DNA of 43,368 bases from Elusimicrobia bacterium HGW-Elusimicrobia-1 (GTDB lineage Bacteria; Elusimicrobiota; Endomicrobiia; PHAN01), in contig PHAN01000015.1 of assembly GCA_002841695.1 (NCBI GenBank), positions 1-43,368 of the forward strand. The letters are read 5' to 3'. Made by a program: the position numbers and the translations under genes. The notes under the pieces were generated by a model that worked only from the letters and a program-made list of their open reading frames with translations, was not told the origin of the DNA and did no database searches. Of this stretch, positions 1 to 43,368 are shown piece by piece. The first letter of the stretch is position 1. The number at the start of each line of letters is the position of its first letter.

Positions 1-587
1 CTTACGCGCAGAACTCCGCCGCGCTTGGAACGCGCGCGTTCGACGCTTTCGTCTCGACAAGAGCGGAGAATCAGACGGTTGCGGGAGTGAAAACGTTTAC
101 GAGTACGGCGGTGTTTCAGCAGGCGGTGGCGGTGGGCCAGAACGTTATCACACAGTCGTCCATCACCACGCCATCAATATCGGTCGGCACAATCACCGCA
201 ACAGGCAAAGCTTCCGTAGGAGATATTGAGAGCGCGGCGGGGATTTATGTTGACAGGGGCAATGCTGCTGGGTGGGATAAGGTAGCTACTGATTTCACAA
301 TGGATAATACTTGGCGCGATATGAGTTTCGCGGGCATCGTTCCACTCGGCGCGAAGGCTATCTGTTTCCGTGTCCAACATGCCGGCAGTGGGGTGGGGGC
401 TATAGCATACCTCCGAAAAAAATCAACCGCCTCCCTTTGGAATACGGGGGCATCGATAACACCGGTCATCAATGTAACTTTCTTTTCCGAAGTGATTGTC
501 TCGTGCGATGCAGACAGAATTATTCAATACAAAATGTATGAAGATTCGGTCGATTATAGATTGTTGGTAAAAGGATGGTGGAAATAG
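1..587 (+). CDS. Tail-fibre-like protein, C-terminal part (runs off left edge)
   Basis: The reading frame is open to the first base of the window, so the GTG at 87 is not a real start and the gene begins further left. The visible part is about 194 residues. It opens with the phrase NQTVAGVKTFTS (from about 69), which is typical of repeat units in phage tail fibres and tail-like adhesins, followed by short V/T/A-rich beta repeats. The last 100 or so residues look like a compact beta-rich head (WDKVATDF..., ending in LLVKGWWK). There is no transmembrane segment in the visible part. The role is probably surface or particle adhesion, by resemblance only. The gene is followed by a possible coiled-coil relic and a radical SAM gene. 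The full protein could also be a cell-surface protein rather than a phage component. Confidence 0.6.
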   Translation, partial: YAQNSAALGTRAFDAFVSTRAENQTVAGVKTFTSTAVFQQAVAVGQNVITQSSITTPSISVGTITATGKASVGDIESAAGIYVDRGNAAGWDKVATDFTMDNTWRDMSFAGIVPLGAKAICFRVQHAGSGVGAIAYLRKKSTASLWNTGASITPVINVTFFSEVIVSCDADRIIQYKMYEDSVDYRLLVKGWWK

Positions 588-608
588 AGATTTTTAAAAT
601 CGCAATGA

Positions 609-722
609 CTTACAAATGCCCGAAAGGCGATAGATAATTTCACACTGTTTATCTATGCGCTAAAGGAACAGCAACGACTGATTGAAACTTTGAGAAAAGA
701 AATTAATAAATACCAAAGGTGA
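609..722 (+). pseudogene. Possible C-terminal coiled-coil relic of a tail-fibre-type protein
   Basis: One frame between the tail-fibre-like gene and the radical SAM gene is open without an obvious start. It ends in a charged helical stretch (ALKEQQRLIETLRKEINK, about 657-710) and a TGA at 720-722. Tail-fibre autochaperone (S74-type) domains often end in such a helix, so this may be the tail of a decayed or frameshifted domain. No catalytic motif remains. It could equally be chance coding potential. Confidence 0.25.
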
Positions 723-727
723 GTTTT

Positions 728-1681
728 ATGCATCGCACAAATCCATTCAGGAAAATTTATGACAGCGAAGAGTTCAAGTCGGTGCTTAAACGCTCCGACA
801 ATCTCCGCCCTTTCCCTTTTTTAATAGACGTTGAATCCACCAATCACTGCAATTTAAGTTGTATTTTCTGCGGCCAACGGGCGATGACGAGGAAAAAAGG
901 TTTCATGAGCGATGAGATTTTCAAAAAAATCGTGGATGAGTGCGCCGCATTCGGAACACCGATAAGATTTATCAGGTGGGGCGAGCCGTTTTTACATCCT
1001 CGGATAATTGATTTCTGCGAGTATGCCAAATCGAAGGGGCTTCCGCTTCACATAACCAACAATGGCCTTGTTATTAAAGAACATCATATGAAATCCCTGA
1101 TTGCGCTACAGGTGGATTCCATTGTTTTTTCATTTCAAGGCGCGGCAAAAAAAGGTTACGAATTAATGAGAAACAATAACGGGTATGATAAATTGAAAAA
1201 GAACATACTTAAAATGGTTGAGTTGCGCGGCACGAAAGAAAAGCCGTTCATACATATTTCCTCGACGATGCTCGACGAAACAAAGGATGAGGTGGAGGCA
1301 TTCACAAATCACTGGCGCGGGATGGTCGATTCCGTCGGATGCGGCAAAACAAATTTATCCCGATTGTCGGCAAGTCAAATAAAATCTTTTGAACATATAA
1401 ACAAGATTGAAGTATTGAAAAGACGAGAAACCATCAGAAAAGAGCACAGACCCTGCAAGGAAATTTATCAAAAAATAAGTGTCGACTGGGATGGTAAGGT
1501 TACCTGTTGCTGCGGGGATTTTGACGGATATTTAACAGTCGGCGATATAAGAGAATCATCGCTTTACGAGGTGTGGAACAACGGAGAGTACCTTAAAATT
1601 TTCAGAAAGTTGCTGGACGACGGCAAATTTAGAAGTTTGACTTTATGCAGCAACTGCTATCACACGTACGACGAAATTTAA
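728..1681 (+). CDS. Radical SAM protein with SPASM-type C-terminal cysteine region
   Basis: A protein of about 317 residues. The iron-sulfur motif CNLSCIFC (C-x3-C-x2-C) lies near residue 41-48 and is the radical SAM signature. It is followed by a glycine-rich SAM-binding segment (RWGEPFLHP). The C-terminus has a second cysteine cluster (RPCKEIY, VTCCCGDFDG, LCSNCYH), as in SPASM domains that bind extra Fe-S clusters. The ATG at 728 is preferred over the GTG at 719 because AAGGTGAG sits at a good distance in front of it. SPASM enzymes often modify peptides or act in carbohydrate or cofactor synthesis; the substrate here is unknown. The neighbours, a tail-fibre-like gene and an esterase, suggest a surface-modification cassette, but this is inference. 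Confidence 0.85.
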   Translation: MHRTNPFRKIYDSEEFKSVLKRSDNLRPFPFLIDVESTNHCNLSCIFCGQRAMTRKKGFMSDEIFKKIVDECAAFGTPIRFIRWGEPFLHPRIIDFCEYAKSKGLPLHITNNGLVIKEHHMKSLIALQVDSIVFSFQGAAKKGYELMRNNNGYDKLKKNILKMVELRGTKEKPFIHISSTMLDETKDEVEAFTNHWRGMVDSVGCGKTNLSRLSASQIKSFEHINKIEVLKRRETIRKEHRPCKEIYQKISVDWDGKVTCCCGDFDGYLTVGDIRESSLYEVWNNGEYLKIFRKLLDDGKFRSLTLCSNCYHTYDEI

Positions 1682-1700
1682 TGTGGTTTTTTGCGTAAAA

Positions 1701-2831
1701 ATGAAATTCAAAAAGTGCTTTTTCGTCGCCGTCTCCGCAATAATTCTCACACCCGCCCTTTACTGTGAGACGATAAGTTCTTCAACGGTAAAAATCGTCC
1801 AGCCGGTGCGCTACGGCGTATATCAAAGAAAAAAAGATAACACGGCCGATGTCCCGATTTGTATTTTAAGCAACCGAAAACCCGCACGCGTCGAAGCGAG
1901 ATGGAAATACGCGGAAGTCAATGTGAAAAAGAGCACCGACACGGTTATTTTCCGCGAATGGCAACCCATATCTTTTGAATACAGGGAAGGACAAATCATC
2001 GGCTACATTACTCTTGCGGCGGGTGGGTGGTACATACTGCAAGTTCGGGCAGGGTCAAATGAAGCCGACAGCGAGATATACGAAATGGAATATATCGGTG
2101 TCGGCGATGTATTCGTTACTGCCGGTCAATCAAATGCCGCCAATTACGGCCAAACACTGCAAACGACACAAACCGGATTAGTCGTATCATTTGACGGGAA
2201 AAAATGGAGTTTGGCCGACGACCCGCAACCGATTGCCGGCGGATACCATGGGAGTATCTGGCCGATTGTCGGGGATATGCTTCAGGAGACATTGCTGGTG
2301 CCGATAGGATTCTTGAATGTGGCCGTAGGCGGAACGAGCATAAAACATTGGGACCCTGAACTTGCCTTATCTACCACCACGTTTACCTGCTATACAAGGA
2401 TGCAAAAATATGTTCTTCTCCTTAAACCTTTTGGACACAAAGCGGTTTTATGGCATCAGGGGGAAGGGGACTGGCACGAATCGACATATCCATATTATTA
2501 TGACGGGCTGAAAAAATTGATTCTTGCGTACAAAAAAGATTTCGCCGATGTCCCATGGATGATAGCCGTCGTGGGCAACAACGATACCCGTGTAATTTCT
2601 TATATAGGCGAGCAGGGTTCCCGACGGGCGCAAAAGGAGATAATCAAGGAAGGTTTGGCTCTAAAAGGTCCCGACACGGATATTCTCCCTCCGTATTTCC
2701 GCACGGACAAAAGAGCGGATTTCAGTTCACGTTTCGACGCCGAGGGTTTAATTGCTCACGCGCGTTTATGGTATGCATGCCTTATTTATAATTTTTACAA
2801 CGAAGTAACAGTGGAGAATTACTTCCGGTGA
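1701..2831 (+). CDS. Secreted SASA/SGNH-type carbohydrate esterase (sialate O-acetylesterase-like)
   Basis: The ATG at 1701 gives a classic signal peptide (MKFKKCFFVAVSAIILTPALYCE), while the GTG at 1683 would add six residues before it. No clear ribosome binding site decides between them. The mature protein starts with a beta-sandwich-like region of about 110 residues. The esterase domain follows, with nucleophile motif TAGQSNAANYG, the block GGTSIKHW, the block LWHQGEGDW, and a late histidine in EGLIAHARLW. These are the conserved blocks of the SASA family (DUF303, CE6-like), which remove acetyl groups from sugars. It starts 19 nt after the radical SAM gene and is probably co-transcribed. 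It likely acts in the periplasm or outside the cell on acetylated glycans; the substrate cannot be told. Confidence 0.8.
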   Translation: MKFKKCFFVAVSAIILTPALYCETISSSTVKIVQPVRYGVYQRKKDNTADVPICILSNRKPARVEARWKYAEVNVKKSTDTVIFREWQPISFEYREGQIIGYITLAAGGWYILQVRAGSNEADSEIYEMEYIGVGDVFVTAGQSNAANYGQTLQTTQTGLVVSFDGKKWSLADDPQPIAGGYHGSIWPIVGDMLQETLLVPIGFLNVAVGGTSIKHWDPELALSTTTFTCYTRMQKYVLLLKPFGHKAVLWHQGEGDWHESTYPYYYDGLKKLILAYKKDFADVPWMIAVVGNNDTRVISYIGEQGSRRAQKEIIKEGLALKGPDTDILPPYFRTDKRADFSSRFDAEGLIAHARLWYACLIYNFYNEVTVENYFR

Positions 2832-2911
2832 TTTTGCTTTAGAAAACCGTAACCTTCCGGGCGGGGGAAAATGCTTTCAAGCGCTTCGGATTCACGTGTT
2901 TTTCGTCTTTA

Positions 2912-2938
2912 CCGCGCTTCCCGAGCGCGGCCTTTTTT
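2912..2938 (+). terminator. Rho-independent terminator after the esterase gene
   Basis: A perfect 7-bp GC-rich stem (CCGCGCT / AGCGCGG) with a 5-nt loop is followed by CC and six T residues. It lies about 80 nt downstream of the esterase stop codon, oriented to end the plus-strand unit. Confidence 0.8.
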
Positions 2939-3002
2939 CTAGGGCGGCCGACAATCCCCACCCTTTTATAATCCCCCCGACTGATTGAAATTCAACAAAT
3001 AG

Positions 3003-3095
3003 AGTTACAAGGTTACAAGGTGAAAAATGATTTTACTTTATCGCCTTTTCACCTTTTTACCCTTTCACCTTCTCACCTTTTTACTTTGTTACTTT
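3003..3095. repeat. Imperfect inverted repeat rich in GGTGAAAA/CACCTTTT words
   Basis: The left arm (3003-3027, TTACAAGGTTACAAGGTGA) faces a degenerate right arm (3070-3095) that reads GTAACAAAGTAAAAAGGTGAG on the other strand. The interior repeats CACCTTTT-like words several times. It looks like a decayed intergenic palindromic element between convergent genes, and it may also fold as a weak terminator. No coding is seen in the gap 2832-3125. Confidence 0.5.
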
Positions 3096-3125
3096 ATCTA
3101 GCCCATAATCTTCGCCCCGCAATAT

Positions 3126-3971
3126 TCAGTCGGTGGCGACAACGAGACAATAAACCTCGGCGGCGCCGGCGGACATAAGGGCGCGCGCACAGGCGTCCAG
3201 AGTCGAGCCCGTCGTCATTACATCGTCTATAAGAAGTATTTTTTTGCCCTTTGCCAATTCGATACCGCGACGCGGCACGACGAAAGCCCCCGCGACGTTC
3301 TTGCGACGTTCGGCGGCCGAAAGTTTCGCCTGCTGGGGCGTCGAATACGCGCGGCGAAGCAATGACTCTCGATAATTCAGTCCGGCCAGACGGGCAAAGC
3401 CGCGCGCGATAAGGTCGCTTTGATTATACCCTCTCTTGAAACGCCTGAACGGATGGAGCGGCACGGGCGCAACGATGTCGGGCGAAGAGATTTCGGGATA
3501 ACGGCCGTATGCCTCAAAAAGCAGGCCGGCGAAAAAAGCCGCGAGGCGCTCGGCGTTTTGGTACTTGAACTTTATGATGAGTTCGCTTAGTATGCCGTCG
3601 TAAACGGCGGCGGCCCGGACGGCGGAGTAAGCCGAGGCGACATATTGCGCCCCCTTTTCCCCCAGAAAATTATCCTCCGGCACAAAGACATTATTGTAGA
3701 GTATCTCTCCCGTGGCAGAACAGCTCGGGCAGACGGCGTTTGAGTTTTTACGCGGAAAATTATCCTCAAAGCCGCCGGACAGCGCGAACGGCTTGCCGCA
3801 TACGAGGCAAACACGGACGGACTCATCTATGATTTTTATCGTGGACGAACAATCGCGGCAAACGCTAATGCCTTCGTCGCCGGTCCATTTCGAGCAGGCG
3901 GCGCAGGTCACAGGAAAAACTATGTCCAGCGCCGTGCGCGCCGCGTATTTCAGTGTTTTTATCCCCTTCAA
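3126..3971 (-). CDS. comF: ComF family protein (double zinc finger plus phosphoribosyltransferase domain)
   Basis: A 281-residue protein. The N-terminal third has cysteine pairs (CAACSKW, CRDC, CLVCGKPF, CPSC) forming a ComF-type double zinc ribbon. The C-terminal part carries the PRPP-binding loop ILLIDDVMTTGST of type I phosphoribosyltransferases, preceded by IVAPVPLHPFRRFKRGYNQS, a hallmark of the ComF/GntX group. ComF supports DNA uptake in competent bacteria, but many non-competent species keep it and its reaction is unknown. It lies 137 nt downstream of the SprA-like gene on the same strand, separated from it by a 103-bp inverted repeat, so co-transcription is uncertain. Confidence 0.9.
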   Translation of the reverse strand: MKGIKTLKYAARTALDIVFPVTCAACSKWTGDEGISVCRDCSSTIKIIDESVRVCLVCGKPFALSGGFEDNFPRKNSNAVCPSCSATGEILYNNVFVPEDNFLGEKGAQYVASAYSAVRAAAVYDGILSELIIKFKYQNAERLAAFFAGLLFEAYGRYPEISSPDIVAPVPLHPFRRFKRGYNQSDLIARGFARLAGLNYRESLLRRAYSTPQQAKLSAAERRKNVAGAFVVPRRGIELAKGKKILLIDDVMTTGSTLDACARALMSAGAAEVYCLVVATD

Positions 3972-4000
3972 ATTTCCCCCCGCCCCATGATTATAAAACC

Positions 4001-4103
4001 GAGATTAGGATACTATGAGATTAGGGTACAAACAAAATCCTAAAGAGCTGAAAACACTACAATTTATTGAAAAATGCCCCTAATCTCCTGATATCCTAAT
4101 CTC
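4001..4103. repeat. 103-bp palindromic element with 26-bp arms
   Basis: The left arm 4001-4026 and the right arm 4078-4103 are inverted copies that match at about 23 of 26 positions. Each arm holds two copies of GAGATTAGG spaced 16 bp apart. The 51-bp centre is AT-rich and noncoding. The element fills most of the gap between the SprA-like stop and comF. It looks like a MITE- or REP-type mobile palindrome and could act as an RNA hairpin. Confidence 0.75.
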
Positions 4104-4108
4104 ACTCT

Positions 4109-7100
4109 CTAAAACTGTATCGTCAGCCGCGAATTAATGTTTATGGCGTAATAATCCTCGTACGACTGCGTCAGATTTTTATTAAGCGTAAATCCTCCGC
4201 CTACCGCAACGCGAAAGTTGGATGTGGCCTCGTAGTCGCCGGTAAAATTGAGATTATAAACGTCGGTATTGCCCTTTTCGTAATTTACCGTTGAACGGCT
4301 CTGGGCAAGGTTGAGATTCGTATTGAAAGTGAAGCGGTTCGTCAGCGGAAGCGTTCTGCCGATAAGAGGCAGTTTTATTCCCGACGCAGATACATAGTCC
4401 CAGTAAGCGGTCAATGCCGGAGTGCGCGTTATGGAATCGGCGGTAAGTTTGTCGAAACCGTCGCGGGTGTTCTGTTGCGACTCGTCGTATCGGGCGGTAA
4501 GACGCCACTTCCCGAGATTAAAACCGACCTGCACTCCGTAACTGTCGGCTATGCTGAGTTTTGTGCGGTTCTGCGAGCGCAAATCCATTTCCTGCGCGAG
4601 CGAATTGTTGTAATTGGCGCTTACACTGTAGCGCTTCAGGGCCGTCGTTCTTCCTTCAATGCCGTAATTCGACGACTCCGCAGATGTCTGCCCCAGTGTT
4701 TCGCTGTAGCGCAGGGCGGTCTTGTAACTGATGGTGGTATCGGAGGCGTATCTTTCCAGAAAAATCATTTTCTCCACGTCGGAAAGAGTAAACAGCAAGT
4801 CCGGCCAGTTAAGTGTGTAGGAGCGGCGCTCCGTGCCGGTCGTGTCGGAATATTCGTCCGAGCGGGAATAGGTAAAGTTACTGTTAAGCGTTTTCCACGG
4901 AGCCAGCCGGCCGGAAAAATATATCTGCTCCAGCGGATTCCAGCGCCCGGACACTCTCAGAGTGTCCGACTGTGTCAGCGAGCGGCGCTTATCCGCTATC
5001 GATTTCAGCGCGTCTCTTATCCAGAATCTGTCGCGCACGCTGTATGTGGAAGCGACATTATCGTAACTATCGCCGTCGGCAATGCGATAGGAAGAATTCA
5101 AAGCAAGCGACCTTGTGTGCGCAAAACCCGTAAGATCGCGCACATTGAGATTCCATGCGGCTTCGGCCGCGCCGCTGCGGGTAACGGCCTTGGTCTCGGC
5201 CGGATAACTTACCGGCGGGACAGTCGAGTAGATGAGATTGTAGTTTTCGTTAACACTCAAAGAATAGGAAAAACTCGGCTGAAAGAAATTGGCAAGACGC
5301 ATCGTGGCGCCCAGAGAACCGGTCTGCGCTTGCGATTTGAGATACCTTTGCGACACGCCGTCGCGCAAAAAATAACCTTTTTTTTCCTCGCTGACATCGC
5401 CCTGCGAAAAACTCGGGTTAACGCTCAAAAAACCGCCGAACTGATACGGCGCCGAAGCGTTCCACGACCGCGATTCTTCAAGCGACAGGTAATCTTTAAT
5501 CTCCAGATATTCCTCGTATTTAATAACGCGCTGCCACGGACGAAAATACGAATATCCCACGGAATATCCGCCGCTTACCGACGTAGGCAGGATAAATAAT
5601 TTCGGCGGAGTGTACGAGGCGTTGGTCGCTATTGTTTCCTTGTCTTCGATGCGCTCTATTTGGTGCGTATCGGTTATGGCGCGGGTATATTTGCCGGCCA
5701 CCGTGGGAAAGCGGCGTATGGAAATTGAAGTGTCGGCGGAGCCGGAAAGCCCTGTCACGCGGCCCTCTTCCAGCACGGAAACCAATCCCTCCTTGGTATC
5801 TATGACCGAAGGCGTAACCGTCACCGTCTTTGCAAAAGACGTGTTTAGCGGCATATTTATCCAATTCAGATGACGGGGTTTGAAAAGCCAGAACTGCGGC
5901 ATATTGAAATAGGCGCTTTCTTCGAGACGATCCTGATTGGCGAGGCCGCCCGTAAATGTCTCGAAATTACGATCGACCCATTTTTGTCGGCCGCCCAGAT
6001 TCGCCCAGCCGGGGATTCCGAGATCTGCGTTATACCGGTAGGCAATACCCCCTTTTTTATAAGTATCCTCGACGTAAATCTCGTTGATCCATATCTCGCC
6101 CGCCGCGACGCCGGCGCTTCTTAATCCTGTCTTAAGTTGCGATATGTTGTTCAGAGCCGGAGAGCCGACTACTCTCACTGCCGAGCCCGGTTCCAAACTC
6201 TCCCATACGTCAGGTTTACCATCGCGGTTTTTGTCGGCCTGTTCTATCGTTAGGACTTTCCATCCTGTCCACTCGACCGGTATAGAAAACTCGAAATAAT
6301 TGGCTTCATTGCCGGCTTGTAAGAAAAAATTGCCGCGCGATATAGCAGCAGGCTCGGAAGATGCGTATACGAAAAATCTCAAACGTCTGTACTGCGATAA
6401 ATCATACGGCGTGACCCATGCCAGACGGGCAGCCACAGAGCCGTCCTGAATGTCGTATTTAAGTGAAAGCGCCTGCTCTTTCTTGTACCGGCGGACAGTA
6501 TCGGCAAGATCATAAAGCTCCTCGTATATCGGGTTACGCGTAAGCGGCTTATAGGTCGGGTCTTCTTCGTTGTTGACGGCCGCTATGGTAAGCGTGCTGC
6601 CTGCCGCGACATAGGCGCTTTCCCATCTTTGTCCGACGAAAGAAATCTGCGCAATCTTGACGGAACCCTTCTTGTTGCCGCGTACACTTACGCGCGCGTG
6701 TTTTACGGTCTCCCACCTGGCGCGGTCGACTTCCTGAATGTTAAGAGGAATGCGCTTGAATCTCCATCCCGTCCAGTCCAGCGTAAGTTCTCCGTTGTCG
6801 GGCGACTGCCACACGGGATTATCCAGTGTATTGAGATAGCCGTTGCCGTCGAGATCTTCCGTGTCGAGAAGACCGTTGCCCGCGCCGATTACGGTCGCGG
6901 CGCCGTCGGGGTTGACAAAAGTTATGCCGGTGTCCTCGCCTTGATTGAGTATGCCGTCGCCGTTTCGGTCTTCTGTGTCGAGCGCGCCGTCGCCGTCGAT
7001 ATCCTCATTGAGCGTGCCCAGAGAGATCTGCATTTTGGCGCCAGAGCCGTCGCCGTACACCCATGTCTCCATATAAAGTTTCCGCGAAAAATCCAGACCG

Positions 7101-9187
7101 GCCCGCGACAAACTCTGATGAATGGCCACCTCCGAGGAACGAACGTTGTCATAATTGACGACAAGAACCTGCCTTTTTTCTATGACCGATTCGTCCACGG
7201 CCGGATTTATATCGCGCAGATACATTTCTTCGTTGCTCCACTTTATATCGTCGGCAAAATACCCGAAAGGCGTGTAGCCGCGGCGCCAGGGGTCGCGAAA
7301 CATTGTAACATTGTCTTCCTGCTTTATGCCCTCCATGGATTCAACTATGGCCTTGCCTATGGTATTGGGATTTCTGCGGCTCTGCGCAATTTCGCCGCCG
7401 AGGCCGAGCGTCCAGCCGAGATATGGAATCTTGATGTCGGTTATTCGGCTGTCGACTTCCAAAACATCCAGGGACGACGGCGGGTTTTTTACGTCGGGCA
7501 AGGCCTGAGCCGACGCGGAAAATTCATAGAGATACGACGAGCCGACGAAAATGTTCGGAGTCAGGGCGATCTCGCCGCGCAATCCCATTATAGTGGACCC
7601 CGTGGTGATGCCGAAAGGCGCGTAGTCGTAGGAAATTTCTATTACGGAATCCCCCGTGATTTTGTCCTCGTTATGAAAAGTTATGAATCCCGAATCGTAG
7701 TCGATGAAATAATCGCCGTCGCGCGAAAGAGTTTTGCCGTCGAGCACAACGCGCTCCGACTGAGGCACTATGCCGGTACGCAGCTGGAAGGTTTTGAAAC
7801 GATAACGGTATTCCACGAATATTCTGTAGGAACTCGTCGGCGAGGCGCGGTATGCCTCCGGCAGAAAAGGCGTGGCGCTGTTCTTAAAGTAAATGAATCC
7901 CTGCTCGAAATCCACTTCGATATCTTCGGGATATTTGGGCGCCGGCCCGCCCCCCACGGTCTGCGCGTCGGCGCGGTTGAGGTCCTGAATCTTGAGCACA
8001 AAATTGCCCCTGCCGTCGTCCCTGACTATTCTGTTGCGGCCTATGGAATAGTAGTTTTTCCGCTCGGTAGTGTCGGCGTTGGCTTCGTCCTTTATTACTT
8101 TCGGGATGCCGGTATAAAATCCGGTATCGCGCAAATATCCGCCGGTTTCGGCCTCGTAATCGACCGCTATGACGTAGTTGGTTAAAATGGTTTTTCTGAA
8201 ATAAACTACGCCGCGGTCGTAGTCCACGGAATAGTCCTGCCCGGGAACCAGCAAATCGAAATTGCCGAAAGTCGTCGCGCCGGGCGCGAGCGTCCGCGGG
8301 ATTTCCACGGTAATGGAACTGGTGTTAATATTGTTATTGGCGGGGATTTTATCGTCGAGATATATCTTTTCGCTGCCGCGCTTTATCCTGTCGGCGCCGA
8401 AGGCCATCCGGTAATAGCGGTAGCGTATGTAGGCGGTATCGTTTATCTCTTTTCTTTCGAGAGCCGCGTTGCCGATGAAACGTTTTATCTCGGATTGTCC
8501 CTTGGTCTTGGAGCCGAATCCGATGAAACGCATATTGCGGTATTTCGCGTCGACCTTGGCGCCGAAAAGCTGCCTGGAATACCCCACGAATTCCGTCTGA
8601 GGCAGAGAAACCGTTATGTCGCCGAAAGCCGCTTCCTGCACAACCTCGTCGGGGTCGCCCTTGTAAACCACGGATATGTCGCGCTTCTCGGCCGTAGTGT
8701 CGTCAAAGTCGATATTTACGTTTATCTTGCGCCCGACGCGGCCTTTTATTCTGACCTGTAACTCCTGTGTCATCGTCAGATCGGTGCGGGAAGCCCGGAT
8801 GTTTTTCGCTTCTGCTTCCGCGGGATTGAGATACTGCGTAACTTTCAAGTCGAGGGCTATAAGCTTTCTTCCGGATATTGCGATGGCCGATTCGTACGGC
8901 AGATCCACGGCAAGTCCCGGCGGCTGCGCCGCCTCAACCACGGCCGACGGCGCACGGGTAGACACACCCATATCGGAATACCGGTCGCCGTATTCCACGC
9001 GGCGGCGCATTTCGTTCCACAAACGCTGATTATACCTGAACGGCGCTCCGCCGTCGTCGGCAAGTTGACCGGACTGTGACGACTGTTCGACGACGGATGT
9101 TTCCAGCGCCTGCGCGGAAACCGCGCTAAAAAATATAAAAAGCGCGGCTGTCGTAAAAAGATAATGGGGGTTTTTACCGAATATCAC
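4109..9187 (-). CDS. sprA: SprA/Sov-like outer-membrane translocon protein
   Basis: 1692 residues from a GTG start, with a signal peptide (residues 1-28, cleavage near VSAQA). Residues about 140-230 match the SprA N-terminal pattern: RIKGRVGRKINVNIDFD, then YKGDPDEVVQEAAFGDITVSL, then QLFGAKVDAKYRNMRFIGFG. In Bacteroidota SprA the same order is found (tolerance of a TGDE-x-E repeat, then SLFGIKT). The middle repeats DSGFITF/GVVYFRK-type beta units and holds acidic DxDGDG loops near residues 735-790. The last 500 or so residues are amphipathic beta strands ending in a terminal Phe, as in outer-membrane barrels. SprA is the channel of type 9 secretion. At 1692 residues it is shorter than typical Bacteroidota SprA (over 2000). 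It follows lptG by 40 nt, so it is probably in the lptFG operon. A divergent outer-membrane barrel with another role remains possible. Confidence 0.7.
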   Translation of the reverse strand: MIFGKNPHYLFTTAALFIFFSAVSAQALETSVVEQSSQSGQLADDGGAPFRYNQRLWNEMRRRVEYGDRYSDMGVSTRAPSAVVEAAQPPGLAVDLPYESAIAISGRKLIALDLKVTQYLNPAEAEAKNIRASRTDLTMTQELQVRIKGRVGRKINVNIDFDDTTAEKRDISVVYKGDPDEVVQEAAFGDITVSLPQTEFVGYSRQLFGAKVDAKYRNMRFIGFGSKTKGQSEIKRFIGNAALERKEINDTAYIRYRYYRMAFGADRIKRGSEKIYLDDKIPANNNINTSSITVEIPRTLAPGATTFGNFDLLVPGQDYSVDYDRGVVYFRKTILTNYVIAVDYEAETGGYLRDTGFYTGIPKVIKDEANADTTERKNYYSIGRNRIVRDDGRGNFVLKIQDLNRADAQTVGGGPAPKYPEDIEVDFEQGFIYFKNSATPFLPEAYRASPTSSYRIFVEYRYRFKTFQLRTGIVPQSERVVLDGKTLSRDGDYFIDYDSGFITFHNEDKITGDSVIEISYDYAPFGITTGSTIMGLRGEIALTPNIFVGSSYLYEFSASAQALPDVKNPPSSLDVLEVDSRITDIKIPYLGWTLGLGGEIAQSRRNPNTIGKAIVESMEGIKQEDNVTMFRDPWRRGYTPFGYFADDIKWSNEEMYLRDINPAVDESVIEKRQVLVVNYDNVRSSEVAIHQSLSRAGLDFSRKLYMETWVYGDGSGAKMQISLGTLNEDIDGDGALDTEDRNGDGILNQGEDTGITFVNPDGAATVIGAGNGLLDTEDLDGNGYLNTLDNPVWQSPDNGELTLDWTGWRFKRIPLNIQEVDRARWETVKHARVSVRGNKKGSVKIAQISFVGQRWESAYVAAGSTLTIAAVNNEEDPTYKPLTRNPIYEELYDLADTVRRYKKEQALSLKYDIQDGSVAARLAWVTPYDLSQYRRLRFFVYASSEPAAISRGNFFLQAGNEANYFEFSIPVEWTGWKVLTIEQADKNRDGKPDVWESLEPGSAVRVVGSPALNNISQLKTGLRSAGVAAGEIWINEIYVEDTYKKGGIAYRYNADLGIPGWANLGGRQKWVDRNFETFTGGLANQDRLEESAYFNMPQFWLFKPRHLNWINMPLNTSFAKTVTVTPSVIDTKEGLVSVLEEGRVTGLSGSADTSISIRRFPTVAGKYTRAITDTHQIERIEDKETIATNASYTPPKLFILPTSVSGGYSVGYSYFRPWQRVIKYEEYLEIKDYLSLEESRSWNASAPYQFGGFLSVNPSFSQGDVSEEKKGYFLRDGVSQRYLKSQAQTGSLGATMRLANFFQPSFSYSLSVNENYNLIYSTVPPVSYPAETKAVTRSGAAEAAWNLNVRDLTGFAHTRSLALNSSYRIADGDSYDNVASTYSVRDRFWIRDALKSIADKRRSLTQSDTLRVSGRWNPLEQIYFSGRLAPWKTLNSNFTYSRSDEYSDTTGTERRSYTLNWPDLLFTLSDVEKMIFLERYASDTTISYKTALRYSETLGQTSAESSNYGIEGRTTALKRYSVSANYNNSLAQEMDLRSQNRTKLSIADSYGVQVGFNLGKWRLTARYDESQQNTRDGFDKLTADSITRTPALTAYWDYVSASGIKLPLIGRTLPLTNRFTFNTNLNLAQSRSTVNYEKGNTDVYNLNFTGDYEATSNFRVAVGGGFTLNKNLTQSYEDYYAININSRLTIQF

Positions 9188-9227
9188 CTCGACCTGTTCC
9201 TTGTCCCCTGTCGCCTATTGATCGTTT

Positions 9228-10310
9228 TTAAGAAGGTATTTTAAAAAACAGCCACGCGCCGGCCGCGCCGAAAATTATGTTGCCCAGCCACGCGGCCATA
9301 AAAGGCGACAAAATGGCGTTCTCGCCCAACGATTGCCCCAGCGCGCTCACGCCGTAGTAAAGAAATGCCATGACAAGCGCTATGACAAAACCGAATACTT
9401 TTCCGTGACGGGCCGACACGGTGGCGGCAAAGTAAACCCCTATAAAAAGCACCACGAAATTACTCATTGAAGAAGCTATCCTGTAATGAAAAGCCACGGC
9501 TTCGCGGCGGGCGGGAAGACCCAGTTTTTGAAGCAACCGCAGGTTCCTTAGATGCTCGGAAAACGTCATTTCTTCCGGATGGGCGGCGCCAAAAATAAAG
9601 TCATCGGGCGAAACGCTCATATCCTTGAAATATTCGCGGAACGACCTCTCGGCCACGGGAAGGTCGTCGACGAAATCACGCTCCACGCCGTCGATAAACT
9701 TCCATTTTTCTTTTGTCCATTCTATACGCCGCGCCACAACCTGTCGTCGCAAACGAAACATTTCGTCATACTCGTAATAAATGGCGTCGCCTATGTAACC
9801 TCCGTCGACGTTCAGAACCGCGGCCTGCAGCTTTCCGGCGGGCGGCACGCTCATGCTGACGGCCCAGCGCACCCCCGCCTCGCGAGGCGGCAAGCCCATT
9901 ATGCCGGTGCGTTTTATCTCGTAACCCTTAGACACCAGCGTCGGGACGATGAAAAATACCGCCGTAAAAACCGCCAGAGACAGGAGTAATCCGGCGGCAA
10001 AAAAAGGCACAAACGACCTGCGGATGTCGTAACCGGCCGCTTTCACGGCCGTCAATTCTCCCGAGCGCGCCATCTGCCCGAAGGAAAAAAGCGTCGCTAC
10101 CAGCGCCGCTATGGGCAGCAACTGAAACGCCTTGTGAATATTGGTAAACGCAAGATAACCTATTATGGCCGACGCCGAGGCCTTGCGTTCCAGAAATATA
10201 CCCAAATCTCTGAAAAAATCCGATATTACGGAAAGACCCGCGAACACGGCTATGAGAAACAAAAACGGCCGGGCGAACTCTCTGAAAATGTGCTTTGTGA
10301 ATATTTTCAT
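9228..10310 (-). CDS. lptG: LptG-like permease of the LPS export ABC transporter
   Basis: 360 residues of the YjgP/YjgQ family. Two or three transmembrane helices lie at the N-terminus (starting MKIFTKHIFREFARPFLF), followed by a periplasmic beta-jellyroll region of about 150 residues and three C-terminal helices. The conserved cytoplasmic block GELTAVKAAGYDIRR contacts the LptB ATPase. With LptF it extracts lipopolysaccharide from the inner membrane and passes it to LptC/LptA. It lies downstream of lptF, separated by a 287-nt gap filled by repeats, and 40 nt upstream of the SprA-like gene. The F/G assignment rests on gene order and on similarity to the family as a whole. Confidence 0.85.
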   Translation of the reverse strand: MKIFTKHIFREFARPFLFLIAVFAGLSVISDFFRDLGIFLERKASASAIIGYLAFTNIHKAFQLLPIAALVATLFSFGQMARSGELTAVKAAGYDIRRSFVPFFAAGLLLSLAVFTAVFFIVPTLVSKGYEIKRTGIMGLPPREAGVRWAVSMSVPPAGKLQAAVLNVDGGYIGDAIYYEYDEMFRLRRQVVARRIEWTKEKWKFIDGVERDFVDDLPVAERSFREYFKDMSVSPDDFIFGAAHPEEMTFSEHLRNLRLLQKLGLPARREAVAFHYRIASSMSNFVVLFIGVYFAATVSARHGKVFGFVIALVMAFLYYGVSALGQSLGENAILSPFMAAWLGNIIFGAAGAWLFFKIPS

Positions 10311-10318
10311 AATACTTT

Positions 10319-10539
10319 GTCATTGCGAGCCACCCGCAGGGTGGCGCGGCAATCTCATTTTTTGGTTTGTCATTCCCGAATGCCTGCCCTCGAATGCAGC
10401 GGAGCAGCACTGCGGCAAAGCCGCGTGTGTCTTTATCGGGGGTTGTTATCGGGAATCCAGTATTTCAATAATGTTGCAAAAAATTCTGGATTCCCGTTTG
10501 CACGGGAATGACAACTTTTGTAGTGTCCATCGCAATGAC
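10319..10539. repeat. Nested palindromic element between lptF and lptG
   Basis: Three inverted pairs are nested: GTCATTGCG (10319-10327) with CGCAATGAC (10531-10539); TGTCATTCCCG (10369-10379) with CGGGAATGACA (10503-10513); and TCGGGAATCCAG (10449-10460) with CTGGATTCCCG (10486-10496). A further short hairpin (CACCCGCAGGGTG) lies at 10331-10343. Such CATTGCGAG / TCATTCCCG palindromes are common mobile intergenic repeats in bacterial genomes. No gene is visible in 10311-10597. Confidence 0.8.
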
Positions 10540-10597
10540 GGCCAAGGTGACTTTTTCAACAATCTTATTATGTGAAACCGCGTTCCGGTCTATCCTA

Positions 10598-11704
10598 TTA
10601 TCTTTTAAACGCCTCTCGCCACAGAAAAAAAGATGCCAGTGCGGCGGCAAAATTAGGCAAAGCCAGAGCAACAGCCGACGGAACCCCGCCGCTTTCGGAC
10701 ATATTAATGCCTATGGCAAGAAAAATATAATAGAGGAAAACAACTGCCAGAGAAAACGCAAAACCGGCGGCCTTGGCGCCCTTTCCGGCAAGAAGCCCAA
10801 CCGGAACGCCTATAAGCGCGAAGAAAAACGGCGACAACCCTATGGCAATTCTTAAGTTCAGTTCGGTATTAAGCGCCGGGATGGATGTCGCGCGGTCGCA
10901 AGAGGCCAAGCCGGCCGCTTCAAGACGCTTTATCTCGGAACGCAGTTCCGAAGCGGTATATTCCCTCAAACTTCGGGACTTCACGGCTCCGCCTTCCATG
11001 GGAATTACCACGTTGTATCCGGCAAACAGCAGCGATGTCGACTCCGATGGAGCTTTGGGATCGGCCTTTTGAAACGCTCCCGAGAACATCCTAAAAATAA
11101 CTTTATCTCCGGTGAAAACAGCCGTGGCGCTTGACGCGTAAATAAGCGCCGACGGCTCCAGCGTACCCTCGGTAAAACGGTAAATGCTTACCTTAAGAAG
11201 GACTCCGTCTGAGGTTCTGTCCTCGAAATAAATTCTGTTGGAACCTATGATGGCCACTGTCTTTTTTTCAAGACGCAGGGCGGGCGCGCGGCGGACTATT
11301 TCAAAATAATTTTTGCTGAAACTCTCGTATGTTTTGGGCGCAAGATTAAGATTGTAGAACACCAGCGCGGCGGCAAGCGCGGCGGCCAAAATCACGGGCG
11401 GCGCCATATAGTCGATATGCTTTATGCCGGCCGTCCGCACGGCGGTAATTTCGTTGTCGGAAGAAAGCCGCCCGTAGGAGAGTATCGCGCCGAAAAGAAC
11501 CGATATCGGCACGCTCAAAGACAACACATTCGGCAGCATAAGCGCAAAAAGCGCCGCGGCATTGGCAACCGGCACTCCCTTGGACACAACCATATTCACT
11601 ATCTGGAATATCTGATCCAGCAGCAAAATAAAGGTAAAAACCGCCAGGCCGAAACCCAGCGAGGAAAGAAATTCCGCCAGAATGTAACGCTTAAGAATTT
11701 TCAT
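10598..11704 (-). CDS. lptF: LptF-like permease of the LPS export ABC transporter
   Basis: 368 residues of the YjgP/YjgQ family: N-terminal helices (MKILKRYILAEFLSSLGFG), coupling block LSSDNEITAVRTAGI, a periplasmic domain of about 150 residues, and C-terminal helices (LSPFFFALIGVPVGLLAG, then two more). It acts with LptG and LptB to drive lipopolysaccharide toward the outer membrane. It is the first gene of the minus-strand block and is divergent from galT, with a putative TATAAT box 24 nt in front of its ATG. The proximity of lptF, lptG and the SprA-like gene suggests one envelope-assembly operon. Confidence 0.87.
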   Translation of the reverse strand: MKILKRYILAEFLSSLGFGLAVFTFILLLDQIFQIVNMVVSKGVPVANAAALFALMLPNVLSLSVPISVLFGAILSYGRLSSDNEITAVRTAGIKHIDYMAPPVILAAALAAALVFYNLNLAPKTYESFSKNYFEIVRRAPALRLEKKTVAIIGSNRIYFEDRTSDGVLLKVSIYRFTEGTLEPSALIYASSATAVFTGDKVIFRMFSGAFQKADPKAPSESTSLLFAGYNVVIPMEGGAVKSRSLREYTASELRSEIKRLEAAGLASCDRATSIPALNTELNLRIAIGLSPFFFALIGVPVGLLAGKGAKAAGFAFSLAVVFLYYIFLAIGINMSESGGVPSAVALALPNFAAALASFFLWREAFKR

Positions 11705-11728
11705 TTTTCCGTCGTCGCAAAGGAGTAG

Positions 11729-11757
11729 ATTATACTAAAATGGTTTGATTGACAAAA
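11729..11757 (-). promoter_or_regulatory. Putative sigma-70 promoter of lptF
   Basis: On the minus strand a perfect TATAAT (11729-11734) lies about 25 nt upstream of the lptF ATG. The matching -35 at 17-bp spacing is weak (TTTTGT, 11752-11757), with TTGTCA as a 15-bp-spaced alternative. The -35 region overlaps that of the galT promoter, so the two promoters may compete for polymerase. Confidence 0.5.
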
Positions 11758-11777
11758 AACCGAGAGTTTTATATAAT
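11749..11777 (+). promoter_or_regulatory. Consensus sigma-70 promoter of galT
   Basis: TTGACA (11749-11754), 17 bp, TATAAT (11772-11777): a full match to the consensus with ideal spacing. The start of transcription should fall near 11784, giving a leader of about 54 nt before the galT ATG at 11838. This rules out the in-frame start at 11745. Confidence 0.85.
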
Positions 11778-11837
11778 TCACCGGCCGGCACAGTCGAAAA
11801 AAAGCCCGCTGTTCATTCATCAAAGGAGCCATCCGCA

Positions 11838-12833
11838 ATGCCAGAACTCAGACGCGACCCCGTAATCGGCAGGTGGGTCATAATATCTTCAGAACGATCC
11901 AGAAGGCCGACTGATTTTCCCAAGGAAAGCGGAAATCACGTAGGCAAAGATTGTCCGTTCTGCGCCGGCAACGAAAAACTCACCCCGCCGGAAGTTCTTG
12001 CCTACCGCGAACCCGGAACGCGAAAAGATGCCGACGGATGGTGGGTTCGCGTGGTGCCCAATAAATATCCGGCGCTCGCCGTGGAAGGAACCCTCAACCG
12101 CGCCGGCGAGGGTATGTACGACATGATGAACGGCATAGGGGCCCACGAGGTCATAATAGAGTCGCCGTCCCACACCAAAGAACTGCACGAACTCGACGAC
12201 AAACAGGTAGAGGACATCATCTGGGTCTTCCGCGACAGAATTCTGGACTTACGAAAAGATTCCAGATTCGACTACATCCTTATTTTTAAAAATCGCGGGT
12301 CGGCGGCGGGCGCCACATTGTCGCACCCGCACGCGCAGCTTATAGCCACTCCCATTGTGCCCAAGAGAGTGCGCGAGGAAGTCAACGGGGCAAAATCGTA
12401 TTACGACTACAAGGAACGCTGCGTATTTTGCGACATCATCAAGCAGGAACTCGCGGAAAACCGCAGGGTCGTAGCGGAGAATTCCGACTTTGTGGCCATA
12501 ACGCCGTTTGCATCCAGATTTCCCTTTGAAATATGGATACTGCCCAAAAAGCACGACTCGGATTTCGAGGACATACAGAAGCACGAAACCACGAGTTTGG
12601 CCTCGATGATGAAAAACTGTCTCGGGCGGCTTAACAAAGTGCTTGATAATCCTCCCTACAACTACATAATACACAACGCGCCGCTGAAAGAACCTCGCCT
12701 GGCGCACTACCACTGGCACATCGAGATAATGCCCGCGATAACTAAGGCCGCGGGATTCGAGCGCGGCACGGGATTTTACATCAACCCCACCGCCCCCGAG
12801 GAAGCCGCGAAGTTTTTAAGAGAAGCCGAGTAG
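11838..12833 (+). CDS. galT: Galactose-1-phosphate uridylyltransferase
   Basis: 331 residues starting MPELRRDPVIGRWVIIS. AGGAG at 11824-11828 is a good ribosome binding site. GalT exchanges UMP between UDP-glucose and galactose-1-phosphate in the Leloir pathway, releasing glucose-1-phosphate. The HIT-type active site SHPHAQLIATP is present, together with zinc ligands CPFCAG and CVFCDI and the C-terminal AHYHWHIEIMP block. Length is normal for the family. Its last 20 codons are duplicated 2.9 kb downstream in front of glgE, which implies DNA was inserted just after this gene. Glucose-1-phosphate links it to the glgM/glgE genes downstream. Confidence 0.93.
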   Translation: MPELRRDPVIGRWVIISSERSRRPTDFPKESGNHVGKDCPFCAGNEKLTPPEVLAYREPGTRKDADGWWVRVVPNKYPALAVEGTLNRAGEGMYDMMNGIGAHEVIIESPSHTKELHELDDKQVEDIIWVFRDRILDLRKDSRFDYILIFKNRGSAAGATLSHPHAQLIATPIVPKRVREEVNGAKSYYDYKERCVFCDIIKQELAENRRVVAENSDFVAITPFASRFPFEIWILPKKHDSDFEDIQKHETTSLASMMKNCLGRLNKVLDNPPYNYIIHNAPLKEPRLAHYHWHIEIMPAITKAAGFERGTGFYINPTAPEEAAKFLREAE

Positions 12834-12849
12834 ATTCGAGTAAGTAAAA
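12774..12849 (+). repeat. Left copy of 76-bp direct repeat (galT 3' end)
   Basis: The last 60 bp of galT and 16 bp beyond it recur at 15695-15770 with 70 of 76 identical positions. This copy carries the TAG stop of the intact galT gene. Confidence 0.9.
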
Positions 12850-12994
12850 TGCTGACAAAAAAAACATCGGGAACTTTCTGCCATCTCGGACTGGGTGCAA
12901 GTCGCAAACGGGTGTAAGCCACTTCCAAATATACCTGAGTTAGAATTTCAAACAGAAAAACCGTTCTATTGTAGAAGAACAAAAAAGAGGTAGC

Positions 12995-13531
12995 ATGTAT
13001 AAAGTTTTTATGTTGTTTTCGTTGCTTGTTTTCTCTGGCTGTGCCACTACATTGACAATGAGCCCTGTAGAACATAGGCCATCTGTGCTTATCAGAAATC
13101 CGACGAAGGTCAGTTATTACATACATCCTGATATTCATCAACTTCAAGCAAAGCGTGACACCGTCGTGGAAAAGACTACGGTGGTGATCGGGAAACCACT
13201 TTCAAAATCTATCAAAGATATGATGGACGGGATATTTTATCAGCCAAAAGAATTGGAGCAAGCCACAGGCGATGGTATCGTGATAGTGTTTAAGTTGGGT
13301 GAACTGCATTTTTCGGAAGATGGAAGTGATTTTAGATACAAGAGTTCGATGATTGTTCAAGTGTTTAATAATAAAGTACTGAAGGAAGATAGGAAGTTTT
13401 ATGGGGATAGCGACAGCCACCACGGATTGCCGCATCATGATAGTCATGCGAGAATTAAGGGAGCGTGCTATCGGGCATGGAACGATGTTATTGAGAAAGT
13501 TGGTGAGTTTTTTATGACCTACAAACCATGA
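12995..13531 (+). CDS. Hypothetical lipoprotein
   Basis: 178 residues with a lipoprotein signal (MYKVFMLFSLLVFSGC, Cys16 as the lipidated residue) and AGAGG in front of the ATG. The mature part has alternating beta-strand-like stretches (IVIVFKLGELHF, SSMIVQVFNNKV) and a histidine-rich stretch DSDSHHGLPHHDSH near residue 140. I do not recognise the family. The base composition is visibly more AT-rich than galT or glgE. It lies inside the segment bounded by the duplicated galT ends, so it is probably acquired. The 161-nt gap before it holds no gene that I can support. Confidence 0.75.
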   Translation: MYKVFMLFSLLVFSGCATTLTMSPVEHRPSVLIRNPTKVSYYIHPDIHQLQAKRDTVVEKTTVVIGKPLSKSIKDMMDGIFYQPKELEQATGDGIVIVFKLGELHFSEDGSDFRYKSSMIVQVFNNKVLKEDRKFYGDSDSHHGLPHHDSHARIKGACYRAWNDVIEKVGEFFMTYKP

Positions 13532-13562
13532 ATTAAACTCTGACAAAAAGGGTTCTATCGAA

Positions 13563-13691
13563 ATGGACTACTTCAATAATAAAGTTGGCCGCGACATCGG
13601 CAATCGCCTAAAAGAGAATGGCATCTCGGGCGATGATGCTTATGCGGAAGAGGTCTTAAAAAACAAGGACAAACTGATAACTTTGAAATGA
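13563..13691 (+). pseudogene. C-terminal fragment resembling DUF6973 (RHS/toxin-associated) domains
   Basis: 42 residues (MDYFNNKVGRDIGNRL..., ending DKLITLK); the frame is open back to 13518. The phrase 'EMDxxNNxVGRxIG' is the end of DUF6973 domains that occur in RHS and wall-associated proteins. The histidine-bearing front part of that domain (DAFRHAxWN-type) is absent, so this looks like the tail of a lost gene. Its stop overlaps the ATG of the next gene (ATGA at 13688), so it could still serve as a translated leader. The family call rests on a short motif. Confidence 0.45.
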
Positions 13692-14004
13692 AGCGACTTG
13701 AGACGGCTTTAAATATTATTCTATCTTTCATGGCTGGATTGTTTTTCGGATCTTTTGCGGCCGGAATTATAGCGCTGACAGTATTTAAATATCCATTTTT
13801 AACGGACTATTTTACCAACACAACCTTTAATCTCGCTTTATTAGCCGCCATACTATCCGGCGGGACCGTTGGAATTTACATGGAGTTTAAAAAAAGCACA
13901 AACAAAGTGATAAGATTTTTTCAGGGCAGCGTCATTAAAAAAACTGCATTATTGTTGGCGGCATATTTTTTCATCCGATTTGTCCTAATGTTGGATAGCG
14001 CCGT
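13688..14004 (+). pseudogene. 5' part of a membrane-protein gene interrupted by an IS element
   Basis: It encodes about 105 native residues with three predicted membrane helices (IILSFMAGLFFGSFAAGIIA; LALLAAILSGGTVGIY; ALLLAAYFFIRFVLML) before the IS begins at 14005. The frame then reads into the IS and stops at 14035. Removing the IS and one CCGT copy joins it in frame to 15266-15686, restoring one 245-residue protein: three membrane helices, then a soluble C-terminal domain. The family is unknown. It is AT-rich like its upstream neighbours. Confidence 0.8.
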
Positions 14005-14080
14005 TGACCTTCCCCCCGAAAACTGGACCGGTTGAAAGTTAAGTCCGAAAGAGGTATAAAAAGCGCAAGGAGGCCGAATT

Positions 14081-14347
14081 ATGCGCATCGGACGTTACCC
14101 AACCGAACAGATCATCGGGATACTCAAAGAGGCCGAAGCCGGACGCGACCGCAAGGAATTATGCCGGCACTACGGCATAAGCGAAACGACGCTTTACAAG
14201 TGGAAAGCGAAGTTCGGCGGCATGAATGTCTCCGAGGCCAAGCGACTCAAAGAACTCGAAGACGAAAACCGGCGGCTCAAGCAACTCGTCGCCGAAGAGG
14301 CGCTCGACATCCGCGTCTTAAAGGAACTGCTCTCAAAAAAATTCTAA
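14081..14347 (+). CDS. IS3-family transposase OrfA
   Basis: 88 residues (MRIGRYPTEQIIGILKEAEAG...). A helix-turn-helix (ELCRHYGISETTLYKWKAKFGG) recognises the IS ends. A leucine-zipper-like coiled coil follows (RLKELEDENRRLKQLVAEE) for multimerisation. The ribosome binding site AAGGAGG (14067-14073) is strong. The end LLSKKF overlaps the slippery A7 run that leads into orfB. Confidence 0.93.
   Translation: MRIGRYPTEQIIGILKEAEAGRDRKELCRHYGISETTLYKWKAKFGGMNVSEAKRLKELEDENRRLKQLVAEEALDIRVLKELLSKKF
14335..14341 (+). promoter_or_regulatory. Programmed -1 ribosomal frameshift site of the IS
   Basis: The heptamer A AAA AAA is set exactly in the orfA frame as X XXY YYZ. A -1 slip moves ribosomes into the orfB frame at 14341 and yields a fused OrfAB of about 388 residues, the active IS3-type transposase. 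OrfA stops a few codons later at 14345-14347. Confidence 0.85.
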
Positions 14348-15246
14348 GGCCCAAAGCCAAAAAAGAAGCCGCGCGTCACGCTAAACACTTTGGGCCGCTA
14401 AGTCAAAGAAAAGCGGCTTCGCTCGTCGGACTTAATCGTTCCACGCTGTATTACAAGCCCCTCGGCGCGCGGAACGACGAAGCATTGCGAAGACGTCTCA
14501 AAGAACTTGCCGACAAACACAAACGCTGGGGCTGCCCGATGCTTCATTATGTTCTCCGCCGCGAGGGTTACGTCGTTAATCACAAGCGCACGGAACGGAT
14601 TTACAAAGAAGAAAACCTCGGGATAAAAAGACGTAAAAGAAAACGGCATCTGCCGTCGGATTTAAGAAAAAATATGCCCGCGCCGACTCAACCCAACGAA
14701 CTCTGGGCTATGGATTTCATAATGGATCGGCTCCAGGACGGACGGCGGCTCAAAATATTCACGCTTATCGACGAGTTTAACAAGCGTTGTCTTGCCATGG
14801 AAATAGACACTTCAATCTCGGGTGTTCGCGTCGCGCGTGCGCTTGAAGAAGCCGCGGCCCGCGAAGGCGCATATCCCAAGGCGCTTCGCTCCGACAACGG
14901 CCCGGAATTTACGTCCAAGGCGCTTTTCAACTGGGCAGACAAACATAACGTTGACCCTGTTTTCATCGAACCGGGTAAGCCCACGCAAAACGCTTTCGCC
15001 GAAAGTTTTCACGGCCGTTTCCGCGAAGAATGCCTCAACGAAAACTGGTTCGTCACGCTGGATGAGGCCAGGCGAATCTGTCGGGATTGGCGCGATATGT
15101 ACAACTCTTTCAGGCCGCATACGTCGCTGGGCCGGCTCACGCCGGACGAGTTCACCGAAAAATATTATGCCGCCGCCGCTTGCATGACGCCGGCTGATTT
15201 CAAAGAACAATTGTCGTCGGACTTTAAACTTTTGACTGGTACATAA
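14341..15246 (+). CDS. IS3-family transposase OrfB (DDE integrase domain, made as OrfAB fusion)
   Basis: About 301 residues in the -1 frame relative to orfA. An HTH_21-like region (GPLSQRKAASLVGLNRSTLYYK) precedes the rve-type core. The catalytic triad is visible: D in ELWAMDFIMD, D in LRSDNGPEFTS, and E in NAFAESFHGRFREECL, with the usual spacing of about 35 residues between the last two. The tail YNSFRPHTSLGRLTPDEF is typical. No frameshift or stop breaks it. The long in-frame extension back to 14032 is the antisense-like reading of orfA and is not protein. Confidence 0.93.
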   Translation: MLRPKAKKEAARHAKHFGPLSQRKAASLVGLNRSTLYYKPLGARNDEALRRRLKELADKHKRWGCPMLHYVLRREGYVVNHKRTERIYKEENLGIKRRKRKRHLPSDLRKNMPAPTQPNELWAMDFIMDRLQDGRRLKIFTLIDEFNKRCLAMEIDTSISGVRVARALEEAAAREGAYPKALRSDNGPEFTSKALFNWADKHNVDPVFIEPGKPTQNAFAESFHGRFREECLNENWFVTLDEARRICRDWRDMYNSFRPHTSLGRLTPDEFTEKYYAAAACMTPADFKEQLSSDFKLLTGT

Positions 15247-15265
15247 GACGGGGGAAGGTCACCGT

Positions 15266-15686
15266 GCATAAGCACATTTATGGAAAGTACGAATTGTTCG
15301 CCGACGAAATCGCAAAAACGGTTTCCGATGGTATTTCATCGGGTAATCCGACGCCGGAAATCGACAATCGCTTGAAGATAGATTATGTTCTTGTTACGGA
15401 GGCGTATTCGCTTACCGAAGAAAACCTGCTAAAAACGGGAAAGATAAGCAAGAAACTGGCAAAGTCAATGGCTCAAAGAAACGCTAGCACCGAGGGAACG
15501 TATTTACATATAGCAAAAAACGATAAGGTTATGGCGGTCGCCGTATTAAAACCGCGTATTGACGTCGAGAATCGTTTCCACCTCGCGCAAGCGGGCAGTA
15601 AAATCAGATTTTATGTCCGGCGCGAAATAAAAAAAGATAAACTTGGGAAAAGATTCGAAGAATTTGTTATATATGCGGTGGAGTGA
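15266..15686 (+). pseudogene. 3' part of the IS-interrupted membrane-protein gene
   Basis: About 139 residues continuing the reading frame of 13688-14004 after the IS (HKHIYGKYELFADEIAKTV...). The GTG at 15264 is created by the CCGT duplication plus flanking bases and is not a native start. The fragment is soluble, with a helical first half and a beta-like second half (GTYLHIAKNDKVMAVAVLKP, IRFYVRREIKKDKL). No family is recognised. Whether it is still expressed is unknown. Confidence 0.75.
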
Positions 15687-15694
15687 TACCATTT

Positions 15695-15770
15695 TTTTAC
15701 ATCAACCCCACCGCCCCCGAAGAAGCCGCGAAGTTTTTAAGAGAAGCCGAATGAATACGAGTAAATAAAA
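15695..15770 (+). repeat. Right copy of 76-bp direct repeat (galT 3' end)
   Basis: This repeats the galT C-terminal codons (FYINPTAPEEAAKFLREAE, here with a TGA stop) and 16 bp beyond. It has six mismatches to 12774-12849. It stands directly upstream of glgE and looks like the old galT-glgE junction left behind when the segment 12850-15694 entered. Confidence 0.9.
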
Positions 15771-15817
15771 AAATCCCCGCCGCAGGTCGCGACGGCGTGC
15801 GGAATAGCGAGAAAATC

Positions 15818-17815
15818 ATGCCTCCAAAAAAATCACTTGTAGTATCGGTATGGCCCCAAATCTCCGGCGGCGAATGCCCCGTTAAAACCGAAGTCGGACA
15901 GAATTTCGAGGTCACGGCCTTTGCCGACCCGCTCGCAGCGGAAGCGCTTCTGAAGGTGAAGCCCGCCGGAGCATCATCCTGGCAAAAAATCCCGATGTCC
16001 CTTTGCTCCAACGGCAAATGGCGCGGCGCGACGGTCTTTGAGGCGACCGGCTATTACGACTATACCGTGGAAGCGACAACAAAATCGGGGGCGTCGGCGC
16101 CTTACGGCAGAAAACTTCGCGTGATGGTCGAGCAGTCCCTGGCGCGCTTCTCGGCGTGGTACGAGATATTCCCACGCTCGCAGGGCGACATCGCCGGACG
16201 CTCCGGCACTTTCCGCGACGTCATAAAGCGTCTCGACTACATAAAAGACCTTGGATTCGACGTTCTCTATATGGCGCCGATTCATCCGATAGGATTTACA
16301 AAAAGAAAAGGAATAAATAACTCGCTGACAGCCGGGCCCGGAGATCCGGGCAGCTGCTGGGCCATCGGCTCGGAAGCCGGCGGACACAAATCGGTGCACC
16401 CCGACCTGGGCACCATCGACGATTTTCGGGCGCTGGTGGAAGTCGCCGCAAAAAAAGGTCTGGCCGTGGCTCTGGACATCGGCCTTCAGTGTTCACCCGA
16501 CCACCCATACGTAAAAGAGCATCCGGAATGGTTTTATCACGAAGCCGACGGAACCATCAAATGCGCGGAAAATCCGCCTAAAAAATACGAAGACGTTTAT
16601 CCCCTCAACTTCTATCCCGCCGAAGGACGCAAGGAGATGTGGGATGAGATGAAAAGCATATTCGAATTCTGGGCGGAGCAAGGCGTAAAACTGTTCCGGA
16701 TAGACAACCCCCACACAAAACCCGCCGAGTTCTGGCAGTGGGCCATAGCCGAAGTAAAAAAGAAAGAGCCGGACGCGGTTTTTCTCTCGGAGGCCTTTAC
16801 GAATTACGAAAAACTCGAGGAACTCGCCGCCGTGGGATTTTCGCAGTCGTACGGATATTTCACCTGGCGCAACGGCAAAAACGAGCTCATCGAATATATG
16901 CTCAAACTGACTCAAAGCCACCTCAAAAATTTTCTGAGGATGAACCTTTTCGTGAACACTCCCGACATTCTTCCGACGATACTGCAAACCGGCGGACGGC
17001 AGGCGTTTATGTCCAGGATAGCGCTTGCGACAACGCTGTCTTCATGTTACGGAATGTACAACGGATACGAACTCTGCGAAAACGAGGCCGTCAACGGCAA
17101 AGAAGATTACTGGCGCTCGGAAAAATACGAATACAAGCCGCGCGACTGGGACGCGCCCGGCAATATCAAAGATTACATCAAACTCCTCAATAAGATACGC
17201 CGCCTGAATCCGGCGCTCCGGCAATACGACAACCTGCGCTTCGCCAATTCGACAAACGACCATATAATCGCCTACTATAAGGTATCTCCCGACGGTAAAA
17301 ACCGGATTTTCGCGGCGGTCAATCTCGACCCGCACCAATCGCAGGATTCGCGCGTTACGGTGCCGCTTGAAGATTTCGGCATATCCACGGACGAGGATTA
17401 CATCGCCGAAGATCTGCTCTCCGGTCGAAAATACATATGGCGCGACAGGGAAAATTACGTGCGGCTGGACCCGTATAAAAACCCCGCGGCGATATTCAGG
17501 ATAACTCCGACCACGACGGGCGGCAAATCCGTCGGCAAAAAAATCAAACCCGCGAAAAATTCAGCGGCCGCGGAATCTGAAAAAACCGCGCGAGAACACG
17601 CCGTAATATTTTTTGAACTCAGAAAAAAAGTTCTGGAGCGCAACGACCCTTACGCGCGAAGGGAACTGTCGGGATTTTACTCCGAACACATAGCGCCCCG
17701 CACATACGCCGGCGAAACCTTCGACGAAACTTATACCGAGGCCATAAACCGGTCTGCAAAGCGCGAAGGTTTCAGATCCATCGCGCACGCCAACGCCGCC
17801 ACGCCGGGACATTGA
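15818..17815 (+). CDS. glgE: Alpha-1,4-glucan:maltose-1-phosphate maltosyltransferase
   Basis: About 665 residues from the ATG at 15818; a GTG at 15797 is a weaker alternative. GlgE transfers maltosyl units from alpha-maltose-1-phosphate to glucan ends. It belongs to GH13_3. An N-terminal beta domain leads to YEIFPRSQG, MAPIHPIGFTKRKGINNSL and GSCWAIG...GGHKSVHPDLGT, which are GlgE signatures. The nucleophile Asp is in LFRIDNPHTKP and the acid/base Glu in FLSEAFTN. After the usual C-terminal beta domain (AIFRITP) an extra tail of about 95 residues follows, with a Lys/Ala-rich linker and a helical charged part, which standard GlgE lacks. The partner glgM lies 1.3 kb downstream, separated by an inserted block. 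Confidence 0.9.
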   Translation: MPPKKSLVVSVWPQISGGECPVKTEVGQNFEVTAFADPLAAEALLKVKPAGASSWQKIPMSLCSNGKWRGATVFEATGYYDYTVEATTKSGASAPYGRKLRVMVEQSLARFSAWYEIFPRSQGDIAGRSGTFRDVIKRLDYIKDLGFDVLYMAPIHPIGFTKRKGINNSLTAGPGDPGSCWAIGSEAGGHKSVHPDLGTIDDFRALVEVAAKKGLAVALDIGLQCSPDHPYVKEHPEWFYHEADGTIKCAENPPKKYEDVYPLNFYPAEGRKEMWDEMKSIFEFWAEQGVKLFRIDNPHTKPAEFWQWAIAEVKKKEPDAVFLSEAFTNYEKLEELAAVGFSQSYGYFTWRNGKNELIEYMLKLTQSHLKNFLRMNLFVNTPDILPTILQTGGRQAFMSRIALATTLSSCYGMYNGYELCENEAVNGKEDYWRSEKYEYKPRDWDAPGNIKDYIKLLNKIRRLNPALRQYDNLRFANSTNDHIIAYYKVSPDGKNRIFAAVNLDPHQSQDSRVTVPLEDFGISTDEDYIAEDLLSGRKYIWRDRENYVRLDPYKNPAAIFRITPTTTGGKSVGKKIKPAKNSAAAESEKTAREHAVIFFELRKKVLERNDPYARRELSGFYSEHIAPRTYAGETFDETYTEAINRSAKREGFRSIAHANAATPGH

Positions 17816-17829
17816 AAGAGAATTAAAGC

Positions 17830-18243
17830 ATGCCACTGCATAAAATTACTGCTGATTGCAAAAAAAAGTTGACGAACTATTTAGTATTTATGAAAAATTT
17901 ATAGATGAATTGCGCGGATTGGTTGTCTATAAGAGTCATAAGATGCGAAAAGGCACATTAGAGAAGTTTCTTAACCTTGAATTAGTTCTTGAAAGTCAGG
18001 GATATAAAGCACGCATAACCTCAACTACTACCGGCAATCACCAAAACCCTGCCCATAAAGAGGGTGATGCGGTGGACTTTAAGGTTTATAAAGGTGGTAA
18101 AGAAATATCGCCTTCAGACAGCTTTCATATAGAAGAAGTTTGTAAAAAAATGGGTTGGGCTGTGTATTAATGAGTATGTCAAGGATAGTAAATATAAAAC
18201 CGGCCCGCATATACACATAACTAATCCTTGTAAAAACAAGTAA
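17830..18243 (+). pseudogene. M15-like zinc peptidase remnant with frameshifts
   Basis: An ATG at 17830 (with GAAAGAG upstream) opens a frame that shifts at an A8 run near 17860. The main frame then runs to a stop at 18168-18170. A further one-base slip leads into NEYVKDSKYKTGPHIHITN and ends at 18241-18243. The joined product would hold an AHKEGDAVDFK block and GPHIHI, the two zinc-binding motifs of M15-type D,D-/L,D-peptidases. Either it is a pseudogene or the homopolymer runs contain assembly errors. It is AT-rich and lies in a block that splits glgE from glgM. Confidence 0.6.
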
Positions 18244-18251
18244 GGGGGGGG

Positions 18252-18986
18252 ATGATGGGGAAAGGAATTTGCCGGGTTGTTATTTTAGCGGCTGTACTTC
18301 TTGTGCCGCCATTATTATTGGTGTGCGATGATTATCTTTATTGTCAAGAAAAATCCGCAGTTCGCGCTTGCACAAGAAGAATATATCCTGTTGATGAAGG
18401 ACGGAACAATCCTGATTTCCAAACTTTCCGGGATGAACTTATACAGGCGTGCCGACGGAAAGATTTGAAATTTTTGTTGAAGCATACCGACGAAAATATT
18501 TCATTTAGTTTTGGATCTCCGAATACGGGCATAGATTATTTTGTTAAAGAATGGAATCTGGATAAAACCCCCGGGAAGTCGTTAATATGGGAAGAGATGG
18601 AAAGCATCCTTAAAATGGGCGGGGTTTTTGAGGGCGATGGATCTTTTGCTGCGCCATATGCATTTGCGAAATTTCCCAAGGATGTTGATGCGTTTGAATC
18701 TGTGGTATGTATCGGCAGTAATGTTTTTTTGCGCGCGGCATCTTCAGTCGTCAGCCCCGTAATAAAAAAACTTTGTTATGATATAGTCGCTTTCGCCGAC
18801 GATAAAAATGGAAAGTATGATTACTGGCGGATTAAGGGAAAAACGGGTTGGCTGAAAGTTAAAACCCATGAGGGTGAAGAAGGTTATGTGTCAAATAAAT
18901 ACATCAGAAGCCCGATTGATTACAGGGTGTCATTTCGCAAGAAAAGCGGCGTATGGAAAATGACGGATTTCATCTCGGGGGATTGA
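18252..18986 (+). CDS. Secreted SH3-type domain protein
   Basis: 244 residues with an N-terminal membrane or signal helix (CRVVILAAVLLVPPLLLVC); GGGGGGG in front of the ATG acts as the binding site (18252 or 18255). A helical region of about 110 residues (FRDELIQACRRKDLKFLLKH) resembles the front half of periplasmic 'SH3 domain-containing' proteins. The C-terminus (WLKVKTHEGEEGYVSNKYIRSP) is an SH3b-like fold that often binds peptidoglycan. The closing FRKKSGVWKMTDFISGD is common in that family. It follows a peptidase remnant and is probably accessory DNA. The function is not known. Confidence 0.7.
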   Translation: MMGKGICRVVILAAVLLVPPLLLVCDDYLYCQEKSAVRACTRRIYPVDEGRNNPDFQTFRDELIQACRRKDLKFLLKHTDENISFSFGSPNTGIDYFVKEWNLDKTPGKSLIWEEMESILKMGGVFEGDGSFAAPYAFAKFPKDVDAFESVVCIGSNVFLRAASSVVSPVIKKLCYDIVAFADDKNGKYDYWRIKGKTGWLKVKTHEGEEGYVSNKYIRSPIDYRVSFRKKSGVWKMTDFISGD

Positions 18987-19125
18987 TTATCGAGTTACGC
19001 ATAAATAATGGAACACCGGATGCGCCGGCTGTTTTTGAGCTGCGACTTCGTCGCTCGTCGCTTGCGTGTCGCAAAGGTATACCAAATGTATTTTTTGCCG
19101 GCTCTTGCTCAAAAAGGATGGTAGA

Positions 19126-20277
19126 ATGAAAGTCACATTTATCACAAAGGAATATCCGCCTTACGTCTACGGCGGCGCAGGAGTGCACGTCAAATATCTC
19201 GCGCAGGAGCTTTCAAAGATAATGGACGTCGAAGTCCGCGCCTTCGGCGACCAGAACTCCGTCGAGAAAACACTCGCCGCGCGCGGCTTCCCCGAGTGGG
19301 ACATCTTAAAAAAATCAAAAACCGGCCTGCATTCGTCGGTGCTATCCACGCTCTCAGGGGATCTGGCCATCGCCGACGAACCCGTGACTTCCGACGTGGT
19401 GCATACCCACACTTGGTATTCGTCGTTCGCGGGCTATCTCATAAAAACTCTCTATAAAATTCCGCTAGTCGTAACCTGTCACTCGCTGGAGCCGCTAAGG
19501 CCGTGGAAGACCGACCAGATAGGCCGCGGCTACGACATATCGCTGTGGGTGGAAAAACTCGCGGTGGAGTCGGCCGACGCCGTGATAGCCGTTTCGCAAG
19601 AGATGAAGGAAGATATTCTCAAACTCTTTCCGCGCGTAAAGCCGTCGCGTGTGCGCGTCGTTCATAACGGCGTAGATCTGAATAAATGGCGGCCGCGAAA
19701 GGAACGCAACGCACAGAAAAAATACGGGCTCCCCGATAAATACGCTCTCTTTTTCGGCAGAACCACCAAGCAAAAAGGCATCGACGTTCTCATAGACGCG
19801 GCGGATATGATAGACCCTTCGGCAAAAATCGTCATTTGCACGGCGGGCGCCGACACCAAAGAATATCTGGCCGAAATAGAGGCGCGAGCCAAAAGCAAGC
19901 CGAACATAATCTTCATCAACGAGATGATAGACGAGGACGACTGCGTGGAGATTTACTCGGGCGCGTCGGTCTTTGTGTGTCCGTCGGTGTACGAGCCGTT
20001 CGGAATAATAAATCTGGAAGCGATGGCCTGCAAAGTCCCGGTGGTGGCCTCCCGCGTGGGCGGCATAAAGGAGATAGTCGTCGACGGCAAAACGGGCTTT
20101 TTCATAGAACCCGGACGGCCGAAAGAACTGGCCGAAAAAGTCAACCGTCTGCTTAAAGACAAGGCGACGGCCCGCGAATTCGGCGAAGCGGGACGCCTTC
20201 GCGTAGAAGAAAAATTCGGCTGGCCGGCTATCGCCGCGCAGACAAAAAAACTTTACGAGGACATAATCAAAAAGTAA
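19126..20277 (+). CDS. glgM: Alpha-maltose-1-phosphate synthase / glycogen synthase, GT4 family
   Basis: 383 residues from the ATG at 19126, behind AAGGATGG. The start MKVTFITKEYPPYVYGGAGVHVKYL matches actinobacterial-type GlgA/GlgM of family GT4 rather than the GT5 GlgA of enterics. A GT-B fold is clear: acceptor half to about residue 170, then HNGVDLNKWRPR, FFGRTTKQKGIDVL and the donor-binding EPFGIINLEAMACKVPVV (E-x7-E). GlgM joins ADP-glucose and glucose-1-phosphate into maltose-1-phosphate, the substrate of GlgE. With glgE two genes upstream, the GlgM activity is more likely than plain glycogen synthase. leuS starts 3 nt after it. Confidence 0.88.
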   Translation: MKVTFITKEYPPYVYGGAGVHVKYLAQELSKIMDVEVRAFGDQNSVEKTLAARGFPEWDILKKSKTGLHSSVLSTLSGDLAIADEPVTSDVVHTHTWYSSFAGYLIKTLYKIPLVVTCHSLEPLRPWKTDQIGRGYDISLWVEKLAVESADAVIAVSQEMKEDILKLFPRVKPSRVRVVHNGVDLNKWRPRKERNAQKKYGLPDKYALFFGRTTKQKGIDVLIDAADMIDPSAKIVICTAGADTKEYLAEIEARAKSKPNIIFINEMIDEDDCVEIYSGASVFVCPSVYEPFGIINLEAMACKVPVVASRVGGIKEIVVDGKTGFFIEPGRPKELAEKVNRLLKDKATAREFGEAGRLRVEEKFGWPAIAAQTKKLYEDIIKK

Positions 20278-20280
20278 AAC

Positions 20281-22779
20281 ATGTACAACCCCGCGGACAT
20301 CGAGCCCAAACACCAAAAAATCTGGCGCGACAAAAAAGCGTTCGCCTTTAACCCCGCGTCGAAAAAACCCAAATATTACATACTCGTGATGTTTCCCTAT
20401 CCTTCCGGCCGCATCCATATAGGACACGTCAGAAATTATGTCATAGGCGACGTCTTCGCGCGTTATTTCCGTCTCAAAGGTTACGAAGTTTTTCACCCAA
20501 TCGGATGGGACTCGTTCGGACTGCCCGCGGAAAACGCCGCCATAAAAAATAAGATACCTCCCGGCAAATGGACGGAATCCAATATCGGGCATATGAAATC
20601 GCAGCTGTCCCGTCTGGGAATTTCCTACGACTGGAATTCCGAACTGGCCACATCAAGAAGCGAATATTACAGATGGAACCAGTGGTTTTTCCTCAAAATG
20701 CTCGAGCGCGGACTCGCGTACAGAAAAAAATCCGCCGTGAACTGGTGCCCGAAATGCGCCACCGTGCTGGCGAACGAACAGGTCGTGTCCGGCGAATGCT
20801 GGCGATGTTCTTCCGTCGTGGAAACAAAAGAACTCGAACAGTGGTTCATAAGAATAACCGATTACGCCGGGGAATTACTCGAAGGACACCGGCTTCTTGA
20901 AAAGAACTGGCCCGACGAAGTGCTTGCGATGCAAAAGAACTGGCTGGGCCGGTCGGAAGGCGCGGAAGTGGATTTTACCGTGGAGGCAACAGGCGAGGCG
21001 TTAAGGATTTTTACCACGCGCCCCGACACGCTCTTCGGCGCCACATTTATGGTAATAGCGCCCGCGCATCCGCTGTCCGCCAAAATAGCCGGGACGAATA
21101 AAGATATCGCGGAATATATCTCGACCCACACGCGGACAACGACCCGCGAACAGTCGGCGACTACGGGAAAAACGGGCGTTTTTTCCGGCTTGTACGCCGT
21201 AAACCCCGCAAACGGAAAAAAACTGCCCGTGTGGATTTCCGACTACGTCACCATGGACTACGGCACGGGCGCAATAATGTGCGTGCCCGCGCATGACCAG
21301 AGGGATTTTGACTTCGCTAAAAAATTCGCCCTTCAAATCATCCCCGTGATAAAACCCAAAGACAAACCCCTGCCCGAAACTCTCGACGCCGCATACGAAG
21401 CCGAGGGCGCAATGATAAACTCCGGCAAATACGACGGCGCGGATAACGTCGAGTGCGCCCGTCTTATAACCGAGGAACTGGGCAAGAAAAATCTGGCCAA
21501 GGCCGTTGTCCACTGGCGACTCAAGGACTGGCTCATATCCAGACAGCGGTATTGGGGAACGCCCATTCCCGTGGTCTATTGCCCGGAATGCGGCATAAAA
21601 GGCGTAAGAGAAGAGGACTTGCCCGTAAAACTGCCCGACGACGCGGCCATAACGGGATCGGGCGAATCGCCGCTGGCTTCGCACAAGAGTTTTACCGACG
21701 TCAAATGTCCCGGATGCGGCGGACCCGCGAAACGTGAAACGGATACCATGGACACTTTCGTGGATTCTTCGTGGTACTACGCCAGATATTGCGACCCTAA
21801 AAACGCCGCGGAGCCGTTTACAAAATCCGCCGCGGCGCGGCTGCTGCCGGTAGACCAGTACGTGGGCGGCATTGAGCACGCCTGTATGCATCTTATATAT
21901 TCGCGCTTCTGGCATAAATTTATGCGTGATATGGGCTTGGTGTCGTCCGACGAGCCGTTCCTTCGCCTTCTGACGCAGGGGATGGTGACGCTCGCGGGGG
22001 AAACAATGTCGAAATCCAGGGGTAATATCGTCGAGCCGGACGAAATCATCCAAAAATACGGCGCCGACGCGTTGCGTCTTTTTATAATGTTCGCGGCGCC
22101 TCCGGAGCACCGTCTCGACTGGTCGGATTCCGGACTGGAAGGCGTTTGGCGTTTCTTAAACCGTATATACCGCCTCGTCGAAAAATATAAACAGGGGCCG
22201 ATGCAAATAAATACCGCCGCGTCCGCGGCCGTAGGGACAGGTCGCGACCTGTCCCTACATACGGACCCCGCCGACGACCTCGACGAGCAAGCCCTGTGCC
22301 TCAAAAAAATAACCGCCCGCACGATAGCCAAAGTGTCGCGCGACATTGATGTCGAAAAACAGTTCAACACCGCCGTGTCGTCGATGATGGAACTTCTAAA
22401 CGCTATGACCGCCTATCCGGCCGCCGGCGACAAGGCATGGCGAGGCGCGCTTGAATCCCTGCTTATTATTCTGTCTCCGTTCGCACCGCACTTCTGCCGC
22501 GAAGCCCTTGACGATATACTTGCGAAAAACGATGACGGCGCGATCTGGCCGACGGTCGATGAAAAACTGCTTTCCGACGACGAAGTCGACATACCGGTGC
22601 AGATTAACGGACGCCTCAGAGGCCGTGTGCGTTTGGCGTCGACGGAAGATTCCCCGGACAAAACGCTTCAAAAGATAAAAGCCGACGAGGCCTGCGCCAG
22701 GCATCTGTCCGGCGTCAATATAAAAAAATTCATTTACGTCCCCGGAAAGATAGTCAACATTGTCACAGACGGTAAATAG
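20281..22779 (+). CDS. leuS: Leucyl-tRNA synthetase
   Basis: 832 residues. It charges tRNA-Leu. The HIGH motif appears as YPSGRIHIGHVRNY (near residue 40). The KMSKS loop is ETMSKSRGNIVEPDE. The CP1 editing domain has TRPDTLFGATF. Two zinc-type cysteine sets (CPKCATV...CWRC and CPECG...CPGCGG) and GGIEHACMHLIYSRFWHKF fit bacterial LeuRS. It starts 3 nt after glgM. Around residues 651-660, at the entry to the anticodon-binding domain, a perfect 28-bp palindrome is inserted in frame and adds the residues VGTGRDLSLH in a linker. The insert should be tolerated because it lies between domains. Confidence 0.97.
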   Translation: MYNPADIEPKHQKIWRDKKAFAFNPASKKPKYYILVMFPYPSGRIHIGHVRNYVIGDVFARYFRLKGYEVFHPIGWDSFGLPAENAAIKNKIPPGKWTESNIGHMKSQLSRLGISYDWNSELATSRSEYYRWNQWFFLKMLERGLAYRKKSAVNWCPKCATVLANEQVVSGECWRCSSVVETKELEQWFIRITDYAGELLEGHRLLEKNWPDEVLAMQKNWLGRSEGAEVDFTVEATGEALRIFTTRPDTLFGATFMVIAPAHPLSAKIAGTNKDIAEYISTHTRTTTREQSATTGKTGVFSGLYAVNPANGKKLPVWISDYVTMDYGTGAIMCVPAHDQRDFDFAKKFALQIIPVIKPKDKPLPETLDAAYEAEGAMINSGKYDGADNVECARLITEELGKKNLAKAVVHWRLKDWLISRQRYWGTPIPVVYCPECGIKGVREEDLPVKLPDDAAITGSGESPLASHKSFTDVKCPGCGGPAKRETDTMDTFVDSSWYYARYCDPKNAAEPFTKSAAARLLPVDQYVGGIEHACMHLIYSRFWHKFMRDMGLVSSDEPFLRLLTQGMVTLAGETMSKSRGNIVEPDEIIQKYGADALRLFIMFAAPPEHRLDWSDSGLEGVWRFLNRIYRLVEKYKQGPMQINTAASAAVGTGRDLSLHTDPADDLDEQALCLKKITARTIAKVSRDIDVEKQFNTAVSSMMELLNAMTAYPAAGDKAWRGALESLLIILSPFAPHFCREALDDILAKNDDGAIWPTVDEKLLSDDEVDIPVQINGRLRGRVRLASTEDSPDKTLQKIKADEACARHLSGVNIKKFIYVPGKIVNIVTDGK
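22231..22258. repeat. Perfect 28-bp palindrome inside leuS
   Basis: Two 14-bp arms (GTAGGGACAGGTCG and its reverse complement) meet with no loop. The core GGGACAGGTCGCGACCTGTCCCTACA recurs at 31480, outside any gene. In leuS it is read in frame, so it behaves like a palindromic element that has entered a coding region. Confidence 0.9.
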
Positions 22780-22819
22780 CCGCTCAGTTTTTTGCGCGTT
22801 AACCGTAAGGAGTAATCTT

Positions 22820-23368
22820 ATGAGAAAAAATTTTGTCGGAGGAATTATTCTGGCGGCGGCAATGGCCGCCGGCGGATGCGGCGTCTATGAGCCCCTTCCT
22901 CAGCGTATGCCCTACTACATAACGGACGTTGCGATTTCGCCCTTTCGCAATGAGACACCGTTTTACGGACTTGAAGACAAGCTGACACTTAAACTTACCG
23001 ACGAGTTGATACGCGACGGACGGTTCACGCTCACGGGCATGGGCAAGGCGCAGGGATACCTGGCGGGAAACATAAAAAAATATATACTGAGCCCGCTTAG
23101 TTACGACGCAAACCTGATACCCACCAGCTATAAACTCTGGATAATCGCCGACGTCTGGTTCGTCGATAAAATCAATAATGTCACACTTTGGCAGGAGCCG
23201 AATTTCGAGGGCGTGCAGATATATATGGCATCCACGCAGCCCGGCGGAATTAGCGAGGACCAGGCCCGCGAACTGATTTGGGAGAGTATGTCCCGCAACA
23301 TAATCCGCCGGACCGTCGTAGGATTCGGAGCGGTCAGCGGCGCATCCGAGAAAAAAATTCCCCGATGA
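22820..23368 (+). CDS. lptE: LptE-like LPS assembly lipoprotein
   Basis: 182 residues from the ATG at 22820, preceded by TAAGGAG. A lipoprotein signal ends in AAAMAAGGCG. The mature part (YYITDVAISPFRNETPFYGLEDKLTLKLTDELIRDGRF) matches the LptE/LPS-assembly lipoprotein pattern: an N-terminal beta-hairpin followed by an amphipathic helix. LptE plugs the LptD barrel in the outer membrane and completes the path begun by LptF/LptG. The stop overlaps the start of holA (ATGA), a gene pair order seen in many bacteria and a strong supporting clue. Confidence 0.85.
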   Translation: MRKNFVGGIILAAAMAAGGCGVYEPLPQRMPYYITDVAISPFRNETPFYGLEDKLTLKLTDELIRDGRFTLTGMGKAQGYLAGNIKKYILSPLSYDANLIPTSYKLWIIADVWFVDKINNVTLWQEPNFEGVQIYMASTQPGGISEDQARELIWESMSRNIIRRTVVGFGAVSGASEKKIPR

Positions 23369-24318
23369 TATTTTTTGTGCACGGCGAAGACGACTATCTG
23401 ATAGACCGACGGAAAAAAGATCTGCTGGCCAAAGCCAGGGCGGACAGGCGCGAATGCGAATTCTTCTGCGCCGGCGACGCGCCGGCGGCGGCCATCGCCG
23501 ACCAGTCGCTTAACCTGTCTCTTTTCGCTTCGCAAAAAACGGTTTTCATAGACCGCCTGGATGAAGCGTCCAAAAAAGACCTCGACGAACTCGCCGCCAA
23601 AATCATCCCCGCGCCGGAGGGCATCGACATTGTGTTTTTGTGGCGCGAGAGGATAAAATCTTCCGCCTCGGCGCCGGTCGGCGCAAAAAAAATAATGGCC
23701 GCCTCCAAAGTTTCGGAGGAAAAAGCACCGAGAGGACGCGCGCTGGCGGCATGGGCGCAAAACGAGGCGCGGGCTCTGGGCAAAGAACTTTCGCAGGACG
23801 CGGCCGACTTTCTGGCGCGCGAAGCGGGGCAGGATATGGGCTCGCTGGCGCAGGAAATTGAAAAATGCGCGATGTCGCTGGGCAAGACCTCAGGAAAAAT
23901 CACCGCGGCCGACGCGGCAGGGCAGATATTCTCCATGAACGCTGGCGGGATATTCGAATTTGCCAACGCCGTCGAAAGAAAAGACCGCCGGGCGGCGCTT
24001 AAAACATTGAGCCGTTTGCTCGACGGCCCAGAAGAGCCGTTGATTGTGCTGGACCGGTTTTATAAGACCGTGCTGAGGATTTACAGAGGCAAAACGCTTT
24101 CTGCCGGAGGGATGACGTCTTCGGAAATATCGAGATTATTGTTTCTCAATTCTTATTTCGACGCCGATTTTTTCTCAAACATCTCCGCCCACTCGACGGC
24201 TCGCGCGGGCGACGCGCTTGATATGACGGCCGCGTGCAATCTGAAACTGAAGAGAGCCGGAACGAACGAGGAAAAAAAATCCGCCATAACGGTTCTCGTG
24301 GCGGATTACCTGCGATAA
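23365..24318 (+). CDS. holA: DNA polymerase III delta subunit
   Basis: 317 residues from the ATG at 23365, overlapping lptE by 4 nt (translational coupling). The start MIFFVHGEDDYLID is the usual HolA opening. An AAA+-like domain without Walker residues follows, then the three-helix and collar regions (FEFANAVERKDRRAALKTLSRLL; EEPLIVLDRFYKTVLRIYRG). Delta opens the beta clamp within the clamp loader. Length is close to the family norm. Confidence 0.88.
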   Translation: MIFFVHGEDDYLIDRRKKDLLAKARADRRECEFFCAGDAPAAAIADQSLNLSLFASQKTVFIDRLDEASKKDLDELAAKIIPAPEGIDIVFLWRERIKSSASAPVGAKKIMAASKVSEEKAPRGRALAAWAQNEARALGKELSQDAADFLAREAGQDMGSLAQEIEKCAMSLGKTSGKITAADAAGQIFSMNAGGIFEFANAVERKDRRAALKTLSRLLDGPEEPLIVLDRFYKTVLRIYRGKTLSAGGMTSSEISRLLFLNSYFDADFFSNISAHSTARAGDALDMTAACNLKLKRAGTNEEKKSAITVLVADYLR

Positions 24319-24356
24319 ATATCGCGGGTCGGTTGCTGTTGATGCCCGGCGGATGT

Positions 24357-24641
24357 TCAGACAGCCGAGCGGTTAATGAGTTTGGCCAGGCGCGACTTGC
24401 TTCTGTCGGCCTTATTGGGATGGATTACTTTCTTTTTTGCGGCGCGGTCAAGAAGCGTGAACACCTCGCGCAGAAGTTCCTTGGCCGAAGCGGCGTCTTT
24501 TTTTGCGACGGCGGCCTTGATTTTTTTTGCGGTTGATTTAATGGAAAGACGCCAGCGGTTGTTTACGCGTTCGCGGCGGGACGATCTTCTGTCCTCTCTG
24601 AGCGCCGACGTGTGTCTTCCTGTTTTCTTGATTTTTGCCAT
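24357..24641 (-). CDS. rpsT: 30S ribosomal protein S20
   Basis: 94 residues (MAKIKKTGRHTSALREDRRSS...), highly basic and helical, with the conserved tail KKVIHPNKADRSKSRLAKLIN. S20 binds 16S rRNA early in 30S assembly. The start at 24641 is set by GGAG just upstream; longer in-frame starts fall on the promoter. It converges with holA with a gap of only 38 nt and is divergent from murJ. holA and rpsT are neighbours in many bacterial genomes. Confidence 0.95.
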   Translation of the reverse strand: MAKIKKTGRHTSALREDRRSSRRERVNNRWRLSIKSTAKKIKAAVAKKDAASAKELLREVFTLLDRAAKKKVIHPNKADRSKSRLAKLINRSAV

Positions 24642-24681
24642 TGTATGCTCCCTATTGCGAATTTTCTTTTTGCAAGAGGTC

Positions 24682-24710
24682 ATTTTACCTTTTTAATCCG
24701 GAATTGTCAA
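24682..24710 (-). promoter_or_regulatory. Sigma-70 promoter of rpsT
   Basis: On the minus strand TTGACA (24705-24710) and TAAAAT (24682-24687) are 17 bp apart. Transcription would start near 24675, giving a leader of about 34 nt. The -35 box ends two bases from the murJ start codon. Confidence 0.8.
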
Positions 24711-24711
24711 T

Positions 24712-26286
24712 ATGAAAGAACTCACAGGAGCGGCGGCCAAAGTTTCGGCCGGCACCGTCGTATCCAGAATACTCGGCTATCTGCGCGATATGCTGGTGGC
24801 TCAGTTCTTTGGAGCCGGCGTGTTCGCCGACGCCTTTTACGCGGCCTATCGCATTCCTAATCTTATAAGACGTCTTCTGGGAGAGGGATCGGTTTCCGCG
24901 GCCGTCATTCCGGTTTTGAGCGCAGTGCGGGCCGAAAGCGGAGACGAGGAAGCACAAAAACTCCTGACAATTCTTTTTACTCTTCTGGTAATTATACTGG
25001 GAGCCGTGACGGCGGCCGGAGTAATTTTCGCGCGGGAATTGGTATCGCTCATAGCTTACGGATTCGCCGAATCTCCGGAAAAACTCAATCTGACCATCGC
25101 GCTGACGCGGCTGATGTTCCCCTTCGTGTTTTTTGTGTCTATGGCCGCGCTGGCGGCGGGATACCTGAACACCTATGGCATATTTTTCGCTCCGGCGGTC
25201 GCTCCCGCGGCGTTGAGCGTGTCGGAAATTGGTTTCATACTCGCGCTGGCGCCTTTGTTGTCGCCGGATAACCAGATAAAAGGACTTGCCATAAGCGTGA
25301 TTATAGGAGGCGCGGGTCAACTCGCCTATCAAATCCCCGCGATTATTAAACTCGGCGTGAAATTCCGCCCGTGTTTTTCGTTCGGACATCCGGGTGTAAA
25401 AAAGATAGCCGCGCTTATGGCTCCGGCCACAATCGGCATATCCGTAGACCAGGTCAATTCTTTCGTGGACACGATGTGCGCTTCGTTTCTGCCGCTGGGA
25501 TCGGTCACGGCTTTGTATTATTCAAACCGCCTGATGCAGCTGCCGCTTGCGATATTCGCCATTGCCCTTTCGACAGCCGCGCTGCCGGCGATGTCGAAAG
25601 CCGCCGCCGACGGAAACCCGCAAGCGCTCAAAGAAACACTGAATTATTCTCTGAGAATGATGTTTTTCGCCATAGTGCCGTCGACCGTGGGACTTATGGT
25701 CTTCGGATTACCTATTATAAAACTGCTTTTTGAACGCGGCAGGTTCGACGCGGGGGCTTCGCTTATGACTTATTCGGCGCTGGCTTTTTACGCCTTCGGA
25801 CTGCCCGCGTATTCCGCGGTAAAAATATTCGCTTCGGCTTTTTACGCCCGAAAGGAAACCGCCGTGCCCGTAAAAGTGGCCGCATTTTCCATGACCATCA
25901 ACGCCGCGCTGAATATTTTGCTGATGCAGCGATTTGCCGTCGGCGGATTGGCAATGGCCACCGCCATATCGTCGGCCTTCAACGCTTTCTGGCTATTCAT
26001 AATTCTGCGCAGACAAATCGGGCCGCTGGGCGCCCGCAAAATTGCGCGCACGCTGGGCAAAACCGCCGTCGCCGCCGCCGCGATGTGTCTGGCGTCTTAC
26101 TGCGTCTTTCTGGTTGTGCCGGGCGCGGTTAACGGCTCGATATATGCCTTCGCGGCCATAGCCGTCGGAACGGCGGCCTACGCAGCAGCGGCAAAAGCCC
26201 TCGGAATGGAAGAACTTGACGACCTCGTACTAATTATAACCGACAAAATAAACCGCGTTACCGGCCGCGTCAATTCGGGCCGGTAA
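24712..26286 (+). CDS. murJ: Lipid II flippase MurJ
   Basis: 524 residues of the MurJ/MviN branch of the MOP superfamily with about 14 membrane helices. It moves lipid-linked peptidoglycan precursors across the inner membrane. The start KVSAGTVVSRILGYLRDMLVAQFFGAG and GEGSVSAAVIPVL are typical. The block PLPLAIFAIALSTAALPAMS occurs here as QLPLAIFAIALSTAALPAMS. The start codon at 24712 has no strong ribosome binding site, and rpsT promoter elements sit directly in front of it, so its own promoter is not obvious. Confidence 0.93.
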   Translation: MKELTGAAAKVSAGTVVSRILGYLRDMLVAQFFGAGVFADAFYAAYRIPNLIRRLLGEGSVSAAVIPVLSAVRAESGDEEAQKLLTILFTLLVIILGAVTAAGVIFARELVSLIAYGFAESPEKLNLTIALTRLMFPFVFFVSMAALAAGYLNTYGIFFAPAVAPAALSVSEIGFILALAPLLSPDNQIKGLAISVIIGGAGQLAYQIPAIIKLGVKFRPCFSFGHPGVKKIAALMAPATIGISVDQVNSFVDTMCASFLPLGSVTALYYSNRLMQLPLAIFAIALSTAALPAMSKAAADGNPQALKETLNYSLRMMFFAIVPSTVGLMVFGLPIIKLLFERGRFDAGASLMTYSALAFYAFGLPAYSAVKIFASAFYARKETAVPVKVAAFSMTINAALNILLMQRFAVGGLAMATAISSAFNAFWLFIILRRQIGPLGARKIARTLGKTAVAAAAMCLASYCVFLVVPGAVNGSIYAFAAIAVGTAAYAAAAKALGMEELDDLVLIITDKINRVTGRVNSGR

Positions 26287-26325
26287 CCGCCATACGCGCA
26301 AGTCAATAACTGCCGGAGCGCGCCC

Positions 26326-27636
26326 TTGATAAAAAATCCCGAACTCATCCCCGGTAAACCCGGCGTATACCTTATGAAAGACCCTTCGGGGAGGGTCATT
26401 TACATAGGCAAGGCGAAAAATCTTAAAAAACGCGTCGCTTCATATTTTTCATCCCGCCCGAAAGATACCAAAATAAACGTCTTGCTCTCGAGAATCTCGC
26501 TGGTGGACTACATCGTCTGCGCGTCCGAACGCGAGGCGCTGATACTCGAGGACAAGCTCATAAAAAAACTCCGTCCCTTCTACAATGTGCTTCTGCGCGA
26601 CGACAAAACATATCCGTTCATCAAAATATCTTTCTCGGATAAATTCCCCTCCGCCGGCGTGTGGAGGGCCAAATCAACGGTAAAACATCCCCGCGACGTT
26701 TTCTTCGGACCTTATCCGGAAACTCCCGGTTTAAGACGTCTGGCCATTCGCCTGAACGAATCTTTCGGTCTCAAAATGTGCCGTAAAATTCCATCGGGCG
26801 AACAAGAAAAAAGAAATTGTTTTTACCTCCAAGCATCCAAATGTCCGGCGCCTTGTATCGGCTCGGTAAACGGCGGCGACTATATAAAATCGGCGAAGAA
26901 AGCGGCGAGATTTTTAGCGAAAGGACTAAAAAATTTCCGCGAAACGCTCGAGGCGGAAATAAAAAAACATTCGGCGTCGAGGGAATATGAAAAGGCGGCT
27001 GCGGCAAGAGATATGCTGCTGACACTGGAGGGAATGTCGGCGGCTGTGAGATTCCGCGAGATAGACGAAAAAGTGTACGAAAATATTAATTCGACCACGG
27101 AAAATCTCGAAGAACTCCGGAAACGTCTTGGACTAAAAAATTTCCCGTCCAAAATCGACTGCGCCGACATTTCAAACACCGGCGCGGCGCATGCCGTAGG
27201 AAGCGTGGTCAGGTTCGACCTGGGCGAACCGGCCAAAAATCTTTACAGACGCTACAAAATAAAAAATCCCGACATCGCGGGTTCGCAAAACGATTGCGCA
27301 ATGATAAAAGAAGTCGTCGCGCGGCGGCTCGCCGGCCTGACGCGCGAATCGTCCGGCGAGATGCCCGACTTGTTTGTTGTCGACGGAGGGAAGGGGCAGC
27401 TGTCGGCCGCGGCGGAGGCCGTAAAAGCGAGCGGGGCGGCGGGAAAATTGGACTTGATTTCGATAGCGAAGGGCGCAGGCATTGACGAGATATTCGTTTG
27501 GGGCAAAGAAGAAAGTTTTGTCGCCGCCGACGACGACACGGCATTCTCCATAATCAGACGCGCGCGCGACGAAGCCCACAGGTTCGCCGTAACTTACCAC
27601 AGAAAATTAAGAGACGCAATAAACCCCGGACCGTGA
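26326..27636 (+). CDS. uvrC: UvrC-like excinuclease subunit lacking the C-terminal HhH domain
   Basis: 436 residues from a TTG start, with GGAG 7 nt upstream. UvrC makes the dual incisions in nucleotide excision repair. The GIY-YIG nuclease domain is present (PGVYLMKDPSGRVIYIGKAKNLKKRV, residues about 12-90), then a cysteine-bearing stretch (CFYLQASKCPAPC), a UVR motif (AEIKKHSASREYEKAAAARDML), and the RNase H-like nuclease (IDCADISNTG, LFVVDGGKGQL, DEAHRFAVTYHRKLRD). Family members normally continue for about 150 more residues with a tandem helix-hairpin-helix; here the protein ends directly after the nuclease. The stop overlaps the next gene's GTG. Confidence 0.9.
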   Translation: MIKNPELIPGKPGVYLMKDPSGRVIYIGKAKNLKKRVASYFSSRPKDTKINVLLSRISLVDYIVCASEREALILEDKLIKKLRPFYNVLLRDDKTYPFIKISFSDKFPSAGVWRAKSTVKHPRDVFFGPYPETPGLRRLAIRLNESFGLKMCRKIPSGEQEKRNCFYLQASKCPAPCIGSVNGGDYIKSAKKAARFLAKGLKNFRETLEAEIKKHSASREYEKAAAARDMLLTLEGMSAAVRFREIDEKVYENINSTTENLEELRKRLGLKNFPSKIDCADISNTGAAHAVGSVVRFDLGEPAKNLYRRYKIKNPDIAGSQNDCAMIKEVVARRLAGLTRESSGEMPDLFVVDGGKGQLSAAAEAVKASGAAGKLDLISIAKGAGIDEIFVWGKEESFVAADDDTAFSIIRRARDEAHRFAVTYHRKLRDAINPGP

Positions 27637-27983
27637 AAACTACAAAAAAACGCCCGCGCGGAGCGGCGGCACCGTCGCAAATAAAAAACTATTCGGAGTT
27701 CCGTCAAAAGGTTTGGCTTGCTTGCGCCAAAATACCGGCGGGCAAAACAGCCACATATTCTCAGATAGCCGCAGCCATAGGCAATCCGAGGGCGGCGAGG
27801 GCCGTCGGGCAGGCATTGGCCGCCAATCCTTTTGCGCCGGCGATACCCTGTCACAGAGTCGTCCGCGCCGACGGAAAAACAGGCGGCTATTCAGCGCTCG
27901 GCGGTCCGAGAAAAAAAATCTCCCTCCTTAAGAAAGAGGGAGCGCATCTTAAAAGTATAGAAATTAAGAAATCAGGGGATTAG
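27633..27983 (+). CDS. O6-alkylguanine-DNA alkyltransferase-like protein (MGMT DNA-binding domain)
   Basis: 116 residues from a GTG that overlaps the uvrC stop (GTGA). It contains the MGMT core: KIPAGKTATYSQIAAAIGNPRAARAVGQALAANP as the helix-turn-helix with arginine finger, then IPCHRVV with the acceptor cysteine, then GGYSALGGPRKKISLLKKEGA. The usual N-terminal ribonuclease-like domain is missing. Because cysteine rather than tryptophan is present, it could still accept alkyl groups, unlike alkyltransferase-like (ATL) proteins. Coupling to uvrC is notable because ATL proteins hand lesions to nucleotide excision repair. Confidence 0.88.
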   Translation: MKTTKKRPRGAAAPSQIKNYSEFRQKVWLACAKIPAGKTATYSQIAAAIGNPRAARAVGQALAANPFAPAIPCHRVVRADGKTGGYSALGGPRKKISLLKKEGAHLKSIEIKKSGD

Positions 27984-28001
27984 GAGGTTAATTGAGGAAA
28001 A

Positions 28002-28421
28002 TTAAGTTCTTGTAGGCGGCTGAGATTCCAATGCGCTTATGCGCTTTTCGTGGCCATCCACTTTTGATTCCACTTCTTGTATACGGTATGTATTCACCAT
28101 CGCCTTTCGTTCGTGTTCATCGGTTTTAGCTATTAAAACGTCAAGGGTAGTGATAATTCGCTGAATGTCCTCATTTTTGGCCATCGTTCTTTTTATATAT
28201 TCTATATCCTCAGTGTGCCTAATAATTTCTTTTGCAAGCCGCGCTATGTCATCTTTGGTAGCCATATTCTTGATGTCATCTTTGGTAGCCATATTCTTGA
28301 TGTCATCTTTGGTGGCCATATTCTTTTCAATGCTTTCAAATTTCCCAATGAACTCCCTCTTTGTTTCATTGAATTCTTTGTTTGTTACAAATTGATAGTT
28401 TGTTTTAGATTTTTTAGGCAT
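28002..28421 (-). CDS. Small coiled-coil protein with tandem NMATKDDIK repeats
   Basis: 139 residues from the ATG at 28421, behind AAGGGGGGA. It is charged and helical throughout, with no signal peptide. Three near-identical 9-residue units (NMATKDDIK) lie at residues about 35-61, and the rest has coiled-coil character (IEYIKRTMAKNEDIQRIITTLDVLI). Such 'ATKDDI/ATKEDL' proteins are widespread in bacteria and phages and lack a known role. A good promoter stands in front, so it is likely expressed alone. It converges with the MGMT-like gene. Confidence 0.8.
   Translation of the reverse strand: MPKKSKTNYQFVTNKEFNETKREFIGKFESIEKNMATKDDIKNMATKDDIKNMATKDDIARLAKEIIRHTEDIEYIKRTMAKNEDIQRIITTLDVLIAKTDEHERKAMVNTYRIQEVESKVDGHEKRISALESQPPTRT
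28248..28325. repeat. 27-bp tandem repeat, nearly three units
   Basis: Units 28248-28274 and 28275-28301 are identical; a third unit from 28302 has one substitution and diverges near 28325. Each unit codes for nine residues of the coiled-coil protein, so copy-number change keeps the frame. Confidence 0.9.
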
Positions 28422-28460
28422 AAGTTCCCCCCTTAGATAATAACCCCACCCCGCACCGCG

Positions 28461-28490
28461 AGTGTAGCAAATTAAAAATAACATTGTCAA
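28461..28490 (-). promoter_or_regulatory. Sigma-70 promoter of the coiled-coil gene
   Basis: On the minus strand TTGACA (28485-28490), 18 bp, TACACT (28461-28466), with TG one base upstream of the -10 box (extended -10). The start of transcription would be near 28455, 35 nt before the ATG. Confidence 0.65.
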
Positions 28491-28554
28491 GGTTTATGTG
28501 AAATTATAGCGGACTGAACAATCGGGAGTTTGGGTCACAAAAACCGTCGAGCTC

Positions 28555-29283
28555 CTACCCCACCCACCCGTTCCACGAGCACAGCCCTCCGACAAGGAGC
28601 GGACATCCCGCCTTGCAGGCGGGATTATTTTTCCCGCAATATTCCTTGGCGTGACGCACGAGGAGCGCGTGATACTCCGCGAATATTTTCGCTGAACGCG
28701 GCAGATGCAATTCAAAGAAATGCCGCGCCATCTCGTAGTCGGTCTTTCCGGCGATGAGCCCGGCGCGGGAGGCGATTCTTAAAGTGTATGCGTCGACGAC
28801 GAATACCGGCTTTCGCGCGGCGTAAAGAATTATAGAATCGGCCGTCTCGCGTCCTATTCCGTTTATTTCCAGAAGGCGTTCCCTTAATTCCGCGACGGAG
28901 ATTTTAGACATATTCTCCGTCTTCCCCCCGAAATACTTTTTTATCGCACCCAGAAAATTACGCACATAGGCGGCTTTTTGATTGTAGTGCCCGGCGGGAC
29001 GTATCATAGTCCTGATGCGCCCGACGGAGAAATCAAAAGGCCGGCGAAAAAAACCGGCGCGGTTCAGATTAACTACGGCCCTTTCGACGTTCGTCCAGGA
29101 AGTGTTCTGAGTCAATATCGCGCCTATGGCGACTTCAAGCGACTGCTTTGACGAAAGTCGGACGAGTGTTTTGTACCCGGGAAAAATTCCCCGCGGCGGA
29201 GTAACCGGCCACCACCCCTGCCAGCCGTAAGCCGCCAGAAGCGTCTTGTATATTCGGTAGACAGATTTACCGCGGGGTTTCAT
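28555..29283 (-). CDS. Endonuclease III-like HhH-GPD DNA glycosylase
   Basis: 242 residues. The HhH-GPD core is clear: LEVAIGAILTQNTSWTNVERAV, then helix-hairpin-helix LLEINGIGRETADSI, then the catalytic Asp in FVVDAYTLRI. The lysine that gives endonuclease III its lyase activity (GxGxKT) is replaced by Glu, so this is probably a monofunctional base-excision glycosylase, close in pattern to MagIII-type 3-methyladenine glycosylases. Four C-terminal cysteines (C-x6-C-x3-C-x7-C) may hold an Fe-S cluster, with spacing different from the classic C-x6-C-x2-C-x5-C. It lies 31 nt after the gamma-carbonic-anhydrase-like gene on the same strand. Confidence 0.85.
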   Translation of the reverse strand: MKPRGKSVYRIYKTLLAAYGWQGWWPVTPPRGIFPGYKTLVRLSSKQSLEVAIGAILTQNTSWTNVERAVVNLNRAGFFRRPFDFSVGRIRTMIRPAGHYNQKAAYVRNFLGAIKKYFGGKTENMSKISVAELRERLLEINGIGRETADSIILYAARKPVFVVDAYTLRIASRAGLIAGKTDYEMARHFFELHLPRSAKIFAEYHALLVRHAKEYCGKNNPACKAGCPLLVGGLCSWNGWVG

Positions 29284-29314
29284 AAGGCGGGGTTCTTAAT
29301 TTTTTTGATCTTGC

Positions 29315-29836
29315 TCAGATGGCGCGGCGGCAGGTTTTTTTGTAGAGGCGGGTCAGCTTTTTGTAGTCGTCGGCGTTGGATTTAATGTGGGCGATTTCAT
29401 CCGGCCTCAGATCGCGGACGACTTTGGCGGGAACTCCGAGCACAAGTTTCCCGGGCGGTATTTCCATTCCCTCCGGCACCACCGCCCCCGCGCCCACTAT
29501 GGAACCGCGGGCGATTTTCACCCTATCGAGAAGTACGGCGCCCATTCCTATAAGGCAATCATCGTCGACGACGGCCCCGTGAATGATGGCGCCGTGTCCG
29601 ATAGTCACGCCGGCGCCGATTATCGCGGGCGCGCCGTAATTCGTGTGAATCAGAGCTCCGTCCTGAATATTGGCGCCCTCTTTGATGATTATATCTTCGA
29701 CGTCCCCCCGCAGAACCGCGCCAGGCCAGACGGAAGCGTCATTCTCTATTATGACTTTGCCGATAACAACGGCCTCGTCGGCGACATAGGCGGTGGGCGC
29801 TATGGACGGCTCGTATATGTCAAATCGTTTGATCAT
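29315..29836 (-). CDS. Gamma-carbonic anhydrase-like hexapeptide-repeat protein
   Basis: 173 residues folding as a left-handed beta-helix: repeated [VI]-G-x-x units (VIGKVIIENDASVWPGAVLRGD, IGAGVTIGHGAIIHG, IGMGAVLLDRVKIA). Zinc ligands are plausible in LIHTNYG, TIGHGAIIHG. A C-terminal helix closes the trimer. This is the YrdA/PaaY/CaiE group, for which carbonic anhydrase activity is shown in some members only. It overlaps the argF stop by 4 nt (ATGA), so the two are translated together; bicarbonate supply to carbamoyl phosphate is a possible link to arginine synthesis. Confidence 0.88.
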   Translation of the reverse strand: MIKRFDIYEPSIAPTAYVADEAVVIGKVIIENDASVWPGAVLRGDVEDIIIKEGANIQDGALIHTNYGAPAIIGAGVTIGHGAIIHGAVVDDDCLIGMGAVLLDRVKIARGSIVGAGAVVPEGMEIPPGKLVLGVPAKVVRDLRPDEIAHIKSNADDYKKLTRLYKKTCRRAI

Positions 29837-30765
29837 TTTTGAGTGGCGAGGACTTCAAGAAGAACGGTCTTTTGTATGTGCAGACGGTTCTCCGCCTGGT
29901 CGAACACTATGGAATGTTTGCCGTCGATGACTTCACCGGTGATTTCCTGTCCGCGACGGGCGGGCAGACAGTGCATAACGACAACGTCCCGCGCCGCGGA
30001 CTTAATCAGGCGGGAGTTCACCTGATAAGGCGCAAAGGCCTTCTTCCTGGCGACGGCCTCGGCCTCGTCGCCCATGGACGTCCAGACGTCGGTATAAATT
30101 ACGCCGGCGTCTTTTGCGGCCGCGAGCGGTGAATCGGTGTAAGATATCCGGGCTCCCGTCTTGGCGGCAATGGCCGCTGTTTTCCGTCGCACATCAGGCG
30201 GAGCCGAATAACCTTTGGGCGCGGCGTGGACAAAATTAAGCCCTGTAAGGGCGGCCAGATACAGCCACGATATCAGGACGTTATTGCCGTCGCCGACAAA
30301 AACTATTTTTGTTTTGCGCACTTGGGCGAAAGTTTTCTTTCTCTCCGCGATAGTCATAAGGTCGCCCAGCGCCTGACAGGGATGTTCCGTGTCGGTGAGG
30401 GCGTTTATAACGGACATCGAGGAATATCGGGCGAAGGTTTCCAAATCTCCGTGCGAAAAAGTGCGGAACGCCACGGCGTCAAGATATCGCGACAACGTGC
30501 GGGCGGTATCTTCGATGGTTTCGCCGCGCTTGCGCTGCATACCGTCGGCGGAAAGTATCAGAGGAAGAGCTCCCAGCTGATGCGCCGCCACGGCAAAGGA
30601 TACCGTAGTCCGCGTGCTGGGTTTCTCCATTATTATGCCCACGGTCTTTCCGGATAAAGCGGAGCGCTTGCTCAACGGATTTTTTTTGAGAGCAATGGCT
30701 TTTTTTATGATGGATTCCGCTTCACATCCGGAACCTATGTCGAGGATTGACAGGAGATGTTTCAT
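29833..30765 (-). CDS. argF: Ornithine carbamoyltransferase
   Basis: 310 residues from the ATG at 30765 (MKHLLSILDIGSG). It joins carbamoyl phosphate and ornithine to citrulline in arginine synthesis. The carbamoyl-phosphate motif appears as KPSTRTTVSF (STRT), the block HPCQALGDLMTI is intact, DVWTSMGDEAE marks the ornithine loop, and VMHCLPARRG the late active-site loop. A longer in-frame start at 30834 would reach into the inverted repeat and is not credible. No other arg gene is in the window. Confidence 0.95.
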   Translation of the reverse strand: MKHLLSILDIGSGCEAESIIKKAIALKKNPLSKRSALSGKTVGIIMEKPSTRTTVSFAVAAHQLGALPLILSADGMQRKRGETIEDTARTLSRYLDAVAFRTFSHGDLETFARYSSMSVINALTDTEHPCQALGDLMTIAERKKTFAQVRKTKIVFVGDGNNVLISWLYLAALTGLNFVHAAPKGYSAPPDVRRKTAAIAAKTGARISYTDSPLAAAKDAGVIYTDVWTSMGDEAEAVARKKAFAPYQVNSRLIKSAARDVVVMHCLPARRGQEITGEVIDGKHSIVFDQAENRLHIQKTVLLEVLATQK

Positions 30766-30819
30766 ATCGAGGGATATTTTAGCAAAAAACCGGTGAAAAG
30801 GGCAAAATACGGAGCGCCT

Positions 30820-30942
30820 GAACAATGTCGTCATTGCGGTTTAATACACACCCCTACCCCTCTTATTAGAGGGGATTTAAAACTCCCCTCTTGAGAGGGG
30901 GTTGGGGGGTGTGTATTAAACCGCAATGACATACTATTGTTC
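30820..30942. repeat. 123-bp near-perfect palindromic element
   Basis: Outer GAACAAT/ATTGTTC (30820-30826, 30936-30942) encloses long arms (TCATTGCGGTTTAATACACA at 30831 and its inverse ending at 30929), then an inner hairpin AGAGGGGATTT/AACTCCCCTCT (30868-30891). It sits between the transglycosylase and argF. The folded RNA would be very stable and could attenuate read-through. The outer GTCATTGCG word is shared with the element at 10319. Nothing else is seen in 30766-30962. Confidence 0.9.
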
Positions 30943-30962
30943 GGATGGCCGGGATTTGATTT

Positions 30963-31466
30963 TTATCTGTTAAAAAAAACCACGGAGCCGTCGGACGCGG
31001 TGTAATAATAAATTTTACCCGAGCCGGAGAATTTGGAACGGTTGGTTATAACTTTTTTGACGTAGTCGCGGGTTTCTTTGTATGGAGGGATGCCGCCGTG
31101 TTGCCTTACCTTTGAGGGACCCGCGTTGTAAGCGGCAAGCGCCTTGGACAGGTCGCCGCCGAACAGCGATAGCATATCCCTGAGGTATCTTGATCCCGCC
31201 CTTATGTTTTCTTCGGGCGAGGTGCGGTCTTTTACTTTAAGAATATCAGCCGTCGACGGCATAAGCTGCATAAGGCCGACGGCGCCCTTCGACGACACGC
31301 AATACCGGTTGAAGTTCGATTCGGTTTTTATAACGGCTTTTATCAGCGACGGGTCGAGACCGTATTCGGCGGCGCAATCGTTGATAATATCGTCGTATTT
31401 TCTGTCGGCAAAGAGAGAGCGCGCGCACATAAGAAAAATCAAAAATACCGTCGGAAATATTTTCAT
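30963..31466 (-). CDS. Secreted lytic transglycosylase (SLT family)
   Basis: 167 residues from the ATG at 31466 with a signal peptide (MKIFPTVFLIFLMCARSLFA). It cleaves peptidoglycan to 1,6-anhydro products. The SLT core has the catalytic Glu in VIKTESNFNRYCVSSKGAVGLMQLMP, then ENIRAGSRYLRDML and ALAAYNAGPSKV. A short beta tail (KIYYYTASDGSVVFFNR) closes the protein, as in many delta-proteobacterial-type SLTs. It is one domain only. The longer frame back to 31595 runs through palindromic repeats and is not protein. It lies 134 nt after the giant secreted protein, so it might help that protein or its exporter through the wall. Confidence 0.9.
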   Translation of the reverse strand: MKIFPTVFLIFLMCARSLFADRKYDDIINDCAAEYGLDPSLIKAVIKTESNFNRYCVSSKGAVGLMQLMPSTADILKVKDRTSPEENIRAGSRYLRDMLSLFGGDLSKALAAYNAGPSKVRQHGGIPPYKETRDYVKKVITNRSKFSGSGKIYYYTASDGSVVFFNR

Positions 31467-31479
31467 GGTTTCTTTCGCG

Positions 31480-31598
31480 GGGACAGGTCGCGACCTGTCC
31501 CTACAAACGCATTGCGCGTCACGGGCGACCAAGGTCGCCCCTACGCGAGGCAACGAGCCGCTGTTTTTTTCCACTAACCACTCGCCACTAACCACTGC
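31480..31598. repeat. Repeat cluster: two palindromes and a 14-bp tandem repeat
   Basis: A perfect 22-bp palindrome (31480-31501) plus the following TACA matches the leuS insert. A second palindrome, GGGCGACC-AA-GGTCGCCC, lies at 31523-31540. CCACTAACCACT occurs twice in tandem at 31571-31598. The whole gap between the giant gene and the transglycosylase is made of these elements. Confidence 0.85.
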
Positions 31599-31600
31599 CT

Positions 31601-34600
31601 TTAATGTATCACGCCGATCTTGCGGATTATGGTAACGGCCTTATCGCGGGCGCGGACGGTTATCCTGGCGATATATCCGCCCTTGGCCACTTTCTGGCCC
31701 TGGGCGTTGGTGCCGTCCCACGGAACGCGGTTGGCTCCTTTGCGGCCGCCGCTTTGTCCGGCGGGATAATTCCAGCGGTCTACTTCATAGCCCAGCAAGT
31801 CGAACAGCGCTATTTCCACGTCGGCGTCCTGATTGAGGACGTACACTATATTGGTTCTCCCCTCCTCGCCGCCTTTTCTTGTATCGACGGGGTTGGGGAA
31901 GTTGCTTACGGCCGATATTACTTCGGCGGGCAGGCCGGTAACGGCGGGGGCGGACGGCGCAGACCACGCTCCCCATCCTCCGGCATAGTTCTGGGCGCGG
32001 ACGCGGTAGTAGTAGAAGCGTCCCTGCTCTCTTGGCTGGTTCGAGGGCAGATCCTTGTTGCCCACCTGGAAAGTGTTGTAACCACCCGACTTAATCCTTA
32101 TAGTTTGCCAGACGGGATTGGTATCCACGCGTTCCTGTATCTCATACGCGCGTACTCCGGATTCCTCGTCGGCGGAAGGAGCCCACTCTATAGTGTAGAC
32201 GCCGCTGGTCTCCGGACGTCCGGATTTTTCGGGGTCGGACACCGGCGCGCCGGCCTGTGACGGCGGGGATACGTCCACTCTATAAGCCATCATCGGAGCG
32301 GCCGGTCCATAGATGTCGGTTCCGGACACGGCCGCCACTGCGCGCACGCGGTAGAAGTACGCATAGTTGGTTACGCGGGTTCGGGCCGAGTGGGCCTGCG
32401 CCTGAGTGCCGTTAATGGCGCGCTCGACTATCGTAAAGGTATCGCCCGTCTTGGTGGTGTATTTCATCATTTCGCTGCCGATGTAAATCTGTCCGTTTTC
32501 AAGAGAGAAACCGTCGGTGCTTTCCACCTGCAGGAGGAACGGCGGAGCGGCAAGACGGGCAACCGAACTCTTGGTGCGCGTAACTTTGGCCACCACCAGC
32601 GGCAAATTCAACACTGTTTTTTTGTTTTGGGAGGCGGCCATCCATCCTTCCGTCGCTACGGATTCGGTCACGTCGTTTCTGTCTGCGACGGCGCCTATGC
32701 CTATCTGATATTCCTTGAAGTTGGCGGAAGTTACCCTCGGCCACTTACTGTATAGACGGGATGTTTCCTTGCTCCATTTTTCAGGTATGTAGCCCCAATC
32801 TACGTTGCCGTCTTTTTTAAGGTCGATTTCAGGAACGCCGTCGCCATTGAGGTCGCCCACGATGTCGTCGGCGAAGCCATCGCCGTCGAGATCGACATCG
32901 AGCACACCGTTGCCGGAAATGTCTATCTCGGCGATACCGTCGCCGTCGAGGTCGAGGTCGCGCGACTCGTCGCGTCCGGAAAGGTCTTCAATATCGTTTA
33001 CGCCGTCGCCGTCGAGATCTATGAACACTTCGCCGTCGGGGCTCATCACCCGGACAACCTCGTATTCAATTTCCCGATATGTGCCCTTGGCTCTATCCAG
33101 CGCTTCCTGATATATCTTCTTCTTCCTGTCGGTTATGGTATATCCCTTAGGCAGTCCTCCGTTGGCATTTATTTCTTCGATGCACATCGCCGGATAGCCG
33201 TCGCCGAAAACATCGACCCAAACTTTGGGAATCATGGAAACCGCGGATATTGTCGGGGCGTATTTATCCATTATACTCAGGGGATTGGATATATACGGGA
33301 AAGTGTTGGTCGCCGGCGAACCGGCGGTTTCAGGAACAATTACCAGTCCGGTGAAATGAAGCAGCGAGATACTCGCAAGATGGCCGCGTGTATTGGCATT
33401 GTTCGACAGGTCAAATTCTCCCACATTACCCGTCACAAACAACGTTTTGCCAGTTGTCCCTATTTCAAAACCTTTATCCCCCAGAGTTACCACGGCAGTG
33501 CTGGTAACAAAATCCAGGCCGCCGCGCGCGGCATAGCCCAGAAGCTTGTCCACCTGCGAATTAAAGACCCCGTTCCCGTCGATGTCGTGCCACACGCTTA
33601 TGCGGCTGAAATCGCCGTAACCGTCGCCGGCCTCCGACGGTGAATCAATAGTGCCCAACTGACGCAGAAGAAGCTTGTTCAGCGTGATTTGATTGCGATC
33701 CACCCACATATTAAGCCGCAACAGCGGGACGTTGACTGTAAGCTGCTGGACGGCGACGGGCGCCATACTCTCGGCCGTAATGCTCAGATTTACCGGGTTT
33801 ATCGTGAACATCGACGTCTCGTAGGGATAGCTGCCCGTGACGATGTCGAGTCCCATCTCCTGCTCAACCACCGACGAGTTCTCGTTAGGCGACGTAAACC
33901 GCAGCCAAGCGCGGTCCTGAATTTTTACGCCCAGCGAGTTACCGGCCACGGCGTTATCTCCTATGTCGTAGGCGATAAAGTACGTCTGCGCGGTCTTGGC
34001 CAGCATCTGCGGTTGAGTGAGTGTCACAACTTTGAGGCGGTTGCGATCGTCCAGAATATCGAACATATCAACCTTCGACACCGAGGCGCCGACGCTGTGC
34101 GATGCGGCCGCGGTGTTGAAAAGAGCGCGGCGGGTTACCCTGAGAGAAGGTCTGGCAATACCTGAAATCATCACGGTGCCGGCGCCGGAGAACTCCATTA
34201 TTTCGTCGCCAATCTTTGCGTAGAGCTGCGAGCCCGACGCGGGGAGTTGTCCCTGATCGGACACGGTGGAAGTCACTATCATATCGAACGGAACCGCGGC
34301 CAGATTTGAAACCTCGACGTCAAGCGCCGTGGACATCTCCGATATACAGTTGTCCTCGGCGTCGAGTATGTCGTTGCGATTGGAGTCCATATAAATTTTT
34401 ACGTATTTGACGTCGGAGTTGCGCGCATAAGGATAGTCGGCTTTGGAAGACGAACCGATGCGCTCAAGGTCGATGCCCCACCACCGCGCGCCGGCCACGG
34501 TCGTGCGGAGTTTCATTCTGGCCACCGGCACCCTGGTGGCTGCCTGGTAGGTGCCGCCGGCCTGATTGACGGCCTTCGCCGAGTCGTACACCCTCATTAT

Positions 34601-37600
34601 GCCGTAGCTTACGACCTCCATTATGGGCGATGCCTTGGTGGCTCTGGGCGGAGAGAATCCTTCGTCAAAGTTTTTCAAGTCCGGCACGGCCACCAGGAAA
34701 TAATCGGTGGAACGTATCGTAAATCCCACTGTCCTTGAGACCTGAGCGTTTTCCGCTATATCGTAAGTTACCCAGTAGGAATCAAGCGTGGGTCCGATTA
34801 TTTGCTTACGTTTGAGATTTACCGTTACGGTTCTGTCGACGAATCTCTCCGTGCCTTCGGTGATGAGGCCCAGATATTTTGACGTCGCGGAACTGTATAT
34901 GACTTCCGAGGGGGCATACTGACCGATTTCCGTGGTGGTATCCTTAAGCACCTTCCATACTTTCACCCTGGCTATGTCGCCGTCGACGCAGGTGACCTGC
35001 TCTTTGCCGGAGGGGTCGAGAACACTGAGGTCGAATTTCAATCCTTCCCAGACGGCTGTATTCTTATTGGTAAACAAAGTCAGCTGCATAACCCCGACGT
35101 TGACGTCGTTTTGCACCACGGATGTCGGCAGTATGTCGGATGTGCGCACATACATCGTGTCGACCGTGGGGATTATAACGGCGCCGGGCGAATCCATCGG
35201 GAAAGCCAGCGCGCCGAGGTCGTCGTAGTTGGACATCTGATGTCCCGCTTCGGACGGACCGAGGGCAACGCGGGTTCTCTCGGAACAGTACAGGCCGACG
35301 ACTTCGTTTTGAGGCGTCTTATTGGGGTCGGAGAACTTGGCCGACGGACTTATGTCCATAGTGAGCCAGTAGAGAGTGGGCGTGGTGGTCACAAGGGTGT
35401 ATCCGCGGTCAATGACGGGGTCGTTGAGACCTATCGACGCGAGGCCGTTGCCGTCGAACGCTCCCTGGCCGAGCCGCGTTTCCACAAACTCGGAAATCTC
35501 TCCGGTTTCGGGATCGCGGTCAAGAGTGCCGTTGCCGTTATCGCGCCATATCTTTATCGCCGATACGTCGGTATCGTCTCCGTAAAGACCCAGAGGCATC
35601 AACCGGTTGAAAGTTATATTTTCAAGACGAACTTCAAAGCCGCTTGAAACGAGTTTAAACTTCATAAAAGCGTTGTTTTTGTCGCCCTGCGTGTAACTTA
35701 TTCCCAACACGGCTCCCGACGAATGCGTCTGTGCCGTGGAATCAAGCAGACCTCTTGTGACTCCCAGCAAAGTGTCGGCGGATTTATCCGAGTAGCGTAT
35801 TATTTCGCTGCCTATTATGGCGTATCCGCTGGTGGGCAGACCAAGCGTGGGCGTGACCGAGTTGACCGGGTCGTTGGAATAAAGCGCGATGTAATTTTGC
35901 CCCGACGGCAAAGAGCCCTTGACGCGCGGCGCCGGATAAGAACCGGCCTTGGTCGTGAACATCGGCGACGGCGTGATGGTAACAGTTCTGGGAGACGGTA
36001 TTATGTCTCTGAGCCGGCCGGACAGCGGCGTGGAATACGCGCCGGTGGAAACCATATAATTGGGAGACGAGACCGCGAAATTGGTGCCGTCTCTTACGAT
36101 GCGCGCGCCCAGGGTGCGCGGCGCCTGCGTATCGGGATCGTTGGGCAGCGCATTGTCGGTAATGTCGTAAGTCACGAAGAATCTCTGCGACTTTCCTCTG
36201 TAAATCACGCGGCGGTCATCGTTGTTTTTGACGAAAAGTGTCTGCGCGTTAGCGGGTGTAAACGCTACATTCGACATGAGCGGCTGGCCGGTATTGCCGA
36301 AAGTTCCGGAACCTATAAGCAGGTCGTAGGCGGGCGAGAAGATGCCGTTGTTGTCCTGGTCGTACCAAATCTTGACTCGGGACACTTCTTCCACGAGATT
36401 ATTGTTATCGGCGGCGGTGCCGATGCCGTATATGTTGAGGCCGGACCAGCGCGCCTCCGAAGAACTGGTGTCCAGAGTAAACGTCAGCACCGGCTGGTTT
36501 GTGGCCTGCTGCTGCAAGCTTCCGCCCAAAGTCGTGTTGGTGGCCACGCAGACGATCGCGTCGGCGTATTCATTTACGCGCAGCACGTAGCTGGCAGATT
36601 TTCCGGACGGCGGCAGGCCTATCATATTGTAGCGGTTCTCCATGTAGTCGGGAACGCTCAGCGCAAAGTAGGCCGTGGTGCGCATTTCAAGACCGAGGTT
36701 GGCGTCGGGGTCGACATTGGCCAGTATGTTAACATCGTAAGTGACGAAATAATCCTTGGGTATAGTGGTAAGTTCCTGTCCGCCGAGCGAGCCGACGAGA
36801 TTGATTATGGCCTGTCCGGAAATAGGCGAGCCGGCGGCAAAACTCAGCGGAGACGAGGAGCGAACGACGTCCGTAAACGTGTTGTTGTTAATGTCGACGC
36901 CATAATAAGTTACCACCTCGCGGGCGGATGTTCCATCGCCCAGGACAAGCCGTCCGGGCGCGGCGGGGAAGGGACTGAGGTCCGGTATGAACGTCGTCAT
37001 ATCGACCACGCGGATGGAAGTATCCGCCGGACCCACGGCCCAGAACAGAGTGGACATCGGGAATACCGCCTTCTTGTCCGTGGGAGAAACCACCTGGTCG
37101 GTCGCGGGGTCAAGCAGGCCGTTGCCGTTGACGTCGCGCCACACTTTAATGTCGGCCACGTCGGCGGGACTGTTTTTACCCTCGGGGTTGCCCCTGTCGA
37201 ACTTGAGACCCGTCCATATGGCCGTCCTTTCCATGGTGGCCATGGTCATTCTTGCGACCGGTATGTTTTTGTCGCCTTGAACGGCTACGCCGGGCACGCT
37301 GAAATTGTTGGGCGCGCTCTTGTTGAAGTCCACGAGATTGGTGCGGTCGCGCGTGGCCTCGATAGTGACGAGCGAAGAAACTATGGCGGGTATCGGCTGT
37401 ATCTTGCCCTCGGGGCAGATAATATGGTTGGCGTCTGAGATTCTGGCGCCCTGCGTAAGAAGCGGCGTGGCCGAATCATGGATGCGATAGGCCACAAAGA
37501 AGTGCCGCGTGGTCGTGTCTATAAGTTGCAGCGAGTTGAGCGCCACGAGCGCCGCGCCGTCGGAGCCGAAGGTTGTCCACGTGGATATCTGCTGGTCCAG

Positions 37601-40600
37601 CGCCGACTGGAATATGCCGTCGCCGCCGGACGGGTCTCCCGTGGCGTTGTCGTCCATATATATAGCGCAGCCCACCACGTCCGAATCGTAACCGGAACCC
37701 GTCCTGGTTACCCTGACTTGACCGAGACGGCCGGTGAACTCGGGTGTCCACATGGAAATTTTGAGCATGCCCACCGACGGAGTTCCCTGATATACCCACG
37801 TGCTCTTGGCGAGTTCCGAGAACGTTCCGCGGTTTACTTCGTACCACGCGGCGATATCCTCGCTGGCGGCGAATATTTTGGCGGCTTCTTTCATCACGGG
37901 CGAGGTGGCCGTTCTTATGGAGAAGTTGTTGGCCGCTATTCTTGCCACGGAGGCGCTCGACGTTATTATGTAATTGTAGTTGTCAATCCTGAGACCCAGT
38001 GTGTTGGGCGTAGGGGCAACCGTGGAAATTCTTACAGTCAGGAAGTAGTTCCTCGACGTGGTCGTAATGATTTCGTTGAGGTCGGTGAAATACCACGCGT
38101 TGGCCGCCTCGCTAAACGTTCCGGTCTTAACCAGTTCGTCGGACGAAGGCCCTCCGAGGAACAGTTCGCCGTTGAATTTACCGTTGAGGTTGGAATCGCG
38201 GTACAGGCCCACGGCGGTAACGGCAGAGGCGGGCAATGTCCCCAGCTTGTCCACCCGCAATTGCGTCATTGAGGCCGTCTGTGTAACTCCCGACGGCTGC
38301 ACGCGGATGTTGAGACGCAGCATCGGCGCGGGAGCGGGCTTTTCGTCCACTTCGCCGTCGCCCTGCAAAAGCGCCGTTCTGTCCTGATACACACTGCCTT
38401 CGCGAAGTTCGCGTTTGGCGGGGGTCAGCGGATCTTCGGGCGCCATATCGGCGGGGGTTATCACCACGCCGGCGGTAACCACGTTGCCGTCGGAGCGGGA
38501 GGGCAGGTCCCTGTCCATATCGTCCGTATAGCCCACTATCTTCGACGGATGTCCGTCGGGCAGAACGATCGAGGCGTAGTCGGTAACGCGCACTTTAAGC
38601 GAACCTTGCTCCTGATTTGTCAGTTGCAGGGTCGAGTAAGTTCCGGCGTTGCCGGCGGTATAGGTGTAGTAGGTCGTGCCCTCGGGGCCGGAATCGCGCA
38701 GATTGACTTTGGATGCGTCGCCGTCGTGGGTCAGCAGAATCGTTCCGGTGTAATACTGTCCGTTCTGCGTATGGCCGGTGGCAAGGTTGCCGTATCTGTC
38801 GCGGGCGCGCACGGTTATAAGACCCGGCTCGTGCACGGACAGAGGATTGGTTATCAGGAAAGGATGATGCAGAGTGAAGTAGGCCGCGGGAGCCGGCGTT
38901 ATGAAGTTCTTCTGCTCGGTGGCAAAGAACTGCCGGCCCGAATCGGTGCGGGCCGTGGCGCGCAGCGTAACCGTTCCCGTCTGCGTTTCATAGATGAATA
39001 CCATAGCCACGGTTCCGCCCGACGGAATCAGAACGTTGGCAAGGGCTCCGCCGCTGATAAGCTGCCAGGCGGGGTTGTCCGGCACAAGCGCGGGATTGGT
39101 GCCGGCGTAAGTATTCTGCGTATAGGGCGCCTCAAAGCTGACGATAACGTTTTCCGTGGACGTGGCCACGTTGCCGAAACGGTCGCGCATCTGCACGGTT
39201 ACCGGGGCAGGCACAAAATTTCCGTTTCTCTTTATGATCATATCGCCGCCGCGTCCCTGCACGGTCATAGTGGACGAAGGCGTGCCGGATCCGTCAAACT
39301 GTATCGTAGTGCCGGCTACAAGAGATCTCTGCGGCGAAGTAAATACCGTCGTGACGGGCAGATCGGGTATAACCCTGTAATCCTGATTGCCCTGCGCCCA
39401 TCCAAAGTCCACATACTCTCTGGAGGTCAGCGTGTGAGTGCCCACCAAAGAATCCGTCATTACGTACTGAGTGGTGTGCATGCCCAGTGTAAATCTGTGC
39501 AGGGCCTCAGAAGCCGTCCATACGGCGGTGGCAAATCCGATGGCGAACCGCGTATCTCCGGAGGAATCCGACAAAACGCGAATGCGTCTGGGGCTGTCGT
39601 CGGCCAGATCCATGGCAAGTATCGGAGACGGGTTGGAGAACTTATCCTGCGTCTGCAGTATAAATGGCTGACTGGTGGCTCCCGCTATCAGGTTCCACTG
39701 GACAGAGGAGACAAACGCTGTCTTCTTGATGTAGTCCGGCTGCACATTGACCCACTGCGAACCGCCCGTCCATCCGCGGTCGCGCGCAGTAACGGTTATG
39801 ACGGGGCGGGAACCGCCGGCGGGATCGTAAGTGTTGGATGTTCTGGTATCCATATAGTAGAACCGCGCGCGATAATCGCCGGTGCCTATGGTAACCGTAG
39901 ACGCCGACTGCTGGAACGACGGCGGTGGGCCCACCGTTATGGCGGACGAAACCGAAAATCCGGAATAGTCGTAGTTCGTCGACGAAGACCGCAGATTCGC
40001 AAGATCCAGCGTAATCGTTTCGGTGGACAGCGTTGGGTTGTTCCACTTATCCTGCAGCTGCGCTTCCCAGAACACCGAGAGCGCGCCGGGGCCGGAAAGT
40101 GTGTACTCGTACGGGGTGCCGGCTGTGATGGTGGCTATAGCGTTATCAAAATTGACTTTGGTCGTGGCGTCGGGGTACACCGTAAGATTCCCGCGCGCCC
40201 ATCTGTCGGGGTCGGCGCCCATTCTTACGTCTATAAGCCACGTGCCGGTGCGGCCGTCCTCTCCCGACGGAGTCGACGACATCTCGTCGTAATACAGAAT
40301 ATAAGCGGCGGTCGATTTGTAAACGCCTCTGATATTAAGAGTGGTAACGGCCGGCCCGCCGGAGTATTCTCTGAATTCCCAGAGACGCGCGGGTGTTTGA
40401 GTTTTGGCCAGAGAGTTCGTCACAAGCGATATCGGCGTGTCGCCCTGATAAGTGGGGTTATTCCAGGCATCGAGACGCTGTACCGCCATCATAGTCGTCT
40501 CGTTGCCGGCGACGATTGAAGTCGGGAAGTCGACATACTGCATTTTGTAAGGCGTGCCGCCGATGGTCCTTACCGTTTTGGAATTGCCGACCAGAGCGCC

Positions 40601-43368
40601 GGTGGACAACCTGACACGGGCGGTGTCGTTAAGATAGCGAGATGCGTAGTAGTAAAGCGCCGGCGACACGCCTATAATGCCGGAGGAGTCCGTAACCGCG
40701 TAGTCGGTGGACGAGGGCGCAAGCGTGTCCGAACCATCGGCGCTGTAAGAGATTATTCCCGTGGAACCCGCGACACTGAAAACCGAAAGTTCAACGGGCA
40801 CACCCGACGAAGGCACCACGTTGGCGTAGGAGTCCGACAGATAAGCGGTAATTTGTATTTTGCCCCAGTCGGAGCGCGTGCCTGTGGGCACCCGTATTTC
40901 GGCGACGCCGTGCTCGGTGCCGGCTGTAACGGTCACAAGCTCGGGGGTAAATGCCGCGGCGGGCCCGGGATTGACCGTGACGTTGTAGGTAAGCGCGCCG
41001 TGATACGGCGTATTGCTGCGCCACGATGTGACATCGTCGGGCGGGTTCACCTGATAAACCCTTAGTTCGCGCGCTCCGGCGCGTCTGAGTGTTATTCCGG
41101 CGAAGTCCTTTTGACCGTAGTCGGAAACGGCCCAGTCGGTAGTCGCGGGGAGAGAAGGCGTCTGCGGGTCGTCGTAGGATTCGGCCCACCATTCCACCAT
41201 CTTGCCGCTGGAAACGTAGTCGATCCAGTTAGAACCGGTTGAAACTATATTTTCGTATGTATCGTGCAGCACCACTCTTCCGCCAAAGCCGGTGCCGGCC
41301 GTAATCGTAGGCGGCAGATTCGTTATGTGCATATGGTGCACGGGCGCGGGCCAGACGCGCATATTGGCCGACGTCGCCGTGGAATAATGCGGCGCCGCGC
41401 CGTCGATGTCGGAGGCCGTAAGCGACCACGTGGAAGACGCCGTGCGCGGATTCACGGAGAACATATTGTATCCGTCGATAAGAGGGTTGGAATCGGGCTG
41501 GTTGTCCTTGGGATCCCACGTGGCTATTCCGACGGTGGGCATAGGCCAGCCGTCCGCCGCGCGCGAGCGGTTATTGAAATCGTCGACAAGATAGACGTCG
41601 GAATTTACCGACTGCCCCGCCGTGTAAGCCGTCGGGGAGCCCGTCTTGCCCGAGGGATGTCCCTGCACTCTCGTCTCGCCCGGCAGGACTATCAGAAGAC
41701 GGGTGGCCGTGGCCGTGCGCACGGTAAACTGGGGCGACGAAGAAGCCGTGTACTGAAGCGGAATGCCATCGGTATCGGCGGCAAGAAGCACGTGGGACGT
41801 CGCGGCGGTCCTGAGCGTTACGGGGTACGTCTGGGCGCCGGAAACCAGGGCGGCCGTGGATGGATCTGTGTCGTATATGTCGCTGGTGAGGAGGAACACG
41901 CCCGGCTGCGGGTCGACATCGGAAACGGGGTTAAAGTAAGCGTCTGTCAGATTTACCGTGGCCAGGAACGTCGCGCCGGCGACACGCTGAGACGGCGTTC
42001 CAATCTTGCCGTAGGGCTCGGCCGCGCCCGCATCCTGGCTCTTGCCGGGAGAGGCGGTTTCTCCGGGCAGCAGCAGTTGGAGTTGAGTGGCTCCGGCCGA
42101 CTGAACGGTGAACGTGGACGAATTAACGGGCGAATAAAGAGGCGCGACATAGTCGACGTCCTCGGCCCTTATATAGTGACTGGATGAAGAAGTGTATATC
42201 TTGAAGTTGAATATTCTGTATCCGGACTCCTGGTCTATGGGAGCGTCCGGCGGTATGATGGCGTAACCGCCCAGCGGCAGAGAAACATTTATGGCGTCAA
42301 GAGGCGTCAGCGGCACAATGTTCCAGTAATCGTCGCACAGACCCACCTGCACAGAGAACTGCTGCCCGGCCGTTATAAGCGACGGCGAGCCGCTCTTGCC
42401 CGATGCCGCGCTGCCGTCGAAGTTTTCGCCCGGAAGGACTATGTTAAGCTTCTTGGGATCGCCCGGCAAAACGGTAACGGCGCCCGAGGCGCCTTCGAGG
42501 AAGTCCGGTTCGAGAGGGTCGTTAATGTCGTCGGCGTATATTCTGTACGTCATAGTTCCGGTGGAAGCCGTGTTCATATAAACAACGGCCGTAGCCGAGG
42601 TCGTCATAAGGAAGTAGTAGGACGTGGTGTACCCGCCGACGTTCTGCTTGGGATTGTTCGTCCAGATATTTACATACTGCGTGGAGTAGGCGACGTTCCA
42701 ATAATCGTCGCAGGAACGCACGGTCACATTAAACGGAATACCGGCCTTCTGACTGTCGGGATTATAACCGGCCGCCTTGCCGGTGCCCGAGCCGGGCTGG
42801 GCGACCTCGCCGGGGGCAAGAACCTGGAATTTCTTGGGCACGTTCGGATTGACGGTAAGCGCCGACGATATGTGCTGCGCAAGAGCGGGCGGGTTCGCAT
42901 CCCCGTCGGTGGCGGTTATGGTTGTCTGGGCGGCGGTTCTAAGTTGCACGGTGGCGGTGGCCACGCCCGAAGTCATGGTCCTGTTGGTGTTGCCCAGTAC
43001 TCCGTTGACATATCCGAACTGGTCGGAAACGGCCACGTTTATGGCCGTCTGATTGACGGTACTGATAAAGTTGTAATAGTTGTCGGTGGCGTAGACCGTC
43101 GTCTCAAAGTTAATGCCGGCGGTTTGGGCGTTCACTGTTCCCGAACGTCCTTCGGGTACGGTCTTCTTACCGTTGACCCTCGTCTGTCCGGGCAGAACGA
43201 CTATGAGGCAGGCGGCGGCGTTGGGCGATACCAGCACCGGCGACGACACGCCCGCCGAATATCCGTCGGCCGACGCCGTTATCATATGCGTCGCCGCGGT
43301 AAGAAGCGTGGCGTTGAAGTTTCTTGTGCCCTGCGATAACGTCAGAGCCGTCGGCGTGGACCAGTAGA
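31601..43368 (-). CDS. Giant modular secreted/surface protein with FlgD-like C-terminal domain (N-terminus beyond right edge)
   Basis: More than 3920 residues; the frame stays open to the last base, so the methionine at 43285 is internal. Order from the N-side: at least five Ig-like modules of about 125 residues with LPGE[TNQ] (41300-43285); more bacterial-Ig-like beta modules (about 38400-41300); eight modules with a DxNxNGxxD loop and YF[VI]TYDI (33350-38400); a ladder of DLDGDGxxD calcium-type loops (about 32815-33030); a fibronectin III domain (31940-32270); and a FlgD/T9SS-like C-terminal domain starting SNFPNPVD and ending in RKIGVIH (31604-31920). There are no catalytic motifs and almost no cysteine. 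The likely role is a long surface fibre or adhesin. It is a plausible substrate of the SprA-like translocon, by inference. Confidence 0.88.
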   Translation of the reverse strand, partial: YWSTPTALTLSQGTRNFNATLLTAATHMITASADGYSAGVSSPVLVSPNAAACLIVVLPGQTRVNGKKTVPEGRSGTVNAQTAGINFETTVYATDNYYNFISTVNQTAINVAVSDQFGYVNGVLGNTNRTMTSGVATATVQLRTAAQTTITATDGDANPPALAQHISSALTVNPNVPKKFQVLAPGEVAQPGSGTGKAAGYNPDSQKAGIPFNVTVRSCDDYWNVAYSTQYVNIWTNNPKQNVGGYTTSYYFLMTTSATAVVYMNTASTGTMTYRIYADDINDPLEPDFLEGASGAVTVLPGDPKKLNIVLPGENFDGSAASGKSGSPSLITAGQQFSVQVGLCDDYWNIVPLTPLDAINVSLPLGGYAIIPPDAPIDQESGYRIFNFKIYTSSSSHYIRAEDVDYVAPLYSPVNSSTFTVQSAGATQLQLLLPGETASPGKSQDAGAAEPYGKIGTPSQRVAGATFLATVNLTDAYFNPVSDVDPQPGVFLLTSDIYDTDPSTAALVSGAQTYPVTLRTAATSHVLLAADTDGIPLQYTASSSPQFTVRTATATRLLIVLPGETRVQGHPSGKTGSPTAYTAGQSVNSDVYLVDDFNNRSRAADGWPMPTVGIATWDPKDNQPDSNPLIDGYNMFSVNPRTASSTWSLTASDIDGAAPHYSTATSANMRVWPAPVHHMHITNLPPTITAGTGFGGRVVLHDTYENIVSTGSNWIDYVSSGKMVEWWAESYDDPQTPSLPATTDWAVSDYGQKDFAGITLRRAGARELRVYQVNPPDDVTSWRSNTPYHGALTYNVTVNPGPAAAFTPELVTVTAGTEHGVAEIRVPTGTRSDWGKIQITAYLSDSYANVVPSSGVPVELSVFSVAGSTGIISYSADGSDTLAPSSTDYAVTDSSGIIGVSPALYYYASRYLNDTARVRLSTGALVGNSKTVRTIGGTPYKMQYVDFPTSIVAGNETTMMAVQRLDAWNNPTYQGDTPISLVTNSLAKTQTPARLWEFREYSGGPAVTTLNIRGVYKSTAAYILYYDEMSSTPSGEDGRTGTWLIDVRMGADPDRWARGNLTVYPDATTKVNFDNAIATITAGTPYEYTLSGPGALSVFWEAQLQDKWNNPTLSTETITLDLANLRSSSTNYDYSGFSVSSAITVGPPPSFQQSASTVTIGTGDYRARFYYMDTRTSNTYDPAGGSRPVITVTARDRGWTGGSQWVNVQPDYIKKTAFVSSVQWNLIAGATSQPFILQTQDKFSNPSPILAMDLADDSPRRIRVLSDSSGDTRFAIGFATAVWTASEALHRFTLGMHTTQYVMTDSLVGTHTLTSREYVDFGWAQGNQDYRVIPDLPVTTVFTSPQRSLVAGTTIQFDGSGTPSSTMTVQGRGGDMIIKRNGNFVPAPVTVQMRDRFGNVATSTENVIVSFEAPYTQNTYAGTNPALVPDNPAWQLISGGALANVLIPSGGTVAMVFIYETQTGTVTLRATARTDSGRQFFATEQKNFITPAPAAYFTLHHPFLITNPLSVHEPGLITVRARDRYGNLATGHTQNGQYYTGTILLTHDGDASKVNLRDSGPEGTTYYTYTAGNAGTYSTLQLTNQEQGSLKVRVTDYASIVLPDGHPSKIVGYTDDMDRDLPSRSDGNVVTAGVVITPADMAPEDPLTPAKRELREGSVYQDRTALLQGDGEVDEKPAPAPMLRLNIRVQPSGVTQTASMTQLRVDKLGTLPASAVTAVGLYRDSNLNGKFNGELFLGGPSSDELVKTGTFSEAANAWYFTDLNEIITTTSRNYFLTVRISTVAPTPNTLGLRIDNYNYIITSSASVARIAANNFSIRTATSPVMKEAAKIFAASEDIAAWYEVNRGTFSELAKSTWVYQGTPSVGMLKISMWTPEFTGRLGQVRVTRTGSGYDSDVVGCAIYMDDNATGDPSGGDGIFQSALDQQISTWTTFGSDGAALVALNSLQLIDTTTRHFFVAYRIHDSATPLLTQGARISDANHIICPEGKIQPIPAIVSSLVTIEATRDRTNLVDFNKSAPNNFSVPGVAVQGDKNIPVARMTMATMERTAIWTGLKFDRGNPEGKNSPADVADIKVWRDVNGNGLLDPATDQVVSPTDKKAVFPMSTLFWAVGPADTSIRVVDMTTFIPDLSPFPAAPGRLVLGDGTSAREVVTYYGVDINNNTFTDVVRSSSPLSFAAGSPISGQAIINLVGSLGGQELTTIPKDYFVTYDVNILANVDPDANLGLEMRTTAYFALSVPDYMENRYNMIGLPPSGKSASYVLRVNEYADAIVCVATNTTLGGSLQQQATNQPVLTFTLDTSSSEARWSGLNIYGIGTAADNNNLVEEVSRVKIWYDQDNNGIFSPAYDLLIGSGTFGNTGQPLMSNVAFTPANAQTLFVKNNDDRRVIYRGKSQRFFVTYDITDNALPNDPDTQAPRTLGARIVRDGTNFAVSSPNYMVSTGAYSTPLSGRLRDIIPSPRTVTITPSPMFTTKAGSYPAPRVKGSLPSGQNYIALYSNDPVNSVTPTLGLPTSGYAIIGSEIIRYSDKSADTLLGVTRGLLDSTAQTHSSGAVLGISYTQGDKNNAFMKFKLVSSGFEVRLENITFNRLMPLGLYGDDTDVSAIKIWRDNGNGTLDRDPETGEISEFVETRLGQGAFDGNGLASIGLNDPVIDRGYTLVTTTPTLYWLTMDISPSAKFSDPNKTPQNEVVGLYCSERTRVALGPSEAGHQMSNYDDLGALAFPMDSPGAVIIPTVDTMYVRTSDILPTSVVQNDVNVGVMQLTLFTNKNTAVWEGLKFDLSVLDPSGKEQVTCVDGDIARVKVWKVLKDTTTEIGQYAPSEVIYSSATSKYLGLITEGTERFVDRTVTVNLKRKQIIGPTLDSYWVTYDIAENAQVSRTVGFTIRSTDYFLVAVPDLKNFDEGFSPPRATKASPIMEVVSYGIMRVYDSAKAVNQAGGTYQAATRVPVARMKLRTTVAGARWWGIDLERIGSSSKADYPYARNSDVKYVKIYMDSNRNDILDAEDNCISEMSTALDVEVSNLAAVPFDMIVTSTVSDQGQLPASGSQLYAKIGDEIMEFSGAGTVMISGIARPSLRVTRRALFNTAAASHSVGASVSKVDMFDILDDRNRLKVVTLTQPQMLAKTAQTYFIAYDIGDNAVAGNSLGVKIQDRAWLRFTSPNENSSVVEQEMGLDIVTGSYPYETSMFTINPVNLSITAESMAPVAVQQLTVNVPLLRLNMWVDRNQITLNKLLLRQLGTIDSPSEAGDGYGDFSRISVWHDIDGNGVFNSQVDKLLGYAARGGLDFVTSTAVVTLGDKGFEIGTTGKTLFVTGNVGEFDLSNNANTRGHLASISLLHFTGLVIVPETAGSPATNTFPYISNPLSIMDKYAPTISAVSMIPKVWVDVFGDGYPAMCIEEINANGGLPKGYTITDRKKKIYQEALDRAKGTYREIEYEVVRVMSPDGEVFIDLDGDGVNDIEDLSGRDESRDLDLDGDGIAEIDISGNGVLDVDLDGDGFADDIVGDLNGDGVPEIDLKKDGNVDWGYIPEKWSKETSRLYSKWPRVTSANFKEYQIGIGAVADRNDVTESVATEGWMAASQNKKTVLNLPLVVAKVTRTKSSVARLAAPPFLLQVESTDGFSLENGQIYIGSEMMKYTTKTGDTFTIVERAINGTQAQAHSARTRVTNYAYFYRVRAVAAVSGTDIYGPAAPMMAYRVDVSPPSQAGAPVSDPEKSGRPETSGVYTIEWAPSADEESGVRAYEIQERVDTNPVWQTIRIKSGGYNTFQVGNKDLPSNQPREQGRFYYYRVRAQNYAGGWGAWSAPSAPAVTGLPAEVISAVSNFPNPVDTRKGGEEGRTNIVYVLNQDADVEIALFDLLGYEVDRWNYPAGQSGGRKGANRVPWDGTNAQGQKVAKGGYIARITVRARDKAVTIIRKIGVIH
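33350..38400 (-). repeat. Eight coding modules with EF-hand-like loops and YFVTYDI motif
   Basis: Loops such as LYRDSNLNGKFNG, KVWRDVNGNGLLD, KIWYDQDNNGIF, KIYMDSNRNDILD and SVWHDIDGNGVF recur about every 525-820 bp, each followed by YF[VIL]T[YV][DR]I. The longer modules carry an inserted motif of about 45 residues (IGSEIIRY...VTRGLL...TAQTHSSGA), seen near 36900, 35770, 34160 and 32430. Confidence 0.8.
41300..43285 (-). repeat. Five tandem Ig-like coding modules of about 125 residues
   Basis: The starts are marked by LPGQT, APGEV, LPGEN, LPGET and LPGET, spaced 123-128 residues apart. Each module has G[KS]xG, then TAG, then D-x-Y/F-x-N and a late LRTA/ADD-type strand. At least one more begins beyond the right edge. 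Confidence 0.85.

What the first reader, a model, noticed from the sequence alone, without database searches (positions are those of the whole stretch)
4109..9187. SprA-like type 9 translocon in an lptF-lptG operon
The N-terminal third follows the SprA order (GKINV...D, TGDPDE-type acidic turn, SLP, LFGAKV), and the C-terminus ends as a barrel strand with terminal Phe. In known biology SprA is the type 9 secretion channel, best described in Bacteroidota. Here it is shorter and follows the LPS exporter permeases, which suggests a joined outer-membrane assembly unit or a reduced type 9-like system in another phylum.
Basis: partly seen in the sequence, partly recalled or inferred. Interest (0 to 1): 0.85.

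Follow-up and report, generated by a model that had tools for sequence, protein, structure and literature searches.

The report
SprA translocon with paired shuttles, Elusimicrobiota
A bacterium of a little-known phylum carries a distant version of the giant outer-membrane export channel thought to belong only to Bacteroidota and their close relatives, with about two dozen exported surface proteins, most encoded next to a private carrier, but without a recognisable motor or sortase.

Summary
Confirmed: ORF 4109-9187(-), 1692 aa, is a distant SprA homologue (TIGR04189 E=1.7e-39; family profile matches only SprA in the PDB, E=5e-33; both AlphaFold halves have SprA as their top four PDB hits, LptD far behind). 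The organism is an Elusimicrobiota (Endomicrobiia); 131 of 150 genomes of the phylum encode the gene. The same genome has 27 proteins with type 9 C-terminal signals and 26 PorV-family shuttles; 22 of the 27 cargo genes have a PorV gene directly downstream (0.4 expected by chance). Seven shuttles fuse the barrel to OmpA, LysM, TPR or helix-hairpin-helix domains. Within one genus SprA and PorV are lost together. GldL, GldM, GldN and the PorU sortase were not found. Best reading: a reduced type 9-like export route in which most cargo has its own, sometimes wall-tethered, PorV; in Bacteroidota all type A cargo shares one PorV and only type B cargo has private shuttles. lptFG are mostly divergent neighbours, so a joint LPS unit is not supported. 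How export is powered is unresolved.

The parts
4109..9187 (-). SprA-like outer-membrane translocon, 1692 aa
   Evidence: TIGR04189 E=1.7e-39; profile hits only SprA in PDB, E=5e-33; Foldseek top 4 hits all SprA
9107..9187 (-). putative Sec signal peptide (about residues 1-27, MIFGKNPHYLFTTAALFIFFSAVSAQA)
   Evidence: read directly from the translation; no signal-peptide predictor was run
8408..8881 (-). N-terminal SprA homology block (residues 103-260) with VGRKINVNIDFDD, GDPDE, SLP and LFGAKV
   Evidence: best stretch of TIGR04189, profile 98-255; matches SprA 163-268 in 6h3i
6821..7006 (-). two clusters of calcium-loop-like acidic repeats (EDIDGDGALDTEDRNGDGILNQGED ... DTEDLDGNG), residues 728-789
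   Evidence: sequence; largely invariant in the 3-way alignment and conserved in the consensus of 29
4112..4141 (-). C-terminal barrel strand ending RLTIQF (putative BAM beta-signal)
   Evidence: LTIQF, LTITF, MTIIF or VIQF ending in 30 of 31 family members
3126..3971 (-). comF-like phosphoribosyltransferase, conserved downstream neighbour
   Evidence: Pfam DZR_2 and Pribosyltran; co-directional downstream of SprA in 21 of 31 loci
9228..10310 (-). lptG-like LPS export permease, upstream neighbour (context)
   Evidence: PF03739 E=9e-60; best model TIGR04408 LptG
10598..11704 (-). lptF-like LPS export permease (context)
   Evidence: PF03739 E=4e-64; best model TIGR04407 LptF
31601..43366 (-). 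giant putative cargo protein (at least 3894 aa; its frame stays open to the contig end)
   Evidence: self-built CTD profile E=1.9e-19 at residues 3834-3921
31604..31867 (-). type 9-like C-terminal sorting domain of that cargo, ending RKIGVIH; no PorV gene follows it

Best explanation
The ORF encodes the outer-membrane translocon of a reduced type 9-like export route in Elusimicrobiota. Proposed working: Sec delivers cargo with a C-terminal Ig-like signal to the periplasm (inferred). The cargo crosses the outer membrane through the SprA-like barrel (inferred from homology). Its signal is then taken over by a PorV-family barrel, usually encoded by the next gene (homology and pairing shown, transfer inferred). 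The cargo stays bound to that barrel on the surface, in place of PorU sortase cleavage (inferred). Several PorV barrels end in LysM, OmpA or TPR domains, which would tie the pair to the cell wall from the periplasmic side (domains shown, tethering inferred). The power source is unknown: no GldL, GldM or GldN homologue was found.
For: SprA homology by profile and by fold. 131/150 phylum genomes carry it, 136/150 carry PorV-family genes, 95/150 carry TIGR04183 signals. In the own genome, 22 of 27 CTD cargo genes have PorV directly downstream, against 0.41 expected and a maximum of 4 in 2000 random draws. CTD and partner-PorV similarities correlate (Mantel r=0.50, p=2e-4). The PorV profile finds PorV of the SprA complex (6h3i_F, E=1e-31) far ahead of TodX/FadL (1e-9 and weaker). 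Cargo proteins carry surface-type domains: subtilase, M6 peptidase, PLD-like, metallo-beta-lactamase fold, Kelch, fn3. In genus g2, all 13 genomes with a SprA gene (one of them broken) keep PorV, and all 14 with none or a short remnant lack it (Fisher 5e-8, not corrected for relatedness); SprA remnants sit in place beside comF and lptF. PorV tails: OmpA, LysM, TPR, helix-hairpin-helix.
Against: TIGR04189 scores 135 bits against a cut-off of 200, and identity to solved SprA is about 14%. No experiment. The two structure models are parts of the chain with pTM 0.47-0.48. Co-loss of SprA and PorV sits in one genus with reduced genomes, so general gene loss contributes. SprE/PorW and SprT were not tested. 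Five cargo genes, the window's giant among them, have no PorV directly downstream.
Confidence: 0.85

Rival explanations
1. A complete type 9 system in which the motor and ring (GldL, GldM, GldK, GldN) exist but have diverged beyond the Bacteroidota profiles.
For: SprA itself falls below its curated cut-off, so short partners could be missed. The genome has one FGE-sulfatase-domain protein that hits GldK at E=1e-25, next to a small two-helix protein and a large HEAT-repeat protein. GldL gave weak sub-threshold hits in 5 of 150 genomes.
Against: GldL 0/150 and GldN 0/150 over cut-off; GldM no hit in the own genome. A crude scan for a GldL-GldM-like gene pair found only short, unconvincing candidates. 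The GldK-like protein scores better as EgtB (4e-32), lacks a lipobox by eye, and shares only the common FGE fold.
Confidence: 0.3
2. The SprA-like barrel has been turned to another job, such as LPS or envelope assembly with LptF/LptG, and the CTD-PorV pairs use another exit.
For: Neighbourhood of lptF/lptG is conserved in at least 20 of 31 loci; co-directional here with a 40 bp gap.
Against: In relatives lptFG is divergent (18 of 31 loci). In G017 and G100, where SprA has decayed, lptF is still beside the remnant while PorV is gone. No other candidate exit for CTD proteins was found.
Confidence: 0.07
3. Recent transfer of SprA from Bacteroidota, or contamination of the assembly.
For: None beyond the usual distribution of SprA in Bacteroidota and relatives.
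Against: Present in 131 of 150 genomes of the phylum, in a conserved neighbourhood, at about 14% identity to F. johnsoniae SprA. The same gene at 78% identity is on an independent MAG contig with the same neighbours (L005).
Confidence: 0.02

Closest known systems
SprA/Sov, T9SS translocon (TIGR04189; PDB 6h3i, 6h3j, 8gl6, 8gl8)
   Same: Colinear homology blocks along the chain, terminal barrel strand, about 36-40 long strands in the models
   Different: Only about 14% identity, 1692 vs 2403 aa, below the curated cut-off, in a phylum outside the FCB group to which SprA is said to be restricted (PMC12611786)
PorV shuttle with type A CTD cargo in Bacteroidota (PMC12618676)
   Same: PorV-family barrel; TIGR04183-type signals
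   Different: There one PorV serves all type A cargo and is thought to be recycled; here about 26 PorV genes, most directly downstream of one cargo gene; no PorU sortase homologue found
SprB-SprF and PG1035-PorP-PorE, type B cargo with private shuttle (PMC12618676, PMC9143113)
   Same: Cognate shuttle gene directly downstream; cargo held by its barrel; cell-wall link through an OmpA/TPR protein (PorE)
   Different: Here the shuttle is PorV-like, most signals are type A-like, and the OmpA, LysM or TPR part is fused to the barrel instead of being a separate PorE
UPF0164 and FadL/TodX families
   Same: Barrel fold family of the shuttles (PF03687, PF03349 hits)
   Different: PorV is the much closer solved relative (E 1e-31 vs 1e-9)

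Membership tests
SprA (TIGR04189) | Sequence homology along the chain | tested here: met
   E=1.7e-39 in 4 stretches; colinear with 6h3i; only PDB match of the family profile
SprA (TIGR04189) | Curated equivalog score of 200 bits | tested here: not met
   135 bits; hence called SprA-like
SprA (TIGR04189) | SprA fold | tested here: met
   Foldseek top four all SprA, E 1e-36 to 1e-49; next hits 7e-6 and 7e-7. Low global precision (pTM 0.47-0.48)
SprA (TIGR04189) | 36-strand single-chain barrel | tested here: inconclusive
   About 36-40 long strands counted by eye in the DSSP of the two partial models; the full chain exceeded the length limit
Type 9 secretion system | PorV shuttle | tested here: met
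   11 matches over the NF033709 cut-off in the own genome; 26 PorV-family genes by own profile; best PDB match PorV
Type 9 secretion system | Cargo with C-terminal sorting domains | tested here: met
   27 cargos; 25 of 27 hit TIGR04183 at E<=0.1
Type 9 secretion system | GldL/GldM motor | tested here: not met
   TIGR03513 0/150 over cut-off; TIGR03517 no hit in the own genome
Type 9 secretion system | GldK/GldN ring | tested here: inconclusive
   GldN 0/150 over cut-off; GldK profile not searched genome-wide; one FGE-domain protein hits it but fits EgtB better
Type 9 secretion system | PorU sortase (Peptidase_C25) | tested here: not met
   0 in the own genome, 1 of 150 in the phylum
Type 9 secretion system | SprE/PorW, SprT, PorG, Plug | not tested
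Type 9 secretion system | SprA-dependent export of CTD proteins | not testable with these tools
   Needs a mutant and surface proteomics

The most novel reading that the evidence does not exclude
Elusimicrobiota export surface proteins through an SprA channel with no dedicated GldL/GldM motor and no sortase. Each cargo is drawn out and held by its own PorV barrel, part of them tied directly to the cell wall. This would be a simpler form of type 9 secretion, possibly near its ancestral state.
Probability: 0.42. Interest if true: 0.87.

Novelty: new variant of a known kind. Interest (0 to 1): 0.72.

Why it matters
SprA was described in 2025 as specific to the FCB superphylum (PMC12611786), and T9SS in 2016 as found only in Bacteroidetes (PMC4793230). 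A phylum-wide SprA with private PorV shuttles and no recognisable motor widens the known range of the system. It makes two open questions testable: what powers type 9 export, and whether the motor was added later. It also predicts which surface proteins Elusimicrobiota display, and shows the route decaying within a genus (g2) of reduced genomes.

Tried and rejected
Single-sequence search of PDB found nothing; a profile was needed. Pfam alone gave no SprA hit. A joint LPS unit was rejected because lptFG is divergent in most relatives. ExbD/TolR as a SprA-linked motor: present, often single copy, in most genomes and kept in most SprA-less ones, so no link. A GldL/GldM-like gene pair scan gave no convincing candidate. 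The FGE-sulfatase/HEAT/two-helix cluster on C4 was looked at as a ring or motor candidate and left open: it scores better as EgtB and co-occurrence could not be tested. A first CTD profile was contaminated by one PorV seed and was rebuilt. Literature searches found no report of SprA in Elusimicrobiota; preprints and most subscription journals are not in that library.

Full report
What is there. The - strand ORF at 4109-9187 encodes 1692 aa with a putative Sec signal peptide and a C-terminal strand ending RLTIQF. NCBIfam gives TIGR04189 (SprA) at E=1.7e-39 in four stretches, 135 bits against a curated cut-off of 200. Pfam gives no SprA hit.

Organism. The closest relative (78% identity over the whole protein) is on a contig titled Endomicrobiia bacterium, and the next (35%) on one titled Elusimicrobia bacterium. 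The window is contig C15 of a 2.06 Mb, 97% complete genome.

Homology and fold. A three-sequence profile finds solved SprA at E=2.5e-15, with blocks in the same order at SprA 163-268, 701-778, 1233-1403 and 1472-1603. A 29-sequence profile finds only SprA in the whole PDB, E=5.2e-33. The chain is too long for one prediction, so two overlapping parts were modelled (residues 29-1190 and 505-1692; mean pLDDT 73 and 79, pTM 0.47 and 0.48). For both, the first four Foldseek matches are the four SprA structures (E 1e-36 to 1e-49). The next matches are at 7e-6 and 7e-7, and LptD appears at 3e-4. Identity is 13-15%. The loss of length against SprA is spread over several inter-block regions (my reading of the block coordinates).

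Distribution. 131 of 150 Elusimicrobiota genomes have the gene. SprA is followed co-directionally by comF in 21 of 31 loci. lptF/lptG are upstream but divergent in 18, co-directional only in the window's genus (2), and not seen in the short flank of 11. The lptF-lptG gap in the window holds dispersed genomic repeats. The operon reading therefore does not extend beyond the genus.

Other type 9 parts. The own genome has 11 PorV-family matches over the curated cut-off and many weaker ones, and about 25 Por_Secre_tail matches, not all over cut-off. After taking the genome as stretches and building own profiles, there are 27 cargo genes with a C-terminal signal and 26 PorV-family genes. In 22 of 27 cases a PorV gene lies directly downstream on the same strand; random gene sets give 0.41 on average and at most 4. 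The PorV profile's best PDB match is PorV of the SprA complex (1e-31), far ahead of TodX and FadL. 25 of 27 signals hit TIGR04183 at E<=0.1. The signal profile also resembles FlgD Ig domains and the CTDs of PG93 and PorU. Cargo domains are of the surface or secreted kind. Signal similarity and partner-shuttle similarity correlate (Mantel r=0.50, p=2e-4), as expected for cognate pairs or for pairs duplicated as units.

The pairing is not peculiar to this genome. Reading the listed coordinates against each other by eye gives at least 19 further CTD-PorV tandems in 16 other genomes of eight families (for example G002:C45, G004:C24, G068:C123, G120:C72, G125:C55, G148:C48). Those lists are truncated, so this is a lower bound.

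Shuttle tails. Eleven of the 22 paired shuttles have C-terminal extensions of 67-394 aa. Nine of these were scanned: OmpA (1), LysM (2), TPR (3) and helix-hairpin-helix (1) domains were found, and two tails had no informative family match. In P. gingivalis the type B cargo PG1035 is held by PorP, which is tied to the wall by PorE, a TPR and OmpA-like protein (PMC9143113). Here a similar link appears to be fused to the barrel. The tethering role is inferred.

Missing parts. GldL and GldN have no match over cut-off in 150 genomes; GldM has none in the own genome; Peptidase_C25, the PorU catalytic domain, is found in 1 of 150 and not here. These profiles were trained on Bacteroidota, and SprA itself falls below its cut-off, so absence of the motor is likely but not proven. 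ExbD/TolR is present in most genomes, including most SprA-less ones. SprE/PorW, SprT, PorG and Plug were not tested.

Co-loss. In genus g2 of the survey, 13 genomes have a SprA gene and all have PorV genes; one of the 13, G122, has a SprA broken by frameshifts and stops. 14 genomes have no SprA or only a short remnant, and none has a PorV match (Fisher p=5e-8, without correction for relatedness). In G017 (99% complete, 4 contigs) the remnant lies between comF and lptF; in G100 it lies beside lptF. Across the phylum all 14 PorV-less genomes lack an intact SprA; 7 SprA-less genomes still have PorV genes, some of them fragmented assemblies.

Comparison with the literature. A 2025 paper calls SprA FCB-specific (PMC12611786); a 2016 survey found T9SS only in Bacteroidetes (PMC4793230); a 2024 review limits it to the FCB superphylum (PMC11205867). 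In F. johnsoniae type A cargo all use one PorV, while type B cargo often have a cognate SprF encoded directly downstream (PMC12618676). The Elusimicrobiota arrangement combines a PorV-type shuttle and mainly type A-like signals with type B-like private pairing. No paper in the held library links SprA with Elusimicrobiota; preprints and many journals are missing from it.

Shown: homology and fold of the SprA-like protein, its distribution, the pairing, the tail domains, in-place decay, and absence of profile matches for the motor and sortase. Inferred: export through the barrel, handover to the private PorV, wall tethering, lack of a motor. Unknown: the power source.

Noticed in passing
window 31601-43366: Giant CTD-bearing ORF of at least 3894 aa, followed 5 bp later by a lytic transglycosylase gene (30963-31595) and not by a PorV gene. 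The last 79 bases of the contig are identical (inverted) to the start of contig C11, where another CTD cargo ORF begins, so both giants look cut by a shared repeat.
   Followed up: partly
own genome C4:130127-134087 (L137:10127-14087, -): Cluster of an FGE-sulfatase protein with signal peptide (GldK profile 1e-25, EgtB better at 4e-32), a 135-aa two-helix protein and a 915-aa HEAT-repeat protein with signal peptide, about 2 kb from a CTD-PorV pair; possible envelope complex, link to type 9 export untested.
   Followed up: partly
window 10311-10597: The lptF-lptG gap is made of dispersed repeats with many copies elsewhere in the genome (TTGTCATTGCGAGCCACCCGC... and GGATTCCCG... types).
   Followed up: partly
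G122:C13:21563-25127, G017:C1:953509-953796, G100:C11:3204-3419, G062:C5:27817-32880: SprA in various states of decay in one genus with reduced genomes: frameshifts and stops, short remnants, and one otherwise full-length copy with a single TAG.
   Followed up: yes
window 14032-15246: Integrase-core (rve) transposase gene, likely an insertion element.
   Followed up: no
window 3-587: ORF running off the left contig end without any Pfam match; its first 128 bases are 88% identical to the start of contig C13, which holds a 6495-aa CTD cargo.
   Followed up: no
G006:C83:8486-8974 and G006:C55:15182-15640: The only Peptidase_C25 (gingipain/PorU-type) matches among the 150 Elusimicrobiota genomes searched, as two partial matches on two contigs.
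   Followed up: no

Follow-up and report, generated by a model that had tools for sequence, protein, structure and literature searches.

A 28-bp palindrome within leuS of an Elusimicrobia bacterium is a probable double-foot GTAG REP

The insertion sequence IS608 employs Y1 HUH chemistry on its hairpin ends with a tetranucleotide as guide, and an adjacent short target becomes part of the edge of the element. For GTAG REPs, several properties that bear on the element described here are already known: sections of Di Nocera et al. (2013, PMC3733652) report intragenic copies, including copies in tRNA synthetase genes, as well as the donation of TAG stop codons, and double-foot REPs and REPs lying in frame inside tnpA_REP (RAYT) genes are described in parts of Quentin et al. 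(2018, PMC6006769). The TnpA_REP transposase recognises and cleaves at GTAG (PMC8266576). REP transposition has not yet been caught cleanly, either as to its target or as to how large a unit moves.

The window considered here is the whole 43,368-nucleotide stretch of contig PHAN01000015.1 from Elusimicrobia bacterium HGW-Elusimicrobia-1, whose assembly comprises 2.06 Mb and is 96.9% complete. An earlier note had described a perfect 28-bp palindrome in frame within leuS and a recurrence of its core at 31480, and both observations hold: the palindrome, GTAGGGACAGGTCGCGACCTGTCCCTAC, begins exactly at codon 651 of an intact frame, where it is read V-G-T-G-R-D-L-S-L plus the first base of H, and the 22-bp core is repeated exactly at 31480-31501 (Table 1). 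The host gene is identified securely (NCBIfam leuS_bact, 1031.6 bits against a cut-off of 548.4). The palindrome consists of a left GTAG, a 20-bp self-complementary core and a right CTAC, the complement of the left foot, and its single strand, folded on its own, is predicted to form a hairpin with a stem of 12 bp and a 4-nt loop (-12.2 kcal/mol, z -6.8). Being palindromic, the element has the same reading phases on either strand; one phase contains TAG, and the two open phases read VGTGRDLSL and RDRSRPVP. A palindrome arising by chance is ruled out by shuffling: the core was absent from 100 of 100 shuffles, and across 20 Markov shuffles of the window perfect palindromes reached at most 14-20 bp, as against the 28 bp seen.

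Table 1. Positions of the leuS palindrome, its host gene and related features in the window.
Feature	Position	Strand	Remarks
leuS, bacterial leucyl-tRNA synthetase, 832 aa, intact frame	20281..22779	+	
Length-variable LeuRS linker, recipient of the insert	22183..22308	+	From alignments
28-bp perfect palindrome GTAGGGACAGGTCGCGACCTGTCCCTAC	22231..22258	.	Probable double-foot GTAG REP; read in the leuS frame as VGTGRDLSL
Second copy in the window: exact 22-bp core, right CTAC foot, degenerate left foot (GCG, not GTA)	31477..31504	.	
REP-like palindrome, GGGCGACCAAGGTCGCCC + CTAC, with a different core and a single CTAC foot	31523..31544	.	

The second copy in the window lies about 14 bp upstream of a minus-strand ATG (31466) and adjoins the other REP-like palindrome of Table 1, whose GGGCGACCAAGGTCGCCC core has two further copies in the same genome (loci L056 and L058). 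The window also holds two MITE-like structures, one between genes with 25-bp perfect inverted repeats 51 nt apart (30830-30930; GTCATTGCGGTTTAATACACACCCC) and one with 26-bp inverted repeats (88%) and a spacer of the same length (4001-4103; GAGATTAGGATACTATGAGATTAGGG), together with a 27-bp unit present three times in tandem in frame-sized steps (28246-28326; ATGTCATCTTTGGTAGCCATATTCTTG).

The palindrome is not unique to leuS. Genome-wide there are 18 exact copies of the 22-bp core and 15 of the 28-mer, and about 26 copies when variants are included, one of them in valS. A search for GTAGGG..CCCTAC that allowed any total length from 20 to 50 nt recovered 34 palindromes, all of exactly 28 nt; by their cores they form three groups (ACAGGTCGCGACCTGT, GCGTATAATTATACGC and GCGAAAGATTTTTCGC) plus minor variants. 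The same search in the same-genus genome (G001, the congener) gave six palindromes, again all of 28 nt, one with the third core (GCGAAAGATTTTTCGC) and five with a fourth, and the leuS-type palindrome itself was found neither in the congener nor in 57 same-class genomes. One of the sister palindromes in the congener (GTAGGGGCGAATGATTATTCGCCCCTAC, L078:2545-2572) is part of a composite repeat that precedes leuS of that genome by about 60 bp. As to placement, two of the approximately 26 copies lie inside conserved genes (leuS and valS), five are at stop codons, and most are intergenic. About 11 of the intergenic copies are embedded in larger GTCATTGCGAGG-type repeats, along with which they may have spread. 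Five copies (L043, L044, L048, L050 and L054) have identical flanks, CCGTTTTG..TTCGTCA, within the larger GTCATTGCGAGG-type repeat, and REPs therefore travel nested in other repeats.

The segment of LeuRS that receives the insert lies in the anticodon-binding region, between the WRFLNR..RLVEK and LKK..TIAKV segments, and alignments that include structural homologues show it to be a linker, variable in both length and composition across all species. Far from being common to all relatives, the residues VGTGRDLSLH are missing from the congener's LeuRS, which is 75% identical overall, and from another 28 LeuRS sequences of the same class. Compared with the congener the linker has 19 additional residues, an expansion for which the palindrome accounts only in part. 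The valS copy (C10:26391) is likewise in frame and in the same phase as in leuS. The identity of this gene is well supported (NCBIfam valine--tRNA ligase, 1054 bits against a cut-off of 704), and alignment shows the inserted residues to be absent from the congener's ValRS (82% identical) and from 17 other relatives. At both empty sites the congener is too diverged for boundaries to be placed at the level of single bases. The insert most likely has no function for LeuRS. A relative (G029, locus L099) has, in the same LeuRS linker, a different extra stretch, CHCGEAQSADAAI; the DNA encoding it, TGCCATTGCGGGGAAGCG, is similar to the common GTCATTGCGAGG repeat, suggesting that a different repeat may have entered there.

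The copies at gene ends provide a comparison between filled and empty sites. Five long frames have as their stop codon the TAG within the GTAG of a copy; one of them encodes a transporter of the MacB type, with an FtsX domain that is complete seven residues before the stop, and the other four belong to a single paralogous family with members ending ...DDIxxxQ. Five empty members of this family end CAG-TAG and continue into unrelated DNA, and the four filled members read CAG-TAG followed directly by GGACAGGTCGCGACCTGTCCCTAC, one of them differing at two positions in the centre or at the end. No palindrome is present at the stop of paralogues that end CAA-TAG, CAG-TAA or CAG-TGA; in one CAA-TAG paralogue the palindrome is found about 20 bp further on, beside a GTAG of its own. 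Presence of the palindrome is thus 4 of 9 in paralogues with GTAG and 0 of 7 in those lacking it, a difference that is weak alone (Fisher p = 0.09). Two loci, L254 and L256, have GCCGTAACAACTTCGTAACAATTATTTTGTATAA in common downstream, bracketing the insertion, and the spacing to a conserved GCCGTAACAAC is 24+8 nt in filled ends versus 7 nt in empty ones, the 7-8 bases in between being diverged. Two of the filled paralogues look like duplicates of a single event, and some filled copies may share one event. Read most simply, these ends would have had a GTAG to begin with and have gained 24 bp on its 3′ side; the net size is probably 24 bp, as judged from paralogues with diverged downstream DNA. 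Of the larger GTCATTGCGAGG-type repeat two empty versions were found, both too diverged at the site for the junction to be read, and the CCGTTTTG..TTCGTCA context was found in filled copies only, with no empty ones.

We consider it likely that the palindrome is a double-foot GTAG REP that was moved by a RAYT into a GTAG/CTAC tetranucleotide with a net gain of 24 bp and with the frame kept. The palindrome would be one copy of a small, non-autonomous mobile repeat, and a RAYT-type transposase (TnpA_REP, Y1/HUH) would act on the single-stranded hairpin and join it at a pre-existing GTAG, or at CTAC on the opposite strand. The target tetranucleotide would become one of the feet, leaving a net gain of 24 bp. 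Because this corresponds to eight codons the reading frame would always be kept, and the survival of genes that receive the insertion would be explained. Insertion in one phase would supply or keep a TAG stop and in the other two would be read as VGTGRDLSL or RDRSRPVP; in leuS and valS the element would have entered surface linkers in the VGTGRDLSL phase and been tolerated. The contrast between filled and empty CAG-TAG paralogous ends lends support, at the sequence level, to a 24-bp insertion at GTAG.

The palindrome could be a GTAG REP and still owe its copies to something other than a 24-nt insertion at GTAG. Parts of Quentin et al. (2018, PMC6006769) indicate that double-foot REPs could derive from an inverted dimer by central deletion, and recombination or gene conversion could also have multiplied them, as might be thought from the five copies that have identical flanks and spread within a larger repeat. 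We regard these routes as unlikely, since the core is exactly identical at unlinked sites and across phyla, and the paralogous family includes empty CAG-TAG ends, both of which insertion fits better.

The mobiliser postulated for such GTAG REP insertions is indicated by foreign loci. Among the matches listed, a RAYT of one clade is present in 15 foreign loci, with the palindrome in frame inside the gene in seven of the 15 and within 250 bp of it in another seven. Six of the seven intragenic copies (L116, L119, L135, L143, L190 and L206) occupy the same loop, from the HUH motif to KSLSELMGAFKTTSSK, and the remaining one (L199) is in another loop. These RAYTs have MPNHxH, WQRSF and YIxxNP-type motifs and score 57.6-68.3 bits with the NCBIfam model REP_Tyr_transpos, below its cut-off of 80. 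No RAYT of this clade was found in the 96.9% complete genome that carries the leuS palindrome. This genome has two RAYT-like genes of a different sequence type, at C2:99886-100344 (L061; 111.8 bits, above the same cut-off) and C3:25962-26414 (L276; 58.8 bits, below it), neither of which contains or borders a GTAGGGACAGGTCGCGACCTGTCCCTAC-type palindrome. The cognate enzyme may have been lost or may be unassembled, or one of the two RAYT-like genes may act in trans, and this is the weakest link of the explanation.

Both of these genes, as well as those of some relatives, have repeats of their own. The first (L061:2650-3470) has on its flanks a tandem repeat of approximately GTAGGCAAAAGGGCTTGTCCCC, together with GTAGTGTAGGGG / CTACACTAC ends, and looks like a REPtron of its own. 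The second (L276:1483-1965) has an in-frame GTAGCGGC...GCGGCCGCTAC (a GTAG..CTAC repeat) in a variable loop; its frame ends early and appears to shift near the 3′ end. RAYT genes of two same-class genomes (L274 in G041 and L275 in G037) contain several in-frame GTAGGGGCGGGTTT..-type REPs, of which L274 has five, on the N-terminal side and in the loop.

A scan of GTDB contigs for the exact 24-mer yielded at least 120 stretches in at least 60 other assemblies. The matches listed include at least eight phyla (Bacteroidota, Patescibacteria, Nitrospinota, Pseudomonadota, Omnitrophota, Spirochaetota, Acidobacteriota and Fibrobacterota), and both feet, a left GTAG and a right CTAC, are kept at 98 of the 125 foreign sites among them. 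Because isolates carry the palindrome too (Segetibacter aerophilus, Xanthomarina, Pontibacter and Raineya), contamination of MAGs is not sufficient to account for all foreign copies. Family models identify as in-frame hosts a dihydroorotase (L176), the shikimate dehydrogenase AroE (L203, which has further decayed copies), YchF (L125), a PolX-like protein with the palindrome in the linker that joins the polymerase thumb to the PHP domain (L204), PPDK (L164), and a DNA methylase with the palindrome beyond the domain (L186). All copies seen inside conserved genes use one of the two open phases, and those at gene ends use the TAG phase. Three loci (L122, L195 and L225) were left out of the intragenic count, since the palindrome there precedes the domain-bearing part or stands right at its beginning, and many long palindrome-bearing frames in high-GC Nitrospinota loci, which have no Pfam match, were treated as spurious. 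Collections of plasmid and phage records gave no palindrome match, and viral contigs gave six stretches among 2.9 million, offering no support for phages as carriers. A broader proposition is that one fixed 28-bp REP, distributed over at least nine phyla, inserts into GTAG/CTAC sites, adding exactly 24 bp net, is intrinsically frame-neutral, enters both its own transposase and essential genes, and has had its length selected for gene-dense genomes; we advance this tentatively, and it may well prove too sweeping.

The in-frame copies in leuS, in valS and in conserved genes elsewhere are also what would be expected of a selfish element like those of Rickettsia, for which gene entry and the creation of new protein segments would be the purpose. 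The earlier note had likened the palindrome to these elements and had seen in it a possible general mechanism by which this lineage makes new protein segments. Tolerated entry in frame is upheld, in leuS, valS and several phyla, but the kinship is not: the feet are GTAG/CTAC, whereas the rickettsial REPs among those elements are of the CGTC type (PMC3733652), and the association with RAYT transposases marks the palindrome as a GTAG REP. Nor does the idea of a general route fare well, with most copies in the genome intergenic, two of about 26 in conserved genes, and eight residues added by each, no more, in tolerant linkers; overall we find an element of this sort very improbable. Slightly less credible still is a selected binding site, such as an operator or nucleoid-protein site, of which the genic copies would be functional instances and not insertions: a perfect 28-bp palindrome with the same sequence in many phyla does resemble the site of a dimeric protein, but it is patchy (with none in the congener or the 57 same-class genomes), is found not in promoters but inside transposase genes, composite repeats and tRNA synthetases, is tied to RAYT genes, and has sister families in its own genome that differ in the core but have the same feet and length.

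Two aspects of the GTAG REP appear to be new, its identity across phyla and the frame-neutral target model. Neither a fixed cross-phylum 28-mer and a uniform 28-nt length within a genus, nor the reading of GTAG as target with a frame-neutral 24-bp gain, was found in the principal sections of PMC3733652, PMC6006769 and PMC8266576, and the leuS and valS insertions are not described in those of PMC6006769. The DNA core had no match in the full-text literature searched, and the peptides and an 11-mer had unrelated matches only, among the matches listed. Filled and empty CAG-TAG ends within one genome, together with the fixed 28-nt length, lead to a concrete prediction, namely that 24 nt are gained 3′ of GTAG. 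If true, this would explain both the frequency with which GTAG REPs supply TAG stops and the tolerance of intragenic REPs in essential genes, and the identical 28-mer in many phyla would be a marker for the horizontal spread of RAYT/REP systems.

Comparison with known systems places the palindrome as follows. Rickettsia palindromic elements are an analogue and not its family: they too are palindromic repeats that enter genes in frame, but they belong to another lineage, RPE-1 is longer, and RPE-4 and RPE-6 are given as CGTC REPs in sections of PMC3733652, so that the feet and the RAYT association set the palindrome apart. By analogy with IS200/IS605, its putative mobility would involve Y1 HUH chemistry, hairpin ends, a tetranucleotide guide and a target that becomes the element edge, although the 28-nt unit here is without a transposase gene. 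The features of the GTAG REP superfamily are present, with GTAG at the foot of a hairpin, many copies that are mostly intergenic or at gene ends, and an association with RAYTs (in foreign loci only). The GTAG-tagged REPs portrayed in parts of PMC3733652 are similarly short repeated hairpins with a GTAG end near RAYTs, but there GTAG is unpaired and at one end, and here GTAG/CTAC bounds both ends of a loopless 28-bp palindrome. A further comparison is with the double-foot REPs of TnpA_REP subclass 2.4, for which no RAYT was found in the genome studied here; as described in sections of PMC6006769, they combine a 5′ GTAG and a 3′ CTAC on one element, their RAYT is scattered over several phyla, and the RAYTs associated with the palindrome agree with theirs in motifs and have the REP in the same place.
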